A model generated the notes under the pieces. It did no database searches. It was given only the letters and a program-made list of their open reading frames with translations, and was not told where the DNA came from. Below, one piece after another: positions 1-64,000 of a DNA stretch of 64,000 bases. The position numbers and the translations under genes are program-made. Within the stretch, counting starts at the first letter, position 1. The number at the start of each line of letters is the position of its first letter. Origin of the DNA: Platycnemis pennipes (Eukaryota; Arthropoda; Insecta; Odonata; Platycnemididae); the NCBI GenBank assembly GCA_933228895.1, contig OW121846.1, positions 109,819,054 through 109,883,053 on the forward strand, read 5' to 3'.

Positions 1-477
1 AACCATACGCTTATTCAAATACAATATCTATTAAGTATTTACTGTTTTCATATTTGTGTATTGTAGTCACAGAAATAGTGCATTTAGTGAAAGCTTGTAA
101 ACAGGACTGTAATTAAATAATAGCTTAAATGGTATTTTCAACAGAAAAAAATGGACAAAAAAAACTGGACTTTCACCTCAAACAGCCTCAAATCATTTTC
201 TTTGGCTTTTGGCATAGAAACAAAATACTTTTTCTGAGGCAATGATTAATACAGAAACATACATTGATACAATTAACAAATTTATATTTACATATGTTAA
301 AATAATAAGTATTAATTTTTCTACGTAATTCCTGTCCAAGGTAAAACAAGCAAAAATACAAGTAAATATAAGATGAGCACATTCTAGAATTCAGCAATAG
401 TTAAATTATACATTTATTTGATACAAATTATTCGAGATTTTTTTATAATTTGCTCTAGGGTCCAGTGTGCCACTTCT

Positions 478-535
478 GATCATGTAATGTGCCACTATTG
501 GCCCTTGCACCATAGGCTAGCCATCCCTGTGAGAG
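478..535 (-). mobile_element. Possible hAT terminus remnant
   Basis: Read on the minus strand, CAGGGATGGCTAGCCTATGG followed by repeated GTGGCACA resembles hAT ends of the CAGGGGTGGCCAAC type. No transposase or mirror end is nearby. Confidence 0.3.
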
Positions 536-916
536 ACGAATGAAATAAAAAGAAAGAGCACAAGATTGCTGAGCAGACACTTTCATTTCACTGTCATATG
601 CACGTCTTACTTTCCCTCATCCTAATGCAAAAATTAAAAACTTTCAAATTCAAGTTGTCTGAGAGCTGAGGTGCATCAAGCATGTTCTCATGCTAAGAAA
701 TATTTAACCTGATATTATAACACAAGCATTAAATGCATTTAACAACATGACTGAATGAAATAACCCATCAATTGATCATTTTGTCATGCAACTGATATTA
801 CATGGAGGGCACTCTATTTTTGTTTGATTTTATATTTATAATACATAGTATGCCTTAACAAGAGTGTCTAGTATTATATCCAAGTAGATGAATTGGGATA
901 TACTCATGAAAACTCA

Positions 917-1154
917 TTAACCCAATGGCTTAAAGAGACGGCGTTTCACCGACTGGCAGTACTTGGCCTTCCGTTAAAGAGCCGGATAATTAATTAATTA
1001 ATGAATAATTAATATTCTCTTAATGCAAAATATCCATGATAAGGGCTGTAAAATGTTTTTAATTGATAAAAAATAAATATAAAATATGATTTCAATAAAA
1101 AATAGTGAAATAAATGGCAAATGGGGGTAAAGAAATAATAAGCCAATGGGTTAA
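917..1154. mobile_element. piggyBac-like MITE with TTAA ends
   Basis: TTAA at 917-920 is followed by CCCAATGGCTTA. The inverted TAAGCCAATGGG precedes TTAA at 1151-1154 (one mismatch in 12). The AT-rich interior codes for nothing. TTAA is the piggyBac target. Confidence 0.65.
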
Positions 1155-4100
1155 TGCTCTTTGAAGGTGCATTTGGTTTTCCCATTATAATCATAATAAT
1201 CGATAACAATAATGTCGAATTAACTCTATCCTGTACCTCAAGCAGTATGTATGTACATGTAATTTGTGACTAGATTGAGTATGGATACCATTTTGTGCTT
1301 TTATGTTTTATAATGTATACTATTGCTGAATGGTAAAATTTGACAATAAATTAGCCAGCCATTAAATACCTTGCATCATTTCCCATTACTTCACAAAGTT
1401 GATGATAATTTTAAAGATAATTTAAGAAAAATTTAAAAAGTAATCCACTCAAAATGGAATGGTAAAAAGTGCAAACAAAAATCACAAAATATTTTTTTAA
1501 AACTTAATTCTGTAAATGAAATTTTACTTTCAGAGGGGTTTTTCTTCATTCTCATTTTGCCCAGGCAGTTCATTTGTTTGCTATGCAATGCTATTTAACT
1601 TTCTTTGAGTGGTGTACTTTTCTATTTGATTATCTTGGATAACTTTTTTAAACCGCCTTATTTTAAAATTTTATCTCTGTTCAATTCATACTCTTCCACA
1701 TGCATGATTCTCTAAATATTTACACTCTTGACTTACGCTTGATTGCCACATGTTTAAATGCTAAATCTGTACTTTTGCCTGAGCAGCCAAAAAGCTAGAT
1801 GATTATGTTCTGAAATTCTATCGCACATTTTGATTTAAAATATAATTACCTCTCCACCACAATTAAAATAGTTTTAATGTCTAAAGTGTAATATGTATGC
1901 AATAATGATTTCTTTGTAGTGAAAATAGTTCCAATGTCATTGTGTTCTCATACGTTGTGAAATCATAGCATTTTTTTCAAAATCCGTTAATATCTTGATT
2001 TTACATAACTCCCCATTTTTGGGTCCCAAGGTGTTACATAACATCAAGACTCTACTGTAATGTGTAAACTTAAACTTATGTTAGTGTAAGTACAAAATTA
2101 GTACATACATAGATTAAAGTCTCTACTGCAATTTCAGTGTGCTCAAATCTCGCTCGAGATTCAAGATTTTTTTCAAATTCTCACTCGATCTTGCTCAAAT
2201 TAAAAAAAAATCCCTGCTTGCACAGCCCTAATATCTTATTTTTGAAGAGATCTACTGGTGAATAAATATTTATTATTCCATATTATTTCTTTAGCACAGC
2301 ATGATGCTATGATCGGCAAACACTGTTTGTGAAAGTGAATTACAGGTGAACACACTTTCCTACCATAATTTTTACAATTTACATCTTGGTAAGAGTATGA
2401 TGTGTTGTTTTTTTAACATCTCTGTATGCGTTAATTTTAAATGTCTAGATTTGTGGAGCAGAGTCAGCTACAATTTTGGTCATGAATTATAGGGCCTAAT
2501 TACATGGTGCATGAACCTGAGTGATTCCATGTTCGAATGCATGGACAAAATTATATCAGTATTTTATGGACAAGCATCCATTCATTCATACAAGTTGCTA
2601 TAGTTTAACAATGAAATTTCGATGGCATGGATGGGGCATGATATAGTACATACATAAACTTGCACAGTTCATGCTTCATCTGACCAGACATATGTATGAC
2701 TTGTGCTCACTTTAACTGTGAGCTTGGTACATGTGCATAAGTGTTCCACACAGTTTTTTCTCATATCTCCAATCTTTCTGCACAAGGCAACTGAATTCAC
2801 GTATCTTAAAAAAATGTCCGAGTTGTAAAGCAAAAGCCTGTGTATCACTTCCACATTTTCCAGCGAGCTCATTAAGAAGGTAGTTATTTCCTCAAGAATG
2901 TTGTACATTATTTTTTATATCGATAACTTTGTATGAGGTTATAATGCAGGACATGAATAATCATCAATGACATAGACAATCATAATGCTTCATGACCAGC
3001 ATTTATAGCCAAATGACATCTTATTTGACTCAACATACAAAATGGTTAATAACCTTACAAAATGCCTACAGCAAAAGGCCACCGTTCTTTAGTCATCAGT
3101 ACGGTGAATGCTTTTTTCAAGACAAAATAACATTAGCTGATGCAGAAAAAATACAATGCTGAACTTTAAAATGCTTTTGTATATGTAAAAAGGCAAAAAT
3201 CATACTGAAATGCATTTATTTTTCATTATTACATGATACTAGCTTTCTTATTTCAAGATAGAGACTTTTTTCAAAGATTCAAGATGTGTCAAATGCCTTT
3301 CCAAGCTTAAGATATTTCAGGCATTTAAACATATCTTAAATGAAAAACTTAATCATGCAACAACAGAATAGTCTTGATCATTTGAATCATCAACAATGAG
3401 AAAATCCATTTAAGGCAGCATCATTTGAAGCTGCCTTAGATACTACACCTATGTTGCCGAATGGCATATGAAATTAATGAAATGAAGTTTCTATCCCAGT
3501 TTCTTACAACATATAAGTAACACATTTATATTCCAATTAAAGATTTTGAAAATAATCCTTCATAAGAAAATGTTATACTTGAATAAAAAAGAAATGTACC
3601 CATAAAAAGATGATATAATCTTTAAATCAGCTAATCAAGAAATACAGAGCCTTGGTGCATTAAGATTGAAAAAAACATTGCAATCTACTGTAGTTGAACT
3701 GCTTGATAAAATATGCAGCCACAGTGGAACAAAGTATTACCATTTCTCCTTCATCCATCGCTGTTAACATTAACTTTTTTTAACCAATACCAGTAGGAGT
3801 ACCTGTTCACTGGTTAATGGACCGAAATGCTGTACTCTTTAGAAGCAGAGAGCTTTGTCCCAAAAAACAACTCCATGGCATCAAATGAACACGAGTCTTA
3901 AGATTTCAAAGTTTGACGGGTTAATTTCAGAGAGGAAAATCACATTATAATCTCACAAAAATAATTAAACTTGGTCCAGCGTAATACTACAACTGGACAT
4001 TTGGTCTACAGCCACTCAGAGATCCAATTCAATAAGGGCTAACAAAACCAAAAAATCCAGGTTCAAGGTAGCTGTGCAATCTTTTCACTACTGCTGTGAG

Positions 4101-4749
4101 GTATTAAGACTCAAATGTGGTATTAAAATGAAAAAAGAAGAGCAATTTGATTAGAAAAAGAGACCGACACCATACCAAATGGAGATGAGGAAAAGACCTG
4201 CCTCTGGTAAGTAACCCAGCCACCATCACAGTAATCAGGCTGGTTTGGTGGCGATGGCTTAGTTCACACTAAGAGAGTACCACATACTGAGAGCTACTAA
4301 AAGTGCAATAAATGTGTTCAAGGCAAAGAAGCCAGTTCCATCCTCTCATTGCTGCCTTCATCTTCCCAGAGAAATCTAACACCCAGAAAATGATACAGTT
4401 GAATTGCTTACAGACACTATCCAGGTATTTTGGCTCTGGAAGCTGCATATTGGGCTACCCAGTCAGGAACCAAACATTCCAGCCATAGACAGCCAATTGC
4501 ACCCAATTCAAAGCCTTATACCCAAATACATAAGTCAAAACTTGTGAAGTAGTTACAGATTTAAATAAAAAGGAATAGAATTTGATTTTAGCATGTGCCC
4601 ACACCCAAAGTAGACACAAAAGTTATTATCTAGATGAGTTTATTATGACTTTAAAGCATAGAAGTAGATATCAAAATGCATTATAATTTACTTAAAAGAT
4701 ATGTATTCATTACAAAATGAAGAATTTTATCAATATTTAATAGGTTTTC

Positions 4750-4890
4750 ACCATGGATTTGACCTAGGTGTCAACAGATGCTCATCTTATTATGTACAGC
4801 CTGGTATCTCTCATACTCCATCCGCATATGTCTCACAGTGGAAGGTGTGTTGCAATCATTACACTACGGCTGAACCTTCTCATAAGATGC
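4750..4890 (-). repeat. Possible tRNA-derived SINE head
   Basis: The minus strand has GGTTCAGCCGTAGTGTAATG with ATTGCAACACACC, resembling a tRNA 5' half with an A box. The B-box half is not clear. Confidence 0.35.
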
Positions 4891-5684
4891 ATGCATAAAT
4901 TAGGGCACATGGCTATACTCTCAGCCGAGTGATTGTGACCTCTTCTCTGTGATTCATCCGGACCTAGGAGGGCCACAGTGATATCCAGTCTCTACTGCTC
5001 AGAGTTTTTTGCCACAATGACTGCTCCAGTGCTCTTTCCACATTTTGTGAGTGTACTCTCTTAGCATAGCCTTGATATAATCAGCTGATAAGAGGAAAAA
5101 GTACGACTTGGCAGAGGGCATCTCTGGCTGCTGAGTGAGCCTTTTCTTTGCCAGTCATTCCAACATGACCTTGGACCCATATAAAAAAATATTTACACTT
5201 CTCTGCTTGGAGATAGAATGGTGAGATGTATTTCTTTGAAATTAGCACAACTTATGGAATAGCTGGATATGAACTGTTATGCACTCAAGGAGCCTGAACA
5301 GATAAGAAATGATAAATTACGGCATTTATTGCTTTTAAAAGACAACTAAAACTCAAAGAATTCTGTACTGTTAAAGCTACTGCTGACGAACAGGGCACAC
5401 ACATCTGACTTCAACCTGTCCAATGTAGATGAGGGTGAAGTCTGAGTAGTTTGCCAGGATTTCTGTGAAACTACTGATGTACTTTGGTGCTGTAGTGATT
5501 GATTTTGAACAGTAAACAAGCCAGAATAAAATGTATTTGGGGCATCAACCATTGAGGGTGCTTAGAATATCTCCTAGGATAGATGTCCACCAGACTAAAA
5601 CAATTGGCTAAAATAAAATTTCTAAAATAAGTAATAACAGGTTTTGTAACCCTCACCCTTCAACTAAAAAGAAAGGGAGGAAGG

Positions 5685-5830
5685 ATGCCCTGGTAGCTTA
5701 ATGGCTAAAGTATCTGGAATGAATTTGGGGGATCCAGATTTGTATCCTGGTCAAGGTCAATGATTTTCTCTCCAGGGAAATTCTGCTATTGTGCATAAAT
5801 AGTGAAAACCCCATTAAGGTTTCTGCAGCT
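5685..5830 (+). repeat. SINE copy, same family as 39498, diverged
   Basis: The head CCTGGTAGCTTAATGGCTAA, a degraded B box TTGTATCCTGG, and the body GATTTTCTCTCCAGGGAAAT then CTGCTATTGTGC align with the 39.5-kb SINE. Confidence 0.65.
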
Positions 5831-6238
5831 CATTTGTAATCCTTCAATTTAAAAAACTTTAAAAATATAGTTGAAAAAGCAAGTTAAAATTAAAACTTGA
5901 GTGGCTCCTCATATACATCAATCATGTACACATAATTGGCCGCTAATATGTGAGGCTACATATGGATCTCCAGCCTCAACATAAAAACTCAGGACTGGAA
6001 ATGCCATATGGGTAGCAGTGGCCAGCCTTAGTTTCATGTTATGTGTGCGCTACTATATGTGAACTGTGGACAACGGTCTCAAATAACATGTCCCGTCCAG
6101 TGGCATGAATAAAACACCCATAGATGAACCTAGATCACACCAGAACTCGATACAGTTAAAAAATTGTTGTACAGTCAGCAAACCAGGTAGAATAACTTAA
6201 AAAATGTTAAATACTTAAAACTCTAAAACACCTGTCCC

Positions 6239-6378
6239 TTAACACATTCACTGCAGATGACCTCTTAAGAGGCCATTCAGGTACCTGATGGGTGGCTTCT
6301 TATGAGTCAGTAACGCGTTAGACAAAAATATTTTCCCATCACCAGGTAGCAGACACTTCACTACATTGAACGTGTTAA
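6239..6378. mobile_element. piggyBac-like MITE, 140 bp
   Basis: TTAA plus CACATTCACTGCAG at 6239 mirrors CTACATTGAACGTG plus TTAA ending at 6378 (11 of 14 match when inverted). The interior has a palindromic CCTCTTAAGAGG. Confidence 0.65.
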
Positions 6379-7440
6379 ATGCAAACAATTTATTGCCAGT
6401 TAAGGCAATGGCCAAAAGTCATCCCTAACAAGAAGACAGAGTCAACATATGGAAGGATCCTTACATTAAGACAAAGCTGGTGGAACATGTTTTCACTAAC
6501 CCTGAGAACATGGATGCATTTTTTTGTTAGTCGGTAATGATAAGTCATTTTTCTGGTACCATTCCATAAGCTTGTTACCAGCGTGGTGATGCAGCCTATA
6601 ATGTCACTAATCACCAGAGCAAACAGTGACACACTCCACATAGAATGCTGGGATACTCTGAGCCCCGGAATGAAACATTCATTTAGGTGTTGTGATGAAC
6701 AGTAGACTATCAGAATTACCTAGATGTGGATGCCCCCTTAATCCCCACTAGTGCAAGATTATTTAACCTTCAAATACTGAATCCAAACCCCTACAGGTTC
6801 TTTGCTGCCAGAGTTAATTTAATTTGGTTTTTGAAGTTTCCCTGCAATGGTTCAGAAAAATACAATTCACTTCAGAACTAACTGACAGAAATTGTTTAAA
6901 TAAAAACTATTGTAAGAAATAGACTTTTGGGCATACATTTGTAAAGTTCCAGTTGGAATCAAGCCTAAATGAAGAAATTATATTGGATGAATTTATGAAA
7001 TAAGAATACATCACTTTTTTATAAACTAACAAAAAAATGAGAAAATTATTTCATGTGGTATTCTTCAAAGGTCTGAAGCACATATAATCCCAAATCACTA
7101 ACTTTGCATTTTACATGTGCTCTTGGGTACATGTGGTCTTGCTCTTTTTAGGCACACCCAATTCATCCAGCCTGCCATTTCTTTATTGATCTTTTGATTT
7201 GATTTCTTATTGAATGTGTTTTTTCTTCGGCCTATAAACAGCAGTGTTCTGTTGTTCTGTTCCCTTTGAACTGGTTCCTTTCCCTGTATGTAGCTACGAA
7301 GGGAAGAGCTGATGCATCTTTTCCACTGTTGCCTCATGACAGCCACTTAATAAGGCCTTTGAGTCATTAGAGCCCCAAATGCAATCAGGACTACCCAGTT
7401 GTTCAACACTATAGCACAGAGGCAGTAGAAAATATTTTTC

Positions 7441-7515
7441 CACTTCAATGTACCATGCTTATACCATAGAAAATATCCATCCACTTCAATGTACCATTCT
7501 CATGCCATAGTTCCC
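7441..7515. repeat. 41-bp imperfect tandem duplication
   Basis: CACTTCAATGTACCA occurs at 7441 and 7482, each followed by a similar CATAG-ending segment. Intergenic. Confidence 0.6.
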
Positions 7516-8069
7516 AGTCATTCGACCTCCCGTATCCATGTATTTTAAGTGTTGATGGCATTCCTTGAATATTTCCGGCCTGTATGAATTGCTCTTAGAA
7601 TCAGAAAAATTACCTATTCTTGATGGCTAATGCAAAGAGGAACAAGTACGAAGACTTTTCTTTTATCCTTTCACGTCACAGCTGGTAAATCATTTCAATC
7701 TGAAACACATAAGTCACTTCACAGCCCTTCAATTCTATTACCTTACAATCAAATTTCTATGGCTTATATGAAGGCTTATGTGGTGATATTCACATATATT
7801 AATTGCTTTGCCATTGTTTAAACCATCTTAGATGGTGCTAAATAGAAACTCCATGGGCCCTATGACAAATAGAGAGAAACCCAAAGCATATGCAACCCTC
7901 CTGTGTGTCTGGCACTATGGAGAAAATTACTAAAATTCTCTCCAAATACAAAATTGAAATACAAAATTGTGTCCAGATACACATGTGCCACCAAGACAGC
8001 GGACATCCTCCTTAAGTCCAAAGATCCATTTCCAAAAGACCTTCACGGATGAGTATATTGGATAATGTA

Positions 8070-8300
8070 CAGCTGAGGTCACTTATACATTGACCAGACC
8101 TGTAGACCTTTAAAAATATACCTCCAAGAACCTCCAAGGTCTATTAAAAGTCAAAATTGCTTCTTGTCTGCAATAGCGTAATACCACTGGACTGGCTCAA
8201 TGCACAACTTCAACTTGGGAGAAGTGACATTAATTACATAAGAGAACCACTATTTTCCAAGATTGATAAGAGAGGCTGAGGAAATATCATAAATTCCATT
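8070..8300 (+). mobile_element. GIY-YIG (Penelope-like) relic
   Basis: Plus-strand frames read HLYIDQTCRPLKIYLQEP and, after stops, HYFPRLIREAEEI, matching the YIGQT...L.EH and FPRLIREAIEI blocks of Penelope-like endonucleases. It is short and broken. Confidence 0.45.
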
Positions 8301-11300
8301 GAGAAAACAAATTAAACAACAATATGAAATGGATTTTTCAAAATAAAAAAAACTCCATTTTACAAAGAGAAGAAAAGCTTGTTTGAAATGCATCCTCTAC
8401 CCAGAGCTTCGGAAACAAGGGATCACTGTCAAGAAACTATACTGCGAGCAGAAAGTGGTAAATACTAAACGATGGTATCAGTATGCTTTCCTCTCAACAC
8501 ATGCACACATTCATGGAACCTCTCTACTTGATGAGGGTTAGGGATTAGGCAAGAGAGGTACGACCTCACACTGACTCTTTTCCCCAACTATGGTTTTGCC
8601 GAGAATCAGTTTCACAATTTTCTTTCCTTTGGTGGCTAGAAAATAGAGCTCCTATACTTTGCAAAATTGGAAAAAAGTACAAAGAAGAGTATAATGAAGA
8701 TTCCCACAAAGTTGGACCACAAAATAACACATACAACATCAGAGGGGAACTAAGGGGGAATGTTTTGGTCTTCGTGACCCACAGCATGCTTGGGGATAGG
8801 AATAACCATCGATTCTCATGAGGATTATGAGGAATTCCCACAATTTGAACTTGATTCAGGGTCTTCAATTTATTAATTCAACCATTGAAAAAGGGATGTT
8901 ATAAGCTGCAGGGGCATGTGGTTCTCTTACACTTGTGATATTTGATTCCAAACACCCCTTAATTTAAATAAAATATTGATTTTTATACTCTGGATACTAA
9001 GCTCATGTAATGGTGTTAGTGGGAATTCATTGGAAAGGGCCAAGCTTTGACATTCATTGTAAGTGCCAAGAATAAGACATTCTACTATTAGGTCGTTAAT
9101 AAATTTTTCACCATGAATCATAACTGAAGAAGACACACGAACATTAATCAATACAGGTCAAAATACCGCAGCAACTGCCAAATTCCATATGAGAACAATG
9201 ACTAGGTATAGTTCACAAAATTTTCCAAAAGATGACTCATATCTGTGAATGATGGTACTATTCTTATATGAAGAAAGCTGTAAGATAAGACTGCTTTCAT
9301 TATATAGTATAGTATGAGTTTTCTTTTTCATTGCCATCAATGCTTGCAAGTCTAGGCTCCCCACAAAAATTGGAATGCTTCATCAATGTTTTAGTGATAA
9401 AACATACACCACACATTTTACCCTTAAAGTCTTTAGTATCAAATAATACCAACATTTCCAGGCAATCAATAGACAACAAAACAGAAACTGGTGGCTTTGA
9501 GTTTTACCTTGACTAAAAACATGCAATAATTATCATAAAATAATCATAATTAATAATAAATTACAGCTTCATGAATACACTTGTGAGGGCTGGATATACC
9601 CTTCTGCAATTTTAAAGCATGACACTTCATTTCAACTAGTCTAGTTAAACAACAATCAACAGTTCAACAATCTAGTTAGACCAATCAAAAACTTCCAAAA
9701 GTGAACGATTTGCGGAATGAGCACAGCTATAAGCTCTGTGCAGTGGAAAATCTGTGAACTAAAAACCAGATTCAAAATATACTAGAAAATAGTTGCCAGA
9801 TTAAAGGAAGCCAGGCTAAATAGGTCCACCTGTACCTGTTCCCCTCCAAAGCACACTTTTCAATCCCTTTGGCCTGTCACTTCAACTTCTTCCCCTTAAC
9901 ATACCTTTTCCTAACCTCCTTTCTCCATTACTTACTATATCATTTGATTAACATTCAACTGATGCAGCATACTTTGTAGACTGAAGCCCATGAAATAGCT
10001 TAGAATTGAGGACTACCTGCTTGTTTGTTTGCTTGCTAAAGTGAGTATAAATATGAAGTTTCCACAAAGAATAATGTACCCCCCTTATTAATCCAGTGAA
10101 AGCAATTAAACTGTCAATAATAAAAATAGTGTGCAAAGTCTATTTCTTTAAAAATGTCTTTGAAGTTACAGAAAGTCTACTTGTAATCTTTTCAAGTTAT
10201 CATTTTAATTTTCTCAACTATAATTATTTATTAACAGAAATATGAATCCCTAACTAAGGACAATAATGATTATGAAGAGTATTCATATTGAAACATGAAC
10301 ACCCTAAGCCCTTGGAATACCATGATCTGGTCATTTTTGACCCATTTAATTTTATAGTAACAAATGAGATTTTCAATTATAACAAGAGTTATGTATATAT
10401 TTTCTATATATATTTTCCACGTAGATGTGCAAAGAGATATGATAATCCAATCCAGTGAATGATAATCCAAAACTTGAAGAAAGAGAAGAACATCGTAGCA
10501 ACGATATATGCCTGTTGACATATCAGCTCTGAATGTACCTAACCCTCTTGTAATTCATGCTACTTTTTTCCTATTAAGTGAGAACCAAAGTTTTTTTGTG
10601 AGTCTCTTTTTTTAAGCATGAGTATTGACAGCAAAACCAAAGTGTGCTCAAAAGCCACAGCGATAGAATATTGGTGAGTCACAAAGCATGCTAACAGAAA
10701 AAAATGATCCTTTCTGGTTCTCCATCACAGCTAATGTCACCATTCTATCATCCAAAATATTTGAGTTTGACTCATCAAACAGATATATTTCAATGAAGCC
10801 CATAAAGATTAATGGCTGCAGATTGCTTCCTGCAATTCACACAATTATACTTTAACTCTTATATGGTGCTGCACCAAACACTGATACATGGCCTTACTGT
10901 AGCACTTCACAACGGCTGCTTCTACTTTTATTGCCATCTGACTGCAATATTTACAGTCTGTGAGGAATGGGTCATTTAAGAAGGTTGTGGCACCATTTGC
11001 AGTGAAAATGACTCATTCTTACAGGACAAAATGGAACTTGAAAATAGTTACACGAAACACCAAGATTGGGTCATATCTCACATCAAAGCTATCATTTTCC
11101 AATTTATACAATAAATACATGCATGGGCATCGATTTTTCAAAAGAATGCTGAACACATTTACAAATAATACATGAAAATCATTCATTTGCGTAATGGCTA
11201 ACACATTAAAAATTCAAAATTTTGACAGCATGGGTCATTCTGACCTGATTATGGCATTCCAAGGGTTAATTATGACAGTCCATAACTGCTGAAATAAAGC

Positions 11301-11314
11301 TATTTGTCTCTTAC
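8301..11314. other. AT-rich DNA where the last GTPBP6 exon would be expected
   Basis: The GTPBP6 exon at 11315 ends at a good donor (AG|GTAAGA on the minus strand), so at least one more exon must lie below it. I scanned this stretch and 1-8300 for a WLYK-type start and did not find one. Confidence 0.4.
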
Positions 11315-14300
11315 CTGGCCTCAATTCCACCCATAGGAACTTTGAATACCATTTTCTTGCGCCCTGTGCTCTTCAACAGTGACTCTTCTATTCTTTCTTT
11401 CAAGATGTCAATACCTTCAAAGTAAAAATGCTGAAATTTGGTATCAGAGCTTTCAATTATATTAAAGATTATTCCCAATGAAAATATAAAATAGAACAAC
11501 AAGTTACACTGGAGATACACCCAAAGGCCTTCTAAAGTTAGTGGAAACCATTGATAATGGGGATGGTAAGTATTTATCCTTTCTCTGGAGCATTATGCAT
11601 ACATTTTCTCAATGGAGAAATCAAAATATACCTATCCATTATTCTTATTACAGGTTTGTAGGAACTACAACATGCTCTTTGGGCACATTATAAAATATAA
11701 TGGAAAATAATAGAGATACTGCTGTAACCCCTTTGCAATACATAGTGTTTAACAATTTAGTGTCACGCACAGATAACTTTAATACAGTTAATCACACAAA
11801 ACTTGCATTTTTCCACAGAGTTCTTTAATGTACCATGTGGTTACACTCACAACATCATCCTCCAGTACAAGACAAGAATTGTTCAAGGAAGACACCATAA
11901 CTATACGGAGAGGAGAAGGGATGAGAGAGAGGAAGGGTGAGTGAAGACAATTGGAAGTGGAATGGTGAGAGGAGGCATTAAAGGTTGACAATATTGGAGT
12001 GAATAGGTTTGGACTATTGATGGGACCACCTAGAAGTAGGGTATATGGCGGGAAAGCCCGTGGAAGGGCTGCTCCATCCCTAATCACTCCCAAAAAGGTG
12101 AATCGCTTCAAGATCAGTACTGGATACCTGAAATGTCCTAACTATTTCAACCTCAACATTTTAGATAGTGGTTAGCAGCAATACTAATGAACAAGATTAA
12201 AAGTTGCTCAAGAATCAGGAACATCCCAGTTTACTTTGGTTTCGTGGAGACTAAGTTAAAGATGCCAGATTTTCAAGTTTCCTTTTAAAATAGCTGTTAC
12301 TCTTAGTGATTTCAAATCTATTGTGTATTATTACAAGTGAAAGCAGTCTATTTAAAGGAGGACATCAACAATGCTCTAGTCTTCCTGGAGGAGACTGAGA
12401 TTAATGACCTCTTAACATGCTGACGACTGAGTATTTGTTCTTGTGGTGTAGGACTGGCCACTTAATAGCTTTTAACCAAAACGTCATTACCTACGAAAAT
12501 TTGCATGAAACCTTGTTTTCTTCACAAATGCAATACAATTTTAAAAGTTCTAATTACCAGATTTGCCAGTATTTCTTTTTTTGGGGGGCTATTCGGAGGA
12601 TGATAACCTTTTATTACAAAGAACTATGCAGAATGCACTGATATACCATTTTTCCTTTCTGAGTTTCCTTGCAGAGCACATTGCAGTACATCCGTGATGG
12701 ATATTTATTGCTCCCAATGCCACATTTACCATTTTCTCATTCTCCCCAATAGCCCTTTTGGGTTACATTCATTTTGACAAAGTCGGAGTACTTACAAGTC
12801 AAAAAATTCTAAGTCAGTCTCAAAGTCATCCACGGAGGATTTATTACGTGAAAATAAAATGCAATTTGATCACTTTTACCATCTAATTTAAATCATTTAG
12901 TATCAAAACCAAGCCATTACAACATTGCACATACAGTTGAATCTTGTTTAATTTTAGCATGTGCTGGCTTCTGGACAGAAAAGAGGGGAATTGGGCAGGT
13001 TGGGCACACTCAAGTTGAGGAACAAATTATCTAGCAAATTATCACAGAGCTGAGAGCGATTGACAAAACAAGCATGAAAATGACAGTTGAATGAACAAGT
13101 TTTTGTTGCTGTTAAATGAAGAAATGCTGGTAAATACTGCATTGCTTCTACATATATGCCAATATTTAAGGCAGTCAACACTTGTATGGACAGTTACAAG
13201 GATTGTTTTCCATTTATTATTTCAAAATTCTTAACAACTCAAATTTGACGAGAAAATAAAAGAAGTGCTTACCAGCTTCAGTAACAGCAGACACAGCCAG
13301 GGCATTGCAGTCCAATAACTTAAGTTTGTCCTTGGCTTCAGCAACATCTACTTTATTCCCAACCACCAAAATATTTCTCCTAAGCTTCTCAGATATATTT
13401 AAAGATGCAAGTGTCTTTTCCACTTCTATAGACTGGGCCAAAGCATCTGGGTGGCTAATATCACAAACATGGAGAATAAGATCCTAGAGCAAAAAACAAA
13501 ATACATTAATACATATGCACTGAGAGAAGATTATACGGATGCCCGCTTACTTATCCCTCACTGCACTCATTACTAATTATTTTTTATGCATGATATGAAG
13601 TGTGTTTGGTGAGAATTCACCCCCTGCCACACACCTTTATGGTGGCTTGCAGGATATTATGTAGATGTAGATGTTAGGACTTAGCTCAGTTTTAATGCTT
13701 CATTAGAGAGGTTTACCATTCACAATGCTTAGATCTTTTCTCTAAAAAGCCTCTCCCCAAGAAAAAGTCTTAAATATTTTCCAAACTTGGATTCATGGGC
13801 ATCATGGGTTCATGCATTGACTCTAAAAACTCTTTTACATTCATCAATAAATTGTGCACCTTGGAGTGGCATCAATACATTGCAAATGAATGGGAATAAT
13901 ACAAGGGTTATTTTCGGCAAACTCATTCATGCATTTGGGAAGAATTTCCATCCAAGATAACACAGAATGAAAAACACGAGCCAAATCCACAAAAATAAAC
14001 TTTACTATGACCCGAGTTTCACTGTATTACAGCATCGTCACGTAGCGTATATCAAAGATGCACCATCATATATATGAACTCCGAATTCCACCAACAGGGG
14101 TGGGGGAACCCCACTCAGTTGTTCCTCCTTCACCAAGGGGGCAAACGAACGGAGGCCTCCATCATCGGCACTGCTCAACCCACAACAAGGAAGGGAGTCA
14201 TTGCATTTCACACCCTTTGTAAAGGGGCATCACCCAGGGGTCTGCCCCTCCCACATTTACGACCTCTCAACGGAGCACCCAAAGGACGAGGTTCCTTGCT

Positions 14301-17300
14301 GCAACCAACTTCTAGGGAAGGTCTTGTCTTCAAAGGAACCTTTCCAGACTTTTGTTTTTATATTTGCCACTCATTTGTGACCACCTCACCCCCTGTTACC
14401 CACTCCTGCCCACGTCTCCCACACTCTTTTTGCCCACACTGATTACTTCTGATGACCACCAGTAACCGTCCACTCCCACGCTCCTCCCCTTTCCTCCCTC
14501 CCTTCCCCCCCCCCCCATTTCGGTTCTTTCATATATATGTTGGTGCATCTTTTATATACGCTACCTGACGATGCTGTAATACACTGAAACCCGGGTCGTA
14601 GTAAAGTTTATTTTTGTGGATTTGGCTCGTATTTTTCTTTCTGTGTTATCATGTTTCGCTTCCACTCCATATCGCCTGAATCTTCAGAATTTGTAATTTC
14701 CATCCAATTTATAGCTTTACATTCAATTTTCATGGAGAATCTCTCCATGCAATAGATTGCGCAAAGGCATGCTTTATTAATTTACATGTTTCCGTGGCGT
14801 TCTGAATTTGAGGACCTCTCCATTTTTTGGGGTTTTGCCATATTAGGTGTCTTGAGATGACAACACCAGTTCTTCAATAGGATTCCAGTGGGCATGTTCA
14901 GGTCAAAATGCCTCCACTGGCACTTTGGCTATGCTTATCTGGCCCATGCTCTCTTTTGCTGTGGTGCTGATTGGTCCGTTTATGATACACTATCTTCCAG
15001 GCATTCGTCAGCCTAGGAGTGTTCCAGAACTTCATAAGACTAAAAAGGGCCACCAAAAAAGTATGACAACACCACAAGAGAGACCCCAGCACAAGTGAAA
15101 AGATCTCCAGGGTTCTGAAGAAACAAGATATTTTCACAAGGTTCAACTGCGTGATGAAAATAAGCAATCTGATGGCTGCTTTACACAATACAATTTTTTG
15201 CACAATTTCTTGTACAAACTCTTGTATAGACTGAACGAAATTTTATGTTTGTCTGAATGGAATTAGAACACGTTCTATTTCCCGTTCAGTCATTCAGACA
15301 ATAGCACAAGTTTCCGTACAATTTGCCGCTTTACATGGTACAATTTCCTCATGTAAGAGTTTGTACAAAAAATTGTATCATGTAAAGCGGCCTTGAGACC
15401 CAAAGATAGAACTTCACAACATCTCCATGAAGTGTCTACTGTATACCTTGCTACCTTGCGCAGAGCCATATATTGGCAGGACATGTAGAATCATGAAGAT
15501 CTGCCTGCACAAACACTATCAGCAACTAATTGGACAAACTCAGACAGGACATAAAATTTTATGAAGCCAACATCATTGCAGCAGAACAAAGATACTATCC
15601 CAGGATGATACGAGTCCACTGAGAATACCAAAATACCAAGAAACTTCAATAAAGAAGATGGACACCACCTGACAAATGCCTGGAAGAGTGTTCCACAAAC
15701 CTATCCCACAGTGCAGCAGCAAGACAGTATGTGCTATATAAACATGGCCTAAATGTGAGAATGTGAAAAGTTGGTAACTTTTACTTAAAATGATTACCGA
15801 GTGTATTTGATTTAATTTTTGGTATTCAGAGGTTGGCGGGCCTTGTTGCTTTTTGTACTTCTTTTGTTTTACGTGAAAACTTTTCTTCTCCCCGCCATGT
15901 ATCTTGTGAAAGACGGACAGAGAGTAAAAGAGATTAGAGTTGTTCTTCAACACACATGTATCTATTAATATTGATCCCATCTTCGACCTCTGAGTGTTAA
16001 ACCTTTCCACACTAAATGCTGGCATAGGCAGGTGCCTGACAGATTCCTGGCAAGAAAATTTTACCGCCTCAAGGCAGCCAGCACAGCCAAAATAAAAAAA
16101 ATTGAAAGATCATTGAATGACATGCTTCATTTACAATGACTAGAGAACTAGACTACAGTAAACAAATCACCATGCATTAATTTCAGGATGTTTCTGCAGC
16201 CACACATTTTTATGAATACCATTCCTATGCACTTAAAAACAGCTGCTTAATAATAATAATCCTAATTTCTCAAGGAATGCAGTTGAGAAAATTTTACTTT
16301 CCAAGTTTTGATTGCAAACTTCTTAAACAAACACCATTCATGATATGTAATTGACTTCAAGACCAAGTCATGATAATTAACTTCAGGCTGAACCTGAAAA
16401 TGACACAGTACAATGAAATCTACATTATTATGTAGTGAAATCTTCATTTCAGGAAAATTGCTTTCTTCATTGCATCTGTCAATATGTTTACACCCCACTA
16501 CATCTTCCCTGATACCTTATTAAGTAATTCGTGATAACTTTTTAGCATTTTCATTATCATAAAAAAATATCATTCTAAATGTAAGTCAGTAAATACCCTG
16601 TCATATAAGGTAAGTTCCCTCACTCACCCAATGTCAAAACATCCCTCTCATCATTTCCTCATTCCATGGGACAGTTAGATTTACATCCTAAATAAAACAG
16701 TTATATGAAGACATGATAACTTACAGCAAGAAGGGCATCCTCCAGTGTGGCATTGAATGATTCGATCAAATTGGTGGGAATATCACTGATAAATCCCACT
16801 GTATCAACATAAAGCACTTTCATTTTTGAAGGAAGGATGCCAGCATGAACTGTAACATCTAAGGTTGCAAACAGAATGTCTTTGGGTTGGAGGGCTTTCT
16901 CACCCGTCAGAGCTTTGATGAGTGATGTCTTTCCTTATTCAGTAAATGTGAAAAATAAACATTTAATGAAAAAGTAAACCTGGGGAGATGGTTCAATTTG
17001 TGTAAGGGCATATTTCCAATTATTTACCAGCATTTGTATAGCCGACAACAGCCACAGTTGGATATTCATTCTTACGTCTGTTGCTTCTTAGTAATTCCCT
17101 TTGACTACGCAACTTTTCTAATGATACTTTTATCTTGTGTTCTCTGTCAGCAATAATGCGCCTTCTCATCTCTGTAAATGACTCTCCGGGACCACCATAA
17201 CCTTGCCGAGATGGCTCTCCTTCATACATAAAATGAATTTTTGACCTAAGAATAAATTAAAATCAGTAAAATTCATGCTTCATTCACTTCACAGGAATGG

Positions 17301-20300
17301 CTGCATTGGACAGATAGATAATAGTTCCAAAAAAAAAACAGTAGTGAACAGAAGGAAAAGCTGACAAAAATGCACTAAGAAGAAAGTGAAGAAGAAAGAA
17401 ATGATAATATGAGTAGATATCACAAATATCATTTGCTACGGAAGAGTACTTAAAATATTTCAGTGAAGTAACCCATGGACAACTTTTTAAATTCTAAACA
17501 ATATTTCTACCATTGACTACGTCACGTAACTTGGTACTCCATAAAATCTTCCTAGAAGAAGTATTAGCATGAGAATATACAGAGTGGGTCACCAAAACCT
17601 GGACAAATTTAAATTTCTTGCTCCATTGGCAAGTATGATGTTTATAGCAGGATCATAAAGGACTCTAGTCCATACATTAAGTTCACAGACAGTAGCCTAA
17701 GACGTACCACAGGTACTAAATTCCTTGGCTTTTACTTAAATGAATGCTTCAGTTGGGATAGTCACATTGATTATATTGCCTCTTCAATTGCCTCTGGGTG
17801 TTATTTGATCAGAAGGATGATAATACTAACAAATACCGACACAGCCATTAGTCTATATTATGCACATATTTATAGCAGATTGAAATATGGCATAGTGGCA
17901 TGGGGAAATTCACCTAAATCTGAAAGAATTTTCAAACTACAAAAGTGGGCTATAAGAATCATTTGTAAGGCAAGACATAAAGAGTTGTAGAGACCTATTC
18001 AAAAAACTTAAGATTATGCCGTTATCTTGTATCTACATGTACGAATCAATATTACTAGTAAAAACTTTTGAAGGTAAATTTAACTTGAAGACAAATAAAT
18101 ATGTTCATGACCATGATACTAGAAAAAAATCCAATTATGTAACTAGTACACACAATCTTACTCTGTTCAGCAGAGGGCCTACATATATGGGTTGCAAATT
18201 ATTTAATAATTTCCCAAATGAGATAAAAATGAGCAAAGACGTGTTTTAAAATCAAATTGAAAAAATATTTCCTTGACAATTGTTTTTATAATGTAAGAGA
18301 ATTCTTGTCGAATGACTGATAATATTGCTGTATGGTGTTTAACTTTTCTTATATGTACAGCCATTTTATTGTATTTTATCTTTTTTTCTTTATTGAACGG
18401 GGCCGATATATGTAACAACATATCAACGGGACCAATAAAACTATCTATCTAACTATGTTTGGATACGTCAAAGTCTGATGCTTTAAGTAAACCACCTTCA
18501 CTTCCAAATGGCCATGATGTTGAAACAAAGCGCAGAGTATAATGGAAGAGCCATAGCCATCAAAGGCCTTAGCACAGGGTATACATCAATTGAAAACATC
18601 AAGTTTTTGGAAACCAGAAATCAAATTTTTATGATGCTGCAGTAGTATATAAGTCTATAGAGAAGACTCACAAAGGTTACAGGCAAGGACGAGTTGCTCA
18701 AAAGAATGTACCACGAGGACCAAAACATCGAAACACCTAGCTTCAATGCTATTTTTTGAGGGCGTTAGGACATTATTACAAAAACTGCCATCAATTGTTA
18801 GCATAAAAAGCAAACAATGCATCAGACTGGAACAATTGGTGGTTGATAAGCTGTGAATGAAAAATTTAGCAGCAGCCATATGTTTTTCCGCAGGACAGTT
18901 TATTGGCCCACATGAGCCTTTTGGATCACAAATGGCTCTCACACAGTACATATTTTGGAATTCTTAACCAAAATTGGAATCTCTCAGAGTTCTACCTCAA
19001 CATGGAATGTGAGATTGCTTTGAAACTGAGGAAACTGAGAATCTGATGGTGGAAATGTGAAGAATGGACCTCAATGTACTAGGAATCGATTAAATGAAGA
19101 GGGCTGAAGAAGGAGACTTTTAGAGTGGAAGCTACAGGATTGTAAATATGGGATCATTAAATGGTAATGCTGGAGTAGGGATAATACTCAGAAAGAGCAC
19201 CGGAATGCATGTGAAGAGCTTCCTGCAGTATAGCAAAAGAATAGTGATGGTGATGATCAAGACCAAACCTGTAGATACTATAGTGGTGCAGGTTTACATG
19301 CCGATGATGGATTACGAATACGAAGAAGTGGAAGACATCTATGAAGATATCACTTCAGTAATAAAACACACGAGGGGAGAAGACAACTTAATTATTTTAG
19401 GAGATTGGAATGGAAGTGAAGGTCAAGATGGAAAAATTTCTACGAGAAATTCTATGAGAATTCCGCACACAAATGCCAGGAGATAGAGGATTTCAAATAA
19501 GACTACATTTCAGTGAAGCAGAGATTTAGAAACCAGCTGAAGGACTGCAAAAGCTACCCTGGGGTGGATATCGACAGAGACCACAACCTGAGGATGATGA
19601 AATGCCATATAAAATTCAAGAAACTGAATAAAACAGTTAAGAACATATGACAGGTATAAAAATTGGAGGCTCAACATCAGCTGACATTTAAAAAAGCAGC
19701 GGAAAACAACATGGGTGAGGACCTAACGGAGCAATTAGTGGAAGAGGTTTGGGAAAGCATTAAAATTGGACTTACAGGACACCACTTTAGAAATTCTTAG
19801 AAGAAAAAAGTAGCTAAGAAAAAGCCATGGACAATGGAAGAAGCCTTAGACCTGATTGAAGAAAGGAAAAAGTATGAGAATTCAAAAACTGAAGAATGGC
19901 AAGTTTCCTACAAAAGAATAAGGTATGAAAAAAGTCTCAATGATTCCCATTCCCAAAAAGAAGAGAGCAGAGAACTGTGAAAATTTTGGGACCATAAGCC
20001 TGACAACACATGCATTGAAGATATTGACAAGGATCAACCACAGGATAATCGAGCAAAAAGCAGAGTGTTCCTAGATGAGAACCAATTCAGATTCAGAAAA
20101 AGCAAGGGTACAAAAGAAGCAATAATGGACCTTAGGCTGATCATCAGGGAATCAATAAAGGCCAAAGAGAAATGAATTGAAAGCTGCTGTGAGAACATCG
20201 AAAATATGATGAAGGGGAACTCAGAAACGGCATACAACCTAATCAAGAGGCACTTTGGAGAAAGGAAACCAAGCTGCAAAAACATTGGAGATTTGAATGG

Positions 20301-23300
20301 GAAACTGCTAATGGAAGAGAGAGAGATCAGCAATAGATAAAAAAAGTATATTGAAGAGCTATACAGAGGCCCAATACCCCTAGGAGAAGCATTCACAAAT
20401 GACCGGAACCAGGTGGAGGAAGACAACCGCGGTCCAGCAATACTGAGAAGCGATTTCGAGAGAGCAGTAAGAGACCTGAATACTGGAAAGGCACCCAGAA
20501 GAGATAAAATCAGTGGAGAAGTAACCAAAGCACTTGATGAAAAAGCAGAAGACATATGGAATAATTCAAGATTGCTAAAAATCCGGAAATCTGCCAGAAG
20601 ACTTCAAGAGGAGCTCAATGGTGACCATACAGAAGAGGGCTAGGGTTGAGAAATGAGAGGAGCACCGAACCTCGAGTGTAGTGTCACATGCCTCCAAAAT
20701 CCTTACTCAGATAGTAGGCAGAAGAATTGAAGGTAAAATCGAAGAAAACCTATCAGAAAACCAATTTGGATATAGGAAGAATAGGGGAACAGGGGAGGCA
20801 ATACTATGCATGAGACTACTGGTAGAGAAAATTATCCAGGTGAGCAAACCATTGTATATAGTCCTTGTGGACTTGGAGAAGGCATTCGATAACGTCAAAT
20901 GGAATAAGATGTTCCATACTATGGAAAACTTGGCTTGGACTAAAATGTCAGAAGAATCATCTACCAGCTCTACAAGGACCAAGTGGCCACAAACGTATGC
21001 AAGATGGAAAAAATATAGAGGCAAAAATTAACAAAAAAGTCCGACAAGGATGTAACCTGTTACCAGCACTCTTCAATATGTACATGGAGGAAGCGATGAA
21101 AGAAATAGGAGAACAAGGTACCAAGGAATCAAAGTGAATGGAGAATAAATCAACATGCTACGCTTCGCTGATGATATCGCTATCGTAGCAGGAAATGAGG
21201 AAGACCTACAGAACTCACTGAACATAATTGAAAAAGTGTTCCAGGAATACAACATGAAAGTCAATAAGAAGAAAACCAAGATACTTGTGTGCAGAAGAGA
21301 GAAAACAGTGGCCGACGTCCGCCTCAAGGGAAAAAGACTGGAGCACGTGGAATCATTCATCTACCTCGGGAGCACATCACCTGGGATGGAAGAAGCACGA
21401 CAGACATCAAGCATCGAATAGCCCAAGCTAAGACGGCATTCATGGCCAAAAGGCCACTACTCTGCTCGAAGAGCATAAGACTGGAGACAAGGAAACAGTA
21501 TGTGAAAACATTCGCGTGGGCAGTGGCACTCTACGGATCAGAAGAATGGACCACTGGAAAAACTGACCAGAAAAGAATAGAAGCCTTCGTGACGTAGTGC
21601 TGGAGAAGGATGCTGAAGATCAAATGGATGGATAGGGTGAGAAACTAGGAGGTATACAGAAGAACTGGGGAAGAAAGAGTACTGCGGAGCACCATACGCC
21701 AAAGAAGGACATGGTGGGTTGGCTATGTCATGAGACACAACAATTACGTGGGAAGCATTATGGTGGGAAAAATTGAAGGGAAAGTCCCCAGAGGAAGACC
21801 AAGAGATAAGTACTTGGGGCAAGTCAAGAAGGATACGGGGAAGAAGAACCATAGAGAAATGAAGGAACTGGCATGGGATAGGGTGAAACGGAGGGCTGCA
21901 GTATACCAATCCTAGGATTGAAATACTATAGTATGAAGGCTGATCATAGGAAAAATAATGGAGAAGAACAAACCGATGTACATTGTGTTTGTGGATTTGG
22001 AGAAGGCTTTGACAATGTGAATTGGAATTCATTGCCTGGAATTCTGAAAGGAATTGGAGTGTTCTACATTGACTGAAGAATTATCCACAATTTATATAAA
22101 AACTAAGTGGCTGTAATTAAATCTGGACCCAGTTTAGCAGAAGTAACAATTGGGATAGGAGTGAGACAAGGTTGTGCACTGTCTCCCATAATTTTTAATG
22201 TTTACATTGAGAAATCCATCAAAGAAATCGAAGAGTAGGCTTTGGGAGTGAATATCCATGGGTAAAAAATTAGCATGCAATGATTCGTAGATGATATAGC
22301 AGACATGACATAAACAGAAAGATATTTGAAGGTGACACTAAGAAATATGGAAAGATAATGGTCAGATATCAACTGAAGATTAATTAAAAGAAAACAAAGA
22401 TATTGGTGTGCAGCAGGAAAGAAGAGGCCAATACCAATGTTACTCCAGGAAAACAAAAACTTGAGGGGGTAAAAGAGTACTATTACCTCGGAAGCCAAGT
22501 AACTAGCGAGGGACGAAGAAAGAAAGAAATAATCAGTAGAATAGCTCATACAAAGAGGGCATTCTACCTAAAGAAGAATATACAGAATGCTGCTGGGAAC
22601 ACAGGCGTGAAAGTAAGGAAACAATTCATCAGAAATTACACCTTGGGCATATTCTTTTACGGCAGTGATGCATGGACGATTACAGTAGCAGAGAAGTCAA
22701 GGGTGGAAGTATTTGAAAAGTGGTGCAACAGAAGAAATATGAAGATTAAATAGATTGACCAAGTGAGTTATGAAGAAGTCCTTAGCTGAGTGAGAGAAAA
22801 GAGAAGTCTTCTGAAAAACTTAAGATGAAGACAACTTAATCAGCTACATCATGAGATATGAACCTGATGAAGACAATCATAGAAGGCTTGCTGAATGAGA
22901 AGAGTGGCAAAAGAATTGTCTCAATTGAGATATGTAGAATAAGTGATAAAGGATGTGAAAGATAAGAAATACATAACTATGAAGAGATTAACTGATAGGA
23001 GAATTGAGAGGAGAGCTGAGTGAAACCTATCTCAGGATTGTTGATGATGATGAAACTACTACTTATGTATAAAGCATAATTGTGAGGACAACCAACAAGT
23101 CACGGTATCTCAGTATGATGTCACAAAGGACAACTATAGCTATTCTGAGTAAATGTCAGATATATTCAATAATAACGTTCTGTAGTGATTCCTCAAGACC
23201 ATGAAGTAGTATTTTTTGTAATACCTAATGTTTTATTTAAAATTGCTTAAGAAATAGGGTGGTCTCCTTCATCAAAGAAAACAAAATTCATTAATTGGGA

Positions 23301-26300
23301 TTGGTGCACTACCATAAATGTATTCGTATTGCGTAAAATGCTGGACTGAGAAATCTCAGTTTACTAGAGTATTAAATATTAATTTTAAGACCATTTGAAA
23401 AAGCTCAGAAATGGCGTGGTATGCTGCTTTCTGCTGATGTAACATATATATAGTTTAAGTTGCGAGGCATAGGAAATATTTGTCTCCTGATCTTACCACT
23501 GTATTTCAAAGCCCCTCAGCTCTAGTGAATACGTATTAATGATAGCCCATCAAAACTATCAAAGTTCGAAAAGTCTCCTCCATTAAACATGGTATTAATA
23601 CATAGTTTAATGGTATTAATAGTTTTAGAATGAAGGTTTCCATGGTGGCGGTTTGATCTCTGCATTTTTTCACAGGTTTTCCACTGAGTCAGTTGGCTTG
23701 TGGACAAAATTTTCACTGGCTCTCCTGCCAGTGTCTTCAGGTCGAAGGTGTTGGCGTGAGGTTTCTGCCCCGCTTATATACCGTGGGTTGGCTGGGTGCT
23801 GCTCTCTGATTGGCTGTCTCTTGGATGAGTCTTTTCCAGGCACTGTGAAGGAGATGTCCGTCCTCTCTGTTGAAATTTAACGGTGTTTTTTGAATTTCTA
23901 TGGCTTCCCTGATTTATCGAGGGAAGTATCGGCACTCCTTTGTTAAAAGTTTCATCTCCTGGAACTGTTGTCCACAAGCCAACTGACGCGGAGGAAAACC
24001 CAGAAAAAAAATGCAGAGGTATTAATAGTCATTTTATAGGCTCCGGTGCATCCTAATCGTGGAGTCCTCTGCTACTGCAAAGCATGGCGTGAACTTCGCT
24101 CCGATTAAGGGCCAACTTAACCACATGCTTATTAAAATGAATACTAAGGGTTTTTAAATTAATAAATTGAATAGATAGTTTTAAATAAATAAATAAAAGT
24201 TGTTCCTAAAATGTTCCTTTGCCACTTAAAACTCAAGAAATTGAAGAAATCAATGAAGAACTTTTGGCAAGTAGAGAAACTAAAGGAGCCTCAACAGCAG
24301 CTGGCCTTTCAGAAGGGGGTGGAATACAAGATAGAAGAGGATCTAACTGTGAAATCAGTGGATAAGAGACGTGAGAACATCAAAATAGGGCTACATGAAG
24401 CAGCACAAGAAGTTTTGGGAAGGAGAAAAGCTGTACAGAAGAAGCCACGAATTACATAAGTCTTAGAATTGATTGAAGAGAGAAGAAAATATAAAAATGA
24501 GGAAACTGAAGAAGGGCAACTTGCTATAAAAGAATTTGGAATGAAATAAACTGTAAAGTGAGAAAAGCAAGGGAAATGTAGAAGTTGCCCACAGGATGGT
24601 GAGGAATCACTTCAAGGAACGCAAGATACAATACCATTGGGGGCAAGAATGGAGAAATCTTAATCAAGCATGAGGATAAAGTGAAGAGATGAAAGGAATA
24701 CTTGGAAGATTTGTACAATGGAAGCACCCTTAGCACAAAAGTAATCAAAGAGGAAAAGGAAGTCAATGAGGATGACTTGGGAGCCCCAATCTTAAGATCA
24801 GAATTTGACACAGCTGTAAGGGACCCGAGGATAAATAAGGCCTCCGGAATAGATGATATTCCTGCCTAACTAATTAAAAAGCAGGAGGGATGGAAATGCG
24901 GGAAAATGAAAATCAAGGTGAAAGATTTTTGTTACCTAGGATGCCGAGTAACCAGCAATGAACAAAGTAAAAGAGAAATTGCTAGTAGAATTGTCCAGAT
25001 GAAAAGGGCATTTTACCAAAAAAGGCTGCTTACAGCTGCAAATACAAGCATGGAAGTGAGGAAACATTTCATTAGAACATACATCTGGAGCATTTAACCA
25101 TATTGCTGCAAAGCATGGATGATAACAGCAGCAGAGAAGACAAGGGTACTGTAGAATGATGATGTTAAATGGATCGACCGAGTGACAAATGAAGAAGTCT
25201 TAAGAAGAGTGTGAGAAAAGAGATGTATACTGAAAACCCTAAAAAGATGACAGGATTACCTAATCGGCCATATTTTAAGACATGATGGCTTGATGAAGAC
25301 AATCGTCGAGGGAAAAGTGAATGGGAAGAATTGAAAAGGCAGGCCTCATATGAGATACATGAAAAGTTGTGAAGTGCTCTAGAGTGAACATCCGGAGGGA
25401 AACAGTCAGTATGCTATGATTCGCTGAAGACATAGCTCTCATAGCAGAGACAGAGAAGGAGCAGAATAAGATGCTCACAACCATGGAAAGGACAATGGCT
25501 ATACATCAGCTGAAGATCAATAAGAAGAAAACTAAGATATTGGTGTGCAGGAGGCCAAAACCAACGTTATACTAGGAAAACAGAAACTGGAAGAGATGAA
25601 GTTACCTGGGAAGCAGAGTAACCAACGATGGACGAAGCAAGAAAGAAATAGTGAGTAGAATAGCCCAGGCAAAGAGGGCATTCTATCAAAAGAAGAATCT
25701 ACGTACAGCTGGAAATACAAGCTTGGAAATAAGGAAGCAATTCATCAAAACATATATCTGGGGCATGATTCTTTACGGCAGTGAGGCATGGGCGATGACA
25801 GCAGCAGAGATGAAAAGGGTGGAAGCATTTGAAATGTGGTGCTACAGAAGAATGTTGAAGATTAAATGGATTGACCGAGTGACAAATGAAGAAGTCCTAA
25901 GAAGATTGGGAGAAAAGAGAAGTCTGCTGAAAACTATAAAAAGAAGACGGGACAACTTAATCGGCCACATCTTAAGACATGATGGCTTGATGAAGACAAT
26001 CGTCAAGGGAAAAGTGAATGGGAAGAATTGAAAAGGCTGGCCTCGTATGAGATATATGAAAAGTTGTGAAGGGTGTAAAGGAGAGGAATTACGTCAATAT
26101 GAAGAGGTTGGCCAATAGAAGAATCAAGTGGAGGGCTGCGTCAAACCAATCCTAGGATTTTTGACTGATGATGATGATGAAATAAAGTTAATCATAATAA
26201 ATTAACTGAATACACATACCTCCGATAATAGTTAATAAGAATAAAGATATATAAACTTGTGAATTACACTGATTTAATATTGGTACTACCGGTTTCAGCC

Positions 26301-29300
26301 AATAGGCCATCATCAGGTACATAAAAGAATTTTTCCAAGTGCCTTTATATATAGTTAGGGAACGGGCGACAGAGGGGAGGGGGAAAGAATGTGAGGGAGG
26401 GTTGAGGGAAAGGGATTAGAGGCAGGTTGAATGGGTCATGGGTTTTCTGTGGGTGAAACAACTGAAAGTATGGGTGGGAGGATAAAAAAGGTAATGTCAT
26501 TCAACAGTCCCGGGTACTTGCAATGGAGGCCAATCTCTCACTGTTACCAGGCATCTTTTGGCCTTTGGGGGCCATAAGGAGGATTTGGGGTTCAAAGGAG
26601 CTGTGGTGACCCTCTTCATTTTGGTGTTGTCGGAAGCTGGAGGTCAGGTCACAGGTTTGAGGAGTTCTTATGCTCATTCATCCTTTTGGAGAAGCTTCTT
26701 CCTGTCTGTCCAATGTAGTAGCTGGAGCAGTCGTCACACTTGATGTTATACACTCCGCTCTTCCGATTGGGGTCAAAAAGGTCTTTGGCATTGGTCAAGG
26801 TACTTAAAATTGTTTTCAGGTTGTAGAAACAGATTTTAAAGGACTCTTTTGGGATCAAGTGTGAAATAGCTTAAGACATATTTCCATAGAATGGTAATTA
26901 GTGGGGTTGTGATGGTTGGATAACAAGTGATTAAGTAGATGGATGTTGTCTTAGTATTTTCGTTAAAATGTTATCCATGATGGCTTCATTATATCCGTCA
27001 TTAAAAACTTTCTGTTTTAAAATTTGGATTTCCGTGTCAAAGCATTGGGAGGAGAGGGGAAAGTTGATTAGGTGGTGGACCATGGAATAGAAAATGGCAT
27101 GTTTGTGGGAGTGCGGATGGTTTGAGTCACTGGGTAAGATTGCATCGGTGTTTGTCAGTTTCCTATGCATGGAGAACCTGTGTCTATTGTCCTTCAAAAT
27201 TATGGTCAGGTCTAAAAAGTTTAAAATTGTCCCTCCAATTTTCATGGACATTTACACATTAGGATGTATGCTGTTCAAGTGGGATAATAATTGTTCCAAC
27301 TATCATTTACTACCCATCCAAAGGCACAAAATATCATCAATATATCTATACCACTAGAGAACAATGCTAATAAAATTGTTTTGGGTATTGAATAACTTAT
27401 ATTCTCATTGGTCCATAAAAACTTCCACTAGTAAGGGTGAAAGTGGGCAACCCATGGCCAGCCCCTCCTTTTGGCGGTAAATGTTGTTTCTTTTATGTAC
27501 TTGATGATGGCCTAATGGCTGAAACCGGCAGTACCGATATTAAATCAGTGGAATTCATAAGTTTATATCACTTTATTATTATGGAAAAATTCCACAAAAT
27601 AAGTACACAGTCAATAAGTTTTCTAGTTAATAAGCATTAACGGAATGTACCGTCTGCTTGGAAGCATCTGCAGCACCATCTAGTGGCAGGTAGAGGAAAG
27701 AGTTTCAAGTCACACATACAATTTACCAGCATGCAATAGAGTGCTGTTGCATTTTCGCACTGATGAATTTTTTCACTTTTTAATTAATGAGGAGAAATAC
27801 TTAACATCATTTTAAAATCGAACAGCTTAAAACTCGTACTCCAGAGGTTATAAACTTTTGATCAAGACAATAAAAAATTAATAGGAAACTACCCTATTGT
27901 TGAATTTGTCTGGATTTTGGTGACATGATCCAATTCATTAATTTACCTATCTTAAATGCTACAATGCAGTCTACTATTTTAAACAACATGTACTTCATAA
28001 ACAATACAGTTCCTTCATTACTCTGAAGCAATAAATATATCTTACCACAAGTATGGGATTTCAGCCATAGCAACTTGGAGTTTTGCTTCTTTAGTGACAG
28101 CCCGCTCTCGAAATATTTGCATTACAACTAGGTATCGATCAAATACAGTCAATCCAAATATTTCTTCAAGCTCCCTAAAAAAGGAAATAGATATAATAAT
28201 TAATGCAATCATTCAACGCAAATGAAAAACTGAAAATGCAAATTGCATATGATAGTGATAAAAAATTATGTCAAAACCTTAGCTTCATCAACTAAGTTCT
28301 AAACTTTTAGTCATAAGCCATTTCGTGAGATGATAAAGAAACTATGCTACCATGAGAGAGAATTATTGTTGCCAATCTGTAATAAGGATTTTGGTTTAAT
28401 ATATTTCCTACCATACAAAATTGAAGAAGAAAATTTCCCCAGAGCCGTAATCTTAGGGGGCAGAGGAAAAAAATGATTCAGAGGGGGATAGAAGAGTACA
28501 AAGGAAGTAAGGAAGCTCTCGATAACACATATGAAATGAAGCATGCACAAATGTGTAGTCCACATGGTTTTTCTTTTTCTTTTGGCAAAATTGAAAGGTA
28601 AAATACAATAATTCCTATAAGTAGTAAAAATGGGGTCATTAACCATATTTTTTTATAGTCGGATCTGATAGAGTTTGTAAAATAAAAAGACCCGTATTTT
28701 TCCCTTTTTTGCTTCGTCAATTATTTCTCGAGTTATAAGCGGTGAAAAACTGATGTTTTTAACCCTTTCGGAAAAGTGGGTATGGTGCAACCTCTGACGT
28801 ATATCGACTTCGTCCAACCACAACTGAGCCCGCAAAGCTACTTTGCCTTATTGCAATGGGGGGACACAGCTGACTCTGCCAATAGAACCAGTTGTGACAG
28901 CATCTGTTCGAGCAGACCTTCCAAGAACCCCTCTTCTCTCCCTCCCTTTCCCCTAAAAGCAGTTAAGGATGGGAGGAAAGTGACGCCAATGATATCATAG
29001 CAGCTTTTTCCGTGGGCGTCACCTTTTGCTTATTTTAATTTTTGATTTATGAGTGAATGGTTGTGGTTAGAAGATTATTTTTTTCACTAAAATTCTTTTT
29101 TCGTTTCCATTTAATGATTTCGTGTACAAAATTGCAATTTCAGTTCAAAGTAAATGCCCCCATTCTAAACAGTTAAGTTAATTCTCATTTTTGTCTTAAT
29201 TCTTTTGTGCTTTGCTCTTATGTTTTTCAGCTAGATTTTTTTTTAAAGCTCATTAATTACTATTTCCATGACTCCTATTTGTTTTGAGTTGTATAGAATT

Positions 29301-32300
29301 CAGTTAATATGGAAATTCCTTGTCATCTAATATACATTCTTCATCTAATTTTTTAAGAATAAAAATATATTATTTTAATTATTCTGTTTCTCTTAAGATT
29401 TCCAACTAACCCAAAACATATAGCTTATTATACTTTATAGCTTAGCTACATATATTTTGCAGTTTAGTGCAAGATGTACTTATTCCAAAATTTGTAATTT
29501 GAGTACCATTTCAGAATTGTCAATACAGAATCGAAAACATAGGAATCGGCTTCAGGTTTTTAATTGGAAAAAAAGGAACTGGAATAGAGCCTTCTGTACT
29601 AAATATGAATCAGAGGAACCAGGGTGAACAGCAAATAGTACTCAGGACTAAATAAGAAGGCTTTGAGAGCACTGACTTGAAGCAATACCTGAACACTGAC
29701 ATGAAGCCTCTCACCATTCTAGTAGTAGCGGAGTGAAAATAAGGTTTTTAGATGCTCTTATTGGTAAGGGTTGTATCGTCTGAGAGAAACACAACTCCCA
29801 TTCTTGAGTAGGAATTGGAGCCTGAGACCTTTGGATTATACAGCCATTGCATTACAACTGGACTACCACCGCTGGCTCACTCTCTACTTCTCACTCATAT
29901 AGAGTAAGAAGATAAGACAGCCCATCCACACAATTATGGGTGTATCCATGTCTTCCTCTGGGGTAACCTCTTTGCTGATCGCTCAGTATGTAATATGACC
30001 ATCAGTATCTAGCAGACTGGTTAGTTGGTTGATTTAAAAAAACAAAACAAGTTGAAATGCTTCACTGTGAATGTGAATTGTGAATAAAAACTAAACACTT
30101 ATGATTTACACCATCATGGAAGATTGAAAAATGAGAAGATGGAAAATATTAAAAATACAATGGCACAATGATTTTTGAGGTTGAAAGGAGGAGGTGAAAT
30201 TCCCCTAACTTCTACACAGATTTAACCATAAAAAACATGAAGATTCATCAAGTTTACTATAACTCTCCAATAAATGTTGTATTTGTCTAAAAAAAAGCAC
30301 AACTTGGAATTCAATTATAAAATAAATACTGCGTATACAGAAAAAAATTTTAATTAACAATGCGGTAGAACAGCTGTGGCTTTGACGTAACACAAGAGAA
30401 CTCTAGCAGAGGCACTTGGTCATACGGTGAGGTCAATTAACCCTATCGCGCCGAATGCCACGCCTATGCGGCGAGGATATTCTTCCCTGAACAACGAATG
30501 CCTCATATATGCGGCATGAATTTTCCTACCTTAACCGACAAATGCCGCTCCTATGCGGCACAGGTCAGAAGAAAGTGACCGTGGCGGAAACAATAGACCC
30601 ACGTACGCGGTCGCCCCTCAAGATCTGGCTTAGCGTGAGCCCAGGCCCTTCCTCGGCCGCTCAGGTCGACCCCTTCCTATCCTCTCCACGCAGTCAACTA
30701 CTGCTATTTGCAGTGTTTTTTCCAAAAAAAAAATTTGTTGCTTATTTTAGAAATCCAATGTTAGAAATGAATTCATCTTTTTTTGCTTACCACATGGAAA
30801 TTACAAACGAAATTCTAACGTTAATATCAACGGAGTTATAGAACAGCAATCAAAGACGGCATTAACGTATGCATTTGGAAAATTTTGTGGTTCAATTCAA
30901 AGTTCGTTGCAATATTATTCCGTTTTTCTCATATATAATTTCATTTCGAGTTCCCGTATCCTGCCATATCGCTTGCCTGGTTTCTTCAGATTTGGATTTG
31001 GGAATACCCATTGGTTCTCAACCTACCTTTTTACCAAAAGCAAGTTCGTGGTGACGGTTTTTCTAATGACTTATTTAGTTGAATTCTGCTTTAGGAATGT
31101 TAATTCTACATTTCTTAGAAAGTGCATTGTAAAGAAGCCATTACTTAGACTCTTTCATTGGTAATCCCAGTGGAATCTTGCTGGCGGTGTGTTCCAATGG
31201 CAAAGTCCGGATGAAAAAGAAGGATGGGAAATATATTTTTACAATTTTTTGAGGAGAAAATTTAAACTCCAAATCAGTCGATTTGGATTAGAAATGTACT
31301 AAATCCATCAATATGAACGTTAGAAGTTCGTTTAAAATTTCTGCACGCTCAGAAAAACACAATATATTCATTTTAAGTGTAAAAAAATCGATGCGAACAG
31401 CAAATATTTGTTTATATTAAACATTGCAATTTCAGTCAGTTGACAGTGGACTTGCGCTGTGAAGGAGTCTTTTAATCCTTCGAGGGTCTGGGACAGCGGC
31501 CGAGGAAAGGGATCGGCGACCTGCTGAGTTGGGTCCAAAAATGGTTAGGGAGGGAACCTCTGCCTTCCGTTGACGCGAGGAAGCTTCGTACAGGGGAGTG
31601 AAGAAAATTTTCAAGAGACTCGTAACGAGGAAGAATTTTCCTCCACGAAGCTCGGGCTGGCCCAAAATGATGCTTAGAGATTGTGTACTGTAGAGACAAC
31701 CTTTGAAAGAAAAAAGGAGTTTGGATGACAACTATTGCAGCAGCCACCCAATACGGCTAACTGTCATCAGTCAGCGATGAAATACTTCCTACTATCACAT
31801 CAGACAAGCATGCTCATATTTATGTTCCACCATGTTCTTTACTTTCATATAATAAAGTCAGCCCCATTAAATTCCACTCATGATCCTTAGTTAATTGAGC
31901 CAAGGACATGTCAAGAAAGGTCTTCTGAATAAAAAAAAACCCTGGTTAGATGATTATAATTCTTAAGGTCTCCATTGAGAATTCCCTAACTAAAATAATA
32001 CATTCTTATTGTATGAGTAATTGTATTTCATCTGCATATTTTTAAAAAATCTTAATTTCTTCCCCAAGCCAAACGATACCCTGTGACAGAAAACAAACAG
32101 GCAGATGACACAGGCCTTTTGACTGATTGTGAAGCAACACAGTATGGCTGAATGCTTACAGTGGGGCTGATTTCATTTAGTTACATGATATCAATTTCAA
32201 CACTCATACATTAGAAATCAAACTGGATCCGAGGTTTCCTAAGCATTGATGCTCCAATGCTACGTGTTGCCAAAGTGCATTGATGACAGCTATAGACTCT

Positions 32301-33933
32301 TTCATTGCCAATAGACAACTCAGCATGGAAGAACGCCTGAAAGCTGTTACAATGTACCAGTAACCAAATTTCTACTTTATAGGTAACTGATTTTGTCACT
32401 TTATACAGGCACAGCTGGCTTCTATGTCACAATTAATGAGATCCAATCATATTGCCAATTTTTCTTCACACTAGTGACCTCATTAAAGAACACACAAAAT
32501 CCCGAAGTAGTTGATGCAAAAGGCATTATAGGAGTAAGTGAGGAAACAGCTAAGGTGATTTGTGTCACTTAGGATATAATAGCAATTAGGTAGTGGTAGG
32601 AATTTTACAAGGAGGAAGGGTGGAGAGAAACTGGTAATGACATTTCCCAACTCTTAGCAAAAGGCACTGAGGGGTCCAGAGTTCAACACCCCATTTGATG
32701 GATGGAGTACTGTACTTGGAAGTGCTCTCATGATAGAACTCAAGTGGGGACTGGTGCGCCAATCAAAAATCTCTGCCACTGCCAGGATTTGAACCAAGAT
32801 CCGAAAGATGGGAGGCCAGTACTAGCCACCACACTCATCAGATCCCCCAAAAAACTATAATCAATAGGAAAATGAATGAGCACACTTCCTATAAATCTAA
32901 TTCTCCAAAACCTCATAATAACACATCCCTACTCAGTTATCCCTTTCTTTTCATTTGGATCTTTCCTCCTACGTACGCCAATACCAAAAATATCAACTTA
33001 GCCATTCCACTACATTCTACACCAAAACAACAACTCCACGTGGGCTCCATTGTGTACTTGATACCACAGTGTAATCTTCAATTTGGCCTTTTGGCAAAAT
33101 TTGCCAGGTACAAATTGTGTTTAACTTCAAGGCAATTAACTACGAAAAAGAAAGTATACTACTACCTGTGCTGATATCCTTTCAAAACATCCACACTGAT
33201 GAACAAAGCTGTTGCCGAATCAATACTCTTCACCTTTTCCTTCAAATTCTCCAAATAACCACGTCCAAACAGCGTTTTTTTGTCCAAGGTCTGAAGAGGC
33301 ACTTTTAGCTGCAATCAATTGAACAAGAATAACTATACAGGAACATGATTCAAGTATGTAATGACTCACCAAGCTAAGACAATAGTTATTGGCACTTGAA
33401 ACTGTTCAATGAAATGAGTTAAGGTGTATAAAATTTGACTAGATTACATTCTCAAGTACCTTGAATACAACTTTCCAATTATGCAATGAATGGACCAATG
33501 CAACTGCTTCTGCTAGCTGCAAATCCGGTGTGGTGTTAGTTTTCCTTTTGTGGCCCCATTTCACATAGGGCTGCACAACAACTACATTGTGACCAGCACC
33601 AGGAGCAAAGAAATATCTCCTTGAAAATGCTTGATACTCTACTGCCTGCTCATCTTCCAGATCAGTGACAATTTCTTCGCTGGAAGCATTTTCGCGATGA
33701 CTGCGTTCATCGGCAAGGGACTTTGTGGAAACACCGAAAGCCCTTTTGGATCCACATTTGTCACTTACTATAAAAGGCTTTATGAAGAAATTTTGTGGAA
33801 TATACATCCCTTGCCTGATAGCAGCAATACAATGCACATTCTTAAAAATAAACCTAGCATATTCTCTCTTTGCCCTAAGGGAAATACATAGATTAGCCCT
33901 TCCACAGAGGGAAAGAATCGAGAGAGTAAACAT
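11315..33933 (-). CDS. GTPBP6: GTPBP6/HflX-family GTPase, seven exons found, 3' exon missing
   Basis: This encodes an HflX-type GTPase; the animal homologue GTPBP6 acts in mitochondria on ribosome subunit recycling and assembly. Exons on the minus strand are 33933-33460, 33308-33166, 28174-28046, 17245-17028, 16933-16725, 13483-13273 and 11414-11315; all junctions keep frame. The start ATG at 33933 has an in-frame TGA 18 nt upstream. The Arg/Lys-rich first 40 residues look like a mitochondrial presequence. The HflX N-domain carries LFGRG and AEIPYL, followed by GGPGES. The G domain has G1 GYTNAGKTS, G3 DTVGF, G4 NKVD and G5 SA. An intron of about 94 nt splits the P-loop between NAG and KTS. 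About 494 residues are recovered; human GTPBP6 has about 516. The short last exon (expected to start near WLYKE) was not found below 11315. Introns 2, 3 and 5 are transposon-rich. The start lies 35 nt after the TMEM141 stop. Confidence 0.92.
13600..13675 (+). other. Probable LINE 3' tail
   Basis: CACCCCCTGCCACACACC, GGTGGCTTGCAGGATATTAT and GTAGATGTAGATG form a tail of a kind I associate with insect LINE 3' ends. No coding part is attached. Confidence 0.35.
13956..14650. mobile_element. Foldback element with 123-bp inverted arms and hammerhead-like cores
   Basis: Arms 13956-14078 and 14528-14650 are inverted repeats with about a dozen differences. Each arm reads outward TGACGATGCTGTAATACA then TGAAAC and GGGTC: a core of CTGACGA, a CTGTA/TACAG stem II and GAAAC, as in Penelope termini. 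The interior (14079-14527) is C-rich, with a poly-C run near 14507, and shows no conserved coding. Located in GTPBP6 intron 5. Confidence 0.7.
15005..15760 (+). mobile_element. Decayed Penelope-like GIY-YIG remnant
   Basis: Plus-strand pieces in shifting frames read ISRVLKKQDIFTRF near 15100, PYIGRTCR near 15468, then EANIIAAEQRYYPRMIR and PRNFNKEDGHHLTNAWKSV (15560-15690). The order fits the RT-to-GIY-YIG end of a Penelope-like protein. A 219-bp MITE splits it. Confidence 0.6.
15174..15392. mobile_element. MITE with 27-bp terminal inverted repeats
   Basis: Ends 15174-15200 and 15366-15392 match in inverted orientation with three differences (GGCYGCTTTACAYRATAC then AATTTTTTG). Inner segments around TTGTACAAACTCTTG are also inverted. 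No protein is encoded. It is inserted in the Penelope-like remnant. Confidence 0.7.
17600..18452 (+). mobile_element. CR1/L2-like LINE 3' fragment
   Basis: Frames give TGTKFLGFYLNECFSWDSHI, YSRLKYGIVAWGNSPKSE, KLQKWAIRIICKARHKEL and then MPLSCIYMYE and HDTRKKSN with LFNNFPNEIK. This is the RT thumb and C-terminus of a CR1/L2-type LINE. A frameshift at about 17990 separates the two frames. The tail ends in a short CTATCTATCTAACTA repeat. In GTPBP6 intron 3. Confidence 0.75.
18460..18980. other. Unassigned stretch between two LINE fragments
   Basis: A 98-residue minus frame (18951-18655) is rich in Cys, Leu and Val but matches nothing I recognise. No terminal repeats were seen. It is probably unclassified repeat DNA within GTPBP6 intron 3. 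Confidence 0.3.
18985..20172 (+). mobile_element. RTE-clade LINE fragment: endonuclease to early RT
   Basis: It opens with a STWNVR-like start near 18990, then IVVQVYMPMMDYEYEEVE and DNLIILGDWN (19270-19410). These are the exonuclease-endonuclease-phosphatase blocks of the craniofacial-development-protein-2-like RTE endonuclease. It ends with LDENQFRFRKSKGTKEAI, the start of RT, at about 20165, followed out of order by linker sequence of another copy. Stops and frameshifts make it inactive. Confidence 0.75.
20173..21915 (+). mobile_element. RTE-clade LINE fragment: linker, RT and C-terminus
   Basis: Frames read FERAVRDLNTGKAPRRDKIS, SENQFGYRKNRGTGEAI, YIVLVDLEKAFDNVKWNK (20850-20905), then KVRQGCNLLPALFNMY and MLRFADDIAIVAGNEEDL (21155-21208, the FADD catalytic box). 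The C-terminus has WRRMLKIKWMDR and RGRPRDKYL as in BovB-like elements and ends near AAVYQS at 21915. Several frameshifts break it. Confidence 0.8.
21935..23055 (+). mobile_element. RTE-clade LINE fragment, second head-to-tail copy
   Basis: It begins inside RT at YIVFVDLEKA (21978) and runs to the 3' end at a GATGATGATG tail (23040). The best frame is 22403-22753 (EYYYLGSQVTSEGRRKKEI, VRKQFIRNYTLGIFFYGSDA). Many stops suggest it is older than its neighbour. Confidence 0.75.
23660..24020 (-). mobile_element. Penelope-like 3' fragment with inverted termini
   Basis: About 45-bp inverted repeats (23667-23708 and 23969-24015) share CAGTTGGCTTGTGGACAA. Between them the minus strand reads REAIEIQKTPLNFNREDG followed by an HSAW segment, the conserved end of the GIY-YIG protein. 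It then gives CTGAAGA, a 6-7 bp stem (ACTGGC/GCCAGT) and GAAA, a degenerate hammerhead-like core. This is a different family from the 26-27 kb copy. Confidence 0.6.
24205..25370 (+). mobile_element. RTE-clade LINE fragment with internal deletion
   Basis: The linker region (RKYKNEETEEGQLAIKEF-like, RINKASGIDDIPA-like near 24830) jumps at about 24900 directly to thumb sequence (KVKDFCYLGCRVTSNEQSKR, 24918-24977). The whole polymerase core is missing. The 3' end reads LIGHILRHDGLMKTIVEGKV and stops at 25337. Confidence 0.7.
25371..26185 (+). mobile_element. RTE-clade LINE fragment, 3' end with TGA tail
   Basis: It starts at RT (stop-interrupted FAEDIALIAETEKEQN) and continues through KRAFYQKKNLRTAGNTSLEI and VEAFEMWCYRRMLKIKW (25651-26031). 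It ends with a TGATGATGATGATGA tail, typical of RTE 3' ends. Its 3' 120 bases match 25240-25366 of the previous copy, including the same AAGAATTGA stop. Confidence 0.75.
26281..26320 (-). ncRNA. Hammerhead-like ribozyme core, left Penelope terminus
   Basis: The minus strand has CTGATGA, a short stem II (TGGCC/TATT/GGCT), then GAAAC and a GGTAGTACC stem-like tail. The core residues CUGAUGA and GAAA are intact. Stem I cannot be defined without a tandem or flanking copy, so activity is inferred only from motif and family. Confidence 0.5.
27499..27538 (+). ncRNA. Hammerhead-like core, right Penelope terminus, C-to-T mutated
   Basis: The plus strand carries the same motif as the left terminus, but the conserved CTGATGA reads TTGATGA, which would be expected to abolish cleavage. 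GAAACCGG and the stem II halves are kept. Confidence 0.4.
28631..29162 (+). repeat. 532-bp interspersed repeat, copy 1
   Basis: It starts TGGGGTCATTAACC and ends TAAATGCCCCCA, so its ends are imperfect inverted repeats. It matches 59997-60528 in reverse orientation over its full length. Shared blocks include CTGATAGAGTTTGTAAAATA and TTTTTGATTTATGAGTGAAT. No coding is evident, which suits a nonautonomous DNA element. In GTPBP6 intron 2-3 DNA just upstream of the 28174 exon. Confidence 0.85.
29735..29880 (-). repeat. Probable tRNA-derived SINE, degraded
   Basis: The minus strand reads AGCGGTGGTAGTCCAGTTGT, then TCAGGCTCCAATTCC, a weak A box and B box at tRNA-like spacing. Confidence 0.45.
30437..30570. 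mobile_element. piggyBac-like terminus with three subterminal repeats
   Basis: TTAACCCTATCGCGCC at 30437 resembles a piggyBac end. Three units of 42-44 bp follow, each with AATGCC...TATGCGGC (30452, 30494, 30538). No opposite end was found. Confidence 0.4.
32690..32850 (-). repeat. tRNA-derived SINE head, different family
   Basis: The minus strand carries GTGGTGGCTAGTACTGGC (A-box-like) and TTGGTTCAAATCCTGGCAG, which includes a perfect B box GGTTCAAATCC. It lies in GTPBP6 intron 2. Confidence 0.6.
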
Positions 33934-33968
33934 TTGAACAGAGTAACTTCAAATTCCAAGTCGAAAGC
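33934..33968 (-). other. 35-nt intercistronic spacer, TMEM141 stop to GTPBP6 start
   Basis: Only 35 nt separate the TMEM141 stop from the GTPBP6 ATG, with no room for a polyA signal plus a promoter. The reading frame is open from the TGA at 33951 onward. This arrangement implies a shared transcript, a start site inside TMEM141 exon 2, or alternative splicing into this exon. Confidence 0.8.
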
Positions 33969-34415
33969 TCACTGCTCAACCGCTGGATCGTCTGAAAAAT
34001 ACGTATGTTTTTCTTCAGCAGCCATCCAACCAGCTTGACACGCTTTCGCTCTTATGGATGTTATTCTGTACGAAACAGCGACAGCAACTAAGCTGGATAC
34101 AATCACGAAAGATTTTTTGTTGTAGGGCAATAAATTCTTCGACAGTGACTGTCCAATGTAAGTTCCTGCAAAGGCTGAATTTCATCAAAAGTTTAGTGTA
34201 AGCAATGAGACGTAACATAAAAAATCAATTATATAAACAAACCAAATAGGTAGTCATACTTCAAAACATTTCATTTAATGCAGTAATCCACTCAGCTCAC
34301 CTAAAGTGAAAGATGACAGTCCAGTAAGTAAAGTTCTAGACATGCACTCCATGTACGAACCAAACCCTGGGTGCACCTCTTTGTACTGTTCTTTCAAAGC
34401 ATTTATGTTATTCAT
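33969..34415 (-). CDS. TMEM141: TMEM141-like small membrane protein, two exons
   Basis: Exon 1 is 34415-34301 and exon 2 is 34165-33969, joined by a 135-nt GT-AG intron with the frame kept (G split 1+2). The protein has 103 residues, close to the 108 of human TMEM141. It has the family's HPG motif near residue 16 (EVHPGFGSY), followed by a hydrophobic stretch (TLLTGLSSFTL) and a second one (FVIVSSLVAVAVSY), so two membrane segments are likely. After these comes a conserved-type stretch with Cys (RAKACQAGW) and an acidic tail. The molecular role of TMEM141 is not known. A very short upstream ORF begins at an ATG 13 nt before the chosen start. The family call rests on recalled similarity and matching size and layout. 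The stop codon lies 35 nt before the GTPBP6 start on the same strand. Confidence 0.82.
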
Positions 34416-35373
34416 AGCGTTGCACCATTAATCTCACTACAATAATAAATGTCCACTATGTTCAAAGACACTTAGCGAGACGTGAAAATTAATACATATG
34501 ATGAGCATAATTCCGAATTCCATTCATAACGGGATCACACAACAAATTAAAACGGAAGTGCTTTCACAATACGAAAATGCCAAAATTATACGACTCATAT
34601 ATTGAAAGGAAGCACCATAAAAACGCAACTAAATACAACAAAAAGAGTCAAAAATCGCCGACGCACCGAATATAATATCAAGATTTATCCCATTAGAGGT
34701 GCCACCCCTCACAATTGCGCACAAAACACGAATTCTCTACTGTACACTCGCGTACCTTTCTTCATTTCTTCCCACCTTTACGTTCATTTTCATGGTTGTG
34801 TTGCGGAAAGTTCATAACAATGCTCAAGAGAGCAAGGATAGGGGTGATAGGGGAGTTCTCGATATGGAGGAAGATAAGGAAGGAGAAAAATAAGGAAGGC
34901 TCATGCCGACGTTTTTCGTAAGCCAAAGATGGCAGCACTGCCGTATTGACTAGCGCCATAGGAATCTCTTTCCATTGGTATCACACAAGAGCTTAATTTG
35001 CTCTATGGCATTAATGGTATCATATCTGCCCAACTATGTGGAAAATATCAATCGTGACAGTCCAATGGACCAATAAGATTTGACTCCCTTCTGACCCTAG
35101 TACAAACAGACCCACTCCTGGCGTATATGTTATTTGGGAGAAAAGGATGAGTGGGCACACCAAACGCATAGTGGTAGCGGTGGTAGCGTGGTAGCTGTTC
35201 CTGATCCTTCGAATCACTGTAGAACCGATCACAGCGCACCTAGTGAGTTTGGGGGAAACGAGAGCCGGGTTTCGTTCTTTTATTGTTCACACGTGCACGG
35301 TCGGGTTGATCGAGTTTTGAGTAAAACCGTAAGTTCCGTGTTCTGGGTTTTGACTGATTTTAGGCGTTGAAAA

Positions 35374-35905
35374 ATGGAATCATTGCCAAGGAAAACCAAT
35401 TGTTGTGCCGCTCTTTGGTGTAGTAATTGTGAAGGTGTCTGTGTGGACACTCCAATCTCATTTTTTAGTTTTCCCAAAGTGGAATGGAGGTAAGCAGGTT
35501 TAATTGCCATTAGTGGACGAATTCCACGATTCAACCCGTTATGTATTCTTTATGCATTTTACAACACTGGCGTATATGTTCCTACCTATATCTGATAAAG
35601 ATTTGCGTCATGAAAATTAAGCGTTGTTTTATCGTACCTAGTAGTAAATGCGGGGATGGTGATGATACCTGCATAGGTTTAGCAAGTTAGCATAAGGAAG
35701 ATCCATATTAAATTTGCTAATACAACCGATGCGCTTAGGGCGAACAAGTGGCTAAAGTTTTCCTGGAGAGAGGACTTGATCAGTGGAGATGTAGCTGAGT
35801 TAAAAAATCTTCGGCTATGCAGCGACCACTTTCTAGAGTCCTGTTACAGGAAAAAATACCCGAAGCCTATTCTGTCTCCTGATGCAGTGCCTTCATTGCT
35901 GGGTG
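35374..35905 (+). CDS. THAP zinc-finger domain exons 1-2
   Basis: These two exons (35374-35489 and 35697-35905) encode the whole DNA-binding THAP domain without a stop. Exon 1 gives a start Met and the first Cys ligands; exon 2 gives the conserved Trp, the C-x2-H ligands and the AVPS box. Donors GTAAGC and GTATGT are good; the acceptor at 35696 sits in a weak pyrimidine context. Exons 35991-36087 and 36201-36277 can extend this frame as an acidic and then basic tail, so a short THAP-only protein is possible. The start codon lies about 960 bases from TMEM141, head to head. Confidence 0.7.
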
Positions 35906-36679
35906 GTATGTCATTAGTATACATATACTTGTATGAAAGTATTGGCCCGCTTGGTTACTTTTAACACGAAAAAAATTAATTACTTTACAGCAACTGATGA
36001 AAAATTTGCCGACAGTAACGATCATGATGATTCAACGCAGGAGTACTTTTGTGGCACTGAAAGGACTGACCCTGCAGAAGAAGGTCCGTAATTATTTTAA
36101 AACTTATCTTATTTTAAAACCTTAAAATCTCTCTACTTTTTAAATTTTAAAGCTGATTCAGCGAGAGAATAACGGTATACCCATACCTATACTATAGTAG
36201 GTCTCAAACAAAGAGGCGAGAACTTGAGGATCTAAAAAGTTTCTTCGTGAAACCACTTTCTGCTTCTGGTGACCCAGGTTAGGATGGGTCATTAACAATT
36301 TTGGCAGATGGGCCCCCATATTTTAAAAATTTAGCCTTGTCACTGTATTGCCTTGTCCCACATGCCATCAGTACATAAAAATATTATTATGCTTCCTTGC
36401 AGTTAGGACCTTATTGTAATGGCAAAAGAAGTCGTTGCTCAATCTGTTGTATGTTTAAATTGTTTGATCAAAAAGGCTGCCATTTCAGAAAGCCGCGCAT
36501 TGCCTGCTACATTACTGATTGACAAAGTGGCAGTGATAGAACGCCTACAATATGATATTGGACAAGTTGGAGTATGTAGTCCTGGCAAATTTTCATAGCC
36601 AAATATTGATACCCTTCCCACACAGCATAATTTGCATTCAATATGTGTATTAATGCATATTGGTGACATTTGAATGTAT

Positions 36680-36955
36680 GTATTGACTATTGAAGTATGT
36701 ATTAGAATACCATTAGAGGTAATATGTATTAAGCATTGTGTTTCAAATAGATATTGAATATGTATTGGATACACTCGATGTAATATGTATTTAACTGTGT
36801 TTTAAATACATATTGAATACGTATACGATACACTATAGTGTATACGTATATGTAATACGTATTAAACTGTTTGAAATATACATTGAGTATGTAAATTGGA
36901 TACACTAAATGTGTATCAATCTATGTGTTCCAAATACATATTGAATACTTACATG
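36680..36955. repeat. Degenerate tandem repeat of about 60-70 bp units
   Basis: Units recur as AAATACATATTGAATA, GGATACACT, TGTAATATGTATT and AACTGTGTTT, three to four times. It is AT-rich and lies within the P-element remnant. Confidence 0.7.
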
Positions 36956-37230
36956 ACCAAGGAAATGTTCAATCATGTCAGATATTTTTTAATATTATAT
37001 CTATATTTAAAGTAAGTATAGGTACTTTCTTATGAGTTGAAATCAACATTTTTGAAACATCAGATCAAATTTTTAAAAAATGTATCCACTCACAACATGT
37101 TTGGCTAGAAACCCTTTTTTGTTTGTTGTCACTGTGGAATATCCACATTTCATCACTCAGGGCTATTACATCCTTTAAGAGGTTCATATTTGACCCACAC
37201 ACTTATTGGAAAGCTTCAAGGATTGCAAAC

Positions 37231-37314
37231 TATAGTGACTCCCCTAAGGTTTTCGTGTTCCCCTAAGGTTTTCTTGTTTTTTCGTAAACACAAAAACCTT
37301 AGGGGAGTCACATA
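37231..37314. repeat. Hairpin with 25-nt arms and an internal duplication
   Basis: GTGACTCCCCTAAGG with TTTTCGTGTT is mirrored by AACACAAAAA with CCTTAGGGGAGTCAC, one mismatch. Between them CCCCTAAGGTTTTC is repeated directly. It lies immediately after the broken HLLESF motif of the P-element remnant. Confidence 0.8.
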
Positions 37315-37774
37315 CTGGAGTGCACAAAAGCAGACTTTTCCTGGTCTCGGTGGAAATTTTTCTTAGGAGAAATTCTGCCACTGGAAAAGCTTCAGGAACT
37401 ACCTGATGAAGTATGATTTTAGGATTTATTAAATTATTACTTCATAGAAGAATTTCAGGGAGCTGTATAAACTTCAGCATCCATTTAAGGTTCAGGCCAT
37501 TCAAAAAATTACACACAACATTTGGATGTTTAAAAAATCTTCAATGAGTCAAGTTGTCTTCTCACATTTTCATTGAGTGTGGATTGTCAATATTTTCCAA
37601 AATGGACATTTTTATTTGGAGATGCTTACCAGACTGAATCGTTATGTGTGTTTCTTGGTTCTCTTTTTGATAATGTTAATACTGGCCAAATAAATATGAT
37701 CTGGGAAAATATAGATTTTCTGCCATAGCAGAAATTAAACAGAAAAGAAATCAATCATTTTGATGTGGATGGAT

Positions 37775-37855
37775 CTCCTTGACCATCAATCCTGGTCAAG
37801 GTGAATAATTTTTTCTCCATGTAATTTGTGCTATTGTGCAATTTCAGTGGGTAAT
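37775..37855 (+). repeat. SINE body fragment in the P-element remnant
   Basis: CCTGGTCAAGGTGAATAATT, TTTTCTCCATGTAA and GTGCTATTGTGCAATTTCAG match the body of the 39.5-kb SINE; the tRNA-like head is lost. Confidence 0.6.
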
Positions 37856-39354
37856 AGAACTGAGGTTTTTGTAGCAAGCATAGCGTTGGATTTTCTATAC
37901 ATTTATAGAGAGCCCCACATGGTTTTCCTCCATGAAACTTGTAATATGATGGAAAAGTGTAGTTTTATGGGCTGCAGGAGGCAACCTCCATTACTAAATG
38001 GGTGGTAAATTTCCAATAGGAGCCTAATCTTAGAACCAACTACTCATTTGAGCAGCTACATATGAGAGTTCTTAGCAGGAGTGAGAAACTTTGCTCTGTG
38101 ATTAGAAAGGACCATGGCTGCAGGAACAATCCAAATGTGTATCAAGTTGAGAGTGGGATGAAGCACCACCTCATGGCACCTGTTCCGAAATTATGTAGTC
38201 TAACTTGCTGGAAAGTAGATGTTGAGTCAATATTAGATGTACTAAATAAATTTCAAGACAATGCTGATGAAGCAAATGAGAATATTCGAATATACACTCA
38301 CTTTATTGGCTGTGATGATCAGGAAGAGAAAGCATTGACTGAAAATGGCAAGTCACAAACTGCTAAATTTATGAAGACTCATAGATATCAGCGGTGTGAG
38401 AGCATGTTCTCATTCGAGCCAGCTGAGGAAATTTTGAATCTTTCGAAGTTGTGTGGCAGTGTTTTCCTGCCAGTTTGCATAAAAATAATATACTGTAAAC
38501 ATGTGTGCCCTGATTTTCTCATGATTATAGAAAGAGCTGTAGTATGGAGCTAATACTCAGAATATCTCATAGAGATATCCTGATTTGCTTTTATGTGATA
38601 GATATTCTGCTTTGGTTAAGCAAAATATCGGACCCAGAAGAAGGCAATCAAAGCTCAGAGCGCATTTGAAAAATACTCTTCCATCCAAGGAAAATTACCA
38701 ACATCTTGTCTTTTATTTAGTATTCTATAATTATTTTTTTCATTGATTTCCCAATATTCACACCTATCCATAGTGCCAAGGCCAACTGCATTTATTTGGA
38801 CCAGTATTTTCCATTGTATACTTCATTTTTTTAAAGTTCCTGATTTCTTGCCTTTTTAATCACTAAAACTTTTGCGTACCTGCGGCTTTAGAACATGTTA
38901 ACACCATCACACTACCCTTGAAGTCCTTAAGTCGGAAGCATAGTTATTAATCCTCTTAAGCTAATGTCTGTTTTTAAGGTCTACAGCACCTAAATAATTA
39001 CGTTTCTTGATCTGCTGAAAATCTTTTATTTGCTATATACTATATCTTTTATTTACATTGTAGTGAGTATGGAAAATTTTAAGCTTGCTATATGATTACT
39101 TATTTCTTAATACATTATCACGAAGAAATATTCTGTTCATTGTTGATTTTATAAGTTAACCTCTATTAGTATGTGTCTCCATTGCATCCTAAATGGCCAG
39201 TTCCCGACATAATTTCAGGGTGACACCCTCCCCATAATATACTTCAATTGAACGTTATGTAATTATTCGTGTAGGTTGGGTCGAAATCTAGTCTAAGGTG
39301 TATCACCATATTTATCTAAACAATACACGTGGTTCAATATATGTATTCAATATT

Positions 39355-39440
39355 AGCTATAGCTAATATTCCACAGAGAAAAAATCATTCGCCTTGACCG
39401 GGACTCGAACCCTGACCCCTGATGAGGCGTCCTCTTTCTC
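39355..39440 (-). repeat. tRNA-derived SINE, 5' truncated, inverted to 39498
   Basis: The minus strand has TCAGGGTTCGAGTCCCGGTC, AAGGCG and the same body ATTTTTTCTCTGTGGAATAT. It makes an inverted pair with the downstream copy about 60 bases away. Confidence 0.75.
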
Positions 39441-39497
39441 TGTGGAAATTATAGAGCCTGAAAGGAACAAGATAGAAACGGCTACGCCTTCGTACGA

Positions 39498-39630
39498 CGC
39501 CTTGGTAGCTCAACTGGTAGAGCACCTGGCCGGAAATCAGGGGGTCCGGGGTCGAGTCCCGGTCTAGGCGAATGATTTTTTCTCTGTGGAATATTTGCTA
39601 TTGTGCCATTTCAGCGGGTAACGCCATTAA
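39498..39630 (+). repeat. tRNA-derived SINE, with tRNA-like 73-nt head
   Basis: Positions 39498-39570 fold as a tRNA: acceptor CGCCTTG/CTAGGCG with one mismatch, A box TAGCTCAACTGGTAGAGC, anticodon stem CCTGG/TCAGG with loop CCGGAAA, and B box GGGTCGAGTCC. Position 33 is C rather than U. The SINE body follows (ATTTTTTCTCTGTGGAATAT, TTGCTATTGTGCCATTTCAG). Related bodies lie at 37775-37855 and 5685-5830, so this is a SINE and not a functional tRNA gene. Confidence 0.8.
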
Positions 39631-39639
39631 TGTTTTCAC

Positions 39640-41150
39640 GGCTAGTTCGTGGACCTTTGAATACTCGTGGTTGTTCGGGGTAAATTGAGTTGAACAGGTT
39701 CAACTCGAATAGGGTAGTTCCGTATTATTTTTTATTGTCTTGATCGAATGTTTATTACCTTTGGAGTACGTATTCTAAACCGTACGATTTTTAATGACAT
39801 TAAGTATTTTTCCTCATTGATTAAAAAGTGAAAAAAATCAATGGCGCGAAAAAGCGCGGCAAACTAGTGCATGCCGATTATTCCTACGTGTAACGTAATG
39901 TATTTCCTCTACCTTCCACCACGTAGTGCTGCGGACGCTTCCAATTAGACGCTCCACTCCGTTATTATAAAGCTTATGAACGAGTATTGGAGGCATAGTT
40001 AATCCGTTAATTTATTATTATTAACTTTTATTTATTTGTTTAATATTACTTATGAAATTGATTCATGTAACATCAGTTAGTATTCCTTTCACAAGCATAC
40101 CATGTAGTTCGCCCATCGCCGCACGATCTTCACGCCATGCTCCGTCGTAGCAGAAGACACGACGAGCAAGACGTCCTTGACCGTATAAAATAACTAATAA
40201 TACCATGTTTAACTGAGAAGACTTTTCCAACTTTGATAGTTTTCACAGGCTAATACTACTAAATATTCACTAGAGGTGAGGGGCCCTGAAATACAATGGT
40301 ACGTTCACGAGACGAATTTTCCTATGCCCCGCAACGCAATGCCCTGCCTTCTTGCTGACCTGTTACGTCAGCAAGAAGGCAGCGCACCCCGCCATTTCAG
40401 AGCTTTTTCAAATGATCTTAAAATTAACATTTAATTCTTTTGTAAACTTAGATTTTTGAGCCGAAAATTTTTGCGTAAAATAAATACATTTATGGCAGGG
40501 CACGAATCGCAAGCAATGAAGTCTGTTTTCTTTGATGAAAGAAACTACTCTATTATCCCAACATTACACCTGAAATGAACTTTTAATTAAGATTTTCTGA
40601 CCGAACACTTGAGTTACGATTGTCCATGCTGATTACTTACTCCCTAGTCAATACGCAAATTTTAATATATGAATACGAAAGGCGATGGACAAGTTATGCA
40701 TTCGGATATTGCATTTTTCTGTAGAAACATGTATACCTACTTTTCTCTATAGGTATATGGGATTATTCTCGTTCTTGGCAGCACGCAATCTACAACTGAT
40801 AGGAACTAATTGTTGTTATTAAAAAATACATGAGGTGGCTGAAAGACACTATCACTGCAATAATACTTAAATATTGCCCATTTCCTTATCAATTGATGTG
40901 TTTATATGGACTATTTCGAGTCGGCATCCGCTGATTCTCGGCGTATTTTAGTTATAGTCGCTGCCGAACAGACAGCGCCACAATACAGAGAGTTTCACAT
41001 CTTGGATGACAAAAAGACAATTCTAGAGCAATAAGCACCGGGTTTCCCTAATTTATATTCCAAATTAAGTGCTTTTAGCACCGGTTTCCCTCCAAATAAA
41101 TAGAAATTTTTGTCAATTTATTGTCGAAACTTCACCGATTCCCCAAGGAC
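39640..41150. other. Intergenic DNA before the satellite-like array
   Basis: There is no gene. It holds one perfect hairpin (40344-40382). Otherwise it is plain AT-rich sequence. Confidence 0.45.
40344..40382. repeat. Perfect 16-bp hairpin
   Basis: CTGCCTTCTTGCTGAC at 40344-40359, loop CTGTTAC, and its exact reverse complement at 40367-40382. There is no T tract after it and no recognised gene nearby. Confidence 0.85.
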
Positions 41151-41159
41151 AGGGCTAAA

Positions 41160-42745
41160 CGGATTTATTTATTTGTTTGTTTGTTTGTTTGTTTGTTTAT
41201 TTATTTATTTATGTATTTATTTACGTATTTATTTACGTATTTATTTATTTATTTGTTTATTATTTTATTTATTTTATTTATTTTATTTATTTTATTTATT
41301 TTATTTATTTTATTTATTTTATTTATTTTATTTATTTTATTTATTTTATTTATTTTATTTATTTTATTTATTTTATTTATTTTATTTATTTTATTTATTT
41401 TATTTATTTTATTTATTTTATTTATTTTATTTATTTTATTTATTTTATTTATTTTATTTATTTTATTTATTTTATTTATTTTATTTATTTTATTTATTTT
41501 ATTTATTTTATTTATTTTATTTATTTTTTTTATTTTATTTATTTTATTTGTATATTTGTTTATCCTGAGTGGTGATAAAACCCACTCAGGTGGGACTCGA
41601 ACCCGCAACCTTAAGAAAAAACCCTATTGAAAAAAAAAAAAATTATTTACGTATTTATTTATTTTATTTATTTATTTGTTTATTTATTTATGTATTTATT
41701 TATTTATGTATTTATTTATGTATTTATTTACGTATTTATTTATTTATTTGTTTATTAGTTTATTTATTTATTTATTTTATTTGTATATTTATTTATCCTG
41801 AGTGGTGAAAAAACCCACTCAGGTGGGACTCGAACCCGCAACCTTAAGAAAAAACCCTATTGAAAAAAAAAATATTATTTACGTATTTATTTATTTTATT
41901 TTATTTATTTATTTGTTTATTTATTTATGTATTTATTTATGTATTTATTTACGTATTTATTTATTTATTTATTTGTTTATTAGTTTATTTATTTATTTAT
42001 TTTATTTGTATATTTATTTATCCTGAGTGGTGAAAAAACCCACTCAGGTGGGACTCGAACCCGCAACCCTAAGAAAAAACCCTATTGAAAAAAAAATATT
42101 ATTTACGTATTTATTTATTTTATTTATTTATTTATTTGTTTATTTATTTATTTGTTTATTTGTTTGTTTATTTATTTATTTTATTTGTATATTTGTTTAT
42201 CCTGAGTGGTGAAAAAACCCACTCAGGTGGGACTCGAACCCGCAACCCTAAGAAAAAACCCTATTGAAAAAAAAATATTATTTACGTATTTATTTATTTT
42301 ATTTATTTATTTATTTATTTGTTTATTTGTTTATTTATTTATGTATTTATTTATTTATGTATTTATTTACGTATTTATTTACGTATTTATTTATTTATTT
42401 ATTTGTTTATTAGTTTATTTATTTATTTATTTTATTTGTATATTTATTTATCCTGAGTGGTGAAAAAACCCACTCAGGTGGGACTCGAACCCGCAACCCT
42501 AAGAAAAAACCCTATTGAAAAAAAATATTATTTACGTATTTATTTATTTTATTTGTTTATTTATTTGTTTATTTATTTGTTTATTTATTTGTTTATTTAT
42601 TTGTTTATTTATTTATTTGTTTATTTGTTTGTTTATTTATTTATTTTATTTGTATATTTGTTTATCCTGAGTGGTGAAAAAACCCACTCAGGTGGGACTC
42701 GAACCCGCAACCCTAAGAAAAAACCCTATTGAAAAAAAATAAACG
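41160..42745. repeat. Satellite-like array: TTTA-rich repeats with six tRNA-like B-box segments
   Basis: From about 41250 to 41560 a 9-bp unit TTTTATTTA is repeated roughly 30 times. Then a longer unit recurs with variable spacing (179-251 bp). Each carries CCTGAGTGGTG at 41563, 41797, 42022, 42201, 42452 and 42665, then CCCACTCAGG (a 9-10 bp hairpin), GTGGGACTCGAACCCGCAAC (minus-strand B box) and an A-rich segment. Long open frames across it are low-complexity artefacts. Confidence 0.9.
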
Positions 42746-43029
42746 TAAGCGATCGAAGTTCTCAATTAATGATTACTAGTTGTACCTCGCATATTGCAGA
42801 TACGCCTACCTTACAACCTGCACTTAATTTCTGTGTATCCTATTATCCTTTGATTATCGACTTGACACATACCTGACACCCGATAATGGGTAAGTGACTT
42901 GGTGTATACTGGGGGGTGTCGATTGTTCTTTTCCGTGTTAGTTGGAAAAAATTCGCAATGTGCGTGATTTTTAGCTTCTCCCTTTGGTAAAAAAACCGAT
43001 GTGTTGTTATTTTGATTGAAGAAATAGAT

Positions 43030-43097
43030 GCGGACGTATTTATCTTCCCTGTGGGACACCCGTGCCGGGGCACACCGGCTGGGAACCACAGCATTAG
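43030..43097 (-). mobile_element. Possible hAT (Buster/Charlie-like) terminus
   Basis: On the minus strand, GTGGTTCCCAGCCGGTGTGC with a following CCCCGGCACGGGTGTCCC resembles hAT ends of that type. The opposite end was not located. Confidence 0.35.
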
Positions 43098-43643
43098 AAA
43101 TTTGGACCGGTTGGGCTACAAGCCTTCAGTGAGAGGCCCTTGGATATTTTCAATTGAGCACAAGATGAGCGATTTCCAGAGTAACTAATATCTGCATAAG
43201 CATAGAAATTGGCCACTTTTTGTTGATCAGTGCGTTTCACTATCCGCTGGGTGTTGTCGCAAAACCCCGGGCGCTTCATAATGTCCTCCCCACTAACCAC
43301 CCTGCCCTAGCATGACCGTCGGATTACAAAAAAGTATGGTTTGGTTGGCATTGGTCATGGTCCATGGCCTTGGTCAGCAGGCGTTCTTAACATTTATTTT
43401 TTTCGCGTAAATCAGCAATATCGCAGGAGACACATCATTTTAAGATATGTATCGTATCGTTAATTTGGATTTTTACCGTCCTTACTTGATAGGGATACTC
43501 TCCAGGTGAAAGTGAATTTAAAGATGTTGGCATCCCTGTATACTCTCAAATCCCAACACCATTGTGTTAAGTTGCCGTCGGGTGTTTTGGTCATAGGTTT
43601 CTTTAGATTTTTTGTTCATTAATATTTCTATTTTGAAAACATC

Positions 43644-46600
43644 ATGGAGGAATGTCTGGGTGATTGTGAGATGCGAAGTGAGAGTTCCGTAGCTTTCGAT
43701 GCCCAAAAGAATACCGAAGAAGAAGCGGATCTTGAAATTGAGTGTATGTTTTGGATGTTGTGGAATGCTTATTGGACAAGTAACCTTCCGTTTAATGATA
43801 TCTCCTTTATCCCATTGTTGCCTTCGCGCTGCGTAATCAGATAGTGTTACTGATCATGCTTTCTTTGTAATTGGGTTAGCGGCTGCGTAATAATCGAATT
43901 TGTATCCGTCGGGTGTTCGCTGTAGCAGTCGTCTTCCTTGGCCATTTGTCGTAATTCATGTTGTTATCCTCTAGACTGCTTAACATCTTACCTGAGCATA
44001 GGATTCTGGGGCATCATTAATTTCGTAGTGTAATGGAAAATGGAATACAATTAGCTGGATGATAATAATTCTGTTTTCACTTTAAGCATGAAGCGGCTTG
44101 TCCATTATTTTGCTTTCAACCTTACGTACATCGTAGTATCTAAAGCTAATATTACGGTCAGTAATGTATCACCATGTCCGTTTAACTTAATTTTATTTTA
44201 ATTTATAAGTGTTTTATATGTGCAAAATGCCCTTAGTTGGGCATTTCCAAAGGCATGCAATTTTTTTCATAATTTGGAAAATCGTGGAATTTATGTTTTG
44301 ATATTTTCTTTCAGGTGCCCCCGACGATGAGCCAACCATTTCTAACCCAGTGAGTGTAGCTTTTAATGCCTTTCATAAGTTTAATAGTGATACTTTAATC
44401 TGGCACTCTTTGGCTGTCTTGAGAGCGTCACATTTGACGACTCAATTTTTATTCTCTACTGAAGGCCATGGGCGTAGCCAGGGAATTTGGCTGGGGGGGG
44501 CCATGGGACCACCCATGGGACCACCTCTGGGGGGTACCCCCACTTCAAGAGGGGGTGTTTCTCCCCCGGAAATGTTTTTTAATTTAACCTTCTCAGAACT
44601 GAAATTAAGCCTAATTGCTGATGACATTTTGTAAATTACTGAACGGGATTGTTGTAGACTAGAAAATGATCACACAGAGTTGGAAAATAAAACACCTTTT
44701 ATTTTCACCGAGGATTCACACATTTTCAGAGGGATCAGTAAACTTTGGGATGGTAATCTGCTAATAAATTAAATACTCACAACTTCAATATTAAAGTGAA
44801 AACAAAGAAAAGAAACAAAAAATTTGGTTTAAAGGAATTTTCTGTTTTTTTTTTGACAAAAATGTTCAATGATGGTAGTGCTGGGAACCCTTTCTTTAAC
44901 AACCTTTTTTTCGATGTGAAGAATGGATGTATTTGAAAATCTTGATTGGCCGGTTGTAGACCAAACCCACTACTTGATTCTTCGCATGACTGAGAAACTT
45001 CTTTCACATCCACCCGAGCTGACGGGCAGGCCGATTGCTACTTGGAGAAGTCAGTAAATATTCGGCATGATATCTTGATTTATTTCTGCTCAGACATTCT
45101 TAAGTTTGACCTTTAGTTCCATGTTTTTTAATATATTTATCAATAGTGTTGCCTCGGCATTTAAGGAATGGGTATCAATATTCAAAATTTCTTTGTAATT
45201 ATTAATGAAATCTTCAGCTTCAGTTTAGTTCAACTGTGTAAAGGCATCCGCTGCCTTTGCCAGGGGAACGGACTCAAACCTGTGCTGAAAATGTGAAATA
45301 ACATTATCCAAAACCCTGTTGTACACATTGATTTTCCGGTAATCTCAGGTGTTGGGGTTGGCCAGATGGTAGGTCGGTCAGCTGGCTTTTTCCTACGGTA
45401 GTTTCAACATTGTAATCGCTCATTATTGCGGATGGCTGCTGACTTCTTTTCTTTGAGACAGACACAGACTCTAGCAAAATGTCGTTGTTGTTCGCAAATT
45501 CTACTAGCTCAGCTTATAAGCCATCAAAATCATTTCTGCTCTCTGCAAAAGTTGTTTGAATGCTGGCAATAATTGAACTTGCTCTCCCGAGCGTCGCATC
45601 TGAGCCTTGCAAATACTTACTCAGCACGTTGGTCACTGATAAAACTGAGTGGATTACGAAAAGATTAACAACGAAAACAGGTTTTGGGATAGATCTCAAC
45701 AAACCGATGGCCTCCACCATACCCCCATCTCGTGCAGCGTTGATTTCCTCCTCAAGGGCTTCTTTGATTGCGTTGAAGTTATTTATTACAACGTTACAAT
45801 TTGTGTAACGGCAGCACCATCTTGTACTACTTAAGCTCCCCATTTCTTTCCCACCCTTAATGCCTAGCTTCTTTTGAATCTCTGCTAAGATGGCATGATT
45901 ACCAGGTTGTGAATAGTGCATATGGAGGGCTTCAAGAGTATTGAAGAAAATGTAAGCTGACTGGTTATCGTTGCAGGAATAGACAACGTCCAAATTTACT
46001 TTGTGAGCTAAGCAGTGGATGTAAATTGCCTGTGGGTGTAACTCTTTCATTTTCACCTGGAGACCTGCATTCTTTCCTGACATCACGTTGGCAGCATCGT
46101 ATGATTGTCCAATCATTGGTATATCGTCCAAGCTGTATTTAGTTAAAAAATCTTGAATCATTTGGCTTAGCAACTCGGAATCTCTTGCTGTGGAACAATT
46201 TAAGAAACCCAGAAACCTTTCGATGGGCTCCAATCCTCTTACGTATGTACCTCAAAACTACTGACAACCGTTCTTCTTTGTAACATTTGGCTTCATCAAC
46301 CATCAATGAATAAAACCCACACTAACGCACTTCCTTTATAATTTTTTGAAGAGTTAGACCGGCTACAACTTCTATTATTTCGTTCTGAACCGTTGGGCTG
46401 CAGTAGTTAAGGCACTGCTCAAAATTTTTTGCAAAAAAGTCATCATACTTCGCAAAAAGCTTACACAATTCAACAAAGTTTCCCCTATTCTGAGATTCAG
46501 AGCTCTCATTATGTCCTCTCGGTGGCATACCTTGACAACTGAGACAGGAAATGTCAGCTACTTCTGTCAAGTAACATGTTTTTCTTTACAATCTCTTCTT

Positions 46601-49600
46601 TACTGTGAATTACGACTTTCTTGTGTACAGTACCAGATGCGTTAGTACCCCAGATACTTTTGATGACAATTCGAATGAGATCCTGATTTTTAGTGTTTTT
46701 CGATCGTATCTTTTAATTTTTTCCATTTACAAAACCCCGTTTTAATAAACTTTTCGTTTTGGTCTCGCACAACCTCGGTAAAGAAAAGTCTACACACAAA
46801 GCAGTATGCTCGATCTTTTTCCACACTGTACTCCAACCACTGGTGTTTTTCATAGTAAGTGTCGGCAAATGATCGGTTTCTGTCTCCAAATAGTGTTTTC
46901 GGGAAATTAATTTTCAGTTGTTTCGGTCCAGTTTCCATAGTGCCAAGATCTGTCGGTTCAGATGCCCTTTCCTCGGTTACTTCCATTTTTTCATCTGTGG
47001 GTTTCGTTGAAGTTTCAAACGTTGACGGTGGAGAGGAGGGGAATGCGCGGTCGTCTCTGGGAGAATCATCATCTTCACATTGATCATTTCTTGGAGGGGG
47101 AGAGAGAGTTTTCTTGAAAAATGATCGAATATATCTGAAACTTTCTTCATCTTGCAACTAAATAAAAACAAAATAGAAGGGAAAAAGCACAGGATTGCGC
47201 GAAACTTAATCAACTGCACAACACTATAGTGCTTTCCGCATTTAGTTGACAGTATGGGCTCTCATGGAGATTCGTTTCCCATGTTAATCTCCGCAAGGGC
47301 GGAGGTGCGCTGTTGTCAAATGCAGCATTAAAATTAATATTGCACTATGCACTGTATAAAAATGTGCCATAATGCATAAAGAGACGTTTCATTTAGTGGT
47401 GCCAATAGTTTTTCGATACAGTTTATAAAAAAGTTTATAAAAATATTTCCTTAGACTTCCCCTAGAAACGCAGTTCTTTTCACTTTATTTTCTTCACTCG
47501 ATTGTCGGCAAACCGTTCCTCATGCCGGATTAAAACTTGTACATAAAGGTTTCTCATGCTATTTTCTTCGTAACAGTGCACATGTTTTTTGTGGTTAATT
47601 GAGCTAAAAGGTTGTTTTTCTGATTTAAATATCTTAAGGACAAAAATTTGAATTTTTGTAAGGTAAAAAGTAGTCGCCTGCTAACTTAGTGAGAAATCAT
47701 TTCCTTATCTCAATCGTGAAGGGAGTTACAACATTTTGATCTTAAGAAAAATTATTACGCGCCGTCGAGGCGCGATGTTTGCTCAGTCTGCAAGTGAAGA
47801 AGGAGGATATTAGCAACGGCAGCATCATATATCATATTTGAGATGTTTTGTGACTTGACTAAATTGCTTCGAGAGGGAGGTAAGGGGATTCAATGAGCGT
47901 GAAAGGTGGGGAGGGGAGGAGGGCTCTTCTTGTCTCACGAAGGGGAGTATGGTAATCGATGATGCTCTTGCATAAGATTATGGTTACACATGAGATCATA
48001 CTTGTATTACCATTTTAATAAGAATAGTGTTTTTAGAACTGCAAGAATGTATTTACTACGAGCTATTTACTATTTACTATGAAAGGTGGGGAGGGGAGGA
48101 GGGCTCTTCTTGTCTCACGAAGGGGAGTATGGGAATCGATGATGATCTTGCATAAGATTATGGTTACACATGAGATCATACTTGTATTACCATTTTAATA
48201 AGAATAGTGTTTTTAGAACTGCAAGAATGTATTTACTACGAGCTAGTGTGCTCCCGCTACCTCTCGGCCTGAGTCTCGGAAGTTAAAAAAAAGAGAGGTA
48301 AAATTTTCAGAACAACATAGCTTCGGATTCCTTGTGATGAGCGAAATACATTGTGATCATGAATTTTAACACAACTAGGCAAATATCGCAACACGGATAT
48401 ACAAAAGGGATTGTACGTCTGATTCACAACTAAACAACTCTAAGATTCACTACTGAATGCTCCACGAATTACTATGGCTTACGGCTATGGAGCTTATTCC
48501 ATGCACGTCAGTGACTGACATTAGTTTTACTTGGTGAAATAAAGGGCGGGAAAGACTGGCCGATAAACGGAATGGTAGAAAAATAAGGAGAATTTCCTAT
48601 CCCAGTTTCTCCCTGACTGATACGAGGATTCCCTGATTTTTCCAGAAATTCGAAATCCACAAATTCAGGTAACCTGCGCCAAACCTAGCAACTCAAGGCT
48701 GGTAAAATCAGTTTACCAGCGTTTCTCCAACCTGCGTTCATAGGACGAACTTGATACTCAAGTTACTAGCATATAGGCAAGGGTTACTGGCTTTCCAACC
48801 TAGTAGTGTGAACGGGGCCAAAGGGACCGCACCGCCGTGCTGTGGCTCGGCTGCAGGCGAGCGGTTGCCAGCGCTGTGTGAAGCGTGGCCACCACAATTT
48901 CGATATGTCTAATTTTTCTGGGGGGGGGCCACGAGCCTTCTGGGGGGGGCCCCCCCAGGGACCCCCCTAGCTACGCCCATGCTGAAGGCCTTATTTCGCA
49001 ATACAATTACTTTCATAAGTTGTTGTGTGCATTTCGGCCTCTTTCTGTTCAGATTATTGTAAATTTGCCTATTGAAGATGCTGACGAAGTGGTTAAACCG
49101 AAATGCCGAAATTTTTGGTCGATGAAAGCGAACTATGTGGTTTTAGCAGATTCGTGGAGAAGTGCTTTGCCTACCAGCCGCAGAATGCTCTTTTGAATTT
49201 TGAATATTATTTAAAAATTGGGTGTAGGGCCCCAGAGGAGAGTACTGAACATAATCTGGGAATAAAATTCCGTATAATACATTGACAATAGTACATAATT
49301 GCTTACAGTTTGTCTAATAGACTAAATCAAAAAACAGAATCCAGTTTGCTGCGGAGCTTCTGAATATGACCCTCCCAAGAGACTTGGCAATCTAGAGTGA
49401 CATGTAAGAAGGAGGAACTATCATTTTGTGGAATATATTTACCATAAATATTAACAGAGATAAGTGATTGATGTTTAATCTTATTAGAGAAATAAATTAA
49501 ATTTGATGAGGAGGGAATTTCGGTTATGCCACTCTTGTAGGAGAAGTGCAGTGTTACAGGATCTTTAAGTCAAACTTTCAATAGATGAGGCAGACACTAA

Positions 49601-52600
49601 AATATTGGCATCATCAGTGTACAGTGCTGGAAGTACACCTGGTACTGATTTGTTCATATCTGGGAGGTCATTTATATATAAAAGGAACAGCATTGGTCCC
49701 TCAAAAGAACCCTGTGGTACACCTGACTTTTTTTTCAGGCAACTTTTTTCTCAGGGGACACAAAGTTGGTCCCATCTAATGTAAGAACAGCACTGTGATT
49801 CTATCTCTTAGATAAGATTTAATCCAACTATATGCAGTGCCTCTGATACCAAAAGTTTCTAGTTGTTGCAATAACATTATGATTTACACAATTGAAGGCT
49901 TTAGAAAAATCAAACAACAAGATTAGGGATTCTAGTCTGCTGTCCAGGTCGGCTAATATTTTATTCACAACATGGTAAGTGGTGGTAGTTGTGGACCTTG
50001 ATTTCCTAAAGCCATGTTGTGATGTGGATGGTAAATTTTGGGATTCTAAGTATGTCATAAGATGAGAATAAAAAACAACCTCAAAAATTTTGCCAAATTG
50101 ATTTAGTAAGGAAATGGATCGATTGAGTTTGAACAGTTGAAAGCTTTGCTACAGGTGAAAAAGTCTTGGTATAATCTACTTCTTGCCTTTGGAAGCATCC
50201 CTTAATGAGTAGCCTTCCTTCTTTCAATATTCCCATCCCATAACAGTTAAAACCCATTTACAATCAATTGGAGTTTTACTTTTAGGCATGGAAATTAAAT
50301 CCCATGTTTTATTCTCAGTAAGTGCATCTAGTTCCTCATTTACAGCTGCCAGCCAGAGATCTCTGTTATACCTGAATTTAACACATTCATAATCCACTTA
50401 TACTTGTCTAGGTCAACTTCCTGGTTATCATTGATTCCTGCAAACTCAAAAACATCATTATTTCTTAGTTCTCTGTCATCTTTCCAATTATCAACAAATT
50501 TACCAGCTCTACACAATGCAAAATAATCATTTAGATGGGCAGACCTCATTCTGACTCTGGTGCCCCTCCTGACACCTTGAACTTAGCCTGGTTCTACAAA
50601 CTCTTCGATTTGTGTTTCATCGTCCACTACTAAGTCTTACTAAGCTTTACTTCATCTTCCACTCCTGAAACTGTCCCCTCCATATCCACATCATCTAAAT
50701 TTGAATGTTTCTTTGTCGGAACCAGCAACAATATCGCTGGTGAAGTCTTCACGGGTTCTCCACCGGGTCAGGGAAACGGCTAAGGCCGACGTTTCGATGC
50801 TAACACTGTCATCGAAACGTCGGCCTTAGCCGTTTCCCTGACCCGGTGGAGAACCCGTGAAGACTTCACCAGCATTATACGCCGGGACAAAACAAGATCC
50901 TACAACAACAATATCACCATCATAATTTCCACCATACACATCAATTAAATCATCAAACTTATTTCTATTTTCATTAAATGTCTCATGTTTAGCATTAATA
51001 ATTTTCTTATCATCTACAGACCATAATTTATACCCATTGTCACAATATCCCAGCATTATACACTTTCTCACCCTAGAATCAAACTTGCAAGCCAGCTGTT
51101 TATTTTTATTCGCATAAGAAAAACAGCCAACCTTTAATTTTGAGAGATTATGCTTCTTTCCTGTCCACAATTCAAAGGGGACAAAATTCTCTTTAAGCGA
51201 TCTTGTTGGAGACATGTTCAACAAATAAACTGCAGTTAATAATGCTTTAATCCAAAATATTTTTCTTAGATTGCTGCCAAACAACAGACATCTAGCTTTA
51301 TCAAGCAATGTCCTGTTGAGGCGTTTTGCCACTCCATTTAACTGTGGAGTCCCTGGAATTGTTAATTCATAGACTATACCCTTTTCAAGGAAGAAAAATT
51401 TTAATTCCTTGTTCACATACTCCGCCCCATTATCACATCTGAATTGACTAATACCTATGGGAAAGATCACCGAGGCTCTGGCAACATAGGACTTGATACA
51501 ATGAGTAACTTCTTGGCTTTCCTTACTCTTTAAACCATACACTGCAACATAGTGCATATAATCATCAGTAATGGTCAAAATGTATTTCACACCATTATTA
51601 GCCATTGGAGTGATCAGCCCACACAAATGACTATGGACCCGTTCAAGGGGTCTGGTGGTTCTCGGTCGAGTGCCATCAAATGGCAGCCTAGTTTGCTTGC
51701 CTTCAATACACACCTCACAGAGGTGATTGCCATCACATCTCTTTTGCTCCACTCCATCCACCATGTCACTGAAGCATTTCATATTGTCTAAGCCCTAACG
51801 ACCAAGCCTTCAATGCCCGAGTTCCTCTTCCCTTGTTACCATTGAAACTTCAGTGTGGTCGACTAACCCCACATCGAGCACAAACAAATGCCATTTCAAA
51901 AATCCCACAGCAAGGACAGTGTCACCATGTTCAATATAAAATTTGTCATCACCACATGAAGTCCAGTAATCATCCAAATTCAAATAAGGTGTTGAAAGGA
52001 GGTTATGAGAAAGTTCATCAACAATTAATATTTCAAAATCAAACCTTCTAGCAATGCCATCAACAACCGTTTTCCCAATAAGAATACCTTTAGAATATGC
52101 CATGAGGAAAACATTTGTTTTGGCAATTAGTATCTTAACTGGGTGGCGAATTACTTTTTCATCGACACAGGAACATCAGTTTTCACTAGATGTTTGGTCG
52201 TACCAGAATCCAAAGTGAACATGACACTCTTCCTAACATTACTAACCATAGCTCTTTCAATTCCTTGTGTGTCACTCGTGAGATGTGACTCAACCACAAT
52301 TGTATTTGTTATCTCATTATCCTCTGAACTACAGAAATTGTAGCCATGGCTTTTCTGTCCCCCATTGTTGTTCTTGGCCACTGCAGACGATGCTCCAGCA
52401 GACGCTTCTCGTCCACTACTGCTTTGATTGTGCCTGGCTTCTCCTCCTCGTCCTCCATGGCCTGAGTGTCCTCCTCGTCCCTGGAATTGGCCCTGGTGAT
52501 GTCCTCATCCTCCTCCATGGCTTTCTCGTTGTCCTCGGTGGTACTGTCCACCACAATGAGCTCCTCCTCTTCTTCGACTCCAGCTATCTAAGGCCCGGTG

Positions 52601-55600
52601 CCCAAATCCCCCGCAATTGTTGCAATTACTTATAAGGAAATGGGTGGTATCTTTGATTGCAACCTGAAAGAGCTGAGAAACTACTGGTGGTAGCCCCGGT
52701 GAACTTTGAGGGTCCTGCACTCTTGCGGCAGGTTACCTTGTGGTCGTCCACCATGCTTCTCATCAGTGCCAAGGTTAGAATCAACAGATTAACTACCTCC
52801 TGTGCATGAATAGCAGTCACAAGAGTACCACAAGCTTCTTGTAGAGAAATAAGAGCCATCTGAGACTCTTCCATTACTAATCCGGTATTTCTTAGACTCT
52901 GGACTAGTCTATCAAACCTGTTGTAGTAGTCCGAAAATGACTCCTTTGAGGGTTCCCACTTCATGGTAGGATACTTGCTACTGAGTGCTACCGTGTTGCT
53001 TCCTCTTTCTGATTGTGGCATTATCTCTGGGTTCACCAAGCCCAACATTTACAATCAGCTTGGGCAAACTAGCCCTTACATGCTCAAGGCAGCCCTCATC
53101 TCTGAGAGCATTCACCATAAGGAACTTCCAACCGTCAAAATTCCTTCCTGCAAACTGAGGAACACCACTATTTCCTCGTTTGTCTTCCATGCTTAATGTG
53201 GACGGACTGTCAAACAAAATTATACCACAAGTGAGCCTTGGTAAGGTTCAGATCCTCCTAATCTCTTTTACAGCAAAAAGAAATTAGAGTGGGTGCCGGC
53301 CCAGAGCAGTCAAACTCCTTAATATGAGCAGTCAGTTTGGACACTTTTGTACGTACAAACTTTCTTTAACCAGTGGGAACTTCCCGGGTGACAAGCCCTT
53401 ACACACTAGTAAACACTTAGATGACCTGGCTCGAACAACGTGTTTGCGTAGTAAAATTGGATTGATCAGGTCCGAACGAAATACCAGTTCAACACCTGTG
53501 TTTCCTTTCTTTCCCTTTTGGAATAATTTCACCACTTACTTCAACCACATTTAGCATTTCAAAAAAAACAAAGACAGAGTCGCACACTCGTGTGGTACCC
53601 GGCACTCTGCAAAACAGAAGTCTCACAAAGTTTTACAAAAAAATGTCTGTCTGTCAACAGGAATAACTTCCTGCTAACCAGAGGACACTCCAATAATATA
53701 ATGCCAATGGTCGCGCAGGGTATTTCGTTATCCCAGTCCTATTCCGATGCATCAGCTTGATTAACACATACCTAGCATTGCTGAATGCAAGAAAAGTGGC
53801 ATCATCATGGCCTTGAAAGGTATAGAGAAGCACAGCAGCCAGCTGTCATCTTGTGAGAAACTGCAGTAAGAAATAGAGTTGTGGGAATTCGAATACCCCA
53901 CGCGACCATTCTAGGATTAACTTCATTATGCATAGGCTTCACTGTAATAGATCAGTTTTTACAATTATAAACTTTACATTTTTCTGGTGATGAAAGTTCA
54001 TATTAGACTAGATACTTATTATTGGTGACAAAGTGTAAATTCAACCATTAGTTGTGTGCCATGGCATAATTAGACTATTTATATGTTTCTGTATGCATAT
54101 CATTGAGATTGTAAAATTATCGTTTTATGAATTGAAGCTTATGCACTTTATTTTGAACTTTTTTGGGAGTGTTTTCATTCCTTTTTTCAGAATACTCTTT
54201 CTGTATCTCTTTTGTTCTCTTTATTTTCAGGTTTTGGATTTTCGTCACAGTAAAATCAAAACCTTGCTTGAAGTTTCGGGACCCAATTTTTTGCGTGAAT
54301 TGTATGGAGGTTGGAACTTGATAAAAACAATTGAAAATATGACTAATTATCCAGAACTTGTTACATTGGAGCTCTCAGACAATCAGCTTGTGGCAATTGA
54401 AAATTTAGATGTCTTGACAAATTTGGAGTGAGTACAGTAATGACTCTTTAGTTATAATTTTCCATTCATGTACATGTTGCCCTTTTTGGGAGATTTATGG
54501 ATGTCATGATCATAGTTATGTGGTATATCTGTTATTGTGTCTATGGCACAAAATTGCTAATTGTCAAGTGTGTGAATTTTGCGGTAAATTCAGTTGTTTC
54601 AAAAGACTGCAGGGAAAAACGCTGGTTCAGGCACTGGTTTTGAAGCATTTGAGATGATTTTAGTTTTGGAGACAAAATTTCTGTTTAAGGGTTACGTTGA
54701 GTTTTCTTGGTCTTGTCTTGACTAGTCTGACCAGTGTTTGGAAGGTGTACTTCATTATTCATCGATTTTCTGTTCCATTATATTATGTACGCGATGTACC
54801 TCCTTTTCATTAGTACTCCTGATCTCATCTGCATACCTAGAATGCCTTCGTGGTGATTTTGACCACATTTGATAGATCATAAGGATCATATATATTTCAT
54901 TCTTCCCAAAGGTAATTAGAGGACCATTATGTAAAAAAGTCATTTAGCCACAAATAGCACAAAATTTAGCTTTCGAGTAAGTGGGAGGGTGGGGTTCTTT
55001 CTAGAAATGCTTTTGATAATTAAAAGTAATAAATGTTATGAACTTCTGAAAATAATGAATTTGACTTTTGCTTTTTTTAAGCCATTAGATTTTTCATTTT
55101 TAGAGTAGAATTAAATCAGACTTACAAAGCATAATTTTGATTTTGAATTCACACTTCTGAAATTGAAATAAATTGTTCAGGAACCTTGAAATTGAAAGGA
55201 AGAAATAAAAAAAACTTGGAGTTAGATGATTATTTCATGTTGAAAAAATGAGCATGTGACTTCAGGGATTCATAATATCTTTGTCACTGACCTTCTGTGC
55301 AAGCTTGGAACTCATTAAATGGCTTAGTTTCAAGAGGGTGGAGGTTCATATTCAGGGAGGAAGCTATCAACCTTGCCATTACTCTCTGAATACATTCTAT
55401 GCAAGGCATATACCTTTCACAAAATGGTTGAAAGGCATCTAATGGGGTGGAAAAGGGATACTGGAAGGAAGGTAGGTAGACTATTGCCCTTGTTAAACCA
55501 TGAAAGTGACCATTGCAGCCCACCCCCTTTAAGCTTGAGATAATGAAACGGACTTCTCTTGCCTGTTATGTATATATTGATTAACATCGATATGTATTGA

Positions 55601-58600
55601 TTGTATGGCATATCCTGGGGCATTGGAACAAGTCAGTAATAAAAGTGTCTCCACATGGATGTTTGTCCTTTTTCATTGCTGATTCCCTCACCTAAAGGTC
55701 CAAAGGGATCTAACGTGCTGTCAGGATTGGGATGCTGATGTAGTTGTCAAAAGTAGTGACCAGCGAGCAATTGGAAGAAACAAAGAATTGTAATGATATT
55801 CATTTTGATGGCAAGGACTGGAAAAATACCCCATCTTTTTGGAAGCACCTTCTATACCTATCCTTGCTCATTTAATTTTTTGATTTAAAATTAAACCAAT
55901 TTCTTCAAATGAGGTGGGGAATATGTTTTTTAAATAATTTAAGTCATATATAGTTTCAGTCATTTCTTATTGATTGTAAAACACACCCTATGAAATACAA
56001 TGTGTTCAGTTATTATGCATGAGGTAAAGAAAAGATAGGCTCCAAATCATCATCGAAAATAATTAATCATGTTGGAAACCATCTTTACCCGACTGCAAGG
56101 AAGTAGATTCACTCTCCTCTCCATACTGTCACACATGGTGCTGGACATGACCATAATCAAATCTGAGCTAGGAGAGGTGAAGTTCGAACCGAGCTTCACC
56201 TTTCCTAGCTCACCGAACTGAATTATGAAAGTTGAGAGCAAGTGAATGTTTTACCAGCTGCCCACCAAATTTTCTAGTCAGGCCCACTTTGTTGCTCTTG
56301 GTTCTCAAAAAGTTATGTCGTTTACTCATTTTCTTCCTCCGACTTCTGAGTGACAAATGTATTTTAAATAGAAAATAGTTTCCTTTGGCTGTACATATTC
56401 TACATATCTTAAAGAGAATTGTATTTTAAGAACTGAAAAGAATCCACCTAGAAAGCATATTTGTGAGGAGCTGGAGCATTAGTTAAACTTGTATCCTCAG
56501 TCTCTTTGGGAAGAGGAGTATAAATTAAGGTAATCCATTTGATAAACTTGTGCTCTGTGTTTAAAATGTATTATCAGTACCCAATATTGATATGTCAGCT
56601 TTCAAATATGAACCTGGAGAATGAGAAAAGAAGATAATGTAAGAATGAAAAATGTGAACTAGTCAGAAAGGCTGCAGAAAATATTGCACATTGATTAAGC
56701 TGAGCTCAGTAGATGGATTGTTCTCATTTTTGAAAGTATGAATGGTTTAGGAAATTGAAAATACATTTTTAAAAGTAATTCAATTTTACAATAGGGCTGA
56801 ATGTTTTGGTTCCTGCTGTCATTGTTCCAGGTAATCATACTTCTTTCATTGCTGCTAGGTATTCCACCAGCATTGTCAAGTAAATGGATACTCATTGACT
56901 GCTAGCCCACACCCATGTGTGTTCCTAATCACTCCACATGTCTTGCATTGACTATCTTTAAATTTCCTCTAAAAGTCTTTATTTTCCTGGAATTTAAAAG
57001 ATTTTATGACAAATTTGCATTGAAGCAAACACTTCATAAAAAACTGGCTTTTAAAGTCTCAGCTGAAAATTTGATGAAGGTGTTAAAAATTTAAGCTCTT
57101 TTACATTTAGGAACAATATTACCCTTTTGCACTGCTTTAATTTTGTTTGTACTTCAGATTACTCGTCATGTTAATCCTTTTGTGGGATACTATTTTGTAA
57201 TGTGAAGTTGTTAGTTTTTTTACTCCAGCAAACTGTATTGTTTTTGTATAATTATATTTTTTCAGTAATTATCATCTTACACTTCTATTTCTCCTTTCCA
57301 AAACTCCATCCATGCAAACATAACATTTTACTGAGAAATTTTGGTATGCATTATGGCTTTTGGCTATTCTACTATTTGCCAATTTCATTTCAGGTCCCTT
57401 GATTTATCATTCAACAGGATTGAGCATATCGATGGGTTAAACCATTTGACAAAGTTGAAGAAGTTGTACCTAAATGGCAACAAAATAAGCAAAATAGAAA
57501 ATTTGAGTAACCTGGGAGCACTGGAAATGCTAGAGCTTGGTGATAACAAAATCAGGGTTTGTATCTGCTGAACTATTGATTGAGTCCTCATTTCAAGTTT
57601 CCTCTATAAAATCTGTAAAAAAATTGAGCTCACCATGGTGAGGTGGGAGCGAGCATGACTTATTTCAATGAGCACAACATTATTTTGCAGCACATAGAAA
57701 ACCTAGAAGGCCTGAATGTGCTAAATGAGCTGTACCTGGGGAAGAACAAGATCGGCAAAATTCAAAATCTAGGCCATCTTGTTTCATTGAGGCTATTAAG
57801 CTTACAGGTGTGTTAACAAGTATACACAAGAGTATTAGCAAGTATAAAAGATTTAGTGATTAATCATTCCTTGGATTTCTGACTTATCTGTTTTAAAAAT
57901 GATCAATTATAGAGATGTATTGAATCCAGTTTTTTGGTTCAGGTGAAGTTCTTAGCTATGGTTCTGAATGTATACATAAACTAAAGAGTTTCCTGGTAAA
58001 ATGGTCCTATGCTCTCCAGGAATACCTTAATAATGAATAAGTATGGCAATATGCTCAGATTTAATGTTTTTTTGGGATTCTGTATAAGTTTAGCTATAAA
58101 ATATATCGAGTTTATCTGACAATGTTATTTTATGAAGAAATCCTTGCATGGAATGATACTTATACAATACCTTAATTCCCAGGGGAACAGGATCTTGAGA
58201 ATTGAAAATCTCTCCACATTGATCAATTTGAAGGAGCTTTATGTATCTGAGAATGGCATTTCCAGGATAGATGGTTTAGAGAGCCTGAAGGGATTGAACT
58301 TGTTAGATGTTTCACATAATAAAATTTCTCACTTGGAAAATATTGAGCACCTAACATTGCTTAAGGAGTTGTGGGTAAGTAGTTCATATATACCATGTAT
58401 GAATAATTTATGCTCCAGAGGAAAATAAGTTGTGTAGTGCAGGGGCACAGCAAGGGGGGGTGTTTTGGGGTTTGGGGGTTCCTCTGGGGGCAGATAAACC
58501 CCCAAGAGGAACTGCAAAATTTGGACAAACTTGCTATAAATCTTGTAAACTTAACATTTCTTTGTAGCTGTAAATAAACAGACTTTCTTTACGTTTCAAT

Positions 58601-60907
58601 AACTTATACTTTTCTGCCTACCTGAGTATTAAAATGACACCCTGTCTTTGGCCATGACAAATTATTATGAGTTAAAAGAGGTAAAATTATGTGAGATGAA
58701 ATTATGCACTCTCAGTGTGATGGAATTTTATTCTTTCAAGGTACGTCTGAAGCTCATTTGTCATGATTATTATGAATCTGCTTGCTCTAATATCTTCTTC
58801 AAATTTAAAATATAACTTTTTTTAAGGAATTATACTTTGAGTTTTCTTAATTTTTAAAATAAGATACCACAAATACCAGTTAAAAATTAAAAAAATATTA
58901 TTTTGAGAATTACAGAGGATTAATAATATAAATGTGATGAAATGTCTGCTAAATACAAAATATATGTGTAAGGCACATATTAACCCTTATTAGAGGTAGA
59001 CCGCTTTGCCTACTGTCCAATCCAGGAAGCATGACAGCAAACTATTGAATGCCGGTAAATCATATGTGTGACGTCAAACTCTGTCAAAGTTACCACCTTG
59101 GTTACAATGGTACAATATCAATCCATGGCAGAACTGTAGTTTGTGGGACACAGCGAGATTCTCGTCTATGTTCACCGTTTCAACATTACCATACGGGTAG
59201 CACGTGCAGCTGCCAACATAACGTGTGTACAAACCAACCAACTAAATATACATGCACAGCAGTTAATTGAAGAACGTTTATATTTTTAGGGTATAATACA
59301 GTCAAGCCGTTTATAGCGAAGTTGAGGGGGCCGAATATTTACTTTGTAATAACTGAACTTCGTTATATTTGTACCAGTTTTTATGAGCCTCTCTTTGATG
59401 GGGAATAGCCTTCACTTCGTTATAACCAGAATTTCATTATAAAGAGGTGTGATATAAGTGGGCTTGACTTTAGTTACAGGTTTATTGTTTATGTATTGAT
59501 GCATGTAAATCTTCTTCATCTTCAAATAGAGTAAATTGTTGCAGAATTATTTTCCAATGTGGCCGTTAATATTGCCCATAAAGTGTGCCACTTGAGGCAA
59601 ACCAACTCTTGTGCATGCCTTCTCGCTAGGCCATAGATGGTCATTAAGTGTGGACACTATTTTAACATAGGTATAGATTGCACATGTCCTCTGAATATTT
59701 ATGTGTTCTCTTCCCATCAGTAGCTGGGATGATGAGGGTTCCTTATTCTCGTAAAGTATAGGTGAACCAATGTGACTTTTGTGGAAAAAAATGACTTTAT
59801 TTTACATTTTAGCTGTGTACCTTCCTTTCTTTCCTGTAATATGTGCTGGGAAAACTTCCCTTTTGGTAACAAAGGTGGCACATACAAGGTGTGTGTTGAG
59901 GGTTCTACTCAAATATAGCCATATAATCATGACTGCTTTAAACTGTTGAAATGAGAAACTTGGTTGAACCAAGGAATGAGAACATGATTACCTGAATGGG
60001 GGTGTTTACTCGGAACCGAAATCGCAATTTTGTACACGAAATCGTTAGATGGAAACGAAAAAAGAAATTAAGTGAAAAAATTAATCTTCTAACCACAACC
60101 ATTCACTCATAAATCAAAAATTAAAATAAGCAAAAGGTGACGCCCACCGAAAATGCTGCTGAGATAACATTGACGTCATTTTCCTCCCGTCCTTGACTGC
60201 TTTCAGGGGAGGGGGAAGGGAGTGGAGGGGGGTTCTCGGAAGGTCTGCTCGCACATATGCTGTCGATATCGCTCCCATTGGCCGAGTCAGCTGTGTCCCC
60301 CCCTTTGCGATAAGGCGAAGTAGCTTCGCGGGCTCAGTTGTGATTGGACGAAGTAGATATACGTCAGAGGTTGCACCACACCCACTTTTCCGAAAGGGTT
60401 AAAAACATCAGTTTTTCGCCGCTTATAACTCGGGAAATAATTGTCGGATCAGAAAACGGAAAAATATGGGTCCTTTTATTTTACAAACTCTATCAGATTC
60501 GGCAAAAAAAATATGGTAAACGACCCCATTATTTCTGAAGCTTAAGGATTTCAATGTAACAGAGTAAATTAAGCTATAAACCAGCCTGTTCATTGGGCAG
60601 TATTTCATATGCCTTTTTAAGATTTGATTTCATTTTGGCTACATATTTGGGTGAACTAACTCAAAAATTTCTATCAGATTTGAGGGAAGTGTGTATTTAT
60701 TTTTCCTTATCTTTTTCTCTATCTCTTAACCAGTTGAACAACAATAATTTGCACACTGGCACAAACTTCCATATTTTGGACTCCTTGAAGGAATTGCGAT
60801 ATTTATATATTTTGGGCAATCCTTTAGAAGAGCGATCTGACTTTAGGATGAGATTACAATGTGCCTTGCCTTGGCTGGTTGAAATAGATGGTTTCCATTG
60901 CAGGTAA
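43644..60907 (+). CDS. PPP1R7: sds22/PPP1R7-like leucine-rich-repeat protein, eight exons
   Basis: This is likely the sds22 regulatory subunit of protein phosphatase 1, a curved LRR protein of nucleus and cytoplasm. Exons are 43644-43743, 44315-44349, 49053-49088 (or -49091), 54231-54427, 57394-57556, 57691-57807, 58183-58374 and 60734-60907; phases agree at every junction. The product is about 337 residues (fly about 326, human about 360). An acidic N-terminus (NTEEEADLEIE) leads to IIVNLPIEDADE and DFRHSKI, which align with the family's DLNHxRI start. Tandem 22-residue LRRs follow, with family signatures NKISKIENLSNL and GKNKIGKIQNL. The C-terminal cap is LRYLYILGNPLEERSDFR...LPWLVEIDGF, then TAA. 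The first repeat is unusual (LRELYGGWNLIKTIENM). Introns hold hAT, copia, LINE and MITE insertions. The third donor is weak and ambiguous by 3 nt. A divergent sds22 paralogue is the main alternative. Confidence 0.88.
45060..47157 (-). pseudogene. hAT transposase of the TTF-zinc-finger/DUF4371 (ZMYM1-like) type, inactivated
   Basis: Frames from 47157 downward read first an acidic, Pro/Ser-rich leader, then a TTF-type zinc finger (TYYEKHQWLEYS followed by AYCFVCRLFF, 46870-46780). A DUF4371 block follows (NRGNFVELCKLF and PTVQNEIIEVV, 46500-46340). The RNase-H region continues in 46233-45514 with ERFLGFLNCS, GQSYDAANVMSG, CLAHKVNLDVV and SSTRWCCRY. Breaks lie at about 46690-46570 and 46320-46233, and stops follow 45514, so no full-length protein is made. 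A recognisable C-terminal dimerisation block was not seen. Fragments this long suggest moderate age. Confidence 0.85.
47900..48245. repeat. Tandem duplication of about 166 bp inside the hAT element
   Basis: Copy 1 (about 47900-48065) and copy 2 (about 48080-48245) start with GAAAGGTGGGGAGGGGAGG and end at ACTACGAGCTA. They differ at only a couple of positions and are separated by a TTTACTATTTACTAT spacer that repeats the copy junction. Confidence 0.9.
49276..50090 (-). mobile_element. CR1/L2-like LINE reverse transcriptase fragment
   Basis: Minus-strand frames give STSQHGFRKSRSTTT, FDFSKAFNCVNH (catalytic Asp context, with Asn in AFDCVNH), then GVPQGS-like and YTDDANILVS (YADD box) and a thumb-like tail. 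Frameshifts and stops are frequent. It directly abuts truncated copia RT at about 50095. Confidence 0.75.
50100..53217 (-). pseudogene. Ty1/copia retrotransposon gag-pol, decayed and 3' truncated
   Basis: Read on the minus strand, gag begins near 53187 (MEDKRG...FAGRNFDGWKF) and continues to a zinc knuckle (CNNCGGFGHRALDS) whose last Cys is Ser. A protease with FTLDSGTTKHLV lies near 52200. GAG-pre-integrase and integrase occupy 51782-50880 (LCEVCIEGKQTRLPF, CDNGAEYVN, TPQLNGVAKRLNRTL). The integrase has lost two catalytic acids: the usual HSD reads HSH and the usual AER reads AKR. The N-terminal part of reverse transcriptase is present at 50340-50110 (NEELDALTENKTWDL, CKW, DYTKTFSPVAKLSTV) with stops. 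Integrase and RT are separated by a hairpin insertion. RNase H and the 3' LTR are missing; a LINE fragment abuts. A 5' LTR probably lies within 53235-53660 but its edges are not certain. Confidence 0.87.
50736..50873. repeat. Perfect 64-bp-arm hairpin inserted in the copia element
   Basis: Arms 50736-50799 and 50810-50873 are exact reverse complements with a 10-nt loop (CTAACACTGT). The arms contain CGAAACGTCGG, a short motif that I associate with termini of Penelope-like elements. It separates copia integrase from RT. Confidence 0.9.
53235..53700 (-). repeat. Possible copia 5' LTR/leader region
   Basis: This lies immediately 5' of gag on the minus strand and contains no gene. A candidate start TGTTGACAGACAG lies near 53655 and a weak primer-site-like TGGTAT near 53224. 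Because the 3' LTR is missing, the edges cannot be checked here. Confidence 0.3.
54428..57393. other. sds22 intron 4
   Basis: An intron of about 3 kb with no recognised transposon coding; apart from the hairpin at 56167 I see nothing in it. Confidence 0.6.
56167..56215. repeat. Imperfect hairpin, about 18-bp arms
   Basis: AGCTAGGAGAGGTGAAG and CTTCACCTTTCCTAGCT pair around TTCGAACCGAG in sds22 intron 4. Confidence 0.6.
59299..59470. mobile_element. pogo/Tigger-like MITE, TA target
   Basis: CAGTCAAGCC at 59299 and GGCTTGACTT ending at 59470 are inverted and flanked by TA on both sides (59297-59298, 59471-59472). The interior contains the CTTCGTTATA-type repeats common in pogo-derived MITEs. 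Confidence 0.65.
59997..60528 (-). repeat. 532-bp interspersed repeat, copy 2
   Basis: Reverse-orientation partner of 28631-29162 with the same length and edges (TGGGGGTGTTTAC at the left, GTAAACGACCCCA at the right). It lies in the last intron of the sds22-like gene, about 200 bases before the final exon. Confidence 0.85.
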
Positions 60908-63483
60908 GACTGATGACTGATATAAATGGCATGACATAAATATTATCTCCATACTATTTTCTAAACTTAGTTGGGAATTTAATTGTATTTTGTTTCAAGC
61001 CTACCTTAAATTGCTTGCGTCATTTATGATTTTGCTCTCCATTTTATTCAATACTAAATTGTTCGTAGAATTTCTACATTTTAAGCTCTTCAGAATATCT
61101 TGGCTGTTGTCACTTTGTAAATCTTCACTTTTGCTTGAATCCAATGCATTATGTAGATCACAATTATTATAATTTTCCGACTTGTGTTGTATAATTTATT
61201 TTTAATTATGCTTTGGCATAAAAATGTAATTTTTGCTTTTTAAAATCAAATCCATGTGAGCAGCTTTCATTGAATATAGCTGTGGGGGCAAGATTTCTCA
61301 GAGAACTGTGATGGGAGTTAACTTTTCAAGGAAGTGTCTGAAAAACTATTTTGTTATGTGGTCTGATAAAAATTAACTAGTGAAATTAGATTGTTTAATG
61401 CCAGGGTATTTATTTCTGTGGGTTATGACATATGGCCAATTATTAAGCTGCTTATGAGTATTAATGCTATTTTTATAGCAATTTATGCAGATATATATTC
61501 TAAGTGTTTTTAATGCTAAATTTTATAAATTGTCACCATTTTCAATAAAATATGTGGAATATTCAGATACAGTAGAATATCGATTAGCCGGAATGTGTGG
61601 GACCGAATGTGTTCTGGTATTACGATATTTCCGTCGTTTGGATCACTTTCCATTAAGTTGGCAGGACTAAAAAGCAGTGGTAATTAATTGAGTAATATGC
61701 TATGATTAGTAGAAATATTATGTGGTAAGTGATGTGAAATACAAAAATTTATATTTCCATTCAATAATACAATTTTTAAATTAAAAATATTTATCATAAA
61801 ATATTTCATTCTTAACTAACAAGTTGTAAAAAAAGTGGAATCCAGATGAGGCTACCTTAAATTGGAACAAACACTTTGTAATGTAATCAGATGAGAACCT
61901 CAATCTTTTTCATGTCTCTATTCTCCAACATTCCCATAGATTCAACTTTTTTTGCCCTGAAATTTGTTCTAAAATTGGCCAGGTCCATAATAGGGCTGAG
62001 GGTAAAAGAGATACGTTTTCATGCATCTAATTTTATGCTGTAACCTTCACCACCCTTAGCCTTCACCACAGACCTCATTGCTGGAGCAATGTGGGTGTGT
62101 ACTGTGGCCTTCACTTTTCGAGAGAGTGTTTGGAATGCCTTCACTTCAGCACTTATGGAATTACTCATATACCACCATGTGCAGCTGATTGCTTCTAGGC
62201 TCATGTAAATTTCTTTTATAAATTTCAGCCATCGAATTGGATGTCATAGATGAGTGACTGTCCTACAGCATACTCATGAAGAAGTTGCAAGGCACTTATG
62301 CCACGATATATTTTACCACCAACTCAGCTTGTTGTTGAAGAGAGAGTTAGTGTCTTTCCCTTTAAGCCAACTACTGCTTCCATCAGTGAATGAAAAGAAT
62401 AAAAATTAAACTATAACACTAAGGTTTCCCATCGGTAGAGGTCCGTGAACGTGGTTTTATTTTTTGCTAAAATTCGTTTTTAAACTATGTGATTTTGGTG
62501 TTATAGAAAATCTTGGCGGTGTTATTATAATGTTACAATTTTTGCACATTTCTAGGCGTTTTATTATTTTTGGTACACATTTTGTGAATGCTTATACTTT
62601 TATTAAGCATTTTACATAACAAGAAAGGCAGTGAAAGGAGCATGCTTAACTACACACAATCGGAAACAAAGAAACTTGAACTGGGGGTGTGTTGAAACAA
62701 GGTGGTGTCCTTGTGTCCAAGGAGGACCTCCTTGTGTCGAAATGATTTTTTTTTTTTTTGCATTGAAGCTCAGTGGAGCGCCGAATATCCGACGATCCGT
62801 CCCCTAATAAGTAGCACCCCCTCTCCTCCTATCCTTTCTGTTCCTTCCCCCCCTTCCCTCAACTACTAGCACTTCCGTTCACAGCCAGCAGCCGTGTTTA
62901 AGTCTACAAAATTGTTACATTAGGCCCACACTTAAGGTTTTCCTGCAACAAGTTATCCAATTATGCTGTCTACTGCGTCGTGGTGAGTCACCGGAATTAC
63001 TGCTCGGCATTGACGGTTGCACGCGGGCGCGTGAGCTTATATTTCCGCTCTTCCATGGTGATGTTAAATTTCTTTCAGCACATTATTGATTCAGAATATC
63101 TAATTCTTCAGGAGAGAAAGCGCGTCATTCTAGATATTTCAGAGAATTCCAGGATTGATAAATGTGAATCGAAGAGAGAGGCGGTGATTAATTTAACGGC
63201 AAATTCCGGCAAAGACATCATTACAGTGCGTGATATGACGCGAATGCGATATGCGCGAGACAAAACAAGCCAATTTACCTTTGCATGAGATAGAGCGAAT
63301 GAAAGTCAGCAGCGTTAAACAATGAAGGCTTAGGCTTTAATCGATTTTGACTCTTTACATGTGATTTTTTTGCTAATTCACATAAAATTCGCGAAAAGGC
63401 AAAATTTCATTTTATTTTCCGATTTCGCGGTATTTCGCGTTATTTCGCGATATCACGTCTCGCGAATTTTACGGATCTCTAAT
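60908..63483. other. 3' flank of the sds22-like gene
   Basis: The sds22 3' UTR begins here. An AATAAA at 61543-61548 is a possible polyA signal, although distant. A poly-T run lies at about 62746-62759. The minus frame 62204-62019 is unassigned. No second gene is supported. Confidence 0.4.
61571..61680. mobile_element. Possible pogo-like MITE end
   Basis: CAGTAGAATATCGATTAGCC at about 61571 resembles a pogo/Tigger terminal sequence. The mirror end was not found. Confidence 0.35.
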
Positions 63484-64000
63484 CATCGGTCAATCCTAGG
63501 ATTGGTTTGATGCAGCTTTCCACTCGATTCTTCCATCGGCCAACCTTTTCATATTGACGTAATTCTTCTCTTTTACATCCTTCACAATCTGTTCCATGTA
63601 TCTCATATGAGTCCTGCCTTTTCCAATCTTCCTGTTCACTTTTCCCTCCATTATTGTCTTCATCATAGTCTCAGATATGGCCAATAAAGTTGTCCCATCT
63701 TCTTTTTAGAGTTGTCAGCAGACTTCTCTTTTCTCCCATTCTTCTTAGGACTTCCTCGATCGATCCACTTAATCTTCATCTTTCCTCTGTAGCCCTACAT
63801 TTCGAATGCTTCTGCCCTTTTCTTCTCTACTGCTGTCATCGTCCATGCCTCACTGCCATAAAGAAAAATGCTCCAGATGTACGTTCTGATGAATTGTGTC
63901 CTTACTTCTATTCTTGTATTTCCAGCTTTAAGTAGATTCTTCTTTTGGTAGAATGCCTTATTTTCCTGGGCTATTGTACTATATATTTCTTTCTTGCTTC
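63484..64000 (-). mobile_element. RTE-clade LINE 3' end, cut by the window edge
   Basis: The minus strand encodes IRTYIWSIFLYGSEAWTM, then KIGKGRTHMRYMEQIVKDVK and MKRLADGRIEWKAASNQS with stop at 63496. It is the same family as the 19-26 kb copies in the opposite orientation. It continues beyond 64000. Confidence 0.8.

Follow-up and report, generated by a model that had tools for sequence, protein, structure and literature searches.

In Drosophila melanogaster, FlyBase annotates 159 dicistronic pairs and places 350 genes in polycistronic loci; in the sections of the source that concern these loci, 45 of the 159 appear to be exclusively dicistronic, and loci with polycistronic transcripts only have stop-to-start distances ranging from -34 to 319 nt (PMC4528330). 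Among the pairs described there is Mocs2 and CG42503, which is conserved and encodes functionally related proteins (PMC4528330). The stoned and Snapin loci of Drosophila, in the excerpted account, produce dicistronic mRNAs that use leaky scanning (PMC11892635). Human GTPBP6 is described as a GTPase of mitoribosome biogenesis and recycling (PMC7736812).

Here, we analyzed a 64,000-nt stretch of Platycnemis pennipes DNA (the window), in which homologues of human TMEM141 (by Pfam family) and human GTPBP6 (by PDB match) are neighbors. We consider it likely that TMEM141 and GTPBP6 are a long-standing dicistronic pair in insects, expressed from a shared transcript. The pair apparently joins the already known dicistronic genes of insects and would be unusually old. 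Like the Drosophila pairs, as far as the excerpted catalogue describes them, it combines two unrelated same-strand ORFs, 35 nt apart, with a small upstream protein and no canonical polyadenylation hexamer between them; unlike those pairs, it is indicated from Odonata to Hemiptera and is known here from sequence alone. In humans, GTPBP6 and TMEM141 lie on different chromosomes, unlike the insect pair.

Results

Both genes lie on the minus strand. TMEM141, which encodes a small membrane protein, begins with an ATG at 34415 in exon 1 (34301..34415, with the donor TAG|GTGAGC) and continues after an intron of 126 nt into exon 2 (33969..34174), which ends with a TGA stop codon at 33971-33969. The spliced protein of 106 amino acids matches PF15110 over the whole profile (positions 1-91 of 91; E 3.9e-29; 101.5 bits against a curated cut-off of 27 bits) in a Pfam profile search. 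The intercistronic gap (33934..33968) lacks any ATG and carries a TGA (33951-33949) in the GTPBP6 frame, and GTPBP6 starts with the ATG at 33933-33931. Its first coding exon (33460..33933) is followed by exons 2 (33166..33308), 3 (28046..28174), 4 (17028..17245, which ends within the P-loop GYTNAGK), 5 (16725..16933), 6 (13273..13483) and 7 (11317..11415, delimited by tblastn, so that its splice ends are approximate); the final exon was not located within the 64,000-nt window. The spacing of 35 nt between the TMEM141 stop codon and the GTPBP6 start codon, and the in-frame TGA at 33951, had been read from the sequence in the original prediction and were recovered when it was read again. Ordered ORFs on one strand with a gap this short have the layout of a dicistronic pair. 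The two genes have another close neighbor, a THAP-domain ORF about 1.3 kb upstream.

The product of the second gene belongs to the HflX family, with homology to human and odonate GTPBP6 across the N-terminal, middle and G domains; exons 1 and 2 match human GTPBP6 (PDB 7of2) with an E value of 1.8e-15. Two observations favor the ATG at 33933 as its start: the alignment of Hetaerina GTPBP6 to the window begins at residue 1, and an N-terminal pattern, M...CG(R/K).N, is common to the window, Ischnura and Hetaerina proteins in an alignment of these three. The partial GTPBP6 model of Ladona, the fourth odonate, which stands outside this alignment, does not have the pattern. Judged by eye, the GTPBP6 N-terminus looks like a mitochondrial presequence.

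Past the TMEM141 stop codon, the minus strand is free of AATAAA over 6,392 nt, and of both AATAAA and ATTAAA over 2,493 nt; clear runs of these lengths are found at 2.2% and 2.6%, respectively, of the sampled minus-strand positions of the window. By sequence hexamers, then, the two ORFs have no polyadenylation signal between them. It had been argued that the gap leaves no room for a polyadenylation signal and a promoter. This argument is insufficient by itself and gives only partial proof, because such signals and promoters may overlap neighboring coding sequence. The two genes could be independently transcribed neighbors, with a GTPBP6 promoter in exon 2 or the intron of TMEM141 and a non-canonical TMEM141 polyadenylation site within GTPBP6; the tight spacing would then date from an old accident and persist because overlap makes the genes difficult to separate. 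Overlapping signals of this kind are possible, a CATAAA variant is present at 33784 inside GTPBP6 exon 1, TMEM141 and GTPBP6 of Ischnura and Hetaerina have been entered as separate proteins, and only the 45 Drosophila loci mentioned above appear exclusively dicistronic. We nevertheless regard independent transcription as unlikely, given the 2.5 kb without a canonical hexamer past TMEM141, gene models of Timema that span both genes, and a cDNA-sized contig, with three larger ones, that seemingly holds both ORFs.

A search for this adjacency in further arthropods, as had been proposed, indicated the pair in Odonata, Orthoptera and Phasmatodea and, less strongly, in Hemiptera. All four named species that were present, by eye, in the lists for both proteins have them on equally long contigs: Hetaerina americana (1,193,789 nt), Ischnura elegans (123,641,648 nt), Macrosteles quadrilineatus (117,827,960 nt) and Gryllus longicercus (2,826,967 nt). 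The chromosome-scale contigs of Ischnura and Macrosteles indicate linkage only; in Gryllus, the locus tags are consecutive (R5R35_001973 and R5R35_001974). In Timema douglasi and T. bartmani, PF15110 and HflX domains occur within one protein model. Together with the short contigs described below, these data suggest that the pair occurs in other damselflies, a cricket and stick insects, and probably in leafhopper-like bugs. Chance proximity in a single genome, with neither a shared transcript nor conservation, could be entertained in view of the THAP-domain ORF that is also close by, but with the pair indicated in four orders we give it almost no weight.

At the start of the Ladona GTPBP6 model, 10 of 10 residues are compatible with the TMEM141 sequence AEEKHTYFSE in another frame, a match noticed by eye first and tested afterwards, which implies a non-alanine residue directly before it, where alanine is usual. 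A broader 16-position motif, used to scan residues 1-130 of each of the 120 listed GTPBP6 proteins for out-of-frame TMEM141, scored at most 12, against 11-14 for shuffled motifs; the Ladona 10-mer alone stood out. No relatives of TMEM141 were found in 40 pattern-matching stretches of viral contigs or in 112 such stretches of prokaryote genome contigs.

Short contigs provided a second line of evidence. Among the 50 TMEM141 and 52 GTPBP6 entries found in short-contig sources only, four contig sizes coincided (7732, 2857, 3922 and 2223 nt), as compared with a mean of 0.55 and a maximum of 3 in 400 shifts, and each entry in these coincidences represents a single contig. When, in addition, the nearest named relatives of the two proteins had to belong to the same order, 5 pairs were counted, whereas 1000 shifts gave 0.053 on average and never more than 2 (labels covered all 35 named TMEM141 rows and, for GTPBP6, 51 of the other 68 rows, those omitted being mostly vertebrates, with one truncated name). 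The aphid-like entry P0074, whose contig likewise measures 3922 nt, was taken as a coincidence, although it is among the 5 relative-matched pairs. Judging from sizes and matching relatives, four short contigs appear to hold both genes as uninterrupted ORFs. A genomic origin is conceivable for the larger contigs, of 7,732 and 3,922 nt. For the smallest size, 2,223 nt, both proteins are nearest to Gryllus and the two ORFs would occupy 2,001 nt; since this contig is probably cDNA, a spliced mRNA common to both genes is likely in these relatives. We infer that P. pennipes may produce the same spliced two-ORF mRNA. The proposal of a dicistronic unit is thus strengthened by the pair in other insects and by short contigs that seemingly carry both ORFs.

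Discussion

A promoter upstream of TMEM141 would drive a primary transcript over both genes, and its spliced form would carry the 106 codons of TMEM141 and, after a spacer of a few dozen nucleotides, the ORF of GTPBP6. GTPBP6 could be made from this second ORF in two ways. First, ribosomes could reach it by leaky scanning. By Kozak rules, the prediction for this mechanism is reversed here, because the first start has G at -3 and the second, in a poor context, has C at -3. TMEM141 contains three in-frame AUGs and one out-of-frame AUG, and the out-of-frame class is weakly depleted (observed 1, expected 3.3, P 0.05; expected 2.4 under a codon shuffle, P 0.20), so that the combination of a weak first start, a strong second start and an AUG-poor first ORF was not found at this locus. 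Second, translation could reinitiate at GTPBP6. A first ORF of 106 codons followed by a gap of 35 nt is unfavorable for classical reinitiation. RNA folding around the gap was unremarkable (z -0.78), with no IRES-like structure. TMEM141 is similar to the stoned and Snapin cases, as excerpted, in being a short first ORF with a single out-of-frame AUG, but unlike them it retains three in-frame AUGs, its start context is fair, and the start of GTPBP6 is weak. Monocistronic isoforms would probably add to the output, as they do at 114 dicistronic loci of Drosophila, the number left when the 45 exclusive loci are taken from the 159. If the pair is dicistronic, it offers an old insect system for studying the translation of second ORFs.

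Like Mocs2 and CG42503, as described in the excerpted text, TMEM141 and GTPBP6 are a conserved pair that would suggest joint function; unlike them, no relation between the two was found reported in our literature search. This search found no paper with both TMEM141 and GTPBP6 and none with TMEM141 plus any "-cistronic" word, and no assigned TMEM141 function was met in the excerpts of the literature matches listed. Two candidate sources of evidence for a mitochondrial TMEM141 were set aside: the co-mention with MitoCarta, since the excerpt names TMEM141 in a supplementary gene list only, and PMC10152607, since the portion of its table consulted also includes apparently non-mitochondrial proteins. 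A functional link between TMEM141 and GTPBP6 is a hypothesis. The persistence of the pairing in several insect orders offers a guilt-by-association lead: TMEM141 would be expected in mitochondria, with a role in mitochondrial translation or close to it.

A shared unit would also explain the fusion models in insect annotations. Those of T. douglasi and T. bartmani are in frame, and the locus could conceivably be a single gene that mainly yields a TMEM141-GTPBP6 fusion through removal of a short bridge intron. A hypothetical intron of this kind spans 33875..33972 on the minus strand (98 nt, GTGAGC...CCCTTAG). Its donor overlaps the TMEM141 stop codon, and its splicing would excise this stop codon and the GTPBP6 ATG, thereby joining both genes in frame. 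Three acceptors keep the frame (first exon base 33874, 33898 or 33814), the join at 33874 is open when translated, and the donor and acceptor scores, computed with generic splice-site weights, fall among the values of the real introns at the locus. About 17% of random anchors nonetheless offer an equally good pair of sites. The GTPBP6 proteins of T. genevievae, Ischnura, Hetaerina and Gryllus each have their own Met, the junctions of the two Timema models are unlike each other, as is typical of automatic predictions, and splicing of the bridge would cost GTPBP6 part of its apparent mitochondrial presequence. We therefore find a fusion as the main product highly improbable. It is also improbable, though somewhat less so, that the bridge serves as a conserved switch, in which retention of the intron would give the dicistronic mRNA, with TMEM141 and a soluble mitochondrial GTPBP6, and its splicing a membrane-anchored TMEM141-GTPBP6 fusion. 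If such a switch were true, the fusion would tether a mitoribosome recycling GTPase to a membrane. A similar bridge layout may be present in Timema.

Structure of the two genes

TMEM141 comprises two minus-strand exons (34415-34301 and 34174-33969, the latter ending with the TGA stop), and its 106-aa product matches the full PF15110 profile in a Pfam search (E 3.9e-29), with 83-84% identity to its counterparts in the damselflies Hetaerina americana and Ischnura elegans. A candidate uORF of six codons lies on the same strand at 34408-34428, its ATG 13 nt 5' of the TMEM141 start and its stop just within the TMEM141 start region.

GTPBP6 follows on the minus strand with exons at 33933-33460, 33308-33166, 28174-28046, 17245-17028, 16933-16725, 13483-13273 and about 11415-11317. 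Its last exon was looked for and not found within the window, so the 3' end of the gene probably lies beyond it. Exons 1-2 match human GTPBP6 (PDB 7of2, E 1.8e-15), and identity to the Hetaerina and Ischnura proteins is 70-71%. The identities of the two proteins point to an odonate, probably a damselfly, as the source. Residue 1 of Hetaerina GTPBP6 aligns to position 33933, and the N-terminal pattern M...CG(R/K).N is common to the window, Ischnura and Hetaerina proteins; the partial Ladona fulva model is without it. Judging from these alignments, the ATG at 33933 is taken as the main GTPBP6 start.

A compact junction

The original prediction of a dicistronic unit placed 35 nt between the TMEM141 TGA and the GTPBP6 ATG, with a TGA in the GTPBP6 frame inside this gap, and both features can be read directly in the minus-strand sequence. 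Past the TMEM141 stop, the minus strand runs 6,392 nt before its first AATAAA and 2,493 nt before its first AATAAA or ATTAAA; among the minus-strand positions sampled, 2.2% and 2.6%, respectively, have hexamer-free runs as long as these. A variant hexamer, CATAAA, is present at 33784. This hexamer-poor stretch agrees with, without proving, one shared transcript.

Pairing of TMEM141 and GTPBP6 in other insects

The original prediction proposed to seek the adjacency in other arthropods, and the matches compared here indicate it in other insects. We compared 85 TMEM141 matches with 120 listed GTPBP6 proteins (of 765 matches), judging species overlap by eye; among the matches listed, both proteins lay on equal-sized contigs in 4/4 named species common to the two lists, namely Hetaerina (1.19 Mb), Ischnura (124 Mb), Gryllus longicercus (2.83 Mb) and Macrosteles (118 Mb). 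For Ischnura and Macrosteles this amounts to no more than chromosomal linkage. The G. longicercus pair carries consecutive locus tags (R5R35_001973 and R5R35_001974). In Timema douglasi and T. bartmani, the TMEM141 and HflX domains fall within a single predicted protein, and the T. genevievae GTPBP6 model begins at its own Met. The fused T. bartmani model (P0017) contains two internal duplicated stretches, a sign of automatic-prediction or assembly errors.

The start of the L. fulva GTPBP6 model, read in another frame, is compatible with TMEM141 AEEKHTYFSE at 10/10 positions, a match which implies a non-alanine residue immediately before it; as a control, the 10-mer was compared in two frames with the listed 120 GTPBP6 proteins from residue 131 onward and reached a maximum of 9 (2/240), the test having been run only after the match had been spotted.

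Entries known only from short-contig sources made up 50/85 of the TMEM141 and 52/120 of the listed GTPBP6 proteins. Four contig sizes coincided between the two sets (shift control: mean 0.55, maximum 3 in 400), each coinciding entry representing one contig only. Among named relatives, both proteins of the 2,223-nt pair were nearest Gryllus, and both proteins of the 7,732, 2,857 and 3,922-nt pairs were nearest leafhoppers or froghoppers. Five pairs shared the order of the nearest named relative (mean 0.053, maximum 2 in 1000 shifts), a count that takes in a second, aphid-like GTPBP6 at 3,922 nt; as a partner, this protein looks coincidental.

In the cricket-like pair, placed together by equal size and nearest relatives, two uninterrupted ORFs would fill 2,001 of 2,223 nt. 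Since introns split both genes in the window, the simplest reading of this contig is a cDNA carrying both ORFs. The remainder outside the ORFs in the other three is 919, 1,993 and 5,836 nt, and these larger contigs could be genomic. The longest contig was at least 1,900 nt in 37 of the 50 short-contig TMEM141 entries, far above the 0.3 kb that the TMEM141 ORF needs; this excess is only suggestive because some contigs may be genomic.

Possible fusion, and translation of the second ORF

A fusion by splicing could also arise, because a candidate donor site, GTGAGC, coincides in part with the TMEM141 stop, and three acceptors (first exon bases 33898, 33874 and 33814) preserve the reading frame. 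Translation across the join at 33874 is open, and splicing of this candidate intron could yield a TMEM141-GTPBP6 fusion resembling the Timema models. The splice-site scores are inside the range of the window's real introns; random anchors do equally well about 17% of the time. The CG of M...CG(R/K).N sits 5' of the acceptor-like sites at 33898 and 33874.

For the unfused, predicted dicistronic RNA, the spliced sequence from the TMEM141 ATG to the GTPBP6 ATG holds one out-of-frame and three in-frame ATGs. The out-of-frame shortage is weak (1 versus 3.3 expected, P 0.05; codon shuffle 2.4, P 0.20), and GTPBP6 exons 1-6 have an out-of-frame excess (24 versus 16.9). The -3 base is G at the TMEM141 start and C at the GTPBP6 start, the opposite of the pattern reported for leaky scanning in green algae (PMC11892635). 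RNA folding around the junction was unremarkable. GTPBP6 could therefore be made by leaky scanning, by reinitiation or from additional monocistronic isoforms. In a FlyBase survey (PMC4528330), polycistronic-transcript-only loci have stop-to-start distances of -34 to 319 nt, a range that includes the 35-nt gap; only 45/159 dicistronic loci appeared exclusively dicistronic, and a mixture of dicistronic and monocistronic transcripts is therefore likely here.

Dicistronic genes are already known, and TMEM141-GTPBP6 is apparently a new and unusually old case; our literature search found no paper naming TMEM141 together with GTPBP6 or with any "-cistronic" word. Human GTPBP6 acts in mitochondrial ribosome assembly and recycling (PMC7736812), and no TMEM141 function was met in the portion of the literature naming it that was covered. 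A mitochondrial role for TMEM141 is thus a suggestion from the conserved pairing, not a demonstrated fact.

Other features of the window

A plus-strand THAP domain ORF (35683-35964, E 5.2e-08) lies about 1.3 kb 5' of TMEM141, in the opposite orientation, and could be a neighbouring gene or a transposon remnant. A reverse transcriptase fragment (20657-21031, plus strand; PF00078, E 4.7e-12) is located within GTPBP6 intron 3 (between exon ends 28046 and 17245), opposite in strand to the gene. Domain matches mark Copia-type LTR retrotransposon pieces at 50826-53048 (minus strand): 50826-51794 holds an integrase core together with an SH3-like domain, and 52626-53048 resembles copia gag weakly, at a score under the cut-off. 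Plus-strand leucine-rich-repeat exons at 54039-58428 (58120-58428, E 2.9e-12; 54039-54431, E 0.0068, below the cut-off) may belong to a PPP1R7/SDS22-type gene; the stretch 60560-60907 had no Pfam match. Long TTTATTTAT/TTAT microsatellite arrays span 41163-42665 and include a 179-bp unit at 41921-42358, and a 180-bp unit is present in about two copies (98% matches) at 47900-48245.
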